Of a stretch of 40,532 nucleotides of DNA, positions 1 to 40,532 are shown in pieces; within the stretch, counting starts at the first letter, position 1, and the number at the start of each line of letters is the position of its first letter. Location of the stretch: positions 1-40,532 of IMG/VR virus record IMGVR_UViG_3300037104_000880; one strand, 5' to 3'. The stretch comes from a virus. The notes under the pieces were generated by a model. The model was given only the letters and a program-made list of their open reading frames with translations, had not been told where the DNA came from and made no database searches. The position numbers and the translations under genes were made by a program.

Positions 1-477
1 CTAGCAAATGTTTCTACACCTATAGCTATTACATTAGCTGTTGATTCGAGTATTGAATATCAGAGACAAGATACTATTTCATTCCTTACTAATCCAGGAA
101 GTACACCATTTGGATATTTAACTATAGCTCAAAGAGGTATTGAAGCATGGATTGAACACAATTCAACTCGTTATAATTTCGGTCCATTAAGTCTAAACTA
201 TATTTCAGGTTCAAATACTTGGTTGATAAATGGTGTTTCTCAGGGTTCTTCAAGTATGTTAGCATTTAATATGCGATTTACTGATGGAGTAGCTGTTCCT
301 TGGGTATGGGATAGTATAAGTTCTCCTTGGATATCCTTTACAGATAGATCAGGAACTGGAAATGCAGGTGGCCCAACAGTATCAGCAATGGGTGTTCCGG
401 TAGGTGGAGCTCAATCAATAGGCAATATTGGAGGTATACATGCATATCCTTACATATTTATAATAACAGGTTCATAA
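1..477 (+). CDS. Virion/fibre-like protein, C-terminal part
   Basis: The frame is open from the first base of the window, so this is the last 158 residues of a longer gene. It is rich in Gly, Ser, Thr, Asn and aromatic residues in short beta-like stretches and has no Cys, transmembrane segment or recognisable enzyme motif. That composition is typical of phage fibre, baseplate or decoration proteins. It is followed on the same strand by a membrane protein and another large beta-rich protein, which supports a structural role. The function is inferred from composition and context only. An internal ATG at 223 is not a likely start because the frame continues upstream with the same composition. 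Confidence 0.6.
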   Translation, partial: LANVSTPIAITLAVDSSIEYQRQDTISFLTNPGSTPFGYLTIAQRGIEAWIEHNSTRYNFGPLSLNYISGSNTWLINGVSQGSSSMLAFNMRFTDGVAVPWVWDSISSPWISFTDRSGTGNAGGPTVSAMGVPVGGAQSIGNIGGIHAYPYIFIITGS

Positions 478-501
478 TTCATAAATTAAAATAAAAATAA
501 T

Positions 502-1347
502 ATGGCAGATACTACCGTAACAACTAAAAAAATTGATTGGACAAAAATATTTACTTTTTTAAAGAGCAGAATTTTTACCATCATCCTTATCATTGCATTA
601 TTGATATTCGCAGCAATACAATGTTCAAGGATTAACACATTAAAATTAAAAGCAGATGTAGCAAATATAAATATAGTCGCTCTTCAAGACAGTATTCATA
701 CAGAAAAAACAAAAAATGGAGAACTTGAAGCTTCTAAAGCAATATTCATATCAACTATAAGTGATTTAGAAAGTCTAAATAAAAGTTTATATGATAAAGT
801 AAAAGCGCAATCAGGAAGTATTATTTCTCTTAATAACACAGTTATTCGATTAGTTCAAGATTCTGCAATGTTAGCAAAATATTTAGATGAAAAAGATAAA
901 ATTATAGCTAAATTAATTCAGATTGATTCAAATACTTTTATGGCTGCATGGACATTACCTTTTAAATATGACTCTCTTAATTTTGATATAATTTCAGGAA
1001 AGACATACATTGGAGTAATAAGTAAAAATCCTCTTGAATTAGCTCATATTAATACAGAGATAATCAAAAGAATTTCTCAAATTGATGTAACTTTTGGCGA
1101 ACGAGTTCTTAAAGGAAAATATCAAGTGTATATACAAAGTGCTTTTCCTGGATTCACAGTTAAATCATTAGATGGATTTATGACGGATCCTAACAGTAAT
1201 AAATACATAAAGAGTTTGATGACAAAACCGCATTGGTTCACAGGATTTAGTGTAGGTGTCGGAGTAACGCCTGGTTATAACATTACAACAGGAAAATTTG
1301 GAATAACTTTAGGACCAACATTGTCTTGGAATGTATACACGTTTTAA
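502..1347 (+). CDS. Membrane-anchored coiled-coil protein
   Basis: 281 residues. A basic N-terminus precedes one hydrophobic segment at about residues 22-40 (FTIILIIALLIFAAIQC), then an Asn/Lys/Ser-rich predicted coiled coil at about 45-125. The C-terminal domain ends in alternating Gly/Thr/Val residues and a terminal aromatic, YTF, resembling a beta-strand. This topology (N-in anchor, periplasmic coiled coil, C-terminal domain) fits a spanin-like or envelope-spanning lysis protein, but it would also fit a virion or host-membrane protein. I do not recognise the family. The gene lies 24 bases after the preceding gene and 17 before the next, so all three are probably co-transcribed. Confidence 0.65.
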   Translation: MADTTVTTKKIDWTKIFTFLKSRIFTIILIIALLIFAAIQCSRINTLKLKADVANINIVALQDSIHTEKTKNGELEASKAIFISTISDLESLNKSLYDKVKAQSGSIISLNNTVIRLVQDSAMLAKYLDEKDKIIAKLIQIDSNTFMAAWTLPFKYDSLNFDIISGKTYIGVISKNPLELAHINTEIIKRISQIDVTFGERVLKGKYQVYIQSAFPGFTVKSLDGFMTDPNSNKYIKSLMTKPHWFTGFSVGVGVTPGYNITTGKFGITLGPTLSWNVYTF

Positions 1348-1364
1348 AATAAAATAAACAAAAT

Positions 1365-3152
1365 ATGCCTACAAATATTTCGAAATACGTACAACTTAAT
1401 GACTTCTTACTTTTAGAATATGAGTTTAATCGTGATGGGAGCTTAGGTACTTTAACGACTCCGTTTGTTGCTGAAACTTCATTAGGTTCAACTATTTTCT
1501 ATGAAGGAGATGATGCGTTAGGAAAAACAAATAACATACTTGCATTAAATTCAGTTCCGATAAATGTCGAACGTACATTCTGGGGAACCGATTCAAGTAC
1601 ACCATGGGTAACGTATCCTCCATACTGGGAATCTTCAGTAGGATTGACAACAACTACATATCCTTTAGACACAATTAAAATTCATATTGTTTCAGGATAT
1701 AGTTTTGACGATGTAGGTGGATTTTTACTTCAAATTAGAGCAGAAGATAGTTCATCAGGATCTTTAAAAGATTTAACAAACTTTACATATATTACACAAC
1801 CGCAAACTCTTGGAGGAAATGTCATTAAATTTGCTACTAATACTTTGTTTCTTGGGAACAGATTCTATGATAAATATGTAGAATTACACATTCCTTCAAT
1901 TCAAGAACTTGGAGAAAATAAAAGCAACGATTTAGAAAATACATTAAACATTAAGCCTTTAAGTGATGTATTTGTAACATATAGCACTATATTTAATATT
2001 GTTTATAATGGAACATTTGGACAGTATAATATAGATGAACAAATAAATGTTCAACTTCCTGTTACAAGTGCTGCAGATAATTTTAACTGTTTTATTGCGG
2101 AATCAACTGATGGTGATTATATTGAATATTTTGCAATGTGGCAGAATACAATTATCGGTGATTATATTGGAGATATTGAAAGTGGAAGAATTGCATTATA
2201 TACTTCAAATAACCCTAACGACAATGCAGGCGGTTTTACAACTCAATATGGTATGGGCGCAAATAAATGGGTATTAATTCATGATATTGCAGTGTTTGAA
2301 CATATTCCTGGAGGTACATCATTATTAACTCAATCTTATTCATTTACACAAACAAATAATTTCTCTATTCCTAATTTCTTTAGACCAATTTTAAGAAATG
2401 CAGATATAGATTCAAGTTATTCAATTCAATATACTTGTAGATTAATGAATAGAATGGATGGAACACAAATTATTCGTAAAGCATCATTTTCATCATCGGA
2501 TCCAAAGAAATACGGATTGTTCTTTACAAGATTAAACGTTAATAATTTAATCCCTTATAAAGTTTTTAATAGAATAGAAGCTGAAGCAGTTAATACTGTT
2601 ATCAATTCAGGTCTTGACAAAATCAAATACGTTAAAGTATTTTATGATACTGTAACAGTTGTATTAAATGCATTCAATGAAGTATTTGTGCAAGGAACGG
2701 GTCCATTATTCTTGAATTCAGGAGATGCAGCTTATAAGTTCAAATTTGGAAAGATAACTACAACTTCAAGTAATCAAAATGTAGATTTATCAGGAGCATA
2801 CAATTATGCATTATTATTTAAGCTAGATGATGGCACAAAAATTCAAATTGGACCTACATATTCAACAAATATGAATACAACTATTGGAGAACTTGAATTT
2901 AAAATAACAGAAGATCAATCAACAACATTACAAAAACAAACAGGAAATTCATTTTCAATTGTAGTTTTGAATCCAGATGGAACTCAATATACATTCTATC
3001 AAGGAGTTTATTACCCTCTTGCAAATCAAACTGCCATTGTTGCAAATTATCAGAGTTTAGTTAGTGTTACTGATTTACAAGCACAAATAGCAACATTACA
3101 AACACAAGTAAATGATTTAACAGCTAAAAATGCTGCATTACAAACGAAATAA
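1365..3152 (+). CDS. Large beta-rich virion protein with C-terminal coiled coil
   Basis: 595 residues, Asn/Thr/Ser/Tyr rich, with no signal peptide or transmembrane segment. The last 35 residues form a heptad-like coiled coil (LQAQIATLQTQVNDLTAKN), a common oligomerisation element in trimeric fibres and whiskers. The repeated aromatic and beta-like stretches suggest a tail-fibre, collar or surface protein. The exact role is unknown. Its 3' end overlaps the convergent endonuclease gene by 15 bases, and a rho-independent-type hairpin for this transcript lies about 45 bases downstream, inside that gene. Confidence 0.65.
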   Translation: MPTNISKYVQLNDFLLLEYEFNRDGSLGTLTTPFVAETSLGSTIFYEGDDALGKTNNILALNSVPINVERTFWGTDSSTPWVTYPPYWESSVGLTTTTYPLDTIKIHIVSGYSFDDVGGFLLQIRAEDSSSGSLKDLTNFTYITQPQTLGGNVIKFATNTLFLGNRFYDKYVELHIPSIQELGENKSNDLENTLNIKPLSDVFVTYSTIFNIVYNGTFGQYNIDEQINVQLPVTSAADNFNCFIAESTDGDYIEYFAMWQNTIIGDYIGDIESGRIALYTSNNPNDNAGGFTTQYGMGANKWVLIHDIAVFEHIPGGTSLLTQSYSFTQTNNFSIPNFFRPILRNADIDSSYSIQYTCRLMNRMDGTQIIRKASFSSSDPKKYGLFFTRLNVNNLIPYKVFNRIEAEAVNTVINSGLDKIKYVKVFYDTVTVVLNAFNEVFVQGTGPLFLNSGDAAYKFKFGKITTTSSNQNVDLSGAYNYALLFKLDDGTKIQIGPTYSTNMNTTIGELEFKITEDQSTTLQKQTGNSFSIVVLNPDGTQYTFYQGVYYPLANQTAIVANYQSLVSVTDLQAQIATLQTQVNDLTAKNAALQTK

Positions 3153-3806
3153 ATTATTAAATTTATTATAATGTTTATCAGTTATCATGATAAAATTAAA
3201 GCCATTAGCGATAGTGGCTTTTTTCTTTGCTACAAGTTGGGTTTTAAAACGTTTCGCAAGATATGAATTTTTAATTTCCACTATAAGATTTAATGATGGA
3301 ATATAAAAATCGGGGAAATATACTTTACGTTTTTTATTAAACATATATTTTATTGTAGGAGCATTTTTCATATCTGAATAAATATGATAATAATTTTCTA
3401 AAAAATCTAATTCATATGATGCTCTATAATGTATACTAGTATTTTTGAATTGAATAGACCATTTAGCTGTTCTTTGTTGTTTATCAAATGTTTCCTTACG
3501 TTGTTGTACATTTTTAACACCATATTTTTCTATACATGTTTTTTCAATTTGTTGAATTCTAAATATATTTGCGCATTTTTCTGAACAAGTTCTCTTATAT
3601 CCTCGATCCCATCTTGGTTCATCGAATTTAAAATTTCCGCAAACAGGACAAAATTCTTCATTTTCTTCTTTTAAATATTTTTCATAATAATCATCTTTAT
3701 TATGTTCTAATCCTATATGACGTGATAAACTACATATTCTTAAATAAGTTCTGCCGCATTCTTCACATATAAATAATCCGTTTTGATTTTTACTTGGTAA
3801 TTTCAT
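3138..3806 (-). CDS. PD-(D/E)XK homing endonuclease-like protein
   Basis: 222 residues. The N-terminus has a C2H2-like finger (CEECG at 15-19 and two His near 30-35), and a second Cys cluster lies at about 53-78 (CPVCG, CSEKC). One KYGVKNVQQ repeat follows near residue 95. The C-terminal nuclease core has PD at about 165-166 (YFPDFYIP) and EIK at 177-179, which is the PD...ExK signature. It is a shorter paralogue of the protein at 7454-8494, sharing the finger, the IVEIKNSYLAKR block and the end of the fold. It sits opposite to its neighbours between virion genes, as a mobile free-standing endonuclease would. The start ATG at 3804-3806 follows an AT-rich leader. Confidence 0.7.
   Translation of the reverse strand: MKLPSKNQNGLFICEECGRTYLRICSLSRHIGLEHNKDDYYEKYLKEENEEFCPVCGNFKFDEPRWDRGYKRTCSEKCANIFRIQQIEKTCIEKYGVKNVQQRKETFDKQQRTAKWSIQFKNTSIHYRASYELDFLENYYHIYSDMKNAPTIKYMFNKKRKVYFPDFYIPSLNLIVEIKNSYLAKRFKTQLVAKKKATIANGFNFIMITDKHYNKFNNLFRL
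3198..3225 (+). terminator. Hairpin with T-run, inside the convergent gene
   Basis: The stem AAAGCCA (3198-3204) pairs with TGGCTTT (3215-3221) around a 10-base loop and runs into TTTTTTC. It would end the plus-strand transcript of the virion protein that stops at 3152. It lies wholly within the coding sequence of the minus-strand endonuclease. Confidence 0.5.
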
Positions 3807-3887
3807 AAATATATAATCTATAAAGTATTTTTGTATTATATTAAAGATATTTTAAAAAGTTTCACAAATTAACTTAATTTATTATAT

Positions 3888-4478
3888 ATGAGCATTCTCA
3901 ATGCCAAACTCAATCAATTTAGTATATGGTTGCCCCAAGATTTCTTTTATCCCGAGATAAGAGCGCGCTGGACGCCTGTTGTTAAACGTTTAAAATTACA
4001 ATATCAATCCTTAGAGGATTTCGTAAATGCTACAGTTCAAAGCGTTACATTTCCTGAAGTTATATTAGCTCCTGTTTCTCAACCACAAACAATGTTTTTA
4101 ATTAAATATCGCGGTGGTAAAGAACTTGAACCTATCCTTGATAAAAATTTAACTATCACATTTAAACTAACTGAAGGATTTATAACATATTGGATGATAT
4201 TTGATCAAATCGAATTATTCCAACAATATTCATTGCGTCAACCATTTTGGCCATCGATGTATGTAAGTTTCTTTGATCATCATGGTTTTGAATTATTGTC
4301 ATTTGAATTTCAAAAAATTGTTCCTACACTATTATCTCCATTTAATGTTAGTTATGCAACCGTAGCTGCCGATTTTAATGTATTTACTCTTAACGTTACA
4401 TACAATCGTTTTAAAATATCGAGAAGACTTACCAATGATGTTTACACTGCTGGTTTGCCTGATAACAATGAATTATGA
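3888..4478 (+). CDS. Tail-tube/baseplate-like structural protein (tentative)
   Basis: 196 residues, no Cys, rich in aromatic residues and beta-like segments. The layout (N-terminal helix, a FPEV/QPQ loop, LTITFKLTEGFITYW, then paired strands with a central FFDHHGFELLSF turn) recalls T4 gp19/gp54-type tail-tube-fold proteins and is close to the gp19 length of about 160-170. I cannot confirm this without a structure search. It opens a plus-strand cluster and overlaps the next gene by ATGA, which implies translational coupling to the tagged proteins downstream. The ATG at 3888 lies directly after TTATTATAT, a TATATA-type promoter sequence, so the message may have almost no leader. Confidence 0.45.
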   Translation: MSILNAKLNQFSIWLPQDFFYPEIRARWTPVVKRLKLQYQSLEDFVNATVQSVTFPEVILAPVSQPQTMFLIKYRGGKELEPILDKNLTITFKLTEGFITYWMIFDQIELFQQYSLRQPFWPSMYVSFFDHHGFELLSFEFQKIVPTLLSPFNVSYATVAADFNVFTLNVTYNRFKISRRLTNDVYTAGLPDNNEL

Positions 4479-4801
4479 GACCAACATTTATAAACGAAAA
4501 ATTTGAAGAAATTACTGATCCTATACAAGATATGGGTATAGGTGGATTTGTTCCATTTGAGGTATACAATAAGATGATGGGGACAGCGATTGAGAAATGG
4601 GAACAAGTTGTTCGAGATTCAATTGAAGGAAAAACACTCCAAGGCACATTTATGCTTACAGGTGATACAGAAACAATTGATAATTTGAAAATTTTTGTAA
4701 CAGAACTTCATTTTTACGCTAATGGACATATTGAAGTTGAACGACCCGATGGAAAACAGTTTGGATTAAAAGGAAAACATAAATATAAAATAATCGGATG
4801 A
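4475..4801 (+). CDS. Tagged small protein, cassette type B
   Basis: 108 residues. Residues 1-23 are a copy of the recurrent tag: MRPTFINE, then KF, then TDPIQDMGIG. The body starts GGF and has a Trp near residue 41 with a GKTLQGTF stretch. It resembles the bodies of the small tagged proteins at 12071-12394 and 34361-34804 (GG, helix with Trp, then GK.[VL].G). ATGA overlaps join it to the genes on both sides. No enzyme motif is visible. By analogy with T4 internal proteins, the tag may direct packaging and be cut after INE. The function is inferred from the tag only. Confidence 0.75.
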   Translation: MRPTFINEKFEEITDPIQDMGIGGFVPFEVYNKMMGTAIEKWEQVVRDSIEGKTLQGTFMLTGDTETIDNLKIFVTELHFYANGHIEVERPDGKQFGLKGKHKYKIIG

Positions 4802-5184
4802 AAGCACAATTCATACATGAAGCTATAGGTTTTACTCAAGATAGTGATCCTATAGAAGATATGGGAATTGGCAATTCATTTAAACACTTAAGAGTAGGCA
4901 ACATTTTAAGAGCTGATATAGATATTCGTATTACATCTAGAACCGGATTTGTAACAGGAACTAAAGGAAGAATAATTGCTTGGGCAAATCAATATCTTGT
5001 AGTACTTAAAACCGAAAGAACTCAACTTGATAAAAATAAAATAAAAGTGTGGTATCAAAATGCTGGCGATTTACATGGCGCAAAGTGTGTCGTAGATAAT
5101 ATTTCTAATTATACATTCGGATTATTCAATTCTATGACAGGAACTGTAAGACAATACGAAAAAAGATTTACAATAGTCCAATGA
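4798..5184 (+). CDS. Tagged small protein, cassette type A
   Basis: 128 residues. The tag is MKAQFIHE, then AIGF, then SDPIEDMGIG at 16-25. It has the two-residue IG expansion before F that is also seen as MG in the protein at 34361. The body begins LRVGNILRADI and ends YEKRFTIVQ, similar in layout to the cassettes ending KFEVIEKG (35531-35962) and RFEIIEKG (third cassette of 10680-12074). The body is basic and beta-rich with no enzyme motif. ATGA overlaps join it to both neighbours. Confidence 0.75.
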   Translation: MKAQFIHEAIGFTQDSDPIEDMGIGNSFKHLRVGNILRADIDIRITSRTGFVTGTKGRIIAWANQYLVVLKTERTQLDKNKIKVWYQNAGDLHGAKCVVDNISNYTFGLFNSMTGTVRQYEKRFTIVQ

Positions 5185-5672
5185 GAGCTCAATTTATATA
5201 TGAAAAGTTTGAAGACGAATCTGATCCTATCCATGATTTACACATTGGTGTTGAAAGTATACGTGAATTTGATACTGTTAAGGAAGCTGCTGTAATGTTT
5301 GTAGATAACATATGTCTTTTAACAAAAGGAAAAATCAGTTCGGCTCAACATCTACGCGAAACTATCAATAATATTGCTATGAATATGCATACTACAACTG
5401 ATGCAAGTCCATTAACTGAATGCAAAAGATATTTAGATGGAGTTAATTTTAATAAGCCCCCTTTAACAATACATGAACTTGGTGGAAGATTTGATAGAGT
5501 TACACAACGTGTTCAATTTTTGAAAGATTTTAAACAAGCCGTTACAGATTATACTAAAAGCAAATTTAAACCAAAAACAAGATTTGTAGTTGAAGCGTTT
5601 ACGCAAGAATCTGATCCAATAAAAGATATGGGAATTGGAATGTCAGCTCTTAGAAAACATTTTATAAAGTAA
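5181..5672 (+). CDS. Tagged protein with second tag at its C-terminus
   Basis: 163 residues. An N-terminal tag (MRAQFIYE, KF, SDPIHDLHIG) precedes a helical body. A second complete tag follows near the end (residues about 134-153: VVEAF then SDPIKDMGIG), and the protein stops 10 residues later. In the long tagged genes an internal tag is always followed by a new cassette of at least 100 residues. Here the cassette seems to be cut off by a TAA at 5670-5672, while the same frame continues open to 5945. The gene is therefore either a two-cassette gene split by a nonsense codon or one using programmed readthrough. Confidence 0.7.
   Translation: MRAQFIYEKFEDESDPIHDLHIGVESIREFDTVKEAAVMFVDNICLLTKGKISSAQHLRETINNIAMNMHTTTDASPLTECKRYLDGVNFNKPPLTIHELGGRFDRVTQRVQFLKDFKQAVTDYTKSKFKPKTRFVVEAFTQESDPIKDMGIGMSALRKHFIK
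5580..5639 (+). repeat. Internal tag copy
   Basis: Encodes RFVVEAF, TQE and SDPIKDMGIG, residues 134-153 of the protein at 5181-5672. The putative cleavage triplet is VVE. Confidence 0.8.
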
Positions 5673-5945
5673 TTGAATGCTTTTAGAAAAGAAGTTAAAA
5701 ACAAATATGATCCTTTTGTGCAAAGAGGAACAAATGACGGTTTTGATTTTGTTGAAACAGAATTGAATAAAGATGAAAATACATTTAATCCTAAAGCTAT
5801 CGCGAAATTACTTAAAAAAGAAATAAAAGGATGGCACGAAGTCGAACGTTATTTAGATAGAGCAGAACATGTACCCGGAGTTCTTCAAGGATTAGAAATG
5901 GTTTTAAGATTTGTTGAAAGCTTTACCCGAGAACACTCTGTGTAA
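5673..5945 (+). CDS. Continuation cassette after in-frame TAA
   Basis: 90 codons in the same frame as the preceding gene, starting at the codon right after its TAA. The only start-like codon there is TTG at 5673, and no in-frame ATG lies near the 5' end. The product is charged and helical (WHEVERYLDRAEHVPGVLQGLEM). It has no tag of its own, because the tag that should precede it belongs to the upstream gene. It may be translated by TTG restart, by readthrough, or not at all, in which case it is the 3' remnant of a broken gene. Confidence 0.45.
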   Translation: MNAFRKEVKNKYDPFVQRGTNDGFDFVETELNKDENTFNPKAIAKLLKKEIKGWHEVERYLDRAEHVPGVLQGLEMVLRFVESFTREHSV

Positions 5946-6038
5946 TCAATAATTTTTAACAGAAATTTAACTTTTTTAACAAAACCCTAACACTCGATTT
6001 CATATAACTAAAGTACTTAAGCAACTCGGAATAAGTAT
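5946..6038 (+). promoter_or_regulatory. Leader-like AT-rich region
   Basis: Contains TTTAACTTTTTTAACAAAAC followed about 30 bases later by TAACTAAAGTACTTAAGC. The same order (TTTAACAAAAC units, then a TAAAG..CTT palindrome) occurs in the leader at 18467-18627 upstream of the SSB region. No plus-strand gene follows it here, only the end of a convergent endonuclease gene, so it could be a displaced leader. The role is inferred. Confidence 0.3.
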
Positions 6039-6058
6039 AGCTTTCTAGAGCGAAAGCT
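6039..6058 (-). terminator. Short hairpin over the endonuclease stop codon
   Basis: AGCTTTC (6039-6045) pairs with GAAAGCT (6052-6058) around a 6-base loop, overlapping the TAG stop of the minus-strand endonuclease. There is no clear T-run, so termination is uncertain. Confidence 0.3.
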
Positions 6059-6752
6059 TGATTAAATTTCTTTTTAATTTGTTTTGATGTTGCTTTAAAT
6101 TTCCTGCGTCAAATGATTTTCCACAATGCTCACATGTGAATTTTTCTCTTTTAAGGGCAGCCTTCTGTGAATTCACTTTTGCTTCATCTGATTTTTTAAT
6201 TCCTGATATAGAAATACTTAAATTAGCTTTATGTATTTGTTGTTTTTTATCAGCTTCTTCTTTTCCATATTTTTCAATCCAAATTTTATAAGCGCATGTT
6301 CCAAACATTCCATTATTTTCACCTTTAGAATTTACTTTATTCTTTTCGCCTATTTTTTGCTTTGTTTTGTCTGGCAAATGTTTTCCGAAATTACAATGAT
6401 CCTTTCCGGCGTGCTTTCCTTTTCTATGTAATGAAATTCGTTGTTTTGTTTCTTCTGAAAAACAATCTCTTACATTGTGTCCACCTTTAGGACTTATGTT
6501 GTATCCGTTAGGAGATAAAGTATCAAATTTAACAATATATTTTTCCTGTGCATTGAATGCTTCTTCTTTTGATGGAAATTCTTCTATGATTTCTCTTTTG
6601 AAATTTTCTTTACCATATTCATGAATAGCACGTTGAATGTATATCCCACTACCCAAATAACTATCATTGATATTATAAGTAGAATGATCTCCAACATACT
6701 TTTTGTTTGTAAGTATGTTTGTTGTTACGTATACAAAATGAATTTTATTCAT
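6045..6752 (-). CDS. GIY-YIG homing endonuclease, family A
   Basis: 235 residues. The GIY-YIG core occupies about residues 5-95: FVYVTTN, KKYVGDHS, YLGSG, YGKENFKREI and an invariant NISPKGGHN end. An HRKGKHAG-type NUMOD3 region follows, then a SKGENNGMFG spacer, and the protein ends with a zinc-finger-like tail (CEHCGKSFDAGNLKQHQ). Its start overlaps the resolvase stop by 8 bases, so it sits at the 3' end of that gene. It is one of five close paralogues in this window. Confidence 0.85.
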   Translation of the reverse strand: MNKIHFVYVTTNILTNKKYVGDHSTYNINDSYLGSGIYIQRAIHEYGKENFKREIIEEFPSKEEAFNAQEKYIVKFDTLSPNGYNISPKGGHNVRDCFSEETKQRISLHRKGKHAGKDHCNFGKHLPDKTKQKIGEKNKVNSKGENNGMFGTCAYKIWIEKYGKEEADKKQQIHKANLSISISGIKKSDEAKVNSQKAALKREKFTCEHCGKSFDAGNLKQHQNKLKRNLIKLSL

Positions 6753-7410
6753 TCATATTTAATTTTTCTTTTACTATTAATGTTTGCACAACAAAATACG
6801 CGTCAACGAAATCGTCCAAGTGAATAATCCAATTCTTTGATTTAGGAGTCTTGAACTTGTCAGGAGATTCTTTCAATTCATGATTGAAAATACAATGAGG
6901 TCCTTCTAAAACGAATTTATTTATCATCTCTGGTTTTCCCATTCCGCGTTTCGCACATCCTGCAACACTTTTTATCGTAATAGGCGAGTATGTAAACATA
7001 TTGTCAAGCGGTATATATTCAGAAAGTGCATCCATAAGCATATACTTATAGCCACCTAATTGGATCCCCACGTTTCCCTCTGATCCATAAGATAAACCTT
7101 CAAAGGCCAGATATATGGTACTATTAAGATAAGGCTTAAGTGAATCTCGAATCATATTTGCCATGTATCGTGAGTTTTCAACTTCATAGCGCATTTTTTC
7201 AGAGATGTTATCTCCTTTTTCTCTATCATCTGTACGTTCAATTACTGAAACTCCAGAATCTCTGTATACTTTTTTGATTTTTTCATTTAATCCGTACGGC
7301 CAACTAATGAATGAGTATTCATTTTTATGCAGAATACATGCGGCAGGCTTATTTATGCTGAAATCAAACCCAATTATAGTTCCTGTAAAACTTTTAGTAC
7401 TTTGTTCCAT
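6745..7410 (-). CDS. RuvC-like Holliday junction resolvase
   Basis: 221 residues with an RNase H-like fold signature. The first acidic strand is IIGFDFSINKPA (D16), the second is YLAFEGLSYG (E104), followed by ITIKSVAGCAKRGMGKPEM (145-162), and the final acidic pair is HLDDFVDAYF (D199/D200, D203). The K-x2-VAG...GK pattern is diagnostic of RuvC-type resolvases. The expected role is cleavage of branched DNA intermediates before packaging, like T4 gp49, although by a different fold. The ATG lies 13 bases after a minus-strand TTGAATATATA promoter-like sequence. Confidence 0.75.
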   Translation of the reverse strand: MEQSTKSFTGTIIGFDFSINKPAACILHKNEYSFISWPYGLNEKIKKVYRDSGVSVIERTDDREKGDNISEKMRYEVENSRYMANMIRDSLKPYLNSTIYLAFEGLSYGSEGNVGIQLGGYKYMLMDALSEYIPLDNMFTYSPITIKSVAGCAKRGMGKPEMINKFVLEGPHCIFNHELKESPDKFKTPKSKNWIIHLDDFVDAYFVVQTLIVKEKLNMNE

Positions 7411-7423
7411 ATTATATTTTTAA

Positions 7424-7434
7424 TATATATTCAA
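7424..7434 (-). promoter_or_regulatory. TTGAATATATA promoter-like element
   Basis: The minus strand reads TTGAATATATA, ending 13 bases before the resolvase ATG. It is the same element seen upstream of many genes on the plus strand. Confidence 0.5.
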
Positions 7435-7453
7435 TAAAAAATAATGTAAAATT

Positions 7454-8494
7454 ATGAAATGTCTAGAATGTAATAAAGAATTTAAAGCTAAAAATGCATT
7501 ACATGCGCATATAAAAAGATATCACGAATGCGAACAATATTATGTTAAATTCTTTAAAAAAGAAGGAGAAGGTTTTTGCAAAATTTGCGGAAAACCCACG
7601 CTATTTTTTCATGTAGATAATGGTTATAGATCTTGTTGTTCAAAAGAGTGTTCTACAAAATATACATACGAACAAACAAAAAATGGAAATTTAAAAAAAT
7701 ATAACGTTGAAAATCCTTATCAACGTAAAGATATTAAGAAAAAAATTAAAGAAAATAATATTAAAAATTTTGGAGTTGTAATGCCTTTGCAAAATAAAAA
7801 CATAAAAGAAAAAGCATATAAAACCATGGAAAATAAATATGGAGCAAAAACTACATTGCAATCTCAAACTTTATCAGAAAAAGTTAAGAAAACCAAGAAA
7901 GAAAAATACGGTGATGAATATTATACAAATATAGAAAAAATTAAAGAAACGAATATTAAAAAATATGGGTGTGAAAATCCTTTAGGAAATAAAAAAATTA
8001 GAGAAAAAAGGAAACGAACAATGAAAAAATTATATGGCTCAGAACATGCTTTAAAAAACAAAATATTCCGTGAAAAAGCATTAATTAAAAACAAACAAAC
8101 TTTAAAAGAAAAATATAATGTTATCCATAATATGCACATTCCGGGAGTTTTTGAAAATTGGCAAAAATCCTGTTTCAGATTAAAACCGTATAAAAATACG
8201 GCATTATATTATCAAGCTTCTTATGAATTCGATTTTTTAGAAAAATATATTAATATATTTCCAGAAATTCAGCGAGGGCCATCATTAAAATATAAATATG
8301 AAGAAAAAGAAAAATTATATTTTCCAGATTTTTATATACCCTCATTAAATCTTATAGTTGAAATTAAGAATTCTTATCTTGCAAAACGAGATAAAGATAT
8401 TATATTAGCAAAACAAACTGTGGCTATATCAAATGGATATAACTTTATTTTAATTAAGGATAAAGATTACCGAGAATTTGAATGCATTATTTAA
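7454..8494 (+). CDS. PD-(D/E)XK homing endonuclease with KYGxxNPxQ repeats
   Basis: 346 residues. A C2H2-like finger lies at 3-24 (CLECNKEF...HAHIKRYH) and a Cys cluster at 42-66. About seven imperfect repeats of around 20-24 residues follow, built on K.KYG..NP.Q (near residues 82, 105, 128, 151, 170, 193 and 220), probably a DNA-reading array. The nuclease core has PD at 291-292 (YFPDFYIP) and EIK at 303-305. It is a longer paralogue of the gene at 3138-3806, which has only one repeat. It converges on the next gene with a 4-base overlap and is an isolated plus-strand gene amid minus-strand genes, as expected for a mobile endonuclease. Confidence 0.7.
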   Translation: MKCLECNKEFKAKNALHAHIKRYHECEQYYVKFFKKEGEGFCKICGKPTLFFHVDNGYRSCCSKECSTKYTYEQTKNGNLKKYNVENPYQRKDIKKKIKENNIKNFGVVMPLQNKNIKEKAYKTMENKYGAKTTLQSQTLSEKVKKTKKEKYGDEYYTNIEKIKETNIKKYGCENPLGNKKIREKRKRTMKKLYGSEHALKNKIFREKALIKNKQTLKEKYNVIHNMHIPGVFENWQKSCFRLKPYKNTALYYQASYEFDFLEKYINIFPEIQRGPSLKYKYEEKEKLYFPDFYIPSLNLIVEIKNSYLAKRDKDIILAKQTVAISNGYNFILIKDKDYREFECII

Positions 8495-8823
8495 CGATTA
8501 CCCAATGCTATTCCAAAAGCTGTAGTTACAAGTCGACTTGTAAGCATTGTTCCTAATACACCTTTTTCATCAATACCTAATATTTTACATATAGCTTTTC
8601 CTACAGCTGGACCTATTAAAAGTCCTGCAGCACCTCCTAAAATTGAGCCTAGAAAGCCTTCTTCTATTGGTTCGCCTTTTTGTAGTTTCTCTACCAATAT
8701 ATTATATGCAGTTTCTGCCTCTTGGATTTGCTCGGGAGTCAATCCTTTTACTTGTTCTGCTTCAAATATTGCGGAACCTTTTGAATATTTCAAATCTAAA
8801 TAAGTTGGGAATTCTTTTTTCAT
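8491..8823 (-). CDS. Small glycine-zipper protein
   Basis: 110 residues. The N-terminal half is charged and helical. The C-terminal half starts at PIEEGFLG and has a hydrophobic glycine-zipper segment (GSILGGAAGLLIGPAVGKAI), then a second apolar stretch near the end. Such segments insert into or oligomerise within membranes. It lies downstream of the tagged polyprotein genes on the same strand and could be a virion-carried membrane-active protein or an assembly factor. No family was recognised. It lacks the SDPIKDMGIG tag. Confidence 0.6.
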   Translation of the reverse strand: MKKEFPTYLDLKYSKGSAIFEAEQVKGLTPEQIQEAETAYNILVEKLQKGEPIEEGFLGSILGGAAGLLIGPAVGKAICKILGIDEKGVLGTMLTSRLVTTAFGIALGNR

Positions 8824-8844
8824 TTTATTCGTTATTTTTTATAT

Positions 8845-10680
8845 CTATTCATCACCTAAAGCTTTTTTTATTTTTTTCAAGCCTTCAATTGTATCTTTAG
8901 AAACTCTTTGTTCTATTGCTTCTTTTTGAGACATTTTAAAATCAGCACCTTTTTTAACTAAATACAATCCCATTTCAATATTATAAGAACAAGCGGCATA
9001 ATGCAAAGGAGTTCCATTATGATAATTTATATCAGCTCCTAAGCCAATAGTATAATCTACAATATCATAACGATTATAAAAAGCTCCCCAACATAATAAT
9101 CTATCGATAGAATTGTCGTATTGAAATACATCTGCATTTCTATCATTATTTGCGTATTGTTTAAATTTTCTAACTTCTTTTTCCATGCCAATACCCATAT
9201 CTTTTACAGGGTCTGATTCTTCTTTAAAAGATTCATCTATTTTTTCAGGTTTATATATTTTAACTGCTGCTTCAAGATCACCGGCATATTTATTTACTCT
9301 ATAAGGAGATGTAATTCCATTAAATGATATGTTACAAATTTTTCCTACTTCAGTTTCGTAAAACATAAGTGTGCAAGGTTTGTCATTCCATTCAGCATCA
9401 ATTCGTTTTATCAGTTTTCCTTCATCAATATATCCTTCAATTTGTTCATATGATCCATCATTATTATATTGAGCTTTAAGAGTGTAATCATGTCCTGCTA
9501 AATAATAAACCTCTTCTAGTGCTGGTGAATCAAAAAGCTTTTCTAAAATTTCAGATAAATTATTTAATGCATTTAATTTCCATGGAAGACGATATTCCAT
9601 AAGTGCCTGCCTATAAACTTTATATCCAATACCCATATCCGTAATAGGATCACTTTCTTCTTCGAATCTTTCGTAAAGATTTTCTTTTAAGTGAAAGAAT
9701 TTTTTCAATTTCTTTTTCCTATTTTCTCTAATACTATCTTTCATATATTTCATGACATTTACAGCCTTACTTTCAATAGCTAGATTTATTAACGCTAGTG
9801 TGAATTTAACGCCATGTTCATGTAAGTATTTAAGTATTTCTATGTGATCATTAGCCACAGCAACTCGTAAAGGTTTATCTTGTGCCGCATGAATATCTGC
9901 TCCGGCTTCTACTAATATTTTAACAATTGGCAAATTATCATTGGCTACAGCGATTCTTAATCCTTTTTCGTGTCCTTCATTAGGATTCCCGTGAAAATCG
10001 AATTTGTATTTAATCATCAATTCAACCACACCTGTATGCCCATATTTGCATGCAGAATGAAACCAATTAATTACACGCTCGTTTTCGTTTATTTTTGCAC
10101 CTTTTTGCAAAAGATACTTAACAAAATCTTCTTTTTCATACAAAAGTGAATATCCTAAAATGATATTTATATTTTTAGTTGTGGCATCATCATCTCTTTC
10201 ATATTCTTCGATGTCATCTTTCATAAATTTTTTAATCTGTTCAGCAATTCCGATACCCATATCGTGAATAGCATCGGAATCTTCAGTGAACTTTTCATTT
10301 ACTTGATATGGAAGTATTTTAAAGTGTTCAAAGAAATCTTCGGGAAACAATGTCATATACTCACCACCAATATATTTAATATCAGCTTTGTGCATACGTT
10401 TAGGATCCTTATCGTACGTGCCAGTTTCTAATTCAATTTTAGTTTTCTTAATCGAAGACTTTTTAATTTGTACTGTTTTAATTACAACAAATTGTCCTGG
10501 GAGAATTGTGAATTTGTTGACATGTGCGCCTGGCCCAAAATTTATACGTGGAGATATTGCTTTTTTACATAAGAGTATTGTTCCTGATTTAAGTGAGCTT
10601 AACACTCCAATACCCATATCTTTTATAGGATCAGATTCTTCTGAAAATCTCTCGTTAATATATTGTGTAACTTTTCTCAT
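8845..10680 (-). CDS. Four-cassette tagged protein with ankyrin repeats
   Basis: 611 residues divided by four tags, with h-x-E sites at residues about 8-10 (INE), 127-129 (VNE), 335-337 (LYE) and 481-483 (IDE). Each is followed by F and S-D-[PA]-[IV]-x-D-M-G-I-G. Cassette 1 (26-125) is basic and beta-rich, type A (KSGTILL...FFEHFKILP). Cassette 2 (145-330) is ankyrin-like (YGHTGVVELMIKYKFDF, NDNLPIVKILVEAGADIHA, NDHIEILKYLHEHGV). Cassette 3 (353-480) is a mixed domain. Cassette 4 (499-611) is again ankyrin-like (NGTPLHYAACSYNIEMGLYLVKKGAD). The gene overlaps its upstream neighbour by one base (TAATG). Cleavage at every h-x-E would give four separate proteins. That processing is inferred. Confidence 0.8.
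   Translation of the reverse strand: MRKVTQYINERFSEESDPIKDMGIGVLSSLKSGTILLCKKAISPRINFGPGAHVNKFTILPGQFVVIKTVQIKKSSIKKTKIELETGTYDKDPKRMHKADIKYIGGEYMTLFPEDFFEHFKILPYQVNEKFTEDSDAIHDMGIGIAEQIKKFMKDDIEEYERDDDATTKNINIILGYSLLYEKEDFVKYLLQKGAKINENERVINWFHSACKYGHTGVVELMIKYKFDFHGNPNEGHEKGLRIAVANDNLPIVKILVEAGADIHAAQDKPLRVAVANDHIEILKYLHEHGVKFTLALINLAIESKAVNVMKYMKDSIRENRKKKLKKFFHLKENLYERFEEESDPITDMGIGYKVYRQALMEYRLPWKLNALNNLSEILEKLFDSPALEEVYYLAGHDYTLKAQYNNDGSYEQIEGYIDEGKLIKRIDAEWNDKPCTLMFYETEVGKICNISFNGITSPYRVNKYAGDLEAAVKIYKPEKIDESFKEESDPVKDMGIGMEKEVRKFKQYANNDRNADVFQYDNSIDRLLCWGAFYNRYDIVDYTIGLGADINYHNGTPLHYAACSYNIEMGLYLVKKGADFKMSQKEAIEQRVSKDTIEGLKKIKKALGDE
9187..9240 (-). repeat. Internal tag copy
   Basis: Encodes IDESF, KEE and SDPVKDMGIG (residues 481-498) before the C-terminal ankyrin cassette of the 611-residue protein. 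Confidence 0.8.
9625..9678 (-). repeat. Internal tag copy
   Basis: Encodes LYERF, EEE and SDPITDMGIG (residues 335-352), starting the third cassette of the 611-residue protein. Confidence 0.8.
10249..10305 (-). repeat. Internal tag copy
   Basis: Encodes QVNEKF, TED and SDAIHDMGIG (residues 126-144), starting the first ankyrin cassette of the 611-residue protein. Confidence 0.8.
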
Positions 10681-12074
10681 TAAAAGCCCTTTTCAATTAT
10701 TTCAAATCTTTTATTGAATTGATTCTCAGGAATACGTAGAGTTACTTTGTTTGCGTAACGATGTACTTCGGATTTAATGTTATCAAAATCCTCTTTTTCT
10801 TTTTGCACATATTCTAAATTAGTGTTATTGTAGACCATAACTTGAATGCTTTGTATTTTGTCCATCATTCGCATTACTCGAAGAACTAATAGAAACATCC
10901 CTGGCCTTAAGCTTGCACCTTTTCCGGCTCCTACAATTTTTCCAGAATGTTTTCCTATAGACATCCATTGTGTTGGCGCGAGTATGGCGCCAGGTGTTAA
11001 TGTAAGATATGAAACACCTATGCCCATATCGTGTATCGGATCTGATTCCGTGCTGAATTTTTCATATACTTTTTGTGCTTCCCACTCTAATCCATATTTT
11101 TCTTTAAGTATTTGTCTAATAATATGCTTAGCATAACTTGGTGCCGGCGTTCGGTTTTCATTATTGTTATTCCAATCTCGCCATTTTTTGTATGTATCAT
11201 GAAAAGCATTAGGAACAGATTCTTTTTCGCCCAATTTTTTAAGCATATCAATAAAAATAACACAAATGGTTGTTTCAAAATCAGGATTATCTACATTATA
11301 TTTTTTTATTTCTAATTCATTGTAAACATCTCCTAAAACTTCATGATTTAATCTCTTAAATTCTGCTTTAAAAAATTTGGCGCTTCCTATTCCCATATCT
11401 TTAATAGGATCAGAATGTTCAGTAAATTTTTCATGCATCTGCCCTACTAACATAGGCTTATTATTTCTGCCATCAATAACTGTGTAGTTTTTGCTTTTAA
11501 GATATTCAATTAATTCGTCTGTATCGTCAGGATCATAAACTGCTTCCCATCTATGTTGTTCCTTGTTAAAAAGATAGCCTTCATAAGCCAATACTTTTCT
11601 TGCGCCATAAGAACCTTTGCCCATAACACCAATCATTGGTGCATGATGATGCCATTGTTTGAAATAAACTTTAGTTCCTTGGCCATCTGGAATTTCTGGA
11701 TATTGTGCATTATCCCATTCCGGGATTGAAAACGATGCGTTTAATCCTGTGATATATTTTATTTTCCCTTTTAACTCTACTTTATATCCGGGTTTACTTT
11801 CTATTTCTTTAAATATTAAAGGAGCTTCATTAAGCCACCAATCTTGAGGAAATGAAAATCGAGACTTCCATCCATAATCACCGGGATTCCATTCAAATTC
11901 ATGTCTTTTTAAAATATCTCTTAAACCAAATGTATCACCTGTAAATAAAAGAACATAATTACTTCCACGACTATAAAAACGATAATACACTTTTTTGACA
12001 CCTATGCCCATATCATGAATGGCATCTGAATCATCAGTAAATCTTTCGTATAATATTTCTTTAACTAATTTCAC
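10680..12074 (-). CDS. Three-cassette tagged protein
   Basis: 464 residues with tags at 1-25 (MKLVKEILYE, RF, SDAIHDMGIG), 213-230 (MHEKF, SDPIKDMGIG) and 335-353 (KVYEKF, SDPIHDMGIG). Cassette 1 (26-212) is rich in Trp, Tyr and His (WNPGDYGWKSRF, FKQWHHHAPMIGVMGKGSYG). Cassette 2 (231-334) is a helical basic domain. Cassette 3 (354-464) is type A, starting LTPGAILAP and ending FNKRFEIIEKG, like the stand-alone protein at 35531-35962. No enzyme family was recognised in any cassette. ATGA and TAATG overlaps tie it to both neighbours in the minus-strand operon. Confidence 0.8.
   Translation of the reverse strand: MKLVKEILYERFTDDSDAIHDMGIGVKKVYYRFYSRGSNYVLLFTGDTFGLRDILKRHEFEWNPGDYGWKSRFSFPQDWWLNEAPLIFKEIESKPGYKVELKGKIKYITGLNASFSIPEWDNAQYPEIPDGQGTKVYFKQWHHHAPMIGVMGKGSYGARKVLAYEGYLFNKEQHRWEAVYDPDDTDELIEYLKSKNYTVIDGRNNKPMLVGQMHEKFTEHSDPIKDMGIGSAKFFKAEFKRLNHEVLGDVYNELEIKKYNVDNPDFETTICVIFIDMLKKLGEKESVPNAFHDTYKKWRDWNNNNENRTPAPSYAKHIIRQILKEKYGLEWEAQKVYEKFSTESDPIHDMGIGVSYLTLTPGAILAPTQWMSIGKHSGKIVGAGKGASLRPGMFLLVLRVMRMMDKIQSIQVMVYNNTNLEYVQKEKEDFDNIKSEVHRYANKVTLRIPENQFNKRFEIIEKGF
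11016..11072 (-). repeat. Internal tag copy
   Basis: Encodes KVYEKF, STE and SDPIHDMGIG (residues 335-353), starting the third cassette of the 464-residue protein. Confidence 0.8.
11385..11438 (-). repeat. Internal tag copy
   Basis: Encodes MHEKF, TEH and SDPIKDMGIG (residues 213-230), starting the second cassette of the 464-residue protein. Confidence 0.8.
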
Positions 12075-12394
12075 TCGTGTATGTATAATTTTTTCTGTAT
12101 GTCCAATTGGTGTTGAATCTTTTTCTTTGAATAAAAATATATTGCATTGGGCATTTGTCCTCGTTTAATTTCTTTTAATACCATCGTTGTTTCTTTTCCA
12201 GTATTTTTATCTGTGAATGTAACTTTCTTTCCTATTAAATCTAAATCTTTCAATCTTTTATACCATTCACGAACTCCGGCGTTAACAGTTTCATTCCACA
12301 TTTGTTGTAAATCAACACCACCTATATGCATATCTTTTATAGGATCAGTTGTATCATCAAATTTTTCATTTATGTTTTCGTTAACGATTTTCAT
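12071..12394 (-). CDS. Tagged small protein, cassette type B
   Basis: 107 residues. The tag is MKIVNENINE, KF, then TDPIKDMHIG (16-25). The body starts GGVDLQQMW, has a second Trp (VREWYKRL) and then GKKVTF, which matches the pattern of the proteins at 4475-4801 and 34361-34804. It overlaps the methyltransferase stop by 14 bases and the 464-residue gene by ATGA, so it is part of one minus-strand operon. It is lysine-rich, and the function is unknown apart from the tag. Confidence 0.75.
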   Translation of the reverse strand: MKIVNENINEKFDDTTDPIKDMHIGGVDLQQMWNETVNAGVREWYKRLKDLDLIGKKVTFTDKNTGKETTMVLKEIKRGQMPNAIYFYSKKKIQHQLDIQKKLYIHE

Positions 12395-13244
12395 TTTGAA
12401 TGATTATTTTAAGATGTGTAGGATATTTCAATTCAATATCCCAATCTCTTTTGATTTTATCTGCGATTGGTTGATAGATGTAATGATCCTCATATATAAC
12501 TTTCCAGCCCTGAGGAATTTTTGTTTTAATAGTTTCTAATGATACCGGGAAGTAATTTTCCAAAACTTCACGTTTCCAGTTTCGCTTATAATCATATTTT
12601 AAAAGCCAATGAAATAAATTCAAATAATTTTTATCGATAGGTCCCCAATGTTTTTCGAATGATTTTCTATAAAGATAATTCTTGTAATACTTTGAGGAAA
12701 ATAACGAATTAACTTTTTTAAGTTCTTCTGGCGTTGGTTTTAAATTCATATATTGTTTTGAAGGCACCATATCACGAATAGCTACCCATTTGAATTCAGG
12801 ATTAAACACCTGATTCTTCCAGAAATACGCTACTTCTTTTCCGCTTGTGTATGAATAAACTTCATGAATAACAGACATAAGTGTTAAAGCAACCTCATCG
12901 TATTCTCCGGCCATATACACCGCTTTTTTCCAATTATCTGTTATTTCTAAAGAAGGGAATTTTGATTTTACTAAAGAGATCATTTTGTCATCAATGTCAT
13001 ATCCTATACATTGTTTGATGTTGGAATATCGTTTTCGAATTTGATCAAGTATGTAACCATCTGCACACCCAAAATCGATTACACAGTCCGGTTTTATTTT
13101 TGAAATGAATCCTGTTTTATCTTCAACACCCTTTGTCATTTGTGTTGTGTATTGAGATATATCTGCGATTGCTGCAAGTCCTACAGAATCTTCATTTAAT
13201 ACTGTTGGGTTAAATTCATACAATGATTCAGCAATCAATTTCAT
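12381..13244 (-). CDS. Class I SAM-dependent methyltransferase-like protein
   Basis: 287 residues. Motif I is CVIDFGCADGYILDQI (about 54-69) and the acidic end of strand 2 is CIGYDIDDKM (about 79-88), the usual SAM-binding layout. No clear NPPY or DPPY motif was seen, so the target could be protein, RNA or a small molecule. The N-terminus MKLIAESLYE then F closely resembles the leader half of the tag (h-x-E at residue 10), although the SDPIKDMGIG half is missing. It may therefore be packaged and cleaved like the tagged proteins. It is the first gene of the minus-strand operon, behind a TGAATAAATAA element. Confidence 0.7.
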   Translation of the reverse strand: MKLIAESLYEFNPTVLNEDSVGLAAIADISQYTTQMTKGVEDKTGFISKIKPDCVIDFGCADGYILDQIRKRYSNIKQCIGYDIDDKMISLVKSKFPSLEITDNWKKAVYMAGEYDEVALTLMSVIHEVYSYTSGKEVAYFWKNQVFNPEFKWVAIRDMVPSKQYMNLKPTPEELKKVNSLFSSKYYKNYLYRKSFEKHWGPIDKNYLNLFHWLLKYDYKRNWKREVLENYFPVSLETIKTKIPQGWKVIYEDHYIYQPIADKIKRDWDIELKYPTHLKIIIQNENR

Positions 13245-13258
13245 TTTGCTATTTTGTT

Positions 13259-13269
13259 TTATTTATTCA
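13259..13269 (-). promoter_or_regulatory. TGAATAAATAA promoter-like element
   Basis: The minus strand reads TGAATAAATAA, 14 bases before the methyltransferase ATG. The spacing is nearly that of the resolvase promoter-like site at 7424-7434. It probably drives the whole minus-strand operon down to 8491. Confidence 0.45.
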
Positions 13270-13318
13270 TATTAAAATATTGTTAAAATCCTATATAACT
13301 TCATCGACGGGATTGTTT

Positions 13319-13330
13319 CGGGATAAATAC
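13319..13330 (+). promoter_or_regulatory. ATAAATA late-promoter-like element
   Basis: CGGGATAAATAC lies 12 bases before the ATG at 13343 and resembles the T4 late promoter core TATAAATA. Confidence 0.35.
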
Positions 13331-13342
13331 AATAAAACAGAT

Positions 13343-13678
13343 ATGAAAAATATTAATAATGACGTATTTTTAAACAAAATCATGCAACGAATTAAGAACG
13401 GTGATTTTGATGCGTACCTTACAATACCTTTTATGACTCGAGATTTACTCGTTACTACAATTAAAGGAAGGTTAGAGAAAAAGATAGCTACAGGCGGAAC
13501 TCCTATACTCAGTGATGCTGATTTAAAGGATTGTATAGCAGAAGTAAAAGAGACAGCAGTTTTTATAGTTGCTGTTTACGTAAAACTAGGATTCATGGTT
13601 AGAACAGAAGAAGGTTATGAATTAAGTGAAAGAGGTAAAAAAGTTATAAAAGTAGCAAATGATAGAAAAGAAATTTAA
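13343..13678 (+). CDS. Small winged-helix-like protein
   Basis: 111 residues from the ATG at 13343. The frame is open further upstream, but those codons run through the AT-rich promoter region and read as non-coding. The product is helical with a C-terminal LGFMVRTEEGYELSERGKKVIK segment that looks like the strand-turn-strand wing and last helix of a winged-helix domain. This suggests DNA binding or regulation, but the fold call is tentative. A family A GIY-YIG gene overlaps its 3' end by 20 bases, so its end appears to be an endonuclease insertion point. Confidence 0.6.
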   Translation: MKNINNDVFLNKIMQRIKNGDFDAYLTIPFMTRDLLVTTIKGRLEKKIATGGTPILSDADLKDCIAEVKETAVFIVAVYVKLGFMVRTEEGYELSERGKKVIKVANDRKEI

Positions 13679-14243
13679 TTTTGTTTATATTACTACAAAC
13701 ACTATTAACGGAAAACAGTATATTGGTGATCATTCTTGCGATGTTTTGGAAAAAGATAATTATCTTGGAAGTGGAAAAGCAGCATTAATTCCGGCTATCA
13801 AAAAATACGGAAAAGAAAATTTTAAAAAGGAAATTTTAGAATTTTTTCCTACAAAACAAGAAGCATTTAATGCACAAGAAAAATACATTAATAAACATCA
13901 AACATTAGCTCCATGCGGATATAATATAAGTCCAAAGGGAGGCTCACAATGTTCAGGAGGAATTTCTGAAGAAACGAAACGAAATATGAGTAAATCAGCC
14001 AGAAATAGACCACCTGTTTCTGAAGAATCGAAAGAAAAAAATCGTAAAGCGCATTTAGGAAATAAAAATGCTTCCGGAAAACGTAAAAAGGAATTTTGTG
14101 AAAAAATGAAAGTAGTAAATACTGGAAATAAAAATGCAAAAGGAAAAAGAACCCCCGAACAAATAGAAAATATAAGATCAGGAACATTAATTGCTATGAA
14201 TCGTTTAAAATTAAACAAAAGTAGTTCACAACCAATTTTTTAA
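13659..14243 (+). CDS. GIY-YIG homing endonuclease, family A
   Basis: 194 residues. Core at about 4-90: FVYITTN, KQYIGDHSC, YLGSGKAAL, YGKENFKKEILEFFP, AQEKYI and NISPKGGS. NUMOD3-like repeats follow (SEETKRNMSKSA, SEESKEKNRKAHLGNKNASGK, GNKNAKGKRTPEQ). It lacks the zinc-finger tail of its paralogues. It starts inside the last codons of the preceding gene, and a strong terminator begins at its own stop codon. Confidence 0.85.
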   Translation: MIEKKFNFVYITTNTINGKQYIGDHSCDVLEKDNYLGSGKAALIPAIKKYGKENFKKEILEFFPTKQEAFNAQEKYINKHQTLAPCGYNISPKGGSQCSGGISEETKRNMSKSARNRPPVSEESKEKNRKAHLGNKNASGKRKKEFCEKMKVVNTGNKNAKGKRTPEQIENIRSGTLIAMNRLKLNKSSSQPIF

Positions 14244-14258
14244 AAAATTGGTTTTTTT
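14230..14258 (+). terminator. Rho-independent terminator
   Basis: AACCAATTTTTT (14230-14241) pairs with AAAAAATTGGTT (14242-14253), followed by more T. It overlaps the stop codon of the GIY-YIG gene. Confidence 0.65.
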
Positions 14259-14274
14259 GAGAAAAATTGCCTAG

Positions 14275-14282
14275 TATAAATA
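14275..14282 (+). promoter_or_regulatory. TATAAATA late-promoter-like element
   Basis: An exact match to the T4 late core TATAAATA, 10 bases before the endolysin ATG. A late promoter fits a lysis gene. Confidence 0.5.
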
Positions 14283-14292
14283 AAATAAAACT

Positions 14293-14973
14293 ATGGCAAC
14301 AACAATTTCACAAAAAAGATTAAATGATTTAGGATGTGTATTAGGCCTTGATTGTTCAAAATATCAAGTAAACATCAATTGGGCACAGGCTAAGGCAGCT
14401 GGAGTTCAATTTGCTTTTATCAAAATAACCGAAGGAACTACGGGTCATGAAGATAATCTCTACAATTTAAAAGCTAGAGTTTTAAGTGCTCAACAAAATG
14501 GAGTTAAAGTAGGATATTACCACTTTGCAAGACCCGGCAATGTAGCTGAACCTGAAGCAGATGCTCAAGAAGAAGTACAAAATGTGTTAGCTCACATACG
14601 ATTTCTTCCTAAAGTTCAATTACCTTTAGTTTTGGATATTGAAGCATATTCAGATCAAGACATTTGGGACAATAAGTTAGATCACATGAATAGATTTATT
14701 AAAACATTTATTCAAAAACTAAATGAACAAAATGTTAGAGTCATAATGTATTCATACAAAAGTTTCTTAGATGATAACACCACACCTGTATATGGAACAA
14801 ATCCTTTGTGGGTTGCTGCATATCTAAATGATCCTGAAACAACTTTACCAAAAATTCCGAATGGTTGGTCAGAATGGAAAATCTGGCAATTCACTGAAAA
14901 AGGAAGAGTTGGCGGATATAATGCAGATATTGATCTTAACATAATAAAGAAAAGTTATTTAGATTTGTTTTAA
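14293..14973 (+). CDS. GH25 endolysin (lysozyme)
   Basis: 226 residues that match the glycoside hydrolase 25 layout from end to end: LGLDCSKYQ (D20), GVQFAFIKITEGTT (37-50), VGYYHFARPG (73-82), LPLVLDIEAYS with the catalytic-type DxE at 115-117, and a terminal WKIWQFTEKGRVGGY...DIDLN block. Enzymes of this family cut the MurNAc-GlcNAc bond of peptidoglycan. There is no signal peptide or separate wall-binding domain, so release would need a holin or similar protein. The gene is a single unit between a TATAAATA element and its own terminator. Confidence 0.88.
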   Translation: MATTISQKRLNDLGCVLGLDCSKYQVNINWAQAKAAGVQFAFIKITEGTTGHEDNLYNLKARVLSAQQNGVKVGYYHFARPGNVAEPEADAQEEVQNVLAHIRFLPKVQLPLVLDIEAYSDQDIWDNKLDHMNRFIKTFIQKLNEQNVRVIMYSYKSFLDDNTTPVYGTNPLWVAAYLNDPETTLPKIPNGWSEWKIWQFTEKGRVGGYNADIDLNIIKKSYLDLF

Positions 14974-14976
14974 TAG

Positions 14977-15001
14977 AAGGAGCTCCAATGCTCCTTTTTT
15001 A
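14977..15001 (+). terminator. Rho-independent terminator
   Basis: AAGGAGC (14977-14983), a 6-base loop and GCTCCTT (14990-14996), followed by TTTT. It directly precedes a TTGAATATATAA element. Confidence 0.8.
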
Positions 15002-15013
15002 TTGAATATATAA
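15002..15013 (+). promoter_or_regulatory. TTGAATATATAA promoter-like element
   Basis: It ends only 4 bases before the ATG at 15018. If the start point lies 6-10 bases downstream as for T4 late promoters, the message would be leaderless. Confidence 0.55.
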
Positions 15014-15017
15014 TTAT

Positions 15018-15461
15018 ATGAAGCTAGTTAGAGAATATTTGTATGAGACGTTTTCAGATGTATCTGATCCTGTTCATGATTTGGGAATTGGATATGATAA
15101 TCTTTCTATAAAGCAAAAATATAAAATACCTTTAAAAGATAGACCAAATCCTGTAATAGATAAAGAACACAATATTTATTCAAGAGGCTATGAACTTTGG
15201 AAACTTCTTGAATATGTTTTGAAAGCAGGCGATGCAGGAAAAAGATATAGTGAATTAGTTAATTATGATAGTAATTTAAAGGGTTTAACATATAAACGTA
15301 GAACTTTTAGTAGAGGAGTTTATTATGCAATTAAACGTCATACAGATAAATATTATCGCAAAACTTTTCATAAATATCTATTAGATAGTAGCGGCTATAG
15401 TTTTTATAATCGTTATAAGAAACATTTTGATGATGGCAAAGATTTTTCGAAAAATAAATAA
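15018..15461 (+). CDS. Tagged small basic protein
   Basis: 147 residues. The tag is MKLVREYLYE, TF, then SDPVHDLGIG (16-25). The body is very rich in Lys, Arg and Tyr (KRYSEL, YKRRTFSRGVYYAIKRH, YYRKTFHKYLL) and would be strongly basic, as expected for a protein condensed with DNA inside a head. No fold was recognised. It is the first gene after a terminator/promoter unit and is followed 5 bases later by the HxGH nucleotidyltransferase gene. Confidence 0.75.
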   Translation: MKLVREYLYETFSDVSDPVHDLGIGYDNLSIKQKYKIPLKDRPNPVIDKEHNIYSRGYELWKLLEYVLKAGDAGKRYSELVNYDSNLKGLTYKRRTFSRGVYYAIKRHTDKYYRKTFHKYLLDSSGYSFYNRYKKHFDDGKDFSKNK

Positions 15462-15466
15462 AAAGA

Positions 15467-16405
15467 ATGATATCACCACTTTCCCCCGCATATTATAAAT
15501 TTACAAACTTTAAAACTTGGTTAAATGAAAATGCCCAAGATGGTGTAACGGTTTTACTCCCAGGCGGATTTAAACCTATGCACATTGGACATGTCGATTT
15601 AGTTAAGAGATATGCTGAGCATGCAGATGTTAAAGAAGTTATAGTTCTCATCGGTCCCGGAGTTAGAAACGGAATAACCCAAAAAGAATCACTTGAAATC
15701 GCAAATTTACTTTTAAAAGATTTTCAGAATGTTTCTGTTGAGTCAGTAATTTACCCATCACCTGTTTTAACGATATACAAATACATTGAAACCGCAGAAC
15801 CTGGGACTTATGCAATGGCCGCAGTTCGAAAAGGAAAAGATGATGAAGATTACAAAAGAGTATTGAAGTTTGTAGAAAATTTCAGTCCAGGCGGAAAATA
15901 TTATGAAGGAAAACCAAAGGGTGTAAATATCATAGAATTAGCAGTAAATACAGAACCGATTTATTATCATGGTAGAACTGATGAAAACGATGAAAAACCC
16001 ATTTCAGCTTCTATTTTAAGAAGAGATATTTTGAATGATGATTATAACAATTTCAGAACCAATTATCCGGGATATGATGAAGATACAATCAAAGCAATCT
16101 GGGACACTACACAAATGGTTATAACTGAAACAGATATTCTTGAATACGACGATGTAATCAATGAAGCAAAAAAAGATGATGGATTCTGCAAATGTGATGA
16201 GAATCATTGTTTTTGGGATTACATGCATCAAGGATTTGGAAAAGCTGCATCGTGTGCTAATGGTTGTTGGATGGAAAAAGATAAAAAATATAACTGGAAA
16301 GAATTTTATAGCAGAACTAATCCTGAAGAATACAAACAATTTTGTGAAGATGTGGCATCTGGAGCCAAACATTATCCAGCATTTAAAGGAACTAAAAAGA
16401 AATGA
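15467..16405 (+). CDS. HxGH nucleotidyltransferase (cytidylyl/NMNAT-like)
   Basis: 312 residues. The nucleotidyltransferase motif GGFKPMHIGHVDLVKRY (33-49) contains HIGH, and a later SASILRRD matches the ISxxxxR signature, so the N-terminal 200 residues are a complete Rossmann-like adenylyl/cytidylyltransferase domain. The C-terminal tail is Cys-rich (CKCDENHC, CANGCW) and may bind zinc. The N-terminus KFTNFKTWLNE resembles that of the next gene (FITFKQWLNE), with an h-x-E site at 19-21. Both may be packaged and trimmed. The substrate is unknown. It is coupled to the ligase-like gene by ATGA. Confidence 0.7.
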   Translation: MISPLSPAYYKFTNFKTWLNENAQDGVTVLLPGGFKPMHIGHVDLVKRYAEHADVKEVIVLIGPGVRNGITQKESLEIANLLLKDFQNVSVESVIYPSPVLTIYKYIETAEPGTYAMAAVRKGKDDEDYKRVLKFVENFSPGGKYYEGKPKGVNIIELAVNTEPIYYHGRTDENDEKPISASILRRDILNDDYNNFRTNYPGYDEDTIKAIWDTTQMVITETDILEYDDVINEAKKDDGFCKCDENHCFWDYMHQGFGKAASCANGCWMEKDKKYNWKEFYSRTNPEEYKQFCEDVASGAKHYPAFKGTKKK

Positions 16406-17652
16406 GCAAATTTATAACATTCAAACAATGGTTAAATGAAGCCATTACACCTACCGTTAATAAACACATGACGCACGCGGAAGACCTCGTTATCCTTGGC
16501 GGTAAAGAAGGACTTGATTGGGTCATCGATATGTTCAAACAATTACACGAAAAACTTAAAAGTGATACAGAAAAAAGCCAGATTAAACTTTCCGTTAAAT
16601 TTGATGGCGCTCCTTCAGTATTTGTTTGGTCAAAATTTACAGGTTTGGAAGGTCCCGGTCTTGCCATTAAAGCTTTATTCGCTAAAGAACGTAAAGTAAT
16701 GTCTACTGATGAACAGATTGATCATTACTATGGCGAACAAAAAGATCTTGGTTTTAAACTTAAAACGATGTTGAAATACATTCCTTCTTTAGGAATTCCT
16801 GAAAATGAAATTTGGCAAGGTGATTTTTTATTCGATAAAACTACGTTAGGAAAAGATAGTGAGCATTATTCATTTCATCCTAACACAATAGTTTACAAAG
16901 TTGATACAGATTCAGATTTAGGAGAAAAAATATCAAAAGCCGATATTGGAGTAGTTTGGCATACAAGATACACAGGAGAATCCGTTACAGATATTTCTGC
17001 TAAATACAATACAAAAACAGATGAGTTAAAAGAAAATCCTAAAGTATTCATGACTGACCCTTATATTCCTTCATTAGCTGGAATTGTCACTTTAACAGAG
17101 GAAGAAAATAATGCCTTTGATACGTTAATTGAAAAATTAGAAGCGTCTGCGCGAAACTTTGGTCAATCTCAAGAATATAAAATAATATTGGGCAATACAG
17201 AATTCACAACTTTATTTACTACTTTTCAAAATTCTTTAATCAGACAAAATGTTCATGTTAGTAAAGTTGAAGATTTTTTAACTAAGTTTGCAGAATTCAT
17301 AAATAATAGATTTGAAAAAGATATTGAAGCAAAGAAAACTCCAAAATCAAAAGAAGCTTTAGCAGAAAAACAACAAAAAATGATTGCTATTACTGAAGCT
17401 GAAGAAGTTAAATCAATTACAGCCCTTATAATTGAAATTACAAGTCTAAAAGATATGTTTATCAAAAAGTTGAATAACATAAACAAATTTGAAACATTTC
17501 TTGAAACTCGAAGTGGAAGATACATTTCTACAGGTGATGAAGGATTTGCAGTTTCAGACATGCACGGAAATATTGTTAAATTAGTTGATAGATACGAATT
17601 TAGTTACGCGAATTTTTCGCCAAATATTAAGAAAGGGTGGGCGCCGAAATAA
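16402..17652 (+). CDS. Ligase-like nucleotidyltransferase (KxDG)
   Basis: 416 residues. VKFDGAPSVFV (65-75) fits the KxDG motif of covalent nucleotidyltransferases (ligases and capping enzymes), and DIGVVWHTRYTG further on may be the motif IV region. The C-terminal half is a long charged helical region. The N-terminus MSKFITFKQWLNEA has an LNE site at 11-13 and resembles T4-type capsid-targeting leaders. The pairing with an HxGH enzyme is repeated as a fusion at 31369-33150, so the two activities probably work together, perhaps on RNA ends or NAD. That is inference. Confidence 0.6.
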   Translation: MSKFITFKQWLNEAITPTVNKHMTHAEDLVILGGKEGLDWVIDMFKQLHEKLKSDTEKSQIKLSVKFDGAPSVFVWSKFTGLEGPGLAIKALFAKERKVMSTDEQIDHYYGEQKDLGFKLKTMLKYIPSLGIPENEIWQGDFLFDKTTLGKDSEHYSFHPNTIVYKVDTDSDLGEKISKADIGVVWHTRYTGESVTDISAKYNTKTDELKENPKVFMTDPYIPSLAGIVTLTEEENNAFDTLIEKLEASARNFGQSQEYKIILGNTEFTTLFTTFQNSLIRQNVHVSKVEDFLTKFAEFINNRFEKDIEAKKTPKSKEALAEKQQKMIAITEAEEVKSITALIIEITSLKDMFIKKLNNINKFETFLETRSGRYISTGDEGFAVSDMHGNIVKLVDRYEFSYANFSPNIKKGWAPK

Positions 17653-18296
17653 AAAATAGTACACATTATGTTTATTTAATAACTAACAAAATTACCAAAC
17701 AACAATATGTAGGTGATAGAACTTGTTATTGTGATGTATTAGAAGATATTTATTTAGGAAGTGGCGTAGCAATTAAATTGGCATTAAAGGAATATGGGAA
17801 AAGAAATTTTGAAAAACAAATTTTAGAAATTTTTCCATCCAGAAAAGAAGCTTTTGATTCTCAATCAAAATATATTCAAAAATATAATACATTAAAACCT
17901 AATGGGTATAATATTAGTCCTAAAGGTGGTTGTTATTGTGAAGAAAGTGTTTCTGAAGAAACAAAACAACAAATACGTAAAACTTTATTAGGAAGAAGTC
18001 GTTCTGAAGAAACAAAAGCTCTTATTAAAAAGAATACAAAAATAGGAATGGATTCAAAAGAAGTTAAAGAAAAAATACGAAATTCAAAATTAGGTAAAAC
18101 ACAAAGTCCAGAATCTATTGAAAACCGTATTTCTCAATTAAGAGGAAAAATTCGTCCTTCCTTTTCTGATACATGGAAAATTAATTTAAGCAATTCGGCT
18201 AAAAAACGTAAGAAAAAACAATGTATTTATTGCAATAGATACATTGATCCAGTAAATTATAGTAAATATCACGGCGAAAAATGTAAACAAAAATGA
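17637..18296 (+). CDS. GIY-YIG homing endonuclease, family A
   Basis: 219 residues from a GTG at 17637 that overlaps the preceding gene by 16 bases. The core reads YVYLITN, QQYVGDRTC, YLGSG, YGKRNFEKQILEIFPS, SKYIQKYNTLKPNGY and NISPKGG. NUMOD3-like units follow (SEETKQQIRKTLLGRSRSEET, SPESIENRISQLRGK). The tail is a zinc-finger-like CIYCNRYIDPVNYSKYHGEKC, the same tail type as in the paralogue at 20319 and the HNH protein at 22003. Confidence 0.85.
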   Translation: MGAEIKNSTHYVYLITNKITKQQYVGDRTCYCDVLEDIYLGSGVAIKLALKEYGKRNFEKQILEIFPSRKEAFDSQSKYIQKYNTLKPNGYNISPKGGCYCEESVSEETKQQIRKTLLGRSRSEETKALIKKNTKIGMDSKEVKEKIRNSKLGKTQSPESIENRISQLRGKIRPSFSDTWKINLSNSAKKRKKKQCIYCNRYIDPVNYSKYHGEKCKQK

Positions 18297-18466
18297 TAAA
18301 CAAAATAATAAATTATTTGAATGGATTTGGACCAAATTTCGGAGTGTTTGTAATGGCGGTAGGAGGAGTCTTAGTTATTTCGCTGATACTCTTTTTGTTA
18401 TATAAATGGGAATCAAAACACGCTACAACAAAGTATTGTAAGATGTACAAAGATAATATCTCGTAA
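18293..18466 (+). CDS. 57-residue single-pass membrane protein
   Basis: A small gene starting with an ATGA overlap on the stop of the GIY-YIG gene. Residues about 17-37 are strongly hydrophobic (VFVMAVGGVLVISLILFLLY), flanked by a short Asn/Gly-rich N-terminus and a basic Cys-containing C-terminus. Translational coupling and the clean transmembrane segment make it a credible gene. It could be a holin-like, antiholin-like or other small envelope protein. It may have been directly downstream of the ligase-like gene before the endonuclease arrived. Confidence 0.55.
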   Translation: MINKIINYLNGFGPNFGVFVMAVGGVLVISLILFLLYKWESKHATTKYCKMYKDNIS

Positions 18467-18627
18467 TACTTTCCAACACTAAAAATTTAACAAAACTTTA
18501 ACAAAACTTTAATAAAAAATGTAAAACTTTAGGGTTTTCCATGAATATATAATACAAGTAACAGTACTAAAGCGCTTTATACTTAAATTACTAACAAACT
18601 TTATAAACTAAAATTTCTAAAAACTAA
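18467..18627 (+). promoter_or_regulatory. Leader with TTTAACAAAAC repeats and promoter-like element
   Basis: Three tandem units of about 11-12 bases (TTTAACAAAAC, TTTAACAAAAC, TTTAATAAAAA) lie at about 18487-18520. TGAATATATAA follows at 18542-18552, then the perfect palindrome TAAAGCGCTTTA at 18568-18579. The endonuclease ATG is about 75 bases after the promoter-like element, a longer leader than at other such sites. It was probably the original leader of the SSB gene. Confidence 0.45.
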
Positions 18628-19161
18628 ATGAATTCTTTTAACTACCATTACGCGTATATCACAACAAACGTAATTTCAGGAAAACAATATGTGGGAGATC
18701 ATTCTGCTCACTCTTTAAATGATGGCTACATTGGTAGTGGACGCCCATTATTCAAAAACGCAATAAAACTTTACGGAAAAGAAAATTTTAAAATGGAAAT
18801 TCTTGAATTCTTTCCATCGAAAGAAGATGCGTTCAATTCACAAGAAAAATATATCAAACAATATAATACGTTATCACCTAATGGCTATAGCATTAGTCCT
18901 AAAGGTGGTCATAAATATAAAGGTTCCGTATCAGAATATTCAAAAGAACTTATGAGCATTTCAAAACTTGGAGAAAAAAATCCCATGTTTGGAAAAGAAC
19001 CCGGCAATAAGGGCGTAAAAATGACCGAAAATCAACTTAAAAAAATGAAAGAACATAAATTTTCTGATGAACATAAAAGAAATTTAAGTTTATCTCATAA
19101 AGGACAAATTCCTTGGAATAAAGGGAAAACAATAAAACTTAAAATACAAACGATCATATAA
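18628..19161 (+). CDS. GIY-YIG homing endonuclease, family A, in the SSB leader
   Basis: 177 residues. The core reads YAYITTN, KQYVGDHS, YIGSGRPLF, YGKENFKMEILEFFPS, AFNSQEKYI and SISPKGGH, where SIS replaces the NIS of the paralogues. Short NUMOD3-like units follow (SEYSKELMSISKLGEKNPMFG, WNKGKTIK). It has no zinc-finger tail. It lies between a leader at 18467-18627 and a partly similar leader at 19162-19232, so it seems to have inserted in the 5' untranslated region of the SSB gene. Confidence 0.85.
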   Translation: MNSFNYHYAYITTNVISGKQYVGDHSAHSLNDGYIGSGRPLFKNAIKLYGKENFKMEILEFFPSKEDAFNSQEKYIKQYNTLSPNGYSISPKGGHKYKGSVSEYSKELMSISKLGEKNPMFGKEPGNKGVKMTENQLKKMKEHKFSDEHKRNLSLSHKGQIPWNKGKTIKLKIQTII

Positions 19162-19232
19162 CAATAAAGAATCTTAAAGCGCTTAAGACTATAATAACTA
19201 ATTTCTAATTAAACTCAAAAAACTTTAAAACT
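19162..19232 (+). promoter_or_regulatory. SSB leader with CTTAAAGCGCTTAAG
   Basis: It contains CTTAAAGCGCTTAAG (19173-19187) and an A/T-rich run up to the ATG at 19233. It resembles 18568-18627 (AAAGCGCTT, then ACTAA..., then ACTTTA..AACTAAA). It could be an autoregulatory site, since T4 gp32 represses its own message, but that is only an analogy. Confidence 0.4.
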
Positions 19233-20267
19233 ATGGCACAAAATTATGACATGGATGCATTATTTCATCCAAAAGTAGAACTCGGAACTGAAAAAGTTTC
19301 TAAAACTAATGCAGGTGAATATTCGCCTACGGCTGATAAGGGACAAAATGGGATTTACAAATCAATTATTCGATTCGTTTCTTGGTGGCAAGACCCACAA
19401 CACTCAATCAGCGACAAATGGGTATGCTGGTTAGTTGACCCCGTAACAAACAGAGGCAAATTAGTAGATTGTCCTTCATCAGTTGGAAAACCTTCCTCTT
19501 TACAGGATATGTTTTTCAAACTTCGTAAATCTGAATCAGTTCAGGAACAGAAAAAATCTGAAATCTTTTCACGTAAACATCAATCAACAGCTATAATTCA
19601 GGTCATCCAAGATGCTCAGAATAAAGAAGCTGAAGGCAAATTGTTAATTTACAGATTTGGAAAGAAAATTTCTGAAAAAATTGAAGCTGAAAAGAAACCC
19701 GTATATGGTGAACCACACGAACCATTCGATTTACTTGATGGTAAGGCATTTGCTCTTATAATCACTAAAGTATCAGGATTTAACAACTACGATCAATCAA
19801 AATTCCTTGATAAGAAAATTCCTTTGTTACTTCCTATGGACAAAGATGCAAAAGTTGTTCCTTTTGGAACTGAAGGATTAAAACTTTATCCAATTAACGA
19901 AAGAACACCTCGTGAAATTGTATTTAATTTCCTTAAAGACAATTCACCTGATCTTGGTAAATATGCATTTCAAGAATGGGATCAAGAAACTCGTGAATAT
20001 GTTAACCAAGTTATCTTAGCTGTAACGGGTCAAATACCTTCAACAGGATTTGCAGATGTTAGAAATAACAAAACCAATTCATCTCAAACTCCTGTAACAC
20101 CTCAAAAAACAGGTAGTGGAATTACATCTTCAGAATTATCACTTGAAGATTTAGATAATTCCAGTTCTATTGGATCGTCTTTACCAAATTTAGACCTTCC
20201 TGAATTAAACACCGGTAATGACTTCGGTCTTCCAGGTGATCTTAATGATGCATTAGGAAATCTTTAA
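19233..20267 (+). CDS. gp32-like single-stranded DNA-binding protein
   Basis: 344 residues, close to T4 gp32 (301). The central region has the gp32-like aromatic/basic stretch (IIRFVSWWQDPQHSISDKWVCW, then DCPSSVG, FFKLRKSES, IFSRKHQSTAIIQVIQDAQN, GKLLIYRFGKKI). The C-terminal 60 residues are an acidic, Ser/Asn-rich tail ending LNDALGNL, the usual partner-binding tail. The gp32 zinc cluster is not obvious: only two Cys are seen in the core. The position before the primase and UvsY/UvsW-like genes fits a replication block. A strong terminator follows. Confidence 0.78.
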   Translation: MAQNYDMDALFHPKVELGTEKVSKTNAGEYSPTADKGQNGIYKSIIRFVSWWQDPQHSISDKWVCWLVDPVTNRGKLVDCPSSVGKPSSLQDMFFKLRKSESVQEQKKSEIFSRKHQSTAIIQVIQDAQNKEAEGKLLIYRFGKKISEKIEAEKKPVYGEPHEPFDLLDGKAFALIITKVSGFNNYDQSKFLDKKIPLLLPMDKDAKVVPFGTEGLKLYPINERTPREIVFNFLKDNSPDLGKYAFQEWDQETREYVNQVILAVTGQIPSTGFADVRNNKTNSSQTPVTPQKTGSGITSSELSLEDLDNSSSIGSSLPNLDLPELNTGNDFGLPGDLNDALGNL

Positions 20268-20283
20268 TTATGCAAAAATAATG

Positions 20284-20311
20284 AAGGGTTGGTAGTTTAC
20301 CAACCCTTTTG
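20284..20311 (+). terminator. Rho-independent terminator after the SSB gene
   Basis: AAGGGTTGGTA (20284-20294), loop GTT and TACCAACCCTT (20298-20308) with TTTT. It is the longest stem in the window and separates SSB from the primase unit. Confidence 0.8.
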
Positions 20312-20318
20312 CTTTAAA

Positions 20319-20933
20319 ATGGATAAAAAATTTAATTATGTCTATTTAACTACTAATATTATTTCTGGTAAACAATATATAGGAGATAGATCTTGTGATT
20401 GTGAACCTGAAAAAGATAAGTATTTAGGAAGCGGAATACATTATAAAAGAGCAGAAACATTATACGGTAAATCAAATTTTGAAAAAGTAATTCTAGAATT
20501 TTTTCCTACAAAGCAATCCGCTTTTAACGCTCAAGAAAAATACATTATAGAGTATAATACGTTAACTCCAAATGGGTATAACATAAGTCCAAAAGGTGGA
20601 CATGGGTGCAAAGATTGTTGGAGTGAAGAATCGATTAAGAGATTAAAAATCAGTTCACGAATACGAAAAATAAATGGATTTCAAGAAAAACATCATACTG
20701 AAAAAACTAAAGAAGGAAATCGTCAAAAACATTTAGGAAAAAAACATTCACTTCAAACAATAAAAAAACAAAGTAAATCTCATAAAGGAAAAACACAATC
20801 TAAAGAAACTAAATTAAAACAAAGTATATCAGCTAAGCATAGAATTAAAGTAATATGTGAATATTGTAATAAAGAATGTTCAACAAATCTCTATAATAGG
20901 TGGCATGGAAACAAATGTAAATATAACACTTAA
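20319..20933 (+). CDS. GIY-YIG homing endonuclease, family A
   Basis: 204 residues from the ATG at 20319. Upstream start-like codons fall inside the terminator stem and are rejected. The core reads FNYVYLTTN, KQYIGDRSC, YLGSGIHYK, YGKSNFEKVILEFFPT, AFNAQEKYI and NISPKGGHG. NUMOD3-like repeats follow. The tail is zinc-finger-like (CEYCNKECSTNLYNRWHGNKC). Its last 29 bases overlap the start of the primase gene. It begins 8 bases after the SSB terminator, so its expression may depend on readthrough. Confidence 0.83.
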   Translation: MDKKFNYVYLTTNIISGKQYIGDRSCDCEPEKDKYLGSGIHYKRAETLYGKSNFEKVILEFFPTKQSAFNAQEKYIIEYNTLTPNGYNISPKGGHGCKDCWSEESIKRLKISSRIRKINGFQEKHHTEKTKEGNRQKHLGKKHSLQTIKKQSKSHKGKTQSKETKLKQSISAKHRIKVICEYCNKECSTNLYNRWHGNKCKYNT

Positions 20934-21996
20934 TACTAATATTGATTTAGATAGTACAATAACATCTGAAGAATATGTTACAACTCTTGTTGAATTACTT
21001 CAACCAATATTAGAAAATAGATTTCCTCAAAATAAAGGAAAACAAAAAATAAGAGTATACAAAGATAGGATTAATTTTGCATGTCCCGTGTGTGGTGATA
21101 GTATGAAAAGTGACTATAAGAAAAGGGGAAATTTTATATTGAAAGGAAAATATATACATTTTTTTAAATGCCATAATTGTGGAATTGCATTAAAAATTGA
21201 TAATTTTTTTAAAAATTATAATATAAGTTTAAACCTTAGCGTAATCAACTATATATCATCACAAATACAGGATTTTTCGACCCAATCTAATGCAAAGTAC
21301 GATATGTCTCTTTTCTTAGATATGGAGTCTATTGATAAATATGCCATTGACAGACAGGAATTACTACGTTACTTCGGTTTAATTGAGGTCAAAGATTCAC
21401 CTGTCTGGCCATGGTTAAAGAATAGACTTCAATACGATCAATCAAAGTTTATGTATAATGCAAACAAAAATTATCTCGTAATACTTAATTTAACACCTTC
21501 AGGAAAAATCATAGGACTTCAGAAAAGAATGTTCAAAGGTGATAATAAATATATGACCTATAAGCTTGCAAAGCTATATGAGTTAATGAATAAAGACCCT
21601 AAAATAGTTCCTGATGAATTGGATATGATATCGCAACTCTTTAACATTTGCTTAATTAGTTACAATAAACCCATTGTGCTTTTAGAGGGTCCGCTCGATT
21701 CTTTTTTAATTAAAAATTCAATAGCTAATTCAGGCGCGAATAAATCTTTTCCTTTAGATTTACGATTAATGTATTTATATGATAAAGATGAAACAGGAAT
21801 AAAAAAATCTATTGAACATATTAATGATGATGATGAAGTATTTTTATGGGATAAATTTCTTAGAGATGTGGGAGCTCCATATAGAAAAAAATGGGATATA
21901 TCAGATATTTTTATATGGGCTAAAGAAAATAATTTAAAATTGCCTAATATTTTAAATTATTTTTCTAAAGATCCTTTGGATATTGTAGATATATAA
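20905..21996 (+). CDS. Toprim DNA primase (gp61/DnaG-like)
   Basis: 363 residues from the ATG at 20905, close to T4 gp61 (342). A zinc ribbon lies at 60-92 (CPVCGDSMKSD ... CHNCG). The catalytic Toprim signatures follow in the second half: LLEGPLDSFL (acidic E) and MYLYDKDETG (DxD), the metal-binding sites for RNA primer synthesis. It would act with a helicase not present in this window. The 5' end overlaps a GIY-YIG gene, and the 3' end (LDIVDI, stop) is echoed by the end of the next gene, an HNH endonuclease. Confidence 0.75.
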   Translation: METNVNITLNTNIDLDSTITSEEYVTTLVELLQPILENRFPQNKGKQKIRVYKDRINFACPVCGDSMKSDYKKRGNFILKGKYIHFFKCHNCGIALKIDNFFKNYNISLNLSVINYISSQIQDFSTQSNAKYDMSLFLDMESIDKYAIDRQELLRYFGLIEVKDSPVWPWLKNRLQYDQSKFMYNANKNYLVILNLTPSGKIIGLQKRMFKGDNKYMTYKLAKLYELMNKDPKIVPDELDMISQLFNICLISYNKPIVLLEGPLDSFLIKNSIANSGANKSFPLDLRLMYLYDKDETGIKKSIEHINDDDEVFLWDKFLRDVGAPYRKKWDISDIFIWAKENNLKLPNILNYFSKDPLDIVDI

Positions 21997-22002
21997 ATAA
22001 AA

Positions 22003-22737
22003 ATGAATCATCAAAAAATATATGACGCTATAATTCAGAAAGCAAAATCCGAAAATAGAAAAAAATTAAGAAATAATCAAGAAAACTATGTTTATTATGA
22101 GAATCATCATATACTTCCTAAATGCTTAGGCGGTAGTAATGATAAAGAAAATAAAGTTTTGTTAACGGCAAGAGAACATTTTATTTGTCATAAATTGTTA
22201 ATATACATTTATCCGAAAAATACAGGTATTATTTTAGCAGTTTTTCGAATGATTCACAGCAAAAATTTAAAAATTATTATTTCATCCAGAGATTATAAAT
22301 TTGTTAAAGAGTTACTAAGCAATCAATTAACTGGAAGAAAATTAACTAAAGAACATAGAAAAAATATTGGAAAAGGTGTAAAAGGAAAAACAAAAGGTAT
22401 GCCAAAAACAGCTGAAGCCAAATTTAATATGAGAAAAAGTAGACTTAAATTTCTTAAAGAAAATGTAAATCCTCTTTTAGGAACAAAACGTCCAGAACAA
22501 TCGGAAAATCAACGAGGAGAAAATAATCCGTTTTATAGAAAAAAACATACTAATAAAGCCAAAAAAATAATACGAGAAAAAATGAAAAAACTTATGAAAG
22601 GAAAAATTATAGGTTTTAATGATGTAAAATGTGAACATTGTGGAATAATAACAACTTCTGGTAATTATGCTCGATGGCATGGAGAAAAATGTAAATTTAA
22701 AAATAGTAATAACGAACTTGATATTATCGATATATAG
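22003..22737 (+). CDS. HNH homing endonuclease
   Basis: 244 residues. The HNH core reads YYENHHILPKCLGG (about 31-44), N/K/VLLTAREHFICHKLL (50-66) and a third His/Asn region. NUMOD3-like repeats lie at about 120-190 (TKEHRKNIGKGVKGK, NPLLGTKRPEQSENQRGENNPFY). A zinc-finger-like tail (CEHCGIITTSGNYARWHGEKC) is shared with the GIY-YIG proteins. It ends NNELDIIDI, mimicking the primase end. It starts 6 bases after the primase stop and is a paralogue of the gene at 25172. Confidence 0.82.
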   Translation: MNHQKIYDAIIQKAKSENRKKLRNNQENYVYYENHHILPKCLGGSNDKENKVLLTAREHFICHKLLIYIYPKNTGIILAVFRMIHSKNLKIIISSRDYKFVKELLSNQLTGRKLTKEHRKNIGKGVKGKTKGMPKTAEAKFNMRKSRLKFLKENVNPLLGTKRPEQSENQRGENNPFYRKKHTNKAKKIIREKMKKLMKGKIIGFNDVKCEHCGIITTSGNYARWHGEKCKFKNSNNELDIIDI

Positions 22738-22754
22738 AATAAAGACTCTATATC

Positions 22755-23162
22755 ATGAATACGAAAAAAATAGCAAAAGATTTTGGCTTGAGAGTTACAC
22801 ACGTAACTTTAAAAAATTTTGAAAATGTTGCTACAAAGTTCGAAATCAAGAAGACGGATTTGACAGAGAACGCCTTTGTTATTAATGATGAGGACATTGT
22901 GTTGGGCATTTATGAGAATCGTGAATATAAACAAGCGGCATTTTTTCACGAAATAGGACATACATTGGTTACTGAACAATATGAAAAGTTAGTAAATCAT
23001 GATGAAATGCTTATTGAATTTCAGGCTTGGATTGAAGGATTGAAAATAGCCAAAAAATATGGGCACCGTTTTTCTGATAAATGTTTTAAATACATTTTGA
23101 AATCGATCAATAGTTATTACAGACATGCATTAAATGTATACAATACAAAACCCAATGAATAA
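22755..23162 (+). CDS. Small HExxH metalloprotease-like protein
   Basis: 135 residues. AAFFHEIGHTLV (61-72) contains the zinc-binding HExxH. An acidic helix about 20 residues later (MLIEFQAWIEGLKIA) could give the third ligand, as in ImmA/IrrE-type (DUF955) peptidases. Those enzymes cleave repressors or toxins, and some antirestriction proteins share the fold. It is shorter than most relatives. It overlaps the next gene by 8 bases and lies within the replication operon. Confidence 0.55.
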   Translation: MNTKKIAKDFGLRVTHVTLKNFENVATKFEIKKTDLTENAFVINDEDIVLGIYENREYKQAAFFHEIGHTLVTEQYEKLVNHDEMLIEFQAWIEGLKIAKKYGHRFSDKCFKYILKSINSYYRHALNVYNTKPNE

Positions 23163-23316
23163 ACTAGCGCCAAAATTACAATTCACGTTTGATGAGCAGG
23201 AAGAAGTTCCTGTATTCGACATTGATATAGATGTTAAAACAAATAAAAAGTTGAAGAATATAAAGATAATAGAACATAAAACCATAAAGAAAGACGCATC
23301 AACTAAATTATTTTGA
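23155..23316 (+). CDS. Small acidic/basic protein, unknown
   Basis: 53 residues from the ATG at 23155, which overlaps the previous stop. Residues 10-28 are acidic (FDEQEEVPVFDIDIDV) and the C-terminus is lysine-rich (KKLKNIKIIEHKTIKKD). No motif was recognised. The tight coupling to both neighbours supports it as a real gene. Confidence 0.45.
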   Translation: MNKLAPKLQFTFDEQEEVPVFDIDIDVKTNKKLKNIKIIEHKTIKKDASTKLF

Positions 23317-23317
23317 T

Positions 23318-23500
23318 ATGAGAAAACTTAAAAAACAACTCCCATCGCCTCCAGTTCGTCCTATGTGTAGAATAATAGAAGAAGGAACAACAGGAAGTTG
23401 TCCTAAATGTCATTCTACGGAACGAAGAAGATTTGGAATTTTTGGTGGAAAAAAACTCGGTTGTATCAATCCAGAATGTGAAAATTATTATAAAAAATAA
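23318..23500 (+). CDS. Small zinc-ribbon protein
   Basis: 60 residues. A four-Cys ribbon at about 28-54 (CPKCHSTERRR then CINPECENYY) would bind zinc. The N-terminus is basic and Pro-rich. It could be a nucleic-acid or protein adaptor, and there is no enzyme motif. It starts two bases after the previous stop. Confidence 0.6.
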   Translation: MRKLKKQLPSPPVRPMCRIIEEGTTGSCPKCHSTERRRFGIFGGKKLGCINPECENYYKK

Positions 23501-23501
23501 A

Positions 23502-23966
23502 ATGGAATCAAACATAGAGAATATAATTCATCCTCCTAAAGAAGAAACTTTAGAAGAAAAATTTGCACGTGAACGTTTAGAATGGTCACAAAAAATTGAA
23601 GATATGTCTTCCAAGATGAAAAATGTGATGGCTGTGGCAGAACTTATGACTACACTTTATACAGATAGACAAAGAGCCGTTGAGTATTATCACTATCTTA
23701 TTTCTATGATCATACCAATGAATAGAAAGTATAGTGCTGCGTATGCAGAACGTTTTGAATATTATACAACTAAAGCCCCTATAAGATATCCCAATGAGAC
23801 TACGAAACATAATCGTATTCAAGTTGATTTAGCAGAAATGATTGAAAAACGTGCTATGGTTGACAATCACTCAAAGTTTATTGATCGTACCATAAGTACT
23901 ATCGACAATATAATTTTCGCAATCCCGAAACGTGTAGAAATAGAACAAATATCCAGAGGAAAATGA
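23502..23966 (+). CDS. UvsY-like recombination mediator (tentative)
   Basis: 154 residues from the ATG at 23502. The product is helical with YAERFEYYTTKAP (81-93), DLAEMIEKRAMVDNHSKFI and a terminal AIPKRVEIEQISRGK. This layout (basic YY segment, acidic helix, D/K turn, long helix, R..I....GK end) recalls T4 UvsY (137 residues), which loads UvsX recombinase onto SSB-coated DNA. The location between SSB/primase and the UvsW-like helicase fits. No UvsX gene is in this window. Identity is by pattern only. Confidence 0.45.
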   Translation: MESNIENIIHPPKEETLEEKFARERLEWSQKIEDMSSKMKNVMAVAELMTTLYTDRQRAVEYYHYLISMIIPMNRKYSAAYAERFEYYTTKAPIRYPNETTKHNRIQVDLAEMIEKRAMVDNHSKFIDRTISTIDNIIFAIPKRVEIEQISRGK

Positions 23967-24391
23967 TAAAAGTTAAAGAGTGGTTAGATAAAAATCTTTT
24001 TCCAGCAGAATGGAATTTTCCGGCCGAACTTAAAAGTAATGGCCACTATAACGTGCAAGGGTCTTGGATATATCCAAAGGATTGGAAAGGTCTTAGTAGA
24101 GATGAATCTATTAATTGGTCTCCAGAAGAATATATGGAAAGATTAAAACACCCACCTGATCATATATTTGTAAACATAAATAATGAAACGATGATAGTTG
24201 GAAATATTTGTGTTAATGGAAAATGGAGCATTTATAATTACATACAAACTTATGAACATATTCCAAGAGGAGAACCTGATGTTAATGGTTATTATGCAAG
24301 AAGCACAGATGAAGAGGCAATTAGATATTTAGATGGGTACCTTCAACAGATAAAAAATAACGAAAATGAAAATATACGCAGTAATCAGTAA
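23963..24391 (+). CDS. Conserved-looking small protein, unknown
   Basis: 142 residues, starting by ATGA on the UvsY-like stop. It is rich in Trp, Tyr, Pro and Asn (WNFPAELKSNGHYNVQGSW, PRGEPDVNGYY). No catalytic motif, transmembrane segment or tag was recognised. It overlaps the next gene by 26 bases, which is long but common in packed phage operons. Confidence 0.55.
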   Translation: MIKVKEWLDKNLFPAEWNFPAELKSNGHYNVQGSWIYPKDWKGLSRDESINWSPEEYMERLKHPPDHIFVNINNETMIVGNICVNGKWSIYNYIQTYEHIPRGEPDVNGYYARSTDEEAIRYLDGYLQQIKNNENENIRSNQ

Positions 24392-24554
24392 AATAACGGA
24401 ACACAATATCGGAAATTGGGAAATCATAGCATGGTTTTCTTTAGAAAAAGAAAAATGTGTGAAATATCTTAAAGATACAAATCAGGAACAACTTGAAATA
24501 AAGGAATATGAAAGTGAAACAAGTTTAGATAATTTTCATCAAATAAGATGGTAA
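24366..24554 (+). CDS. Small protein, unknown
   Basis: 62 residues. The N-terminus is hydrophobic and aromatic (MKIYAVISK, NWEIIAWFSLEKEKC) and the C-terminus acidic, a possible small alpha/beta fold. It overlaps neighbours on both sides, by 26 and 7 bases. No family was recognised. Confidence 0.45.
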   Translation: MKIYAVISKITEHNIGNWEIIAWFSLEKEKCVKYLKDTNQEQLEIKEYESETSLDNFHQIRW

Positions 24555-24949
24555 CAATAGGAATTGTTGGCTCACGTAAATACAACACAATAGAAATGGT
24601 TTATACTGCTGTAGATGAATGCATCAAAAAATATGGCAATGATATTTGTGTTGTGAGTGGTGGATGTAAAGGAGCAGATACAATGGGAAGAATAGTTGCG
24701 TTAGATAGAAAACTTAAATACATAGAATTTAATCCTGCCCATGAAGCGTGGAATGAATACAGTGGAATGCCAAAAGAATGGTATGGAAAGCCATATAATG
24801 TTAAAAATTATTTTGAACGTAACAGCTTTATTGCTGAAAAATGTCAATTGTTACTGGCTTTTATTCCAGCAGGATATATATCGAATGGAACAAATGATAC
24901 TATTGGTAAAGCGAAAAAATTAAACAAACCCGTAATTATAATAAATTGA
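24548..24949 (+). CDS. SLOG/DprA-like nucleotide-binding protein
   Basis: 133 residues. The N-terminal GIVGSRKYNT (5-14) and VVSGGCKGADTMG (35-47) are the two signature loops of the SLOG Rossmann-like superfamily (DprA, YpsA, LOG-type). The remainder (VKNYFERNSFIAEKCQLLLAFIPAGYISNGTNDTIGKA) matches the 'N..I...D.llaf...g..GT..ti..A' half of the fold. Members bind nucleotides or nucleic acids or act in signalling. In phages the function is generally unknown. Confidence 0.7.
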   Translation: MVTIGIVGSRKYNTIEMVYTAVDECIKKYGNDICVVSGGCKGADTMGRIVALDRKLKYIEFNPAHEAWNEYSGMPKEWYGKPYNVKNYFERNSFIAEKCQLLLAFIPAGYISNGTNDTIGKAKKLNKPVIIIN

Positions 24950-24950
24950 A

Positions 24951-25175
24951 ATGACAAAGTACGAAGAATATAAAATGGAAATGTGGAAAGCTTATCGTGA
25001 AAATATTAAGTTTATAAAAGATAATTTTAATGGTAAGAAAACTAAAGATCAAACTCCTGAAGTACAAGCTGAAATGAAAAGATTAGAAAAAATTGTTTGT
25101 AAATTTGAACAATTAGCTATGGACGAAGCTCGAAGAACAGGAAACACGATAATAACAACAGTAAACTTTAAATGA
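24951..25175 (+). CDS. Small helical protein, unknown
   Basis: 74 residues, highly charged and helical (EEYKMEMWKAYRENIKFIKDNF, EVQAEMKRLEKIVCKFEQLAMDEARR). It starts one base after the previous stop and overlaps the HNH gene by ATGA. No motif was seen. Confidence 0.5.
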   Translation: MTKYEEYKMEMWKAYRENIKFIKDNFNGKKTKDQTPEVQAEMKRLEKIVCKFEQLAMDEARRTGNTIITTVNFK

Positions 25176-25753
25176 ATCATCGAAAGATATATGACAATAT
25201 AATTCTGAAAGCTAAATCAGAAAATCGCAAAAAGCGTAAAGGAACTTATTATGAATGGCACCATATAAAACCTAAATGTTTAGGAGGAGCTGATGTTATT
25301 GATAATAAAGTGTTGTTAACTGCTAGAGAACATTATTTATGTCATAAGTTATTAACGTACATATATCCTAAAAATGACAAAATAGTTGATGCATTTTTTA
25401 GAATGACATTCAGCAAAGTAAATGGGTATGTTGTTTCTTCTCGTGATCACAAATTAGCTAGAGAACTAATGAACACAACACCAAAAACAGAAGAAACAAA
25501 GAAAAAGATAAAAGACAATCATTCACATTATTGGAAAGGAAAACATTTTTCAGAAGAAGTTAAAAAAGCGTGGAGTGAACAAAGAAAAGGACAAACATTT
25601 TCTGATCAGGCTTGTAAAAATATGAGTGAGGCTCGTAAAGGAATTCAATTTTCGAAAGAACATTGTGAAAATATAAGATTATCAAAATTAGGAGCAAATA
25701 ATCCTAACTTTGGAAAAAGGAATCGAAAATATAAAAAACGTAATGAAATTTAA
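25172..25753 (+). CDS. HNH homing endonuclease
   Basis: 193 residues. The HNH core reads YYEWHHIKPKCLGG, NKVLLTAREHYLCHKLL and YPKNDK. NUMOD3-like repeats follow (TEETKKKIKDNHSHYWKGKHFSEEV, SEQRKGQTFSDQACKNMSEARKG, SKEHCENIRLSKLGANNPNFG). It is a paralogue of the gene at 22003 but lacks the zinc-finger tail. Its 3' end overlaps the UvsW-like gene start by 11 bases. Confidence 0.82.
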   Translation: MNHRKIYDNIILKAKSENRKKRKGTYYEWHHIKPKCLGGADVIDNKVLLTAREHYLCHKLLTYIYPKNDKIVDAFFRMTFSKVNGYVVSSRDHKLARELMNTTPKTEETKKKIKDNHSHYWKGKHFSEEVKKAWSEQRKGQTFSDQACKNMSEARKGIQFSKEHCENIRLSKLGANNPNFGKRNRKYKKRNEI

Positions 25754-27281
25754 GGTTGACGATAGTAAGAAATTTTTAGTGGTAGTTGAGAGCACTCAAA
25801 TAGAATATGAGCAGTTGGAATCATCCTTTTGCAAAAAAACTATGAACTGGGGCGCAATTCGAAACAAAAACAGCAATCAACCAAAAAGTTATGAAACGGC
25901 ATTTATAGATAAATTTGGACGAGTTCCGATTGGTCTTTGGGCTGAAATACAAAAACTCTGCAAAAAATATATGTATCATTTAGAAATAGATGGAATTGAA
26001 AATCTTTATGACAAAGATTTTGATGAATCTCTGTTTATTGAATGGGTAAACACATATTTTGAAGAATCAGAAGACCAGCCGAGAGATTATCAAATTGAAG
26101 GTTCATCTCGTGTATTGAAATATAAATTCTGTACAGAAGAAATTTCAACATCAGGTGGTAAAACACTTATGGCTTTCTTACTATTCAAATACTTGTATGA
26201 AAAGGGCATGATAAAGAAAATGTTATATGTTGTTCCAAACATTAGTCTTGTAAACCAAACAGAAGAAGAATTTTTTAAATATGAAGAAGACTGTGGTAAG
26301 AAGGCTAACTGGAAGTCCCAGTGTGTATTTGGGGGTGCTGGGAAGAAGGAAGACGATAAAGCTAATATAATATTTGGTACCTTTCAATCGTTGGCTAAGA
26401 AGGGCTTAGAATACTTCTCGAAATTTGATGCAGTGTTTATCGATGAAACTCATCACGCCCGTGCTTTTTCGATTAAAAACATTCTTGTTAAAGCTTATAA
26501 ATCAAAATATAACGTGGGCATGACAGGAACACTTCCGCCTGAAGGTTCTCTTGATTCATTTATGGTTCAATCATATTTAGGTCCGTGTGTATATCTTGTT
26601 AAATCATCTGACTTAATTGCCGCTAATTTTGCCACGCCAGTAAAAGTTGTAGGAATTGAACTCGATTATCTTGATGAAGAAATTAAAAAGAAACTATATG
26701 ATCTTAGAAATGTAGCAGCCGATCAAAAAGATGGTGTTAAATTATTGAATCTTGAAAAAGATATTGTTCGCGAAAATCGTAAACGATTAGTGTATATTTG
26801 CGATACAATTGAAAAAACAACAAAAAACTCTCTTGTTTTGTTTGGAGATATTAAAAATGAATATGGCAGAAAAATTTTCAATTATCTTAAAGAAAACACA
26901 GATAAAACAGTATATTACATTGATGGCGGAACCAAAGCTGAAAATAGAGATTACTATAAAAAGCAAATGGACGAAACAGAAAATGTTATTATTGTAGCAA
27001 GTATGGGAACGTTTTCAGAAGGCGTAAATATTCATAATGTTTTCAATTTATTTTTTGTAGAAAGTGCGAAATCAGAATACATTATTAGACAAATGTTAGG
27101 CCGAGGTATGCGATTGTTAGAAGGAAAAGATGAATTTACAGTTATTGATTTTTCTGATAATTATGAATATGGCAGTCATAAATATCAAAAGGTTAACTAT
27201 TTGATGCGACATGCCAAAGAAAGAGAACGAATTTATAAAGATAAAGGATTCCCATATAAACGTTTTAAAGTGAAGTTATAA
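25743..27281 (+). CDS. uvsW: UvsW-like superfamily 2 DNA/RNA helicase
   Basis: 512 residues from the ATG at 25743, close to T4 UvsW (503). Helicase motifs are in order: RDYQIEG Q-like motif (114-120), motif I STSGGKT (135-141), Ia VVPNISLVNQ, DETHH motif II (234-238), motif III MTGTLP (260-265) and motif VI IIRQMLGRGMRL near residue 447. Motif I has GGKT with S in place of the more usual G-x-GKT spacing. In T4, UvsW unwinds branched and R-loop structures and controls origin use. An N-terminal domain of about 100 residues precedes the core. A terminator overlaps its stop. Confidence 0.82.
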   Translation: MKFKVDDSKKFLVVVESTQIEYEQLESSFCKKTMNWGAIRNKNSNQPKSYETAFIDKFGRVPIGLWAEIQKLCKKYMYHLEIDGIENLYDKDFDESLFIEWVNTYFEESEDQPRDYQIEGSSRVLKYKFCTEEISTSGGKTLMAFLLFKYLYEKGMIKKMLYVVPNISLVNQTEEEFFKYEEDCGKKANWKSQCVFGGAGKKEDDKANIIFGTFQSLAKKGLEYFSKFDAVFIDETHHARAFSIKNILVKAYKSKYNVGMTGTLPPEGSLDSFMVQSYLGPCVYLVKSSDLIAANFATPVKVVGIELDYLDEEIKKKLYDLRNVAADQKDGVKLLNLEKDIVRENRKRLVYICDTIEKTTKNSLVLFGDIKNEYGRKIFNYLKENTDKTVYYIDGGTKAENRDYYKKQMDETENVIIVASMGTFSEGVNIHNVFNLFFVESAKSEYIIRQMLGRGMRLLEGKDEFTVIDFSDNYEYGSHKYQKVNYLMRHAKERERIYKDKGFPYKRFKVKL

Positions 27282-27292
27282 TGCTTCACTTT
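27269..27292 (+). terminator. Terminator over the helicase stop
   Basis: AAGTGAAG (27269-27276), an 8-base loop that includes the stop, and CTTCACTT (27284-27291). It is followed within 6 bases by TTGGATATATAA. Confidence 0.6.
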
Positions 27293-27296
27293 CGTG

Positions 27297-27308
27297 TTGG
27301 ATATATAA
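27297..27308 (+). promoter_or_regulatory. TTGGATATATAA promoter-like element
   Basis: It lies 16 bases before the ATG at 27325. The element differs by one base from the TTGAATATATAA used elsewhere. Confidence 0.5.
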
Positions 27309-27324
27309 AATAAATCTTATTAAT

Positions 27325-28644
27325 ATGGGAGCTGTTAAAGAAAAAATATATGCATTAGCCGAATTGGTTTATCAAATTATGGATGCTGGTGCTACAGATC
27401 AAGAAATTGATGAATATGTTGAATCTCAGGTATCTTCTGATGAATATGAATTTTATCATGCTAATAAAGATATTATTTTTGATACGATTCCCTATTTAGA
27501 TGCAAATACGGAACAACCTGAAGATGAAGAAAATGAATGCGCGCCCCATTATAGTCGACATGGATTTGTTGATAATGATCCGCATGATACAGAAGAATTT
27601 GATGAAGATAAGATGAGAGAAGATTTATTCGATCCGCAAGATGATCCAACAGATCGAAATATTGTAACAGGAGAAATGGATGAATCTTATATGATGAAAT
27701 CATTAAATGAAAGAGATGACGAAGATGATGGCGACGAATTAAGTGATTACGAATGGAAAGTAGGAAAATATATAAGTGATCACTTATCAAATGATGATTT
27801 AGGAGATGAATTAGGAGACGCTTTATACGATTTTATGGGACAAATACGTAAATGTATGAAAAAAAGAATAAGTCCTAAGGAATGCGGAAAAATGTTGATG
27901 GCGAATAAAAAATTTATGAAAAGAATGAAAATTGATGAAGGCTGTAATTGTGGTGGAAGACGTCCACGTCCTGTATGGCCTACAGTAAGACGACCAATCA
28001 CTCCGGTTAAAAGACCGCCTATATGGGCAAGACCAAAACATTTTCATGAATCACTTGATGAAATTGAAATGCCAGCATTAAACGAAGTTGATTATGAATG
28101 GATGCTTCGTAATAATAGAGAACGTGATAATGCTCCAAGATTTGCTTACGGACAAAGAACATATGTTGATCCTAAGAAATTTGGAAAACAAATAGCTCCA
28201 GAATATGATTACAATGAAAGAAAATCTGCATTAGGACATATTGGAAGAAAACAAGAAATTCTTAAAGATATGGGATATGATCTTGACGATGAAATAGAAA
28301 TGCCGGAAATTGCTCCAACAAAAAAAGAAATTAAAACATTATCACCAAGAAATAAACAATTCCCAGATAATAAATTCAACAAACTTAAAAGTGAATATGA
28401 TAAAGAAGAAATTCTAATGGATAGACTTTTTAAGCAACATAAATCACCTAAATTTGAATCAGTTGGCGCATTAGACGAAATTGCACGAAGAGGTTTTGGA
28501 GATGATTATGGCGATCATGTCATTGTTAAGAAAGCTTGTGCTGATCAAGAATTAGAAAGATATGGAGATGATGAACCTGATGAAGATGATAAAAAAGATT
28601 CATATAAAAATCGATTTAACAAAATCGTTGATATAACGAAATAA
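27325..28644 (+). CDS. Acidic head-core-like protein, unknown
   Basis: 439 residues. The N-terminal 180 residues are strongly acidic (DEDKMREDLFDPQDDPTD, NERDDEDDGDELSDYEW). A Cys pair (CNCGG) and a Pro/Arg-rich linker (RRPRPVWPTVRRPITP) follow, then a region with repeated ESLDEIEMPALNE and LDDEIEMPEI-like segments. Several h-x-E triplets (LNE) recall prohead-protease sites. The composition resembles scaffold/core proteins of T4-like heads, but the order of genes does not prove this. It starts behind a promoter-like element. Confidence 0.55.
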   Translation: MGAVKEKIYALAELVYQIMDAGATDQEIDEYVESQVSSDEYEFYHANKDIIFDTIPYLDANTEQPEDEENECAPHYSRHGFVDNDPHDTEEFDEDKMREDLFDPQDDPTDRNIVTGEMDESYMMKSLNERDDEDDGDELSDYEWKVGKYISDHLSNDDLGDELGDALYDFMGQIRKCMKKRISPKECGKMLMANKKFMKRMKIDEGCNCGGRRPRPVWPTVRRPITPVKRPPIWARPKHFHESLDEIEMPALNEVDYEWMLRNNRERDNAPRFAYGQRTYVDPKKFGKQIAPEYDYNERKSALGHIGRKQEILKDMGYDLDDEIEMPEIAPTKKEIKTLSPRNKQFPDNKFNKLKSEYDKEEILMDRLFKQHKSPKFESVGALDEIARRGFGDDYGDHVIVKKACADQELERYGDDEPDEDDKKDSYKNRFNKIVDITK

Positions 28645-28647
28645 AAA

Positions 28648-28669
28648 AAGGGAGTCAATTGACTCCCTT
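28648..28669 (-). terminator. Palindromic terminator between convergent genes
   Basis: The 22-base perfect palindrome starts AAGGGAGTCAA. The minus-strand product is followed by a T-run, so it terminates the minus gene best. The plus-strand transcript may also end here. Confidence 0.7.
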
Positions 28670-28676
28670 AAGTGTG

Positions 28677-29876
28677 TTATCTTCTACCACTTCCGCCAGA
28701 TGATCTTCCTCCACCTGATGAACTTCCGCTTGATGAACTTCCACCTGAACTTCTTGAACTTCCACCACTATAACTTGATGAACCACTACTGTAACTTCTT
28801 GAAGCGCCTGAGTATGATGAACCTAAACTACTTCTTGATTGCGAATTACCTACACTACTTCTTGAAGGTGTACTGTAACTTCTATTTTGAGAAGGTGCCG
28901 AATATTCTCTCCTATTTGTAGATGTATTTGAAGATGATCTGTTAGGAACAGTTGTCTGTGTTCTTGTATTACTAAATGAAGAACTTCTATCACTAACTCT
29001 GCTGTTATTATATTGAGGTCTTGTACTCATTCTTGGATTGTTATAAGAAGGAGTATATGATCGTCTTTGTGTTGAATAAGATTCTCTTGTTGTAGGAGCA
29101 ACTCTTGTTCTTTGTGAAACATTGTAATTTGATTTTGTTTGAGGATTACGTCTACCTATATTTGTAGATGTTTGAGTTTGATAACGAATAGGATTGCGTT
29201 GATTGTAATTGCCATATCCGCCACTATTATGATTTCCGTAATAATTATTGTGATTATAATGATTATAATGATTATATCCGTAATTATTATACCCATAATA
29301 CCCATATCCAAATCCAAATCCGAAATCAGGGAAAGGTCTCCAATAATGACCAAATGTAGTATATCCGAATCCAAAATAGAAATCGTTATAGTAAGGATAA
29401 TTGAAGCCATAATAAGGATTCCAATTCCAACCATAATCATCATACATCCAAGAATTGTAGTACCAAGGATAGGAGTACATATAACGATTAAATCCGCCAT
29501 AGTAAAATCTACTTATTCTATCTGAATAATAAAATGGATCAAGGTCATAAACATTAACTTCTACATTAGGATTATCTTGTTTTAATGTATCAACAAAAGA
29601 TTCTACAGGATCGACATAAGTATTTTGTTGTCTTTTAGCTTTTCGAGCAGCTTTTCTTTCAGCTTTTGCATCAGCTTTAGTGAAATAAAGATCGTCCCAT
29701 TCTTTTTTGGTCATTTTGGTCGTATCTTGTTTTTGAGCATTTGTAATTTGGTTTAAAGCATTTGCAGTTTCTTGTTCCTGTTGTTTAGCAATAACGTATT
29801 TTTCATAATCCGACATTTGGCCTGAGACCAACGCGAAGAAAAATAACATTGTGATTAAAAGGAAGAGTTTTTTCAT
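28677..29876 (-). CDS. Secreted Tyr/Gly/Ser-rich low-complexity protein
   Basis: 399 residues. The signal peptide MKKLFLLITMLFFFALVSG is followed by Q (possible cleavage after about residue 19). Next are a charged Gln/Lys/Ala helix region (20-95), a block rich in Tyr, Phe, Gly and Asn (about 110-225), then an Arg/Thr/Ser/Asn/Gln-rich stretch, and a C-terminal SGGSSRSSGGSSSSGSSSGG-type run ending in basic residues. It resembles host secreted or surface proteins of Bacteroidota more than a virion protein. It is alone on its strand between phage genes with its own promoter-like site and terminator, a typical moron or transferred cargo layout. The function is unknown. Confidence 0.6.
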   Translation of the reverse strand: MKKLFLLITMLFFFALVSGQMSDYEKYVIAKQQEQETANALNQITNAQKQDTTKMTKKEWDDLYFTKADAKAERKAARKAKRQQNTYVDPVESFVDTLKQDNPNVEVNVYDLDPFYYSDRISRFYYGGFNRYMYSYPWYYNSWMYDDYGWNWNPYYGFNYPYYNDFYFGFGYTTFGHYWRPFPDFGFGFGYGYYGYNNYGYNHYNHYNHNNYYGNHNSGGYGNYNQRNPIRYQTQTSTNIGRRNPQTKSNYNVSQRTRVAPTTRESYSTQRRSYTPSYNNPRMSTRPQYNNSRVSDRSSSFSNTRTQTTVPNRSSSNTSTNRREYSAPSQNRSYSTPSRSSVGNSQSRSSLGSSYSGASRSYSSGSSSYSGGSSRSSGGSSSSGSSSGGGRSSGGSGRR

Positions 29877-29884
29877 AGTTTATT

Positions 29885-29896
29885 TTATTTATTTAA
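29885..29896 (-). promoter_or_regulatory. TTAAATAAATAA promoter-like element
   Basis: The minus strand reads TTAAATAAATAA, 8 bases before the secreted-protein ATG. It is a weaker match to the TTGAATATATAA family. Confidence 0.35.
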
Positions 29897-29981
29897 GTTG
29901 AGGATGGTAGCCACCCCCAGATAATACAATAATAAGTATGCAAATTATACGTTTCTAAGAAACTTTAACACTTAATTAACA

Positions 29982-30009
29982 ATAAAATGGCTTAAAATGA
30001 CCATTTTAT
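29982..30009. other. Inverted repeat
   Basis: ATAAAATGG (29982-29990) pairs with CCATTTTAT (30001-30009) around 10 bases. It lies in the 170-base gap between divergent genes and has no T-run, so it may be a regulatory hairpin. Confidence 0.3.
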
Positions 30010-30030
30010 GAGAAAATTAGGTGAAGTAGC

Positions 30031-30042
30031 GAATAAATATAA
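30031..30042 (+). promoter_or_regulatory. GAATAAATATAA promoter-like element
   Basis: It lies 5 bases before the ATG at 30048 and is similar to the recurrent AATATATAA element. Confidence 0.35.
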
Positions 30043-30047
30043 TAAAA

Positions 30048-30701
30048 ATGTCTCGATTAAAACACTTTAATTACAAATATTATTTTATTTACAGAATCAT
30101 AAATACAATAAACAAAAAAAGTTACGTAGGTTTTCACGCTACAAATAAAGAATATGATGAAGATACGTATTTTGGAAGTGGTGGATTGTTAAAATATGCC
30201 ATTAAAAAATATGGAGCAAATAATTTTGTCATGGGCATCATAGAATATGTTGATCCTAAAAACTGGCAAGATAAAGAAACTTTTTGGATAAAAGCTATTC
30301 ATTCACATGTAAGTGAAGGCGGATATAATCAAACGTATGGGGGCGATGGAATACTGGGGCACACACAATCAAAAGAATCAAATGAAAAAAGAAGTAAAGC
30401 ACATAAAGGAAGATATATAAATAAATCATATGAAGAAAGATACGGAATAGAAATAGCCGAAAGAATGAAAGCTAATTTATCAAAATCTCTTTCAGGTGAA
30501 AATCATCCAAATTGGGGCCAGCATGCATCTAAAGAAACAAAAGATAAAATGACAAATGCAGCTAAAAATAAGCCTAAATCTGAAGAAGCTAAAGCCAATA
30601 TGAGTAAAAGCTGTAGAGGAAAAAGTTGGGAAGAAAGATATGGTGTAGAAACAGCTAATAGAATGAAAGAACAAAGAAAACGAAAATGTGAAATGCTTTA
30701 A
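30048..30701 (+). CDS. GIY-YIG homing endonuclease, family B
   Basis: 217 residues. The core differs from family A: YFIYRIINTIN, SYVGFHATNKEYD, YFGSGGLLKYAIKKYG, FWIKAIHSHVSEGGY and NQTYGGDG. A long NUMOD3-like region follows (SKESNEKRSKAHKGR, SKETKDKMTNAAKN, SEEAKANMSKSCRGKSW), plus two ERYG[IV]E.A.RMK segments. The paralogue is at 33154-33879, and no zinc-finger tail is present. It is a free-standing unit between the secreted protein and a head-core-like gene. Confidence 0.85.
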   Translation: MSRLKHFNYKYYFIYRIINTINKKSYVGFHATNKEYDEDTYFGSGGLLKYAIKKYGANNFVMGIIEYVDPKNWQDKETFWIKAIHSHVSEGGYNQTYGGDGILGHTQSKESNEKRSKAHKGRYINKSYEERYGIEIAERMKANLSKSLSGENHPNWGQHASKETKDKMTNAAKNKPKSEEAKANMSKSCRGKSWEERYGVETANRMKEQRKRKCEML

Positions 30702-30709
30702 TTTTTTCG

Positions 30710-30720
30710 TGAATATATAA
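30710..30720 (+). promoter_or_regulatory. TGAATATATAA promoter-like element
   Basis: It lies 17 bases before the ATG at 30738. Confidence 0.55.
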
Positions 30721-30737
30721 AAAAAATAATATAAGTT

Positions 30738-31289
30738 ATGCGTAAATTTGGAGATGTATATAAGCAAAAATTAAATGAATCAGAAACTCGTCAAGAAGGT
30801 AAAGTCTTAAACGATTTCAAAGTTGTTTACAATGCTATGTTGGAACATTATGGACTCAAATCAGTTCATGATCTCGATGAAGATTCTCAATTATCTTTTT
30901 TAACCGAACTTAATCACTATTGGAGCGAAGAAGCTGGATTAAATGAGAAGGGTCAAACCTTCATTGATAAACGTTCAATGTCTCTTAATGAAAACTCAAC
31001 AGCTGTACAGAAGAAAAATTTCCTTAGAAATAAATCATATGCTGTTATTAACGAAACTTTAAGACAATCAAATATCAAATTCAGACTTTATGATATTATT
31101 GATGAAATGTATAAACAACTAAATGCTCAAGATGTAGCTGAAATTCTCACCCCAGATATGATCACGAATATTATCTCAGAATCTTTTTATAAATCTTTAA
31201 CTGAATTTACTGATGGAATTAAAAAAGAACTTACTGAAAGTGTAAAACCTAAAAGGAAATATTTCGTAAAAGCAAACGCAAAAAAATAA
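30738..31289 (+). CDS. Head-core/scaffold-like helical protein (tentative)
   Basis: 183 residues, all-helical and charged, with h-x-E triplets at LNES (12-15), LNEKG, LNENS and INETL, each a possible prohead-protease site. The C-terminus is basic (KPKRKYFVKANAKK). The N-terminus MRKFGDVYKQKLNE resembles capsid-targeting leaders. The layout recalls small T4 prohead core proteins, but I cannot assign a homologue. The gene is a single unit between a TGAATATATAA element and a strong terminator. Confidence 0.5.
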   Translation: MRKFGDVYKQKLNESETRQEGKVLNDFKVVYNAMLEHYGLKSVHDLDEDSQLSFLTELNHYWSEEAGLNEKGQTFIDKRSMSLNENSTAVQKKNFLRNKSYAVINETLRQSNIKFRLYDIIDEMYKQLNAQDVAEILTPDMITNIISESFYKSLTEFTDGIKKELTESVKPKRKYFVKANAKK

Positions 31290-31311
31290 AATATCTCACA
31301 TACTTATTACT

Positions 31312-31337
31312 AAGGGACCAAACGGTCCCTTTGTTGT
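31312..31337 (+). terminator. Rho-independent terminator
   Basis: AAGGGACC (31312-31319), loop AAAC and GGTCCCTT (31324-31331). It is followed at once by TTGAATATATAA. Confidence 0.8.
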
Positions 31338-31348
31338 TGAATATATAA
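31337..31348 (+). promoter_or_regulatory. TTGAATATATAA promoter-like element
   Basis: It lies 20 bases before the ATG at 31369. Confidence 0.6.
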
Positions 31349-31368
31349 ATTATAAAAAAATTTTAACC

Positions 31369-33150
31369 ATGATAAACAGACTATACCAGGCTTTAGAACG
31401 AAAAGGGCCGAAGTACGTAGATTCTCTTCTTAGTGAAGACGTAGTGATAACCGAAAAAATCGATACATTTCGATTGATCTTTGAAAAAAAAGGTGAGGAA
31501 ATAATCTTTTACAAAAAAGATAACACACCTATAACTGTAATCGAGAGAACACTTTCAGATATTTATGAAGATGCTTTTCTTGAAATTCCCATAATTACAA
31601 AAGAATCCTCAATTCCTGAAGGATATTTCTTTGGACTTTATTATACACCAGTCGAAAGGCCTTTACGTATTCCTTATACAAATTTACCAAAATACATCTT
31701 AACTGATGTGACAAGACGTGATGAAAATAACAAAGTCATCGAATCTTGTAGTTATGAAAGTGTAAAAAACTGGGCTTCAGCATTATGTATGGGTAGACCG
31801 CCTGTTATATTTGAAGGAAAATTAAATGAAGAACAAAAGAGTACGCTTCTTAAATATGATACAAAACAATTTGAAGGGCAAACTGCTACGTTCCCAGAAA
31901 TGATTGCTAAACTTTTTGGGTCGACCTACTCAAAACAGGATATTATTGAAGGGCTTATCATTAAATCTGGTGATAAAATCAATCAAGTTATTTCTTATGA
32001 ATTTGAGTTATTAAATGAAGCATATGAAAAAGAAAATGAATCACGAGATTTTTACGACATCATCATCTCCGACCTTAACGAATTTTTAACAGCTTACAAC
32101 ATTCCAATGTTAGAGGCGGAAAATAAAGATCAATTATATGTGAACATTATATGTAACATATTTAATGAATATTGCAAATCAAAAAGAGTTAATGAAAATA
32201 TAGATGAAAAATATTTAACTCCTCCTCAATTTGGATACGCGGGAAAATTGAATAAAAAATTAATCACTAATGGGGAAACAAAAAAATGGATAGAAAAAGC
32301 TCCTATTTATGAAGCATTATTTAAAGTATTTTTATCATCATTCAGAAAAATCAAAAAGCCATACGGGTTATTAACTGAAGCAATTGTAACAAAATTCAAT
32401 TCACACGTTAACCTTATTAATGGATACGTAAATAAATTTGAAGAAGTAAAAGTAATTGATGAAGCTCGTTCTGAAAACATTGTAGTAGACGCATTTAAGA
32501 AAAGAAATCCTACCGATGTTGATAACATGAGAGTTATTGCATCAATCCAAAAGGCTTTTGAACCAAGAATACGAGATGTTATTAGAGGTAAACAAGCTTG
32601 TGCAGTTTATATCACTACATTCGAACCATTTACGAATTCCCAAATGACAAACGTTCATAGAATTCATGATATGTGGAATGCTCCTATAATTTTATTCGGA
32701 GTAAGTAATGAATATAAAGTTGAAGGAAAAGATTTTCATGCTTCAGATAATTTAATGAAAGCTCAAATGCAAGCATTAATAAATTTCGATAATGCATTAA
32801 TTCCAGGATCAGCTTTACTTGTATCTTGGAACTTAACAGAAATATTTGAATATTGTAGACCTAATTATGAACCTATCGTAATAATCACTGATAAAGGCAA
32901 AAAATCAGAAATGACACTTCAGTTATTCTTTGAAGAAGAAATAATGGGTGGACGTATAAATGTTGATCCTAAATTTAACATTGGCGAACTTGATAATGAA
33001 GATAGGCTTTCATCATTTAGATCAATTGAAGATAACAACTATTCATTATTCTTGGAATTAACACCCCCTTGTATACATAATTTGTTTAACAACGTTTTTT
33101 CCGAGTATCGTCTTTGGTCGGGACAAATAATTAAGCCTATCAATGATTAA
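31369..33150 (+). CDS. Ligase-like plus nucleotidyltransferase-like fusion
   Basis: 593 residues. The N-terminal half has a ligase-type core: VVITEKIDTFRLIF with KIDT at 30-33 in place of KxDG, GYFFGLYY (motif III-like), IIEGLIIK (192-199, motif IV) and ISYEFEL (motif V-like). The C-terminal part, from about residue 390, starts ACAVYITTFEPFTNSQMTNVHRIHDMW, which has the layout of the HxGH nucleotidyltransferase strand and helix, but HxGH is degraded to a TNSQM-type sequence. Together this is a fusion counterpart of the gene pair at 15467-17652. Activity of the second domain is doubtful. Confidence 0.6.
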   Translation: MINRLYQALERKGPKYVDSLLSEDVVITEKIDTFRLIFEKKGEEIIFYKKDNTPITVIERTLSDIYEDAFLEIPIITKESSIPEGYFFGLYYTPVERPLRIPYTNLPKYILTDVTRRDENNKVIESCSYESVKNWASALCMGRPPVIFEGKLNEEQKSTLLKYDTKQFEGQTATFPEMIAKLFGSTYSKQDIIEGLIIKSGDKINQVISYEFELLNEAYEKENESRDFYDIIISDLNEFLTAYNIPMLEAENKDQLYVNIICNIFNEYCKSKRVNENIDEKYLTPPQFGYAGKLNKKLITNGETKKWIEKAPIYEALFKVFLSSFRKIKKPYGLLTEAIVTKFNSHVNLINGYVNKFEEVKVIDEARSENIVVDAFKKRNPTDVDNMRVIASIQKAFEPRIRDVIRGKQACAVYITTFEPFTNSQMTNVHRIHDMWNAPIILFGVSNEYKVEGKDFHASDNLMKAQMQALINFDNALIPGSALLVSWNLTEIFEYCRPNYEPIVIITDKGKKSEMTLQLFFEEEIMGGRINVDPKFNIGELDNEDRLSSFRSIEDNNYSLFLELTPPCIHNLFNNVFSEYRLWSGQIIKPIND

Positions 33151-33153
33151 TAT

Positions 33154-33879
33154 ATGAAAACTTATAAACATTACTACATATATCAAATTAAAAATTTATT
33201 AAATGGAAGATGTTATATAGGGTGGCATGCAACAAATAAAGCGTATGATAGTTATTTTGGAAGCGGGCTTTTGCTTAAACGAGATATTAAAAAATATGGT
33301 CAGAATAATTTTGTTAAAGGAATTCTAGAATTTTGTAAAGAAGATGAAGTTTTTGAAAAAGAAATACATTGGATAGATAAATTAAAAACCCATATTAGTG
33401 AAGGCGGATATAATTTAACACGCGGTGGAGATGGTGGTGATACGTTTTCGTATAAAACGCCTGAAGAAAAACAAGCTACAAATACAAAGAGAGGCTTATC
33501 TTTGAGTGGAAAAAATAACGGGATGTATGCAAAAACGGTATATGATGTATGGCTTGAAAAACACGGAAAGGAAGAAGCAGACAAAAAATATGCAGATTAT
33601 AAAAATAATCATGCGCATACTGGAACAATCAATGGAATGCACGGCAGAAGTATATATGATGTTTGGGTAGAAAAGTACGGAAAAGAAGAAGCTGATAAAA
33701 AATACATTGAATATAAAAAGAAATTATCAGATAAAAGAAAACAAATAAAACAAACACAAGAAACAAAAGACAAAATAGGAAAAGCAAATGCAATTTCATT
33801 ATTAGGAAAAAAACAATCACAAGAAACTATTGATAAAAGAGTTAAAAAACTTAAAGGGCAAAAACGTAATAAACACTAA
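33154..33879 (+). CDS. GIY-YIG homing endonuclease, family B
   Basis: 241 residues. The core reads HYYIYQIKNLLN, CYIGWHATNKAYD, YFGSGLLLKRDIKKYG, HWIDKLKTHISEGGY and NLTRGGDGG. NUMOD3-like repeats follow, then two copies of a YDVW[LV]EK[HY]GKEEADKKY segment, which is also present in the family A protein at 6045 (WIEKYGKEEADKK). This shows domain exchange between the families. Its stop overlaps the first gene of the tagged cluster (TAATG). Confidence 0.85.
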   Translation: MKTYKHYYIYQIKNLLNGRCYIGWHATNKAYDSYFGSGLLLKRDIKKYGQNNFVKGILEFCKEDEVFEKEIHWIDKLKTHISEGGYNLTRGGDGGDTFSYKTPEEKQATNTKRGLSLSGKNNGMYAKTVYDVWLEKHGKEEADKKYADYKNNHAHTGTINGMHGRSIYDVWVEKYGKEEADKKYIEYKKKLSDKRKQIKQTQETKDKIGKANAISLLGKKQSQETIDKRVKKLKGQKRNKH

Positions 33880-34364
33880 TGAAACTTCTAAGAGAACATA
33901 TAAACGAGAAATTTGAAGAACAAAGCGATCCTATTAAAGATATGAATATTGGATTGAAGAATAATTTGAAAAAATACGAACTTGATAACATGCGAGATTT
34001 TATACGTATTTCTGAAGATGATCTTTACAAAATATATGCGTTTTTAGGACATGACGATAATGATATTTATTGGCTCGGTGATACAGCATTAGAGAATGGT
34101 CATGTAGAGTATTTCAATCGTATTTTTGATTTTTGTGAAAAAAATCTTATTGAAAAGAAGCCCAAATATAATCTTGGTTTTATGTTAAGAAAAATGGGAA
34201 AATTAGCTAATAAAAGCGTGATCACTACATATAACACAACTAAAGGCAAATTTCTTACAATAGAATACCTTGATGCTGGAAAAACGCAATATACGTATTT
34301 CGGAGATTTAGACGCAGCTTTTAATGCACAAGTAGTTCAAAATAAATTATTTGATGATATATGA
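33879..34364 (+). CDS. Tagged protein with ankyrin-like segment
   Basis: 161 residues. The tag is MKLLREHINE, KF, then SDPIKDMNIG (16-25). The body has an ankyrin-like segment (LGDTALENGHVEYFNRIFDF) and then a beta segment (FLTIEYLDAGKTQYTYFGDLDAAF). The latter resembles part of cassette 3 of the 611-residue protein (CNISFNGITSPYRVNKYAGDLEAA), pointing to shuffling of cassette parts. It overlaps its neighbours by TAATG and ATGA. Confidence 0.72.
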   Translation: MKLLREHINEKFEEQSDPIKDMNIGLKNNLKKYELDNMRDFIRISEDDLYKIYAFLGHDDNDIYWLGDTALENGHVEYFNRIFDFCEKNLIEKKPKYNLGFMLRKMGKLANKSVITTYNTTKGKFLTIEYLDAGKTQYTYFGDLDAAFNAQVVQNKLFDDI

Positions 34365-34804
34365 AAATTGTAAGAGAACATATAAATGAAACGATGGGTT
34401 TTACAGAAGATTCTGATCCTATAAAAGATTTGGGCATTGGAGGTATTGACGTATACAAAGAATGGCATGATCTTAATGACGAATATGACAACGGCAACAT
34501 TAAAGATTTAGCCAAAGAATGGAGAAAAGTGTTAGAAGAAATTTTTGTTGGCAAGCATGTTACAGGAAATTTTCATCAAGGAAACTCAGATAGTTACGGA
34601 GGATTACAACGTCTTACAACTCGAAAACCTGTTGATAGAGTCGAAGATATAGATAGCGAAGGAGATGGAGCTTTTGCGTTAGTAACAAATGATCCAGGCG
34701 TTTATAAATATGCAACAAGTGATGGCAATTATATTAATAAAGATGAAGTTTGGTATTTTGCATTGTTAGATGAAAACAAAGGAATAAAAATATTCGTAAG
34801 ATAA
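34361..34804 (+). CDS. Tagged small protein, cassette type B
   Basis: 147 residues. The tag is MKIVREHINE, TMGF, then SDPIKDLGIG (18-27), with the two-residue expansion before F also seen at 4798. The body GGIDVYKEWHDL...LAKEWRKVLEEIFVGKHVTGNF has the same pattern as the small proteins at 4475 and 12071, followed by an extra acidic/aromatic region. There is no enzyme motif. It is coupled to both neighbours. Confidence 0.72.
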   Translation: MKIVREHINETMGFTEDSDPIKDLGIGGIDVYKEWHDLNDEYDNGNIKDLAKEWRKVLEEIFVGKHVTGNFHQGNSDSYGGLQRLTTRKPVDRVEDIDSEGDGAFALVTNDPGVYKYATSDGNYINKDEVWYFALLDENKGIKIFVR

Positions 34805-35529
34805 TGAAATTAGTAAGAAGCGATATAAACGAGAAATTCTCAGAAGAATCCGACACTATTAAAGATTTAGGAATCGGAAAGCAAAGAATCATTAATGACT
34901 TTACACGATTAGGCATTGAAGAAAAAGAAGTAGAGTTTAAAGATGATGGCACGTTTTTTTTGAAACGTGGTTTTCAAAGATTAGGCACACAATTCTTTGA
35001 AATTCAAATGAAATATTTTCCAGAAGAGAAGAAACAATTAATGCAGGATATTATTGAGGGGAAAAAAGATAATTACAAAATAGTTAAAGAGGCTGTAAAA
35101 GCCAAAATATCATTTGAAGATATTATTTTCATAGTAGAATACTTGGTGCCTAATGAAGTTTCACGAAAAGAAATGATGGCACAAATCGATCTTTACTCGA
35201 AATTTATGCATAGAACTCCTGATCAAAAGAAATTTGATAAAGAAAATAATATCTACATTTTCATAGGTTACGAAGAAAAATTACCTGTTGTAGTCAATGG
35301 AAAGAAATATTACGAAGATAAATTTGAGGCCGAAAAACTTGTAAAAATCAACAAGTATGATCTTGTAGATTTACATAGTGTAGATATGATGAAACAAAGA
35401 GCAATGTTTGGCCGGCATGGAGTTGTATACATGGTTACACTTCCAAAATTTATGATGGATGAAAAGTATTACGAAGGAATTCCCGAAGAATGGAGAGATA
35501 TCATAGATAAATATAAAAAGAAAATTTGA
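34804..35529 (+). CDS. Tagged protein, longest single-cassette member
   Basis: 241 residues. The tag is MKLVRSDINE, KF, then SDTIKDLGIG (16-25). The body is lysine- and glutamate-rich and helical, with an aromatic C-terminal domain (MFGRHGVVYMVTLPKFMMDEKYYEGIPEEWRDI). No fold was recognised, and no close body paralogue was seen in the window. TAATG overlap to the previous gene. Confidence 0.72.
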   Translation: MKLVRSDINEKFSEESDTIKDLGIGKQRIINDFTRLGIEEKEVEFKDDGTFFLKRGFQRLGTQFFEIQMKYFPEEKKQLMQDIIEGKKDNYKIVKEAVKAKISFEDIIFIVEYLVPNEVSRKEMMAQIDLYSKFMHRTPDQKKFDKENNIYIFIGYEEKLPVVVNGKKYYEDKFEAEKLVKINKYDLVDLHSVDMMKQRAMFGRHGVVYMVTLPKFMMDEKYYEGIPEEWRDIIDKYKKKI

Positions 35530-35530
35530 T

Positions 35531-35962
35531 ATGAAATTAGTTAGAGAACATATTAATGAAAAGTTTTCAGAAGAAATGTCTGATCCTATAAATGACATGG
35601 GTATTGGAGGGTATTCATTTGATTTACTTAAACCTGGTGCTGTTCTTAAAGCCAAAACGAAAACATCTATTAAAAAAGATAATTCAGGATATTTGACAAA
35701 TTGGGGAAAAGGCTTTAATGTTGATGTGGACAGAAAAATTATTGTTATAAGTGTTCGTAATTATATTCTTAAAGGCTACAAAGAATTTACAATTTTTATA
35801 CCAAGCGAATCACAAATTATAGATGATGAATCTATTAAACATGCTCGAGAACAACTTAAGACAAATCCCAATTTCTCAAGTTGGGGAAATAGAACACGTA
35901 TGTTACTTACAAAAGTTCAATTCAACTCGAAATTTGAAGTTATTGAAAAGGGTTGGGAATAG
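35531..35962 (+). CDS. Tagged small protein, cassette type A
   Basis: 143 residues. The tag is MKLVREHINE, KF, then SDPINDMGIG (17-26). The body starts LKPGAVLKAKTKTS and ends VQFNSKFEVIEKGWE, aligning by eye with cassette 3 of the 464-residue protein (LTPGAILAP... QFNKRFEIIEKG). It is therefore a stand-alone version of a polyprotein cassette. It is the last gene of the tagged cluster, ending with TAG before the next promoter-like element. Confidence 0.75.
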   Translation: MKLVREHINEKFSEEMSDPINDMGIGGYSFDLLKPGAVLKAKTKTSIKKDNSGYLTNWGKGFNVDVDRKIIVISVRNYILKGYKEFTIFIPSESQIIDDESIKHAREQLKTNPNFSSWGNRTRMLLTKVQFNSKFEVIEKGWE

Positions 35963-35975
35963 TTGAAATATATAA
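35963..35975 (+). promoter_or_regulatory. TTGAAATATATAA promoter-like element
   Basis: It lies 33 bases before the ATG at 36009 and carries one extra A relative to the common form. Confidence 0.45.
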
Positions 35976-36008
35976 ACCAAATAAGCAAATAAAATAAAAC
36001 AGAATAAT

Positions 36009-36314
36009 ATGAAAAAATTAGTATTCGAATCATTAAATGAACTTCTTGAATCAAAAAAGGCCGTTGAAAAGGAAGATCAACCAACAATGAAAAACGTTAG
36101 TAGAGAAAAGGAAAAAGCAGAAAAAACCAAACCTACTAAAGTTAATCAAGATAAAAAAGAAAAAATAGATCAAGCAATTGCAGCTCTTGAAGTTGAAAAG
36201 AAAAAAGCTCAGAAACCCGGAAACATGAAACAAACTCCAGGCCAGAAAAAAGCTAATGTTGAAGCAATTCAAAAGAAAATTGATGCTTGGAAAGAAAAGA
36301 AAGCAGCCCTTTAA
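36009..36314 (+). CDS. Small Lys/Glu-rich core-like protein
   Basis: 101 residues, almost wholly Lys, Glu, Ala, Gln and Pro, with a predicted single long helix (KIDQAIAALEVEKKKAQK). The N-terminus MKKLVFESLNELLE carries an h-x-E site at LNE (9-11). It resembles the highly charged small core proteins of T4-like proheads in composition. The role is inferred. Confidence 0.5.
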   Translation: MKKLVFESLNELLESKKAVEKEDQPTMKNVSREKEKAEKTKPTKVNQDKKEKIDQAIAALEVEKKKAQKPGNMKQTPGQKKANVEAIQKKIDAWKEKKAAL

Positions 36315-36334
36315 TAAAAATAATAAACAATAAT

Positions 36335-37960
36335 ATGTTGCGTAAAAATAATCTTCTTTTAGAAGATGGAGATGTTATTTATAGTGAAGCACAAGCTCGA
36401 GAACTTTTAAATGCCCAAAATAATTATAATAAAGGGCTTAAGGAGTTAAACGATAAACTTGCGCAGCAAAGAGAAGCAATTAATGTTAAGTATATGAAAA
36501 TTGCTCAACAACAAACTGCCGCAGCCAAAAGTACTACAACTCCAGCTACAAAAAATGTATCACAAGCCACTCAACAAACAGCCAAACAAACTGGAACTGT
36601 TACTACTGCAGGTCAACCGGTAAGTTCTAATGGAAACGTTGCTGCTGCGACAGTTGAATCTTATCCTGACATCTTAAACATTAAAGAACTTAATGAAGTT
36701 GACGAACCCTGGCTACTTAGACCCGGTGGAGAAGAAGCGAGATATACAGGCAATATTAATGCGGATCAACGTGATCAAAGTAATTGGACTGAACGCCCTG
36801 TAACTGGTGGCCACCCAGAAAAAAAAGAACCCCAAAGAAGAGTTAAAAAAATGACATGGGCAATTCGTGAAAAAATTATGGATCTTGAAGGTGAGATTGA
36901 AGATGAAAAACAAAATCTTAGATATTATGAAGATGCCACAGAATCTCCTGACGGTGCTCAAGGTGAAACAGAAGAATTCTTTGCTGAAATAGGTGAAAAA
37001 GCTTCTGAAATTTTAAATTCGGGCGGGTATAAAGATGAAGGGGAAGTACTTAGAGCTCTTCAAAAAGCAGGAGTGCCAAATGCTGAAGATATTTTACACA
37101 ACTACTATTACTACTATCCTGAATTTAATCCAGCTTTAGATGCTAAACGTAAAGAAGCTGCTAAGGAAATACCAAAAATTCAAGCAAAAATTGATAAGTT
37201 ACAAGCAAAAATCGATAAAATGGAAACTGTATACGAATCAGTAAATGAAAATAAGTTTACTCTTGAAGATGTTGATCCATACGATTTGCAAGAACTTAAA
37301 GATTATTTGGATGCTGAAAATATCAGTTATACTGAAGATGAAGATGGTTCTACGATTGATTTCGATGAAACTGAGTTAGACAAAGAATGGAAAGATAGAA
37401 TCGATTCTATAGGAATGAAATTAAGTGCGCCTGAAGAAACCAGTGATATTTTATCAATGGATGACGATGATACGGAATCAGGAGACATTACTGATAAAGA
37501 TGAAAAAATCGATAATGACAAAGTATTTTATGTTAAAGTCGATGATGAAGGAGAAGAATTTGTTGGAAAGATTTACAAGTTATTCGATGAGGGTGATTGG
37601 AGATCAAAATTAGTTGACGGCGTATCTGATACTTTTGAAAAAATGAACTACGATCCTGATTGGGATGAAGTAGACATAATCGCATTCTTAAGAGAAAACT
37701 ATGCTGATGCTGAATTAATGTCTGAAGAAGAATTCAATAATCATGCTGAAGAACCTGAAGCAGAACCCGAGAATACAAATGAATCAACCAAATTGGAACC
37801 TAACTTAGGTGGAAAAATAGATCCAAAAACACATAAACTTTTGAAAAAAGATCAAAATAAAAATGATCGTGAATTAGATGGTGTAGAAAAGGAATTAACG
37901 GAACACAAGATTCCTACACTAGATGAATTTATGAATGAAAAACAAAAACAAGGGAACTAA
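36335..37960 (+). CDS. Acidic coiled-coil head-core-like protein
   Basis: 541 residues from the ATG at 36335. Upstream in-frame codons overlap the previous gene and look non-coding. An N-terminal helix (ARELLNAQNNYNKGL) is followed by an Ala/Thr/Gln-rich linker, a coiled coil (IREKIMDLEGEIEDEKQN; KIQAKIDKLQAKIDKMETV) and a C-terminal half dense in Asp and Glu. LNE sites occur at KELNEVDEPW and elsewhere. It is consistent with a prohead scaffold/core or DNA-mimic role. The end EKELTEHKIPTLDEF is close to the EKELTEHDG segment of the next gene, so the two may share an origin. A terminator overlaps the stop. Confidence 0.55.
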   Translation: MLRKNNLLLEDGDVIYSEAQARELLNAQNNYNKGLKELNDKLAQQREAINVKYMKIAQQQTAAAKSTTTPATKNVSQATQQTAKQTGTVTTAGQPVSSNGNVAAATVESYPDILNIKELNEVDEPWLLRPGGEEARYTGNINADQRDQSNWTERPVTGGHPEKKEPQRRVKKMTWAIREKIMDLEGEIEDEKQNLRYYEDATESPDGAQGETEEFFAEIGEKASEILNSGGYKDEGEVLRALQKAGVPNAEDILHNYYYYYPEFNPALDAKRKEAAKEIPKIQAKIDKLQAKIDKMETVYESVNENKFTLEDVDPYDLQELKDYLDAENISYTEDEDGSTIDFDETELDKEWKDRIDSIGMKLSAPEETSDILSMDDDDTESGDITDKDEKIDNDKVFYVKVDDEGEEFVGKIYKLFDEGDWRSKLVDGVSDTFEKMNYDPDWDEVDIIAFLRENYADAELMSEEEFNNHAEEPEAEPENTNESTKLEPNLGGKIDPKTHKLLKKDQNKNDRELDGVEKELTEHKIPTLDEFMNEKQKQGN

Positions 37961-37973
37961 ATGCTCCCTTTTA
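37950..37973 (+). terminator. Rho-independent terminator
   Basis: AAGGGA (37950-37955) pairs with TCCCTT (37965-37970) around a loop holding the stop codon, then TTATTTT. Confidence 0.6.
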
Positions 37974-37980
37974 TTTTGCC

Positions 37981-38004
37981 TGTTACATGAGAATACATGT
38001 TACA
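37981..38004. other. Near-perfect inverted repeat
   Basis: TGTTACATG (37981-37989) and CATGTTACA (37996-38004) pair with one mismatch around AGAATA. It lies upstream of the TGAATATATAA element for the acidic protein and may be an operator or a second hairpin. Confidence 0.3.
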
Positions 38005-38031
38005 AAAAGTGCTCAAGTTGTTATTTCAGTA

Positions 38032-38043
38032 ATGAATATATAA
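38032..38043 (+). promoter_or_regulatory. ATGAATATATAA promoter-like element
   Basis: It lies 29 bases before the ATG at 38073. Confidence 0.55.
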
Positions 38044-38072
38044 TTTATAAAAATAAAATTAATGTTACAACT

Positions 38073-39923
38073 ATGAAAAAACAGTATGTTCCGAAGACTC
38101 TTACAGAGTACTTATCAGAATCTAAATCGATAACATTGAAACGTAAGTATGGACAACGCCCAACTGTAACAGCTGGAACTAATGCCCCACTTAGAAATCA
38201 GGTGTTATCATTTGTTGCAGAAAATGCACAAGTAAGTAAAAAAGACCTTAAACAATTTATTATAGGTCTTAAAGAAGGCGGAGCAACAGTTGCTGCAGCC
38301 AATATGTTTATTAAAAGAAATGCCAAATACTTTATAACAGAAAGCAAAAGAAGCATTACTTATTTCAAACTTTCAAATTTAGGACAAAGATTAGTCAATC
38401 AATTTGTTCCTGCTGAAAACGGAAACGTATCTGAATCAGTAAAAAATGCAAGAAAAAGTCTTAACATGATCCTCGAAAATCAACATGCAATAAATGAAGA
38501 TGAAGATGATGACGAAGAAATTGAAGGCACACCTGAAGACATAGAAGGTGAAGACGAAATCGAAGCAGACGACATGGAAGCCGAAGATATCGATAGCGAA
38601 GAAGGTCCTGCAGATGAAGTAGAATTTGATGAAGATGAAAGATTCTCAGAAGATGACGATGATGAAGAAGGTGAAGGCCTTGAAGAAAGAATCGAAGAAT
38701 TGGAAGACAGACTTACTGAACTCGAAGCTAAATTAGCTGAATATGAAGGTGATGACGAAGGTGAAGTCGAAGATCCAGATGAAGATCCAGATGAAGACCC
38801 TGACGAAGATTTAGACGATGACGATGACGATGACGAATTCGACGAAGATGATATGGATGAAGAAGGCGAAGAAGGCGAAGATGGCCGTCCTAAAATCGAT
38901 CCAGAAGATGTTGATTTCGAAGAAGATGCAGTTTTAGACGATGTGGATGAAGCTGAAAAAACACCTCAGTTCCCCACAAATAAGTTGACCGGAAAAAAGT
39001 CAGATAAATTTGGCGGCCGTTATAGCAAAGCCGAATATCACAATCTTTTAAATGATAATGAAGATAAAGACAATAGCGATATTGATTCTATCGAAAAAGA
39101 ACTTACCGAACATGATGGTAGAGTTCAAAGGATGAAAGACATTATCGAAAATCTTAAAGGAAAAAAAGGCAAAACAGTAAATGAAGCTGAAGCACCTACA
39201 GAAGATGATGAATTAAAAGATGATGACGTTGATACCGCTGCTGAAGCTCCAGAAGGTGGTGAAGATGTTGATGTAACTCCTGAAGATGATGGCATTGAAA
39301 AAGTAGAAATCACAGAATTCATTATTACAGTTGATGATCCAGATGCTGCTATTGATGAACTTCAAGAATTAGGCATAACTGCTCAAAAGGTTCCTGTAGA
39401 AGAAAAACCTGCAGAAGTTGCTCCAGAAACAGAAGAAGAACCATCATCAGATGATATTCCTGCTGAAACACCAGAAGAAAAACCAGAAGGCTCACCACTT
39501 GAAGATGAAGATAAAGATACCGCAACTTTAGCAAAAGAATCATTAAAAGCTTTTGTTACAGCAAATTATCTTAATGAAGAAGGTGAAAATTCAGATCTAG
39601 GTGTTAGCGATGACTTAGGACTTGGAGATCAAGGTGCAGATGCAACCGAATTAGACAAACCAGAAGGCGAAGAAAATGTAGAACCTACACAAGAATTCGA
39701 AGAAAACAAAATTAAAGTTGAAGCCGCAGATTGGGACATTCTTAAAGGATGGCTTGAAGAAAAAGGTGTAGACGTTAAAGAAATGTTTGGTGGAGATATT
39801 GAAACTGAAGAAGTTGGCGAAGAAGACGCTGTAGAACCAGAAGGTGAAGAAGAAGTTGGCGATGACGAAATCGATTTTTCAGGCATTGGCGACAAAGATG
39901 AAACCAAAGTTGAAGATAAATAA
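38073..39923 (+). CDS. Very acidic head-core/scaffold-like protein
   Basis: 616 residues from the ATG at 38073. An in-frame ATG at 37935 would lie inside the previous gene and upstream of the promoter-like site, so it is rejected. The first 110 residues are basic and mixed (MKKQYVPKTLTEYLSESKS, with LSE and ITE triplets). The rest is extremely rich in Asp and Glu, with DPDEDPDEDLDDDDDDDEF-type runs and several Ala-rich helical segments. A basic head and a long acidic body suit a scaffold core or a DNA-mimic. Repetitive codons (GAAGAT) contribute to low complexity. Confidence 0.6.
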   Translation: MKKQYVPKTLTEYLSESKSITLKRKYGQRPTVTAGTNAPLRNQVLSFVAENAQVSKKDLKQFIIGLKEGGATVAAANMFIKRNAKYFITESKRSITYFKLSNLGQRLVNQFVPAENGNVSESVKNARKSLNMILENQHAINEDEDDDEEIEGTPEDIEGEDEIEADDMEAEDIDSEEGPADEVEFDEDERFSEDDDDEEGEGLEERIEELEDRLTELEAKLAEYEGDDEGEVEDPDEDPDEDPDEDLDDDDDDDEFDEDDMDEEGEEGEDGRPKIDPEDVDFEEDAVLDDVDEAEKTPQFPTNKLTGKKSDKFGGRYSKAEYHNLLNDNEDKDNSDIDSIEKELTEHDGRVQRMKDIIENLKGKKGKTVNEAEAPTEDDELKDDDVDTAAEAPEGGEDVDVTPEDDGIEKVEITEFIITVDDPDAAIDELQELGITAQKVPVEEKPAEVAPETEEEPSSDDIPAETPEEKPEGSPLEDEDKDTATLAKESLKAFVTANYLNEEGENSDLGVSDDLGLGDQGADATELDKPEGEENVEPTQEFEENKIKVEAADWDILKGWLEEKGVDVKEMFGGDIETEEVGEEDAVEPEGEEEVGDDEIDFSGIGDKDETKVEDK

Positions 39924-39958
39924 GAAAAGTAATTTCAAAGTAAGAAGATAGATTTTAG

Positions 39959-39984
39959 AAGGGAGCCTTAGTGCTCCCTTTCTT
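39959..39984 (+). terminator. Rho-independent terminator
   Basis: AAGGGAGC (39959-39966) and GCTCCCTT (39973-39980) with TCTT. The TTGAATATATAA element follows. Confidence 0.8.
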
Positions 39985-39985
39985 G

Positions 39986-39997
39986 TTGAATATATAA
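39986..39997 (+). promoter_or_regulatory. TTGAATATATAA promoter-like element
   Basis: It lies 15 bases before the ATG at 40013. Confidence 0.6.
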
Positions 39998-40012
39998 AAT
40001 AAAATAACTGTA

Positions 40013-40532
40013 ATGACAGGAAAAGTCGCGTACATTTTTGATTTTGATGAAACACTTGTTACAACAACAGCAAGAATACATGTTTATCGTAATGGTGCTC
40101 ATCACAAATCAATGGATTCAAAACAATACAATTTTTATAAACCTCACCCAGAAGACACTTATGATTTTTCTGAATTCAAAGATCCTGAATTAATCTTAAA
40201 CGCAAAGCAACATAAAATGTGGCCGGCCTTTAAGAATATCAATAATGCGATTAAAGAAAAAAGAAGTACTTCAGAAATGTTTATTCTTACAGCACGATCT
40301 ATGCATGTTAAGTCAGCTATATATGAGTATCTTAAACAACATGGTATAGATATTGATATGAAACATATTATCACTATAGGTGATGATGCAGGAAAACGCG
40401 ATATACCTGAAGAAAAACGAAAAATCCTTACGAAAATGACTAAACAATATAATAAAGTTGTATTCTTTGACGATGATCCTAAAAATATTGCAATAGCTGC
40501 AGGTATTCAAGGTATTAAAACAAGATTAGTCG
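40013..40532 (+). CDS. HAD-family phosphatase, partial
   Basis: 173 residues are visible before the window ends, with no stop. HAD motif I is IFDFDETLV (8-16, D10 and D12), motif II is FILTAR, and motif III/IV is VVFFDDDPKN, the canonical set for a phosphotransferase/phosphatase. The cap region between motifs I and II is short (about 75 residues). Phage HAD proteins often act on nucleic-acid ends or nucleotides (T4 PseT has such a domain), but no kinase domain is seen here. It is the first gene after a terminator/promoter unit. Confidence 0.75.
   Translation, partial: MTGKVAYIFDFDETLVTTTARIHVYRNGAHHKSMDSKQYNFYKPHPEDTYDFSEFKDPELILNAKQHKMWPAFKNINNAIKEKRSTSEMFILTARSMHVKSAIYEYLKQHGIDIDMKHIITIGDDAGKRDIPEEKRKILTKMTKQYNKVVFFDDDPKNIAIAAGIQGIKTRLV

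Follow-up and report, generated by a model that had tools for sequence, protein, structure and literature searches.

Two adjacent genes in a stretch of phage DNA of 40,532 nucleotides (IMG/VR record IMGVR_UViG_3300037104_000880; the window, below) raise the question of why a single protein chain should contain the same tag several times over. The tag, [hxE]-KF-x-E-E-SDPIxDMGIG, is 25 residues long and opens each of several small unrelated proteins that are strung together in one gene, with three copies in an ORF of 464 residues and four in an ORF of 611 residues.

Layout of the two multi-tag genes

The preliminary description of this locus had reported full tags inside both proteins, and residue positions and matches to a tag profile (22 positions, built from the tags of related phages) confirm this: the tags occupy residues 1–25, 206–230 and 329–353 of the 464-residue protein, and residues 1–25, 120–144, 328–352 and 474–498 of the 611-residue protein (Table 1). 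An h-x-E triplet stands at all five of the internal tags (MHE, VYE, VNE, LYE and IDE), and the spacing of these putative cut sites gives pieces of ∼120–210 residues, tag counted in. The preliminary description had proposed seven proteins from two messages. Seven is the number expected provided that every site is cut, while the two messages are probably wrong. The two ORFs overlap by one base (taATG), and the 464-residue ORF overlaps the next tagged gene at gtga; therefore a single polycistronic message is likelier than two.

Table 1. Tagged genes of the window, with the cassettes and tags of the two multi-tag ORFs and a gene pair with CTS-like starts (↓, cut or putative cut; L numbers are handles of relatives)
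Feature	Position	Strand	Comment
Solo tagged gene	4475..4801	+	profile match
Solo tagged gene	4798..5184	+	profile match
Two-tag gene	5181..5672	+	cassette 2 ended by in-frame TAA at 5670-5672; frame reopens to 5945
611-aa ORF, 4 tagged cassettes	8845..10680	-	ATG start
611-aa ORF cassette 4, ankyrin-like	8848..9231	-	
611-aa ORF internal tag 4, KIYKPEKIDE↓SFKEESDPVKDMGIG	9187..9261	-	profile match
611-aa ORF cassette 3	9232..9669	-	weak relative: solo gene in L043
611-aa ORF internal tag 3, FFHLKENLYE↓RFEEESDPITDMGIG	9625..9699	-	profile match
611-aa ORF cassette 2, ankyrin repeats	9670..10293	-	
611-aa ORF internal tag 2, FKILPYQVNE↓KFTEDSDAIHDMGIG	10249..10323	-	profile match
611-aa ORF cassette 1, after leader cut	10294..10650	-	relatives elsewhere: cassette 1 of 2, 2 of 4, 6 of 7, 1 of 3
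611-aa ORF leader tag, MRKVTQYINE↓RFSEESDPIKDMGIG	10606..10680	-	
464-aa ORF, 3 tagged cassettes	10680..12074	-	GTG start; tag profile matches all 3
464-aa ORF cassette 3	10683..11060	-	relatives solo at 35531-35962 and in L029, last of two in L074
464-aa ORF internal tag 3, LEWEAQKVYE↓KFSTESDPIHDMGIG	11016..11090	-	profile match
464-aa ORF cassette 2	11061..11429	-	no relative found
464-aa ORF internal tag 2, KPMLVGQMHE↓KFTEHSDPIKDMGIG	11385..11459	-	profile match
464-aa ORF cassette 1, after leader	11430..12044	-	homolog behind ankyrin cassette in L046
464-aa ORF leader tag, MKLVKEILYE↓RFTDDSDAIHDMGIG	12000..12074	-	T4 IPIII capsid-targeting-like
Solo tagged gene	12071..12394	-	upstream in same overlapping gene run as 464-aa ORF
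Solo tagged gene	15018..15461	+	profile match
Cytidylyltransferase-like gene	15467..16405	+	CTS-like start FKTWLNE↓N; fused to next gene in L009, L166
DUF6267 gene	16402..17652	+	CTS-like start FKQWLNE↓A; h-x-E at same place in fused relatives
Solo tagged gene	33879..34364	+	profile match
Solo tagged gene	34361..34804	+	profile match; homologous to cassette 3 of 3 in L043
Solo tagged gene	34804..35529	+	profile match
Solo tagged gene	35531..35962	+	homolog of 464-aa ORF cassette 3

AlphaFold2 returned confident domains at residues ∼31–100 and 361–464 of the 464-residue protein and at residues ∼30–128 and 160–330 of the 611-residue protein, with less confidence at 525–580 of the latter; cassette 2 of the 464-residue protein and cassette 3 of the 611-residue protein were poorly modelled. 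In and around the tags pLDDT was mostly below 50 in both proteins, although the alignments behind the models were thin (6–16 sequences) and a low pLDDT at the tags is thus weak evidence. The preliminary description had named tags buried in one continuous fold as an observation that would speak against it; the models place the tags in low-confidence stretches and predict them to be flexible linkers, not elements of a single fold. Searching the PDB for folds with the 464-residue model gave nothing below E 0.001.

Spread of the tag in related phages

When whole proteins were used to search IMG/VR, the 464-residue protein found no match and the 611-residue protein a single locus. A DNA pattern for the DPIxDMGIG part of the tag was far more productive, matching 99 stretches, to which two variants of the pattern added more. 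After removal of duplicates, the related IMG/VR phages held 251 tagged ORFs with 367 tags, and 67 of these ORFs are multi-tag, with 2–8 tags each. The multi-tag design is a strategy common to the whole clade; in the 400 kb that were examined of a 405-kb relative (G001), 88 tags are spread over 64 ORFs, among which 15 are multi-tag, and this number of tags is clearly above background. The claim that every internal copy keeps h-x-E holds well beyond the five seen here, as the triplet precedes 125 of 125 internal tags across the relatives. It also precedes 241 of 242 first copies, the sole leader lacking it being a chance match in a bacterial contig.

Where tags share an amino acid, their third codon positions agree at 0.655, compared with 0.658 expected from codon usage. 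Synonymous sites are therefore saturated, which implies an old tag, maintained by selection at the protein level. A recent duplication of tag DNA is ruled out by the same saturation. Four bacterial matches to the tag pattern look like chance, the one from Bacteroidetes lying within an outer-membrane-type protein. No tag was found in matches from INPHARED, PLSDB and PHROGs, in searches where a short tblastn query would miss diverged tags.

The tag and the T4 capsid-targeting sequence

Leader copies of the tag have the consensus MK(L/M)V(R/A)E(H/Y)INE↓KFxEESDPIxDMGIG. The leader MKLVREHINE is identical, position for position, at 5 of 10 residues to the capsid-targeting sequence (CTS) of T4 IPII and IPIII, MKTYQEFIAE as taken from the T4 record, a likeness reached in 0.06% of shuffles; Ile at position 8 and Glu at position 10 are common to both. 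Mutagenesis of the T4 CTS has assigned targeting to positions 4 and 7 and processing to positions 8 and 10, and an Asp at position 10 of the IPIII CTS abolishes processing while leaving targeting intact (PMC9026906). Position 7 is aromatic or His in 72% of leaders versus only 11% of internal copies (p 1e-28), position 8 is aliphatic in 99% of internal copies, and position 4 does not differ between the two groups. The Glu count in this comparison is fixed by construction, the independent count being that of internal h-x-E triplets given above. Since internal copies keep positions 8 and 10 and lose position 7, they resemble processing sites and not targeting signals.

Internal copies no longer have a start Met where the leaders have theirs, and their core is held as strongly as that of the leaders. 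Leaders and internal copies have in common the 15 residues that follow the Glu, and conservation ends sharply after GIG. These 15 residues fall outside what the T4 model explains, and a bare cut site would not require conservation this strong. Such conservation of residues that would be retained, with its sharp end at GIG, could also reflect a different cut or a binding role.

Cassettes alone, fused and in other orders

The preliminary description had matched cassette 3 of the 464-residue protein to the solo gene at 35531–35962. This relationship is sound, at 31% over 143 residues with E 6e-14 when the tag is included and E 2e-7 without it. Comparison of relatives, which had been suggested as a check, found the same cassettes solo, fused and in other orders, and there are 216 pairs of solo protein and polyprotein cassette at E<1e-8 with tags removed. 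For neighbouring pairs of tagged cassettes, genomes with the split form and genomes with the fused form of the same pair were found only as diverged or contig-edge cases. A Pfam scan of 12 multi-tag ORFs placed ankyrin repeats alone above the cut-off, and PADLOC matches were likewise to ankyrin only.

A clearer case of splitting and fusion is that of the cytidylyltransferase-like gene and its DUF6267 neighbour, which are separate genes in the window, in L041 and in L098 but form a single ORF in L009 and in L166. The split DUF6267 genes begin FKQWLNE↓AITP or alike, the junction of the L166 fusion reads ESLNE↓ADNS, and in L009 a tagged cassette lies between the two parts, followed by ALDE↓SITS. 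An h-x-E is found at the same junction, split or fused, and the DUF6267 protein of the cultured phage DLP6 begins KFTQFLAE↓S. A conserved site at each module boundary and modules that stand independently elsewhere are the marks of a processed polyprotein, from which cutting would release the modules.

Protease and capsid protein of the relatives

Neither a protease nor a capsid gene was found in the window, which is a fragment. Among 22 related records, four contain an S77 (gp21-type) protease and four contain a Gp23-type capsid protein, the 405-kb relative included. In this relative a single ORF of 781 residues, at 306658–309003 of G001, fuses the protease with a long coiled-coil-like part. 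The ORF has 11 hNE triplets against 1.05 expected (Poisson 1.6e-8; 0 of 5000 shuffles), and the coiled-coil-like part may be a scaffold that is to be shredded. The capsid protein of G001 holds HALNE↓AAMGG, a T4-like LNE↓A site comparable to FLTE↓AEIGG of T4 gp23. The residue at P1' is mostly Lys at the tags as opposed to Ala at the capsid site, which counts against reading the tags as sites of polyprotein cleavage. Genes of the 405-kb relative that lack a recognised tag have 18 hNE starts where 13.6 are expected, an enrichment that is not significant. The nearest deposited capsid protein is that of the Lak megaphages of Prevotella, at 48% identity, and the Lak-A2 genome contained no match to the tag pattern.

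Proposed processing and its alternatives

Our explanation, which we hold to be likely, is that the multi-tag ORFs are T4-type internal head proteins made as polyproteins. The N-terminal copy of the tag, a targeting leader of ten residues with a linker of 15, would bring the whole chain into the prohead core, and in the course of head maturation a gp21-type S77 prohead protease would cut after the Glu of each h-x-E, releasing three small proteins from the 464-residue ORF and four from the 611-residue ORF. The released proteins would start (K/R/S)FxEESDPIxDMGIG, remain in the head and be ejected along with the DNA. The cassettes would be exchangeable cargo, made up of ankyrin repeats and unknown domains, and, like T4 IPI, would probably act against the host at an early stage. 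It is cutting, packaging, ejection and an effector role that we infer here; the interpretation first offered for this locus is partly supported, by the modular architecture, the h-x-E, the exchange of cassettes, the protease and capsid site in relatives and the predicted linker tags, and its two messages are probably wrong.

Alternatively, the chain might never be cut and might act as one polyvalent protein, in which case the tag would serve as a docking motif for a scaffold, the portal or a partner from the host, with repetition providing avidity and h-x-E being simply a part of that motif. The strongest conservation does lie after the Glu, where it stays on the product, and multidomain injected polyvalent proteins are known, some of which are packaged unprocessed (PMC5512222). 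However, all the internal copies retain h-x-E but have lost the targeting position 7, the DUF6267 fusion junction keeps h-x-E without the DMGIG part, and the same cassettes exist as single genes, so we consider an uncut multidomain protein unlikely.

We are more doubtful still that the whole tag is a propeptide, with a cut, or a second cut, made after GIG by the S77 or another peptidase to leave the cargo tag-free. Conservation does end abruptly there in leaders and internal copies alike, but we know of no prohead protease that cuts after a GIG-like site, and the capsid site in the relatives is LNE↓A. Moreover, T4 gp21 and SPN3US gp245 cut after the Glu of a short motif (PMC9026906, PMC10052503). 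Least probable, in our estimation, is that neighbouring tagged genes became fused by accident through stop loss, the internal tags being passive relics or internal starts. Since tagged genes follow one another head to tail, the stop of one overlapping the start of the next, fusion would be easy; yet the relatives have 67 multi-tag ORFs, and internal copies without a start Met have a core as strong as that of the leaders. The saturated synonymous sites, moreover, mark the tags as old and selected at the protein level, and decaying tags, which would be expected of relics, are not seen.

Comparison with known systems

Polyprotein processing of head proteins, as we propose it, has its closest counterpart in T4 IPI, IPII, IPIII and Alt, which share with the tagged ORFs the ten-residue leader layout MKxxxExIxE, the cut motif h-x-E, a conserved tag in front of cargo that varies, and several small proteins per phage. 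A T4 protein has a single CTS and is cut where this ends, whereas here the tag is repeated inside the chain, with up to eight cassettes per ORF. The 15 further conserved residues after the leader are present in the tagged ORFs and not in the T4 CTS, and packaging of the tagged proteins is a prediction.

Polyvalent proteins resemble the tagged ORFs in that they have several distinct domains per chain, are probably codelivered with DNA and have been proposed to be processed, the proposed agent being a peptidase domain (MPTase) within the chain (PMC5512222). By Pfam, the 12 multi-tag ORFs contain none of the typical polyvalent domains (MPTase, ART, GNAT, ParB-like, PBECR and others) and no peptidases. 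The repetition of the tag suggests a protease that acts in trans. The giant phages SPN3US and phiKZ have many head proteins that are cut by S77-type prohead proteases after a motif ending in Glu (PMC10052503, PMC7411985), and the cuts identified in SPN3US remove N-terminal propeptides, besides the protease's own C-terminal propeptide (PMC10052503). Several mature proteins from one chain, as proposed for the tagged ORFs, are not reported for these phages in the accessible text of the two papers (PMC10052503, PMC7411985). Nor, in the open-access library searched, did we find a phage protein described as having several targeting tags.

On balance we favour a wider view, in which an uncultured clade of giant T4-like phages uses a plug-in system for its cargo: each genome would encode dozens of small head proteins that share a two-part tag, many of them made as polyproteins of up to 7–8 modules that the prohead protease cuts in trans inside the head, and the retained part of the tag would have a further job, such as protease docking, head retention or ejection. 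If this is true, a DNA phage loads a large number of injected proteins by an RNA-virus-style polyprotein strategy in which its head-maturation protease does the cutting. With the tag, candidate head-borne, injected proteins of uncultured giant phages could then be picked out by sequence alone, and the cut-and-carry signal could be tested in T4.

Other tagged genes of the window

The tag extends beyond the 464- and 611-residue genes: 11 ORFs of the window together bear 17 copies, which score 31–50 bits against the 22-position profile; the next-best score in the window is 5 bits, and the reversed sequence gave none above 5. The gene at 5181–5672 is the third multi-tag gene of the window, its in-frame TAA sitting ten residues past the second tag. 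A homolog of the solo gene at 12071–12394 adjoins the same neighbour in L166. The gene at 13223–13678 has relatives at 61–67% identity in G001, L009, L042, L098 and L166, and, with the exception of that in L098, each of these relatives adjoins tagged genes on the other strand, just as the gene of the window does. The tagged neighbours are solo in some of these genomes and multi-tag in others, and the neighbourhood resembles a site that stays in place while its cargo changes.

Probable cargo exchange and gene fusions

In the window and in relatives (loci L034, L032, L042, L009 and L166), tagged cargo that differs from one to the next lies on the strand opposite to that of a conserved neighbour gene; the region beside this gene is likely to be a fixed site of cargo exchange.

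Cassette 2 of the third multi-tag gene breaks off ten residues past its tag at an in-frame TAA (5670-5672), beyond which the frame reopens as far as 5945. This TAA may be a nonsense mutation, a sequence error or a case of recoding.

The partners fused to the cytidylyltransferase-like gene vary among relatives, being either DUF6267 or a second nucleotidyltransferase-like protein, and in some of these fusions an h-x-E triplet is recorded at the junction. A 457-aa protein of a related phage (L102:1518-2888) has an N-terminal part homologous to cassette 1 of the 464-aa ORF, and its final part is preceded by a bare site, ESLINE/P (slash, proposed cut), without DMGIG.

Features of the window
Feature	Positions	Remarks
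Third multi-tag gene	5181-5945	
Tagged cargo region with conserved neighbour gene	8845-13678	neighbour gene, 13223-13678
Cytidylyltransferase-like gene region	15467-17652	compared with L009, L042, L166, L034
Homing endonuclease-like genes	3138-3806, 6045-6752, 7454-8494, 13659-14243, 17637-18296, 18628-19161, 20289-20933, 22003-22737, 25172-25753, 30048-30701, 33154-33879	by eye

Protease and capsid genes in relatives

Genes 21 and 22 of T4 are separate, whereas in the 405-kb relative G001 a single ORF (306658-309003; L110) joins an S77 prohead protease to a long hNE-rich, scaffold-like portion. In G001, G002 and G019, a gene at some distance from the main capsid gene encodes a second Gp23-like protein, which is shorter (about 310-330 aa; L118, L120).

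Other genes of the window

Judged by eye, some 11 genes resemble homing endonucleases (GIY-YIG, HNH and similar), a load that is unusually dense. Gene 28677-29876, on the strand opposite to its neighbours, encodes a secreted-looking, low-complexity protein rich in Gly, Tyr, Asn and Ser.
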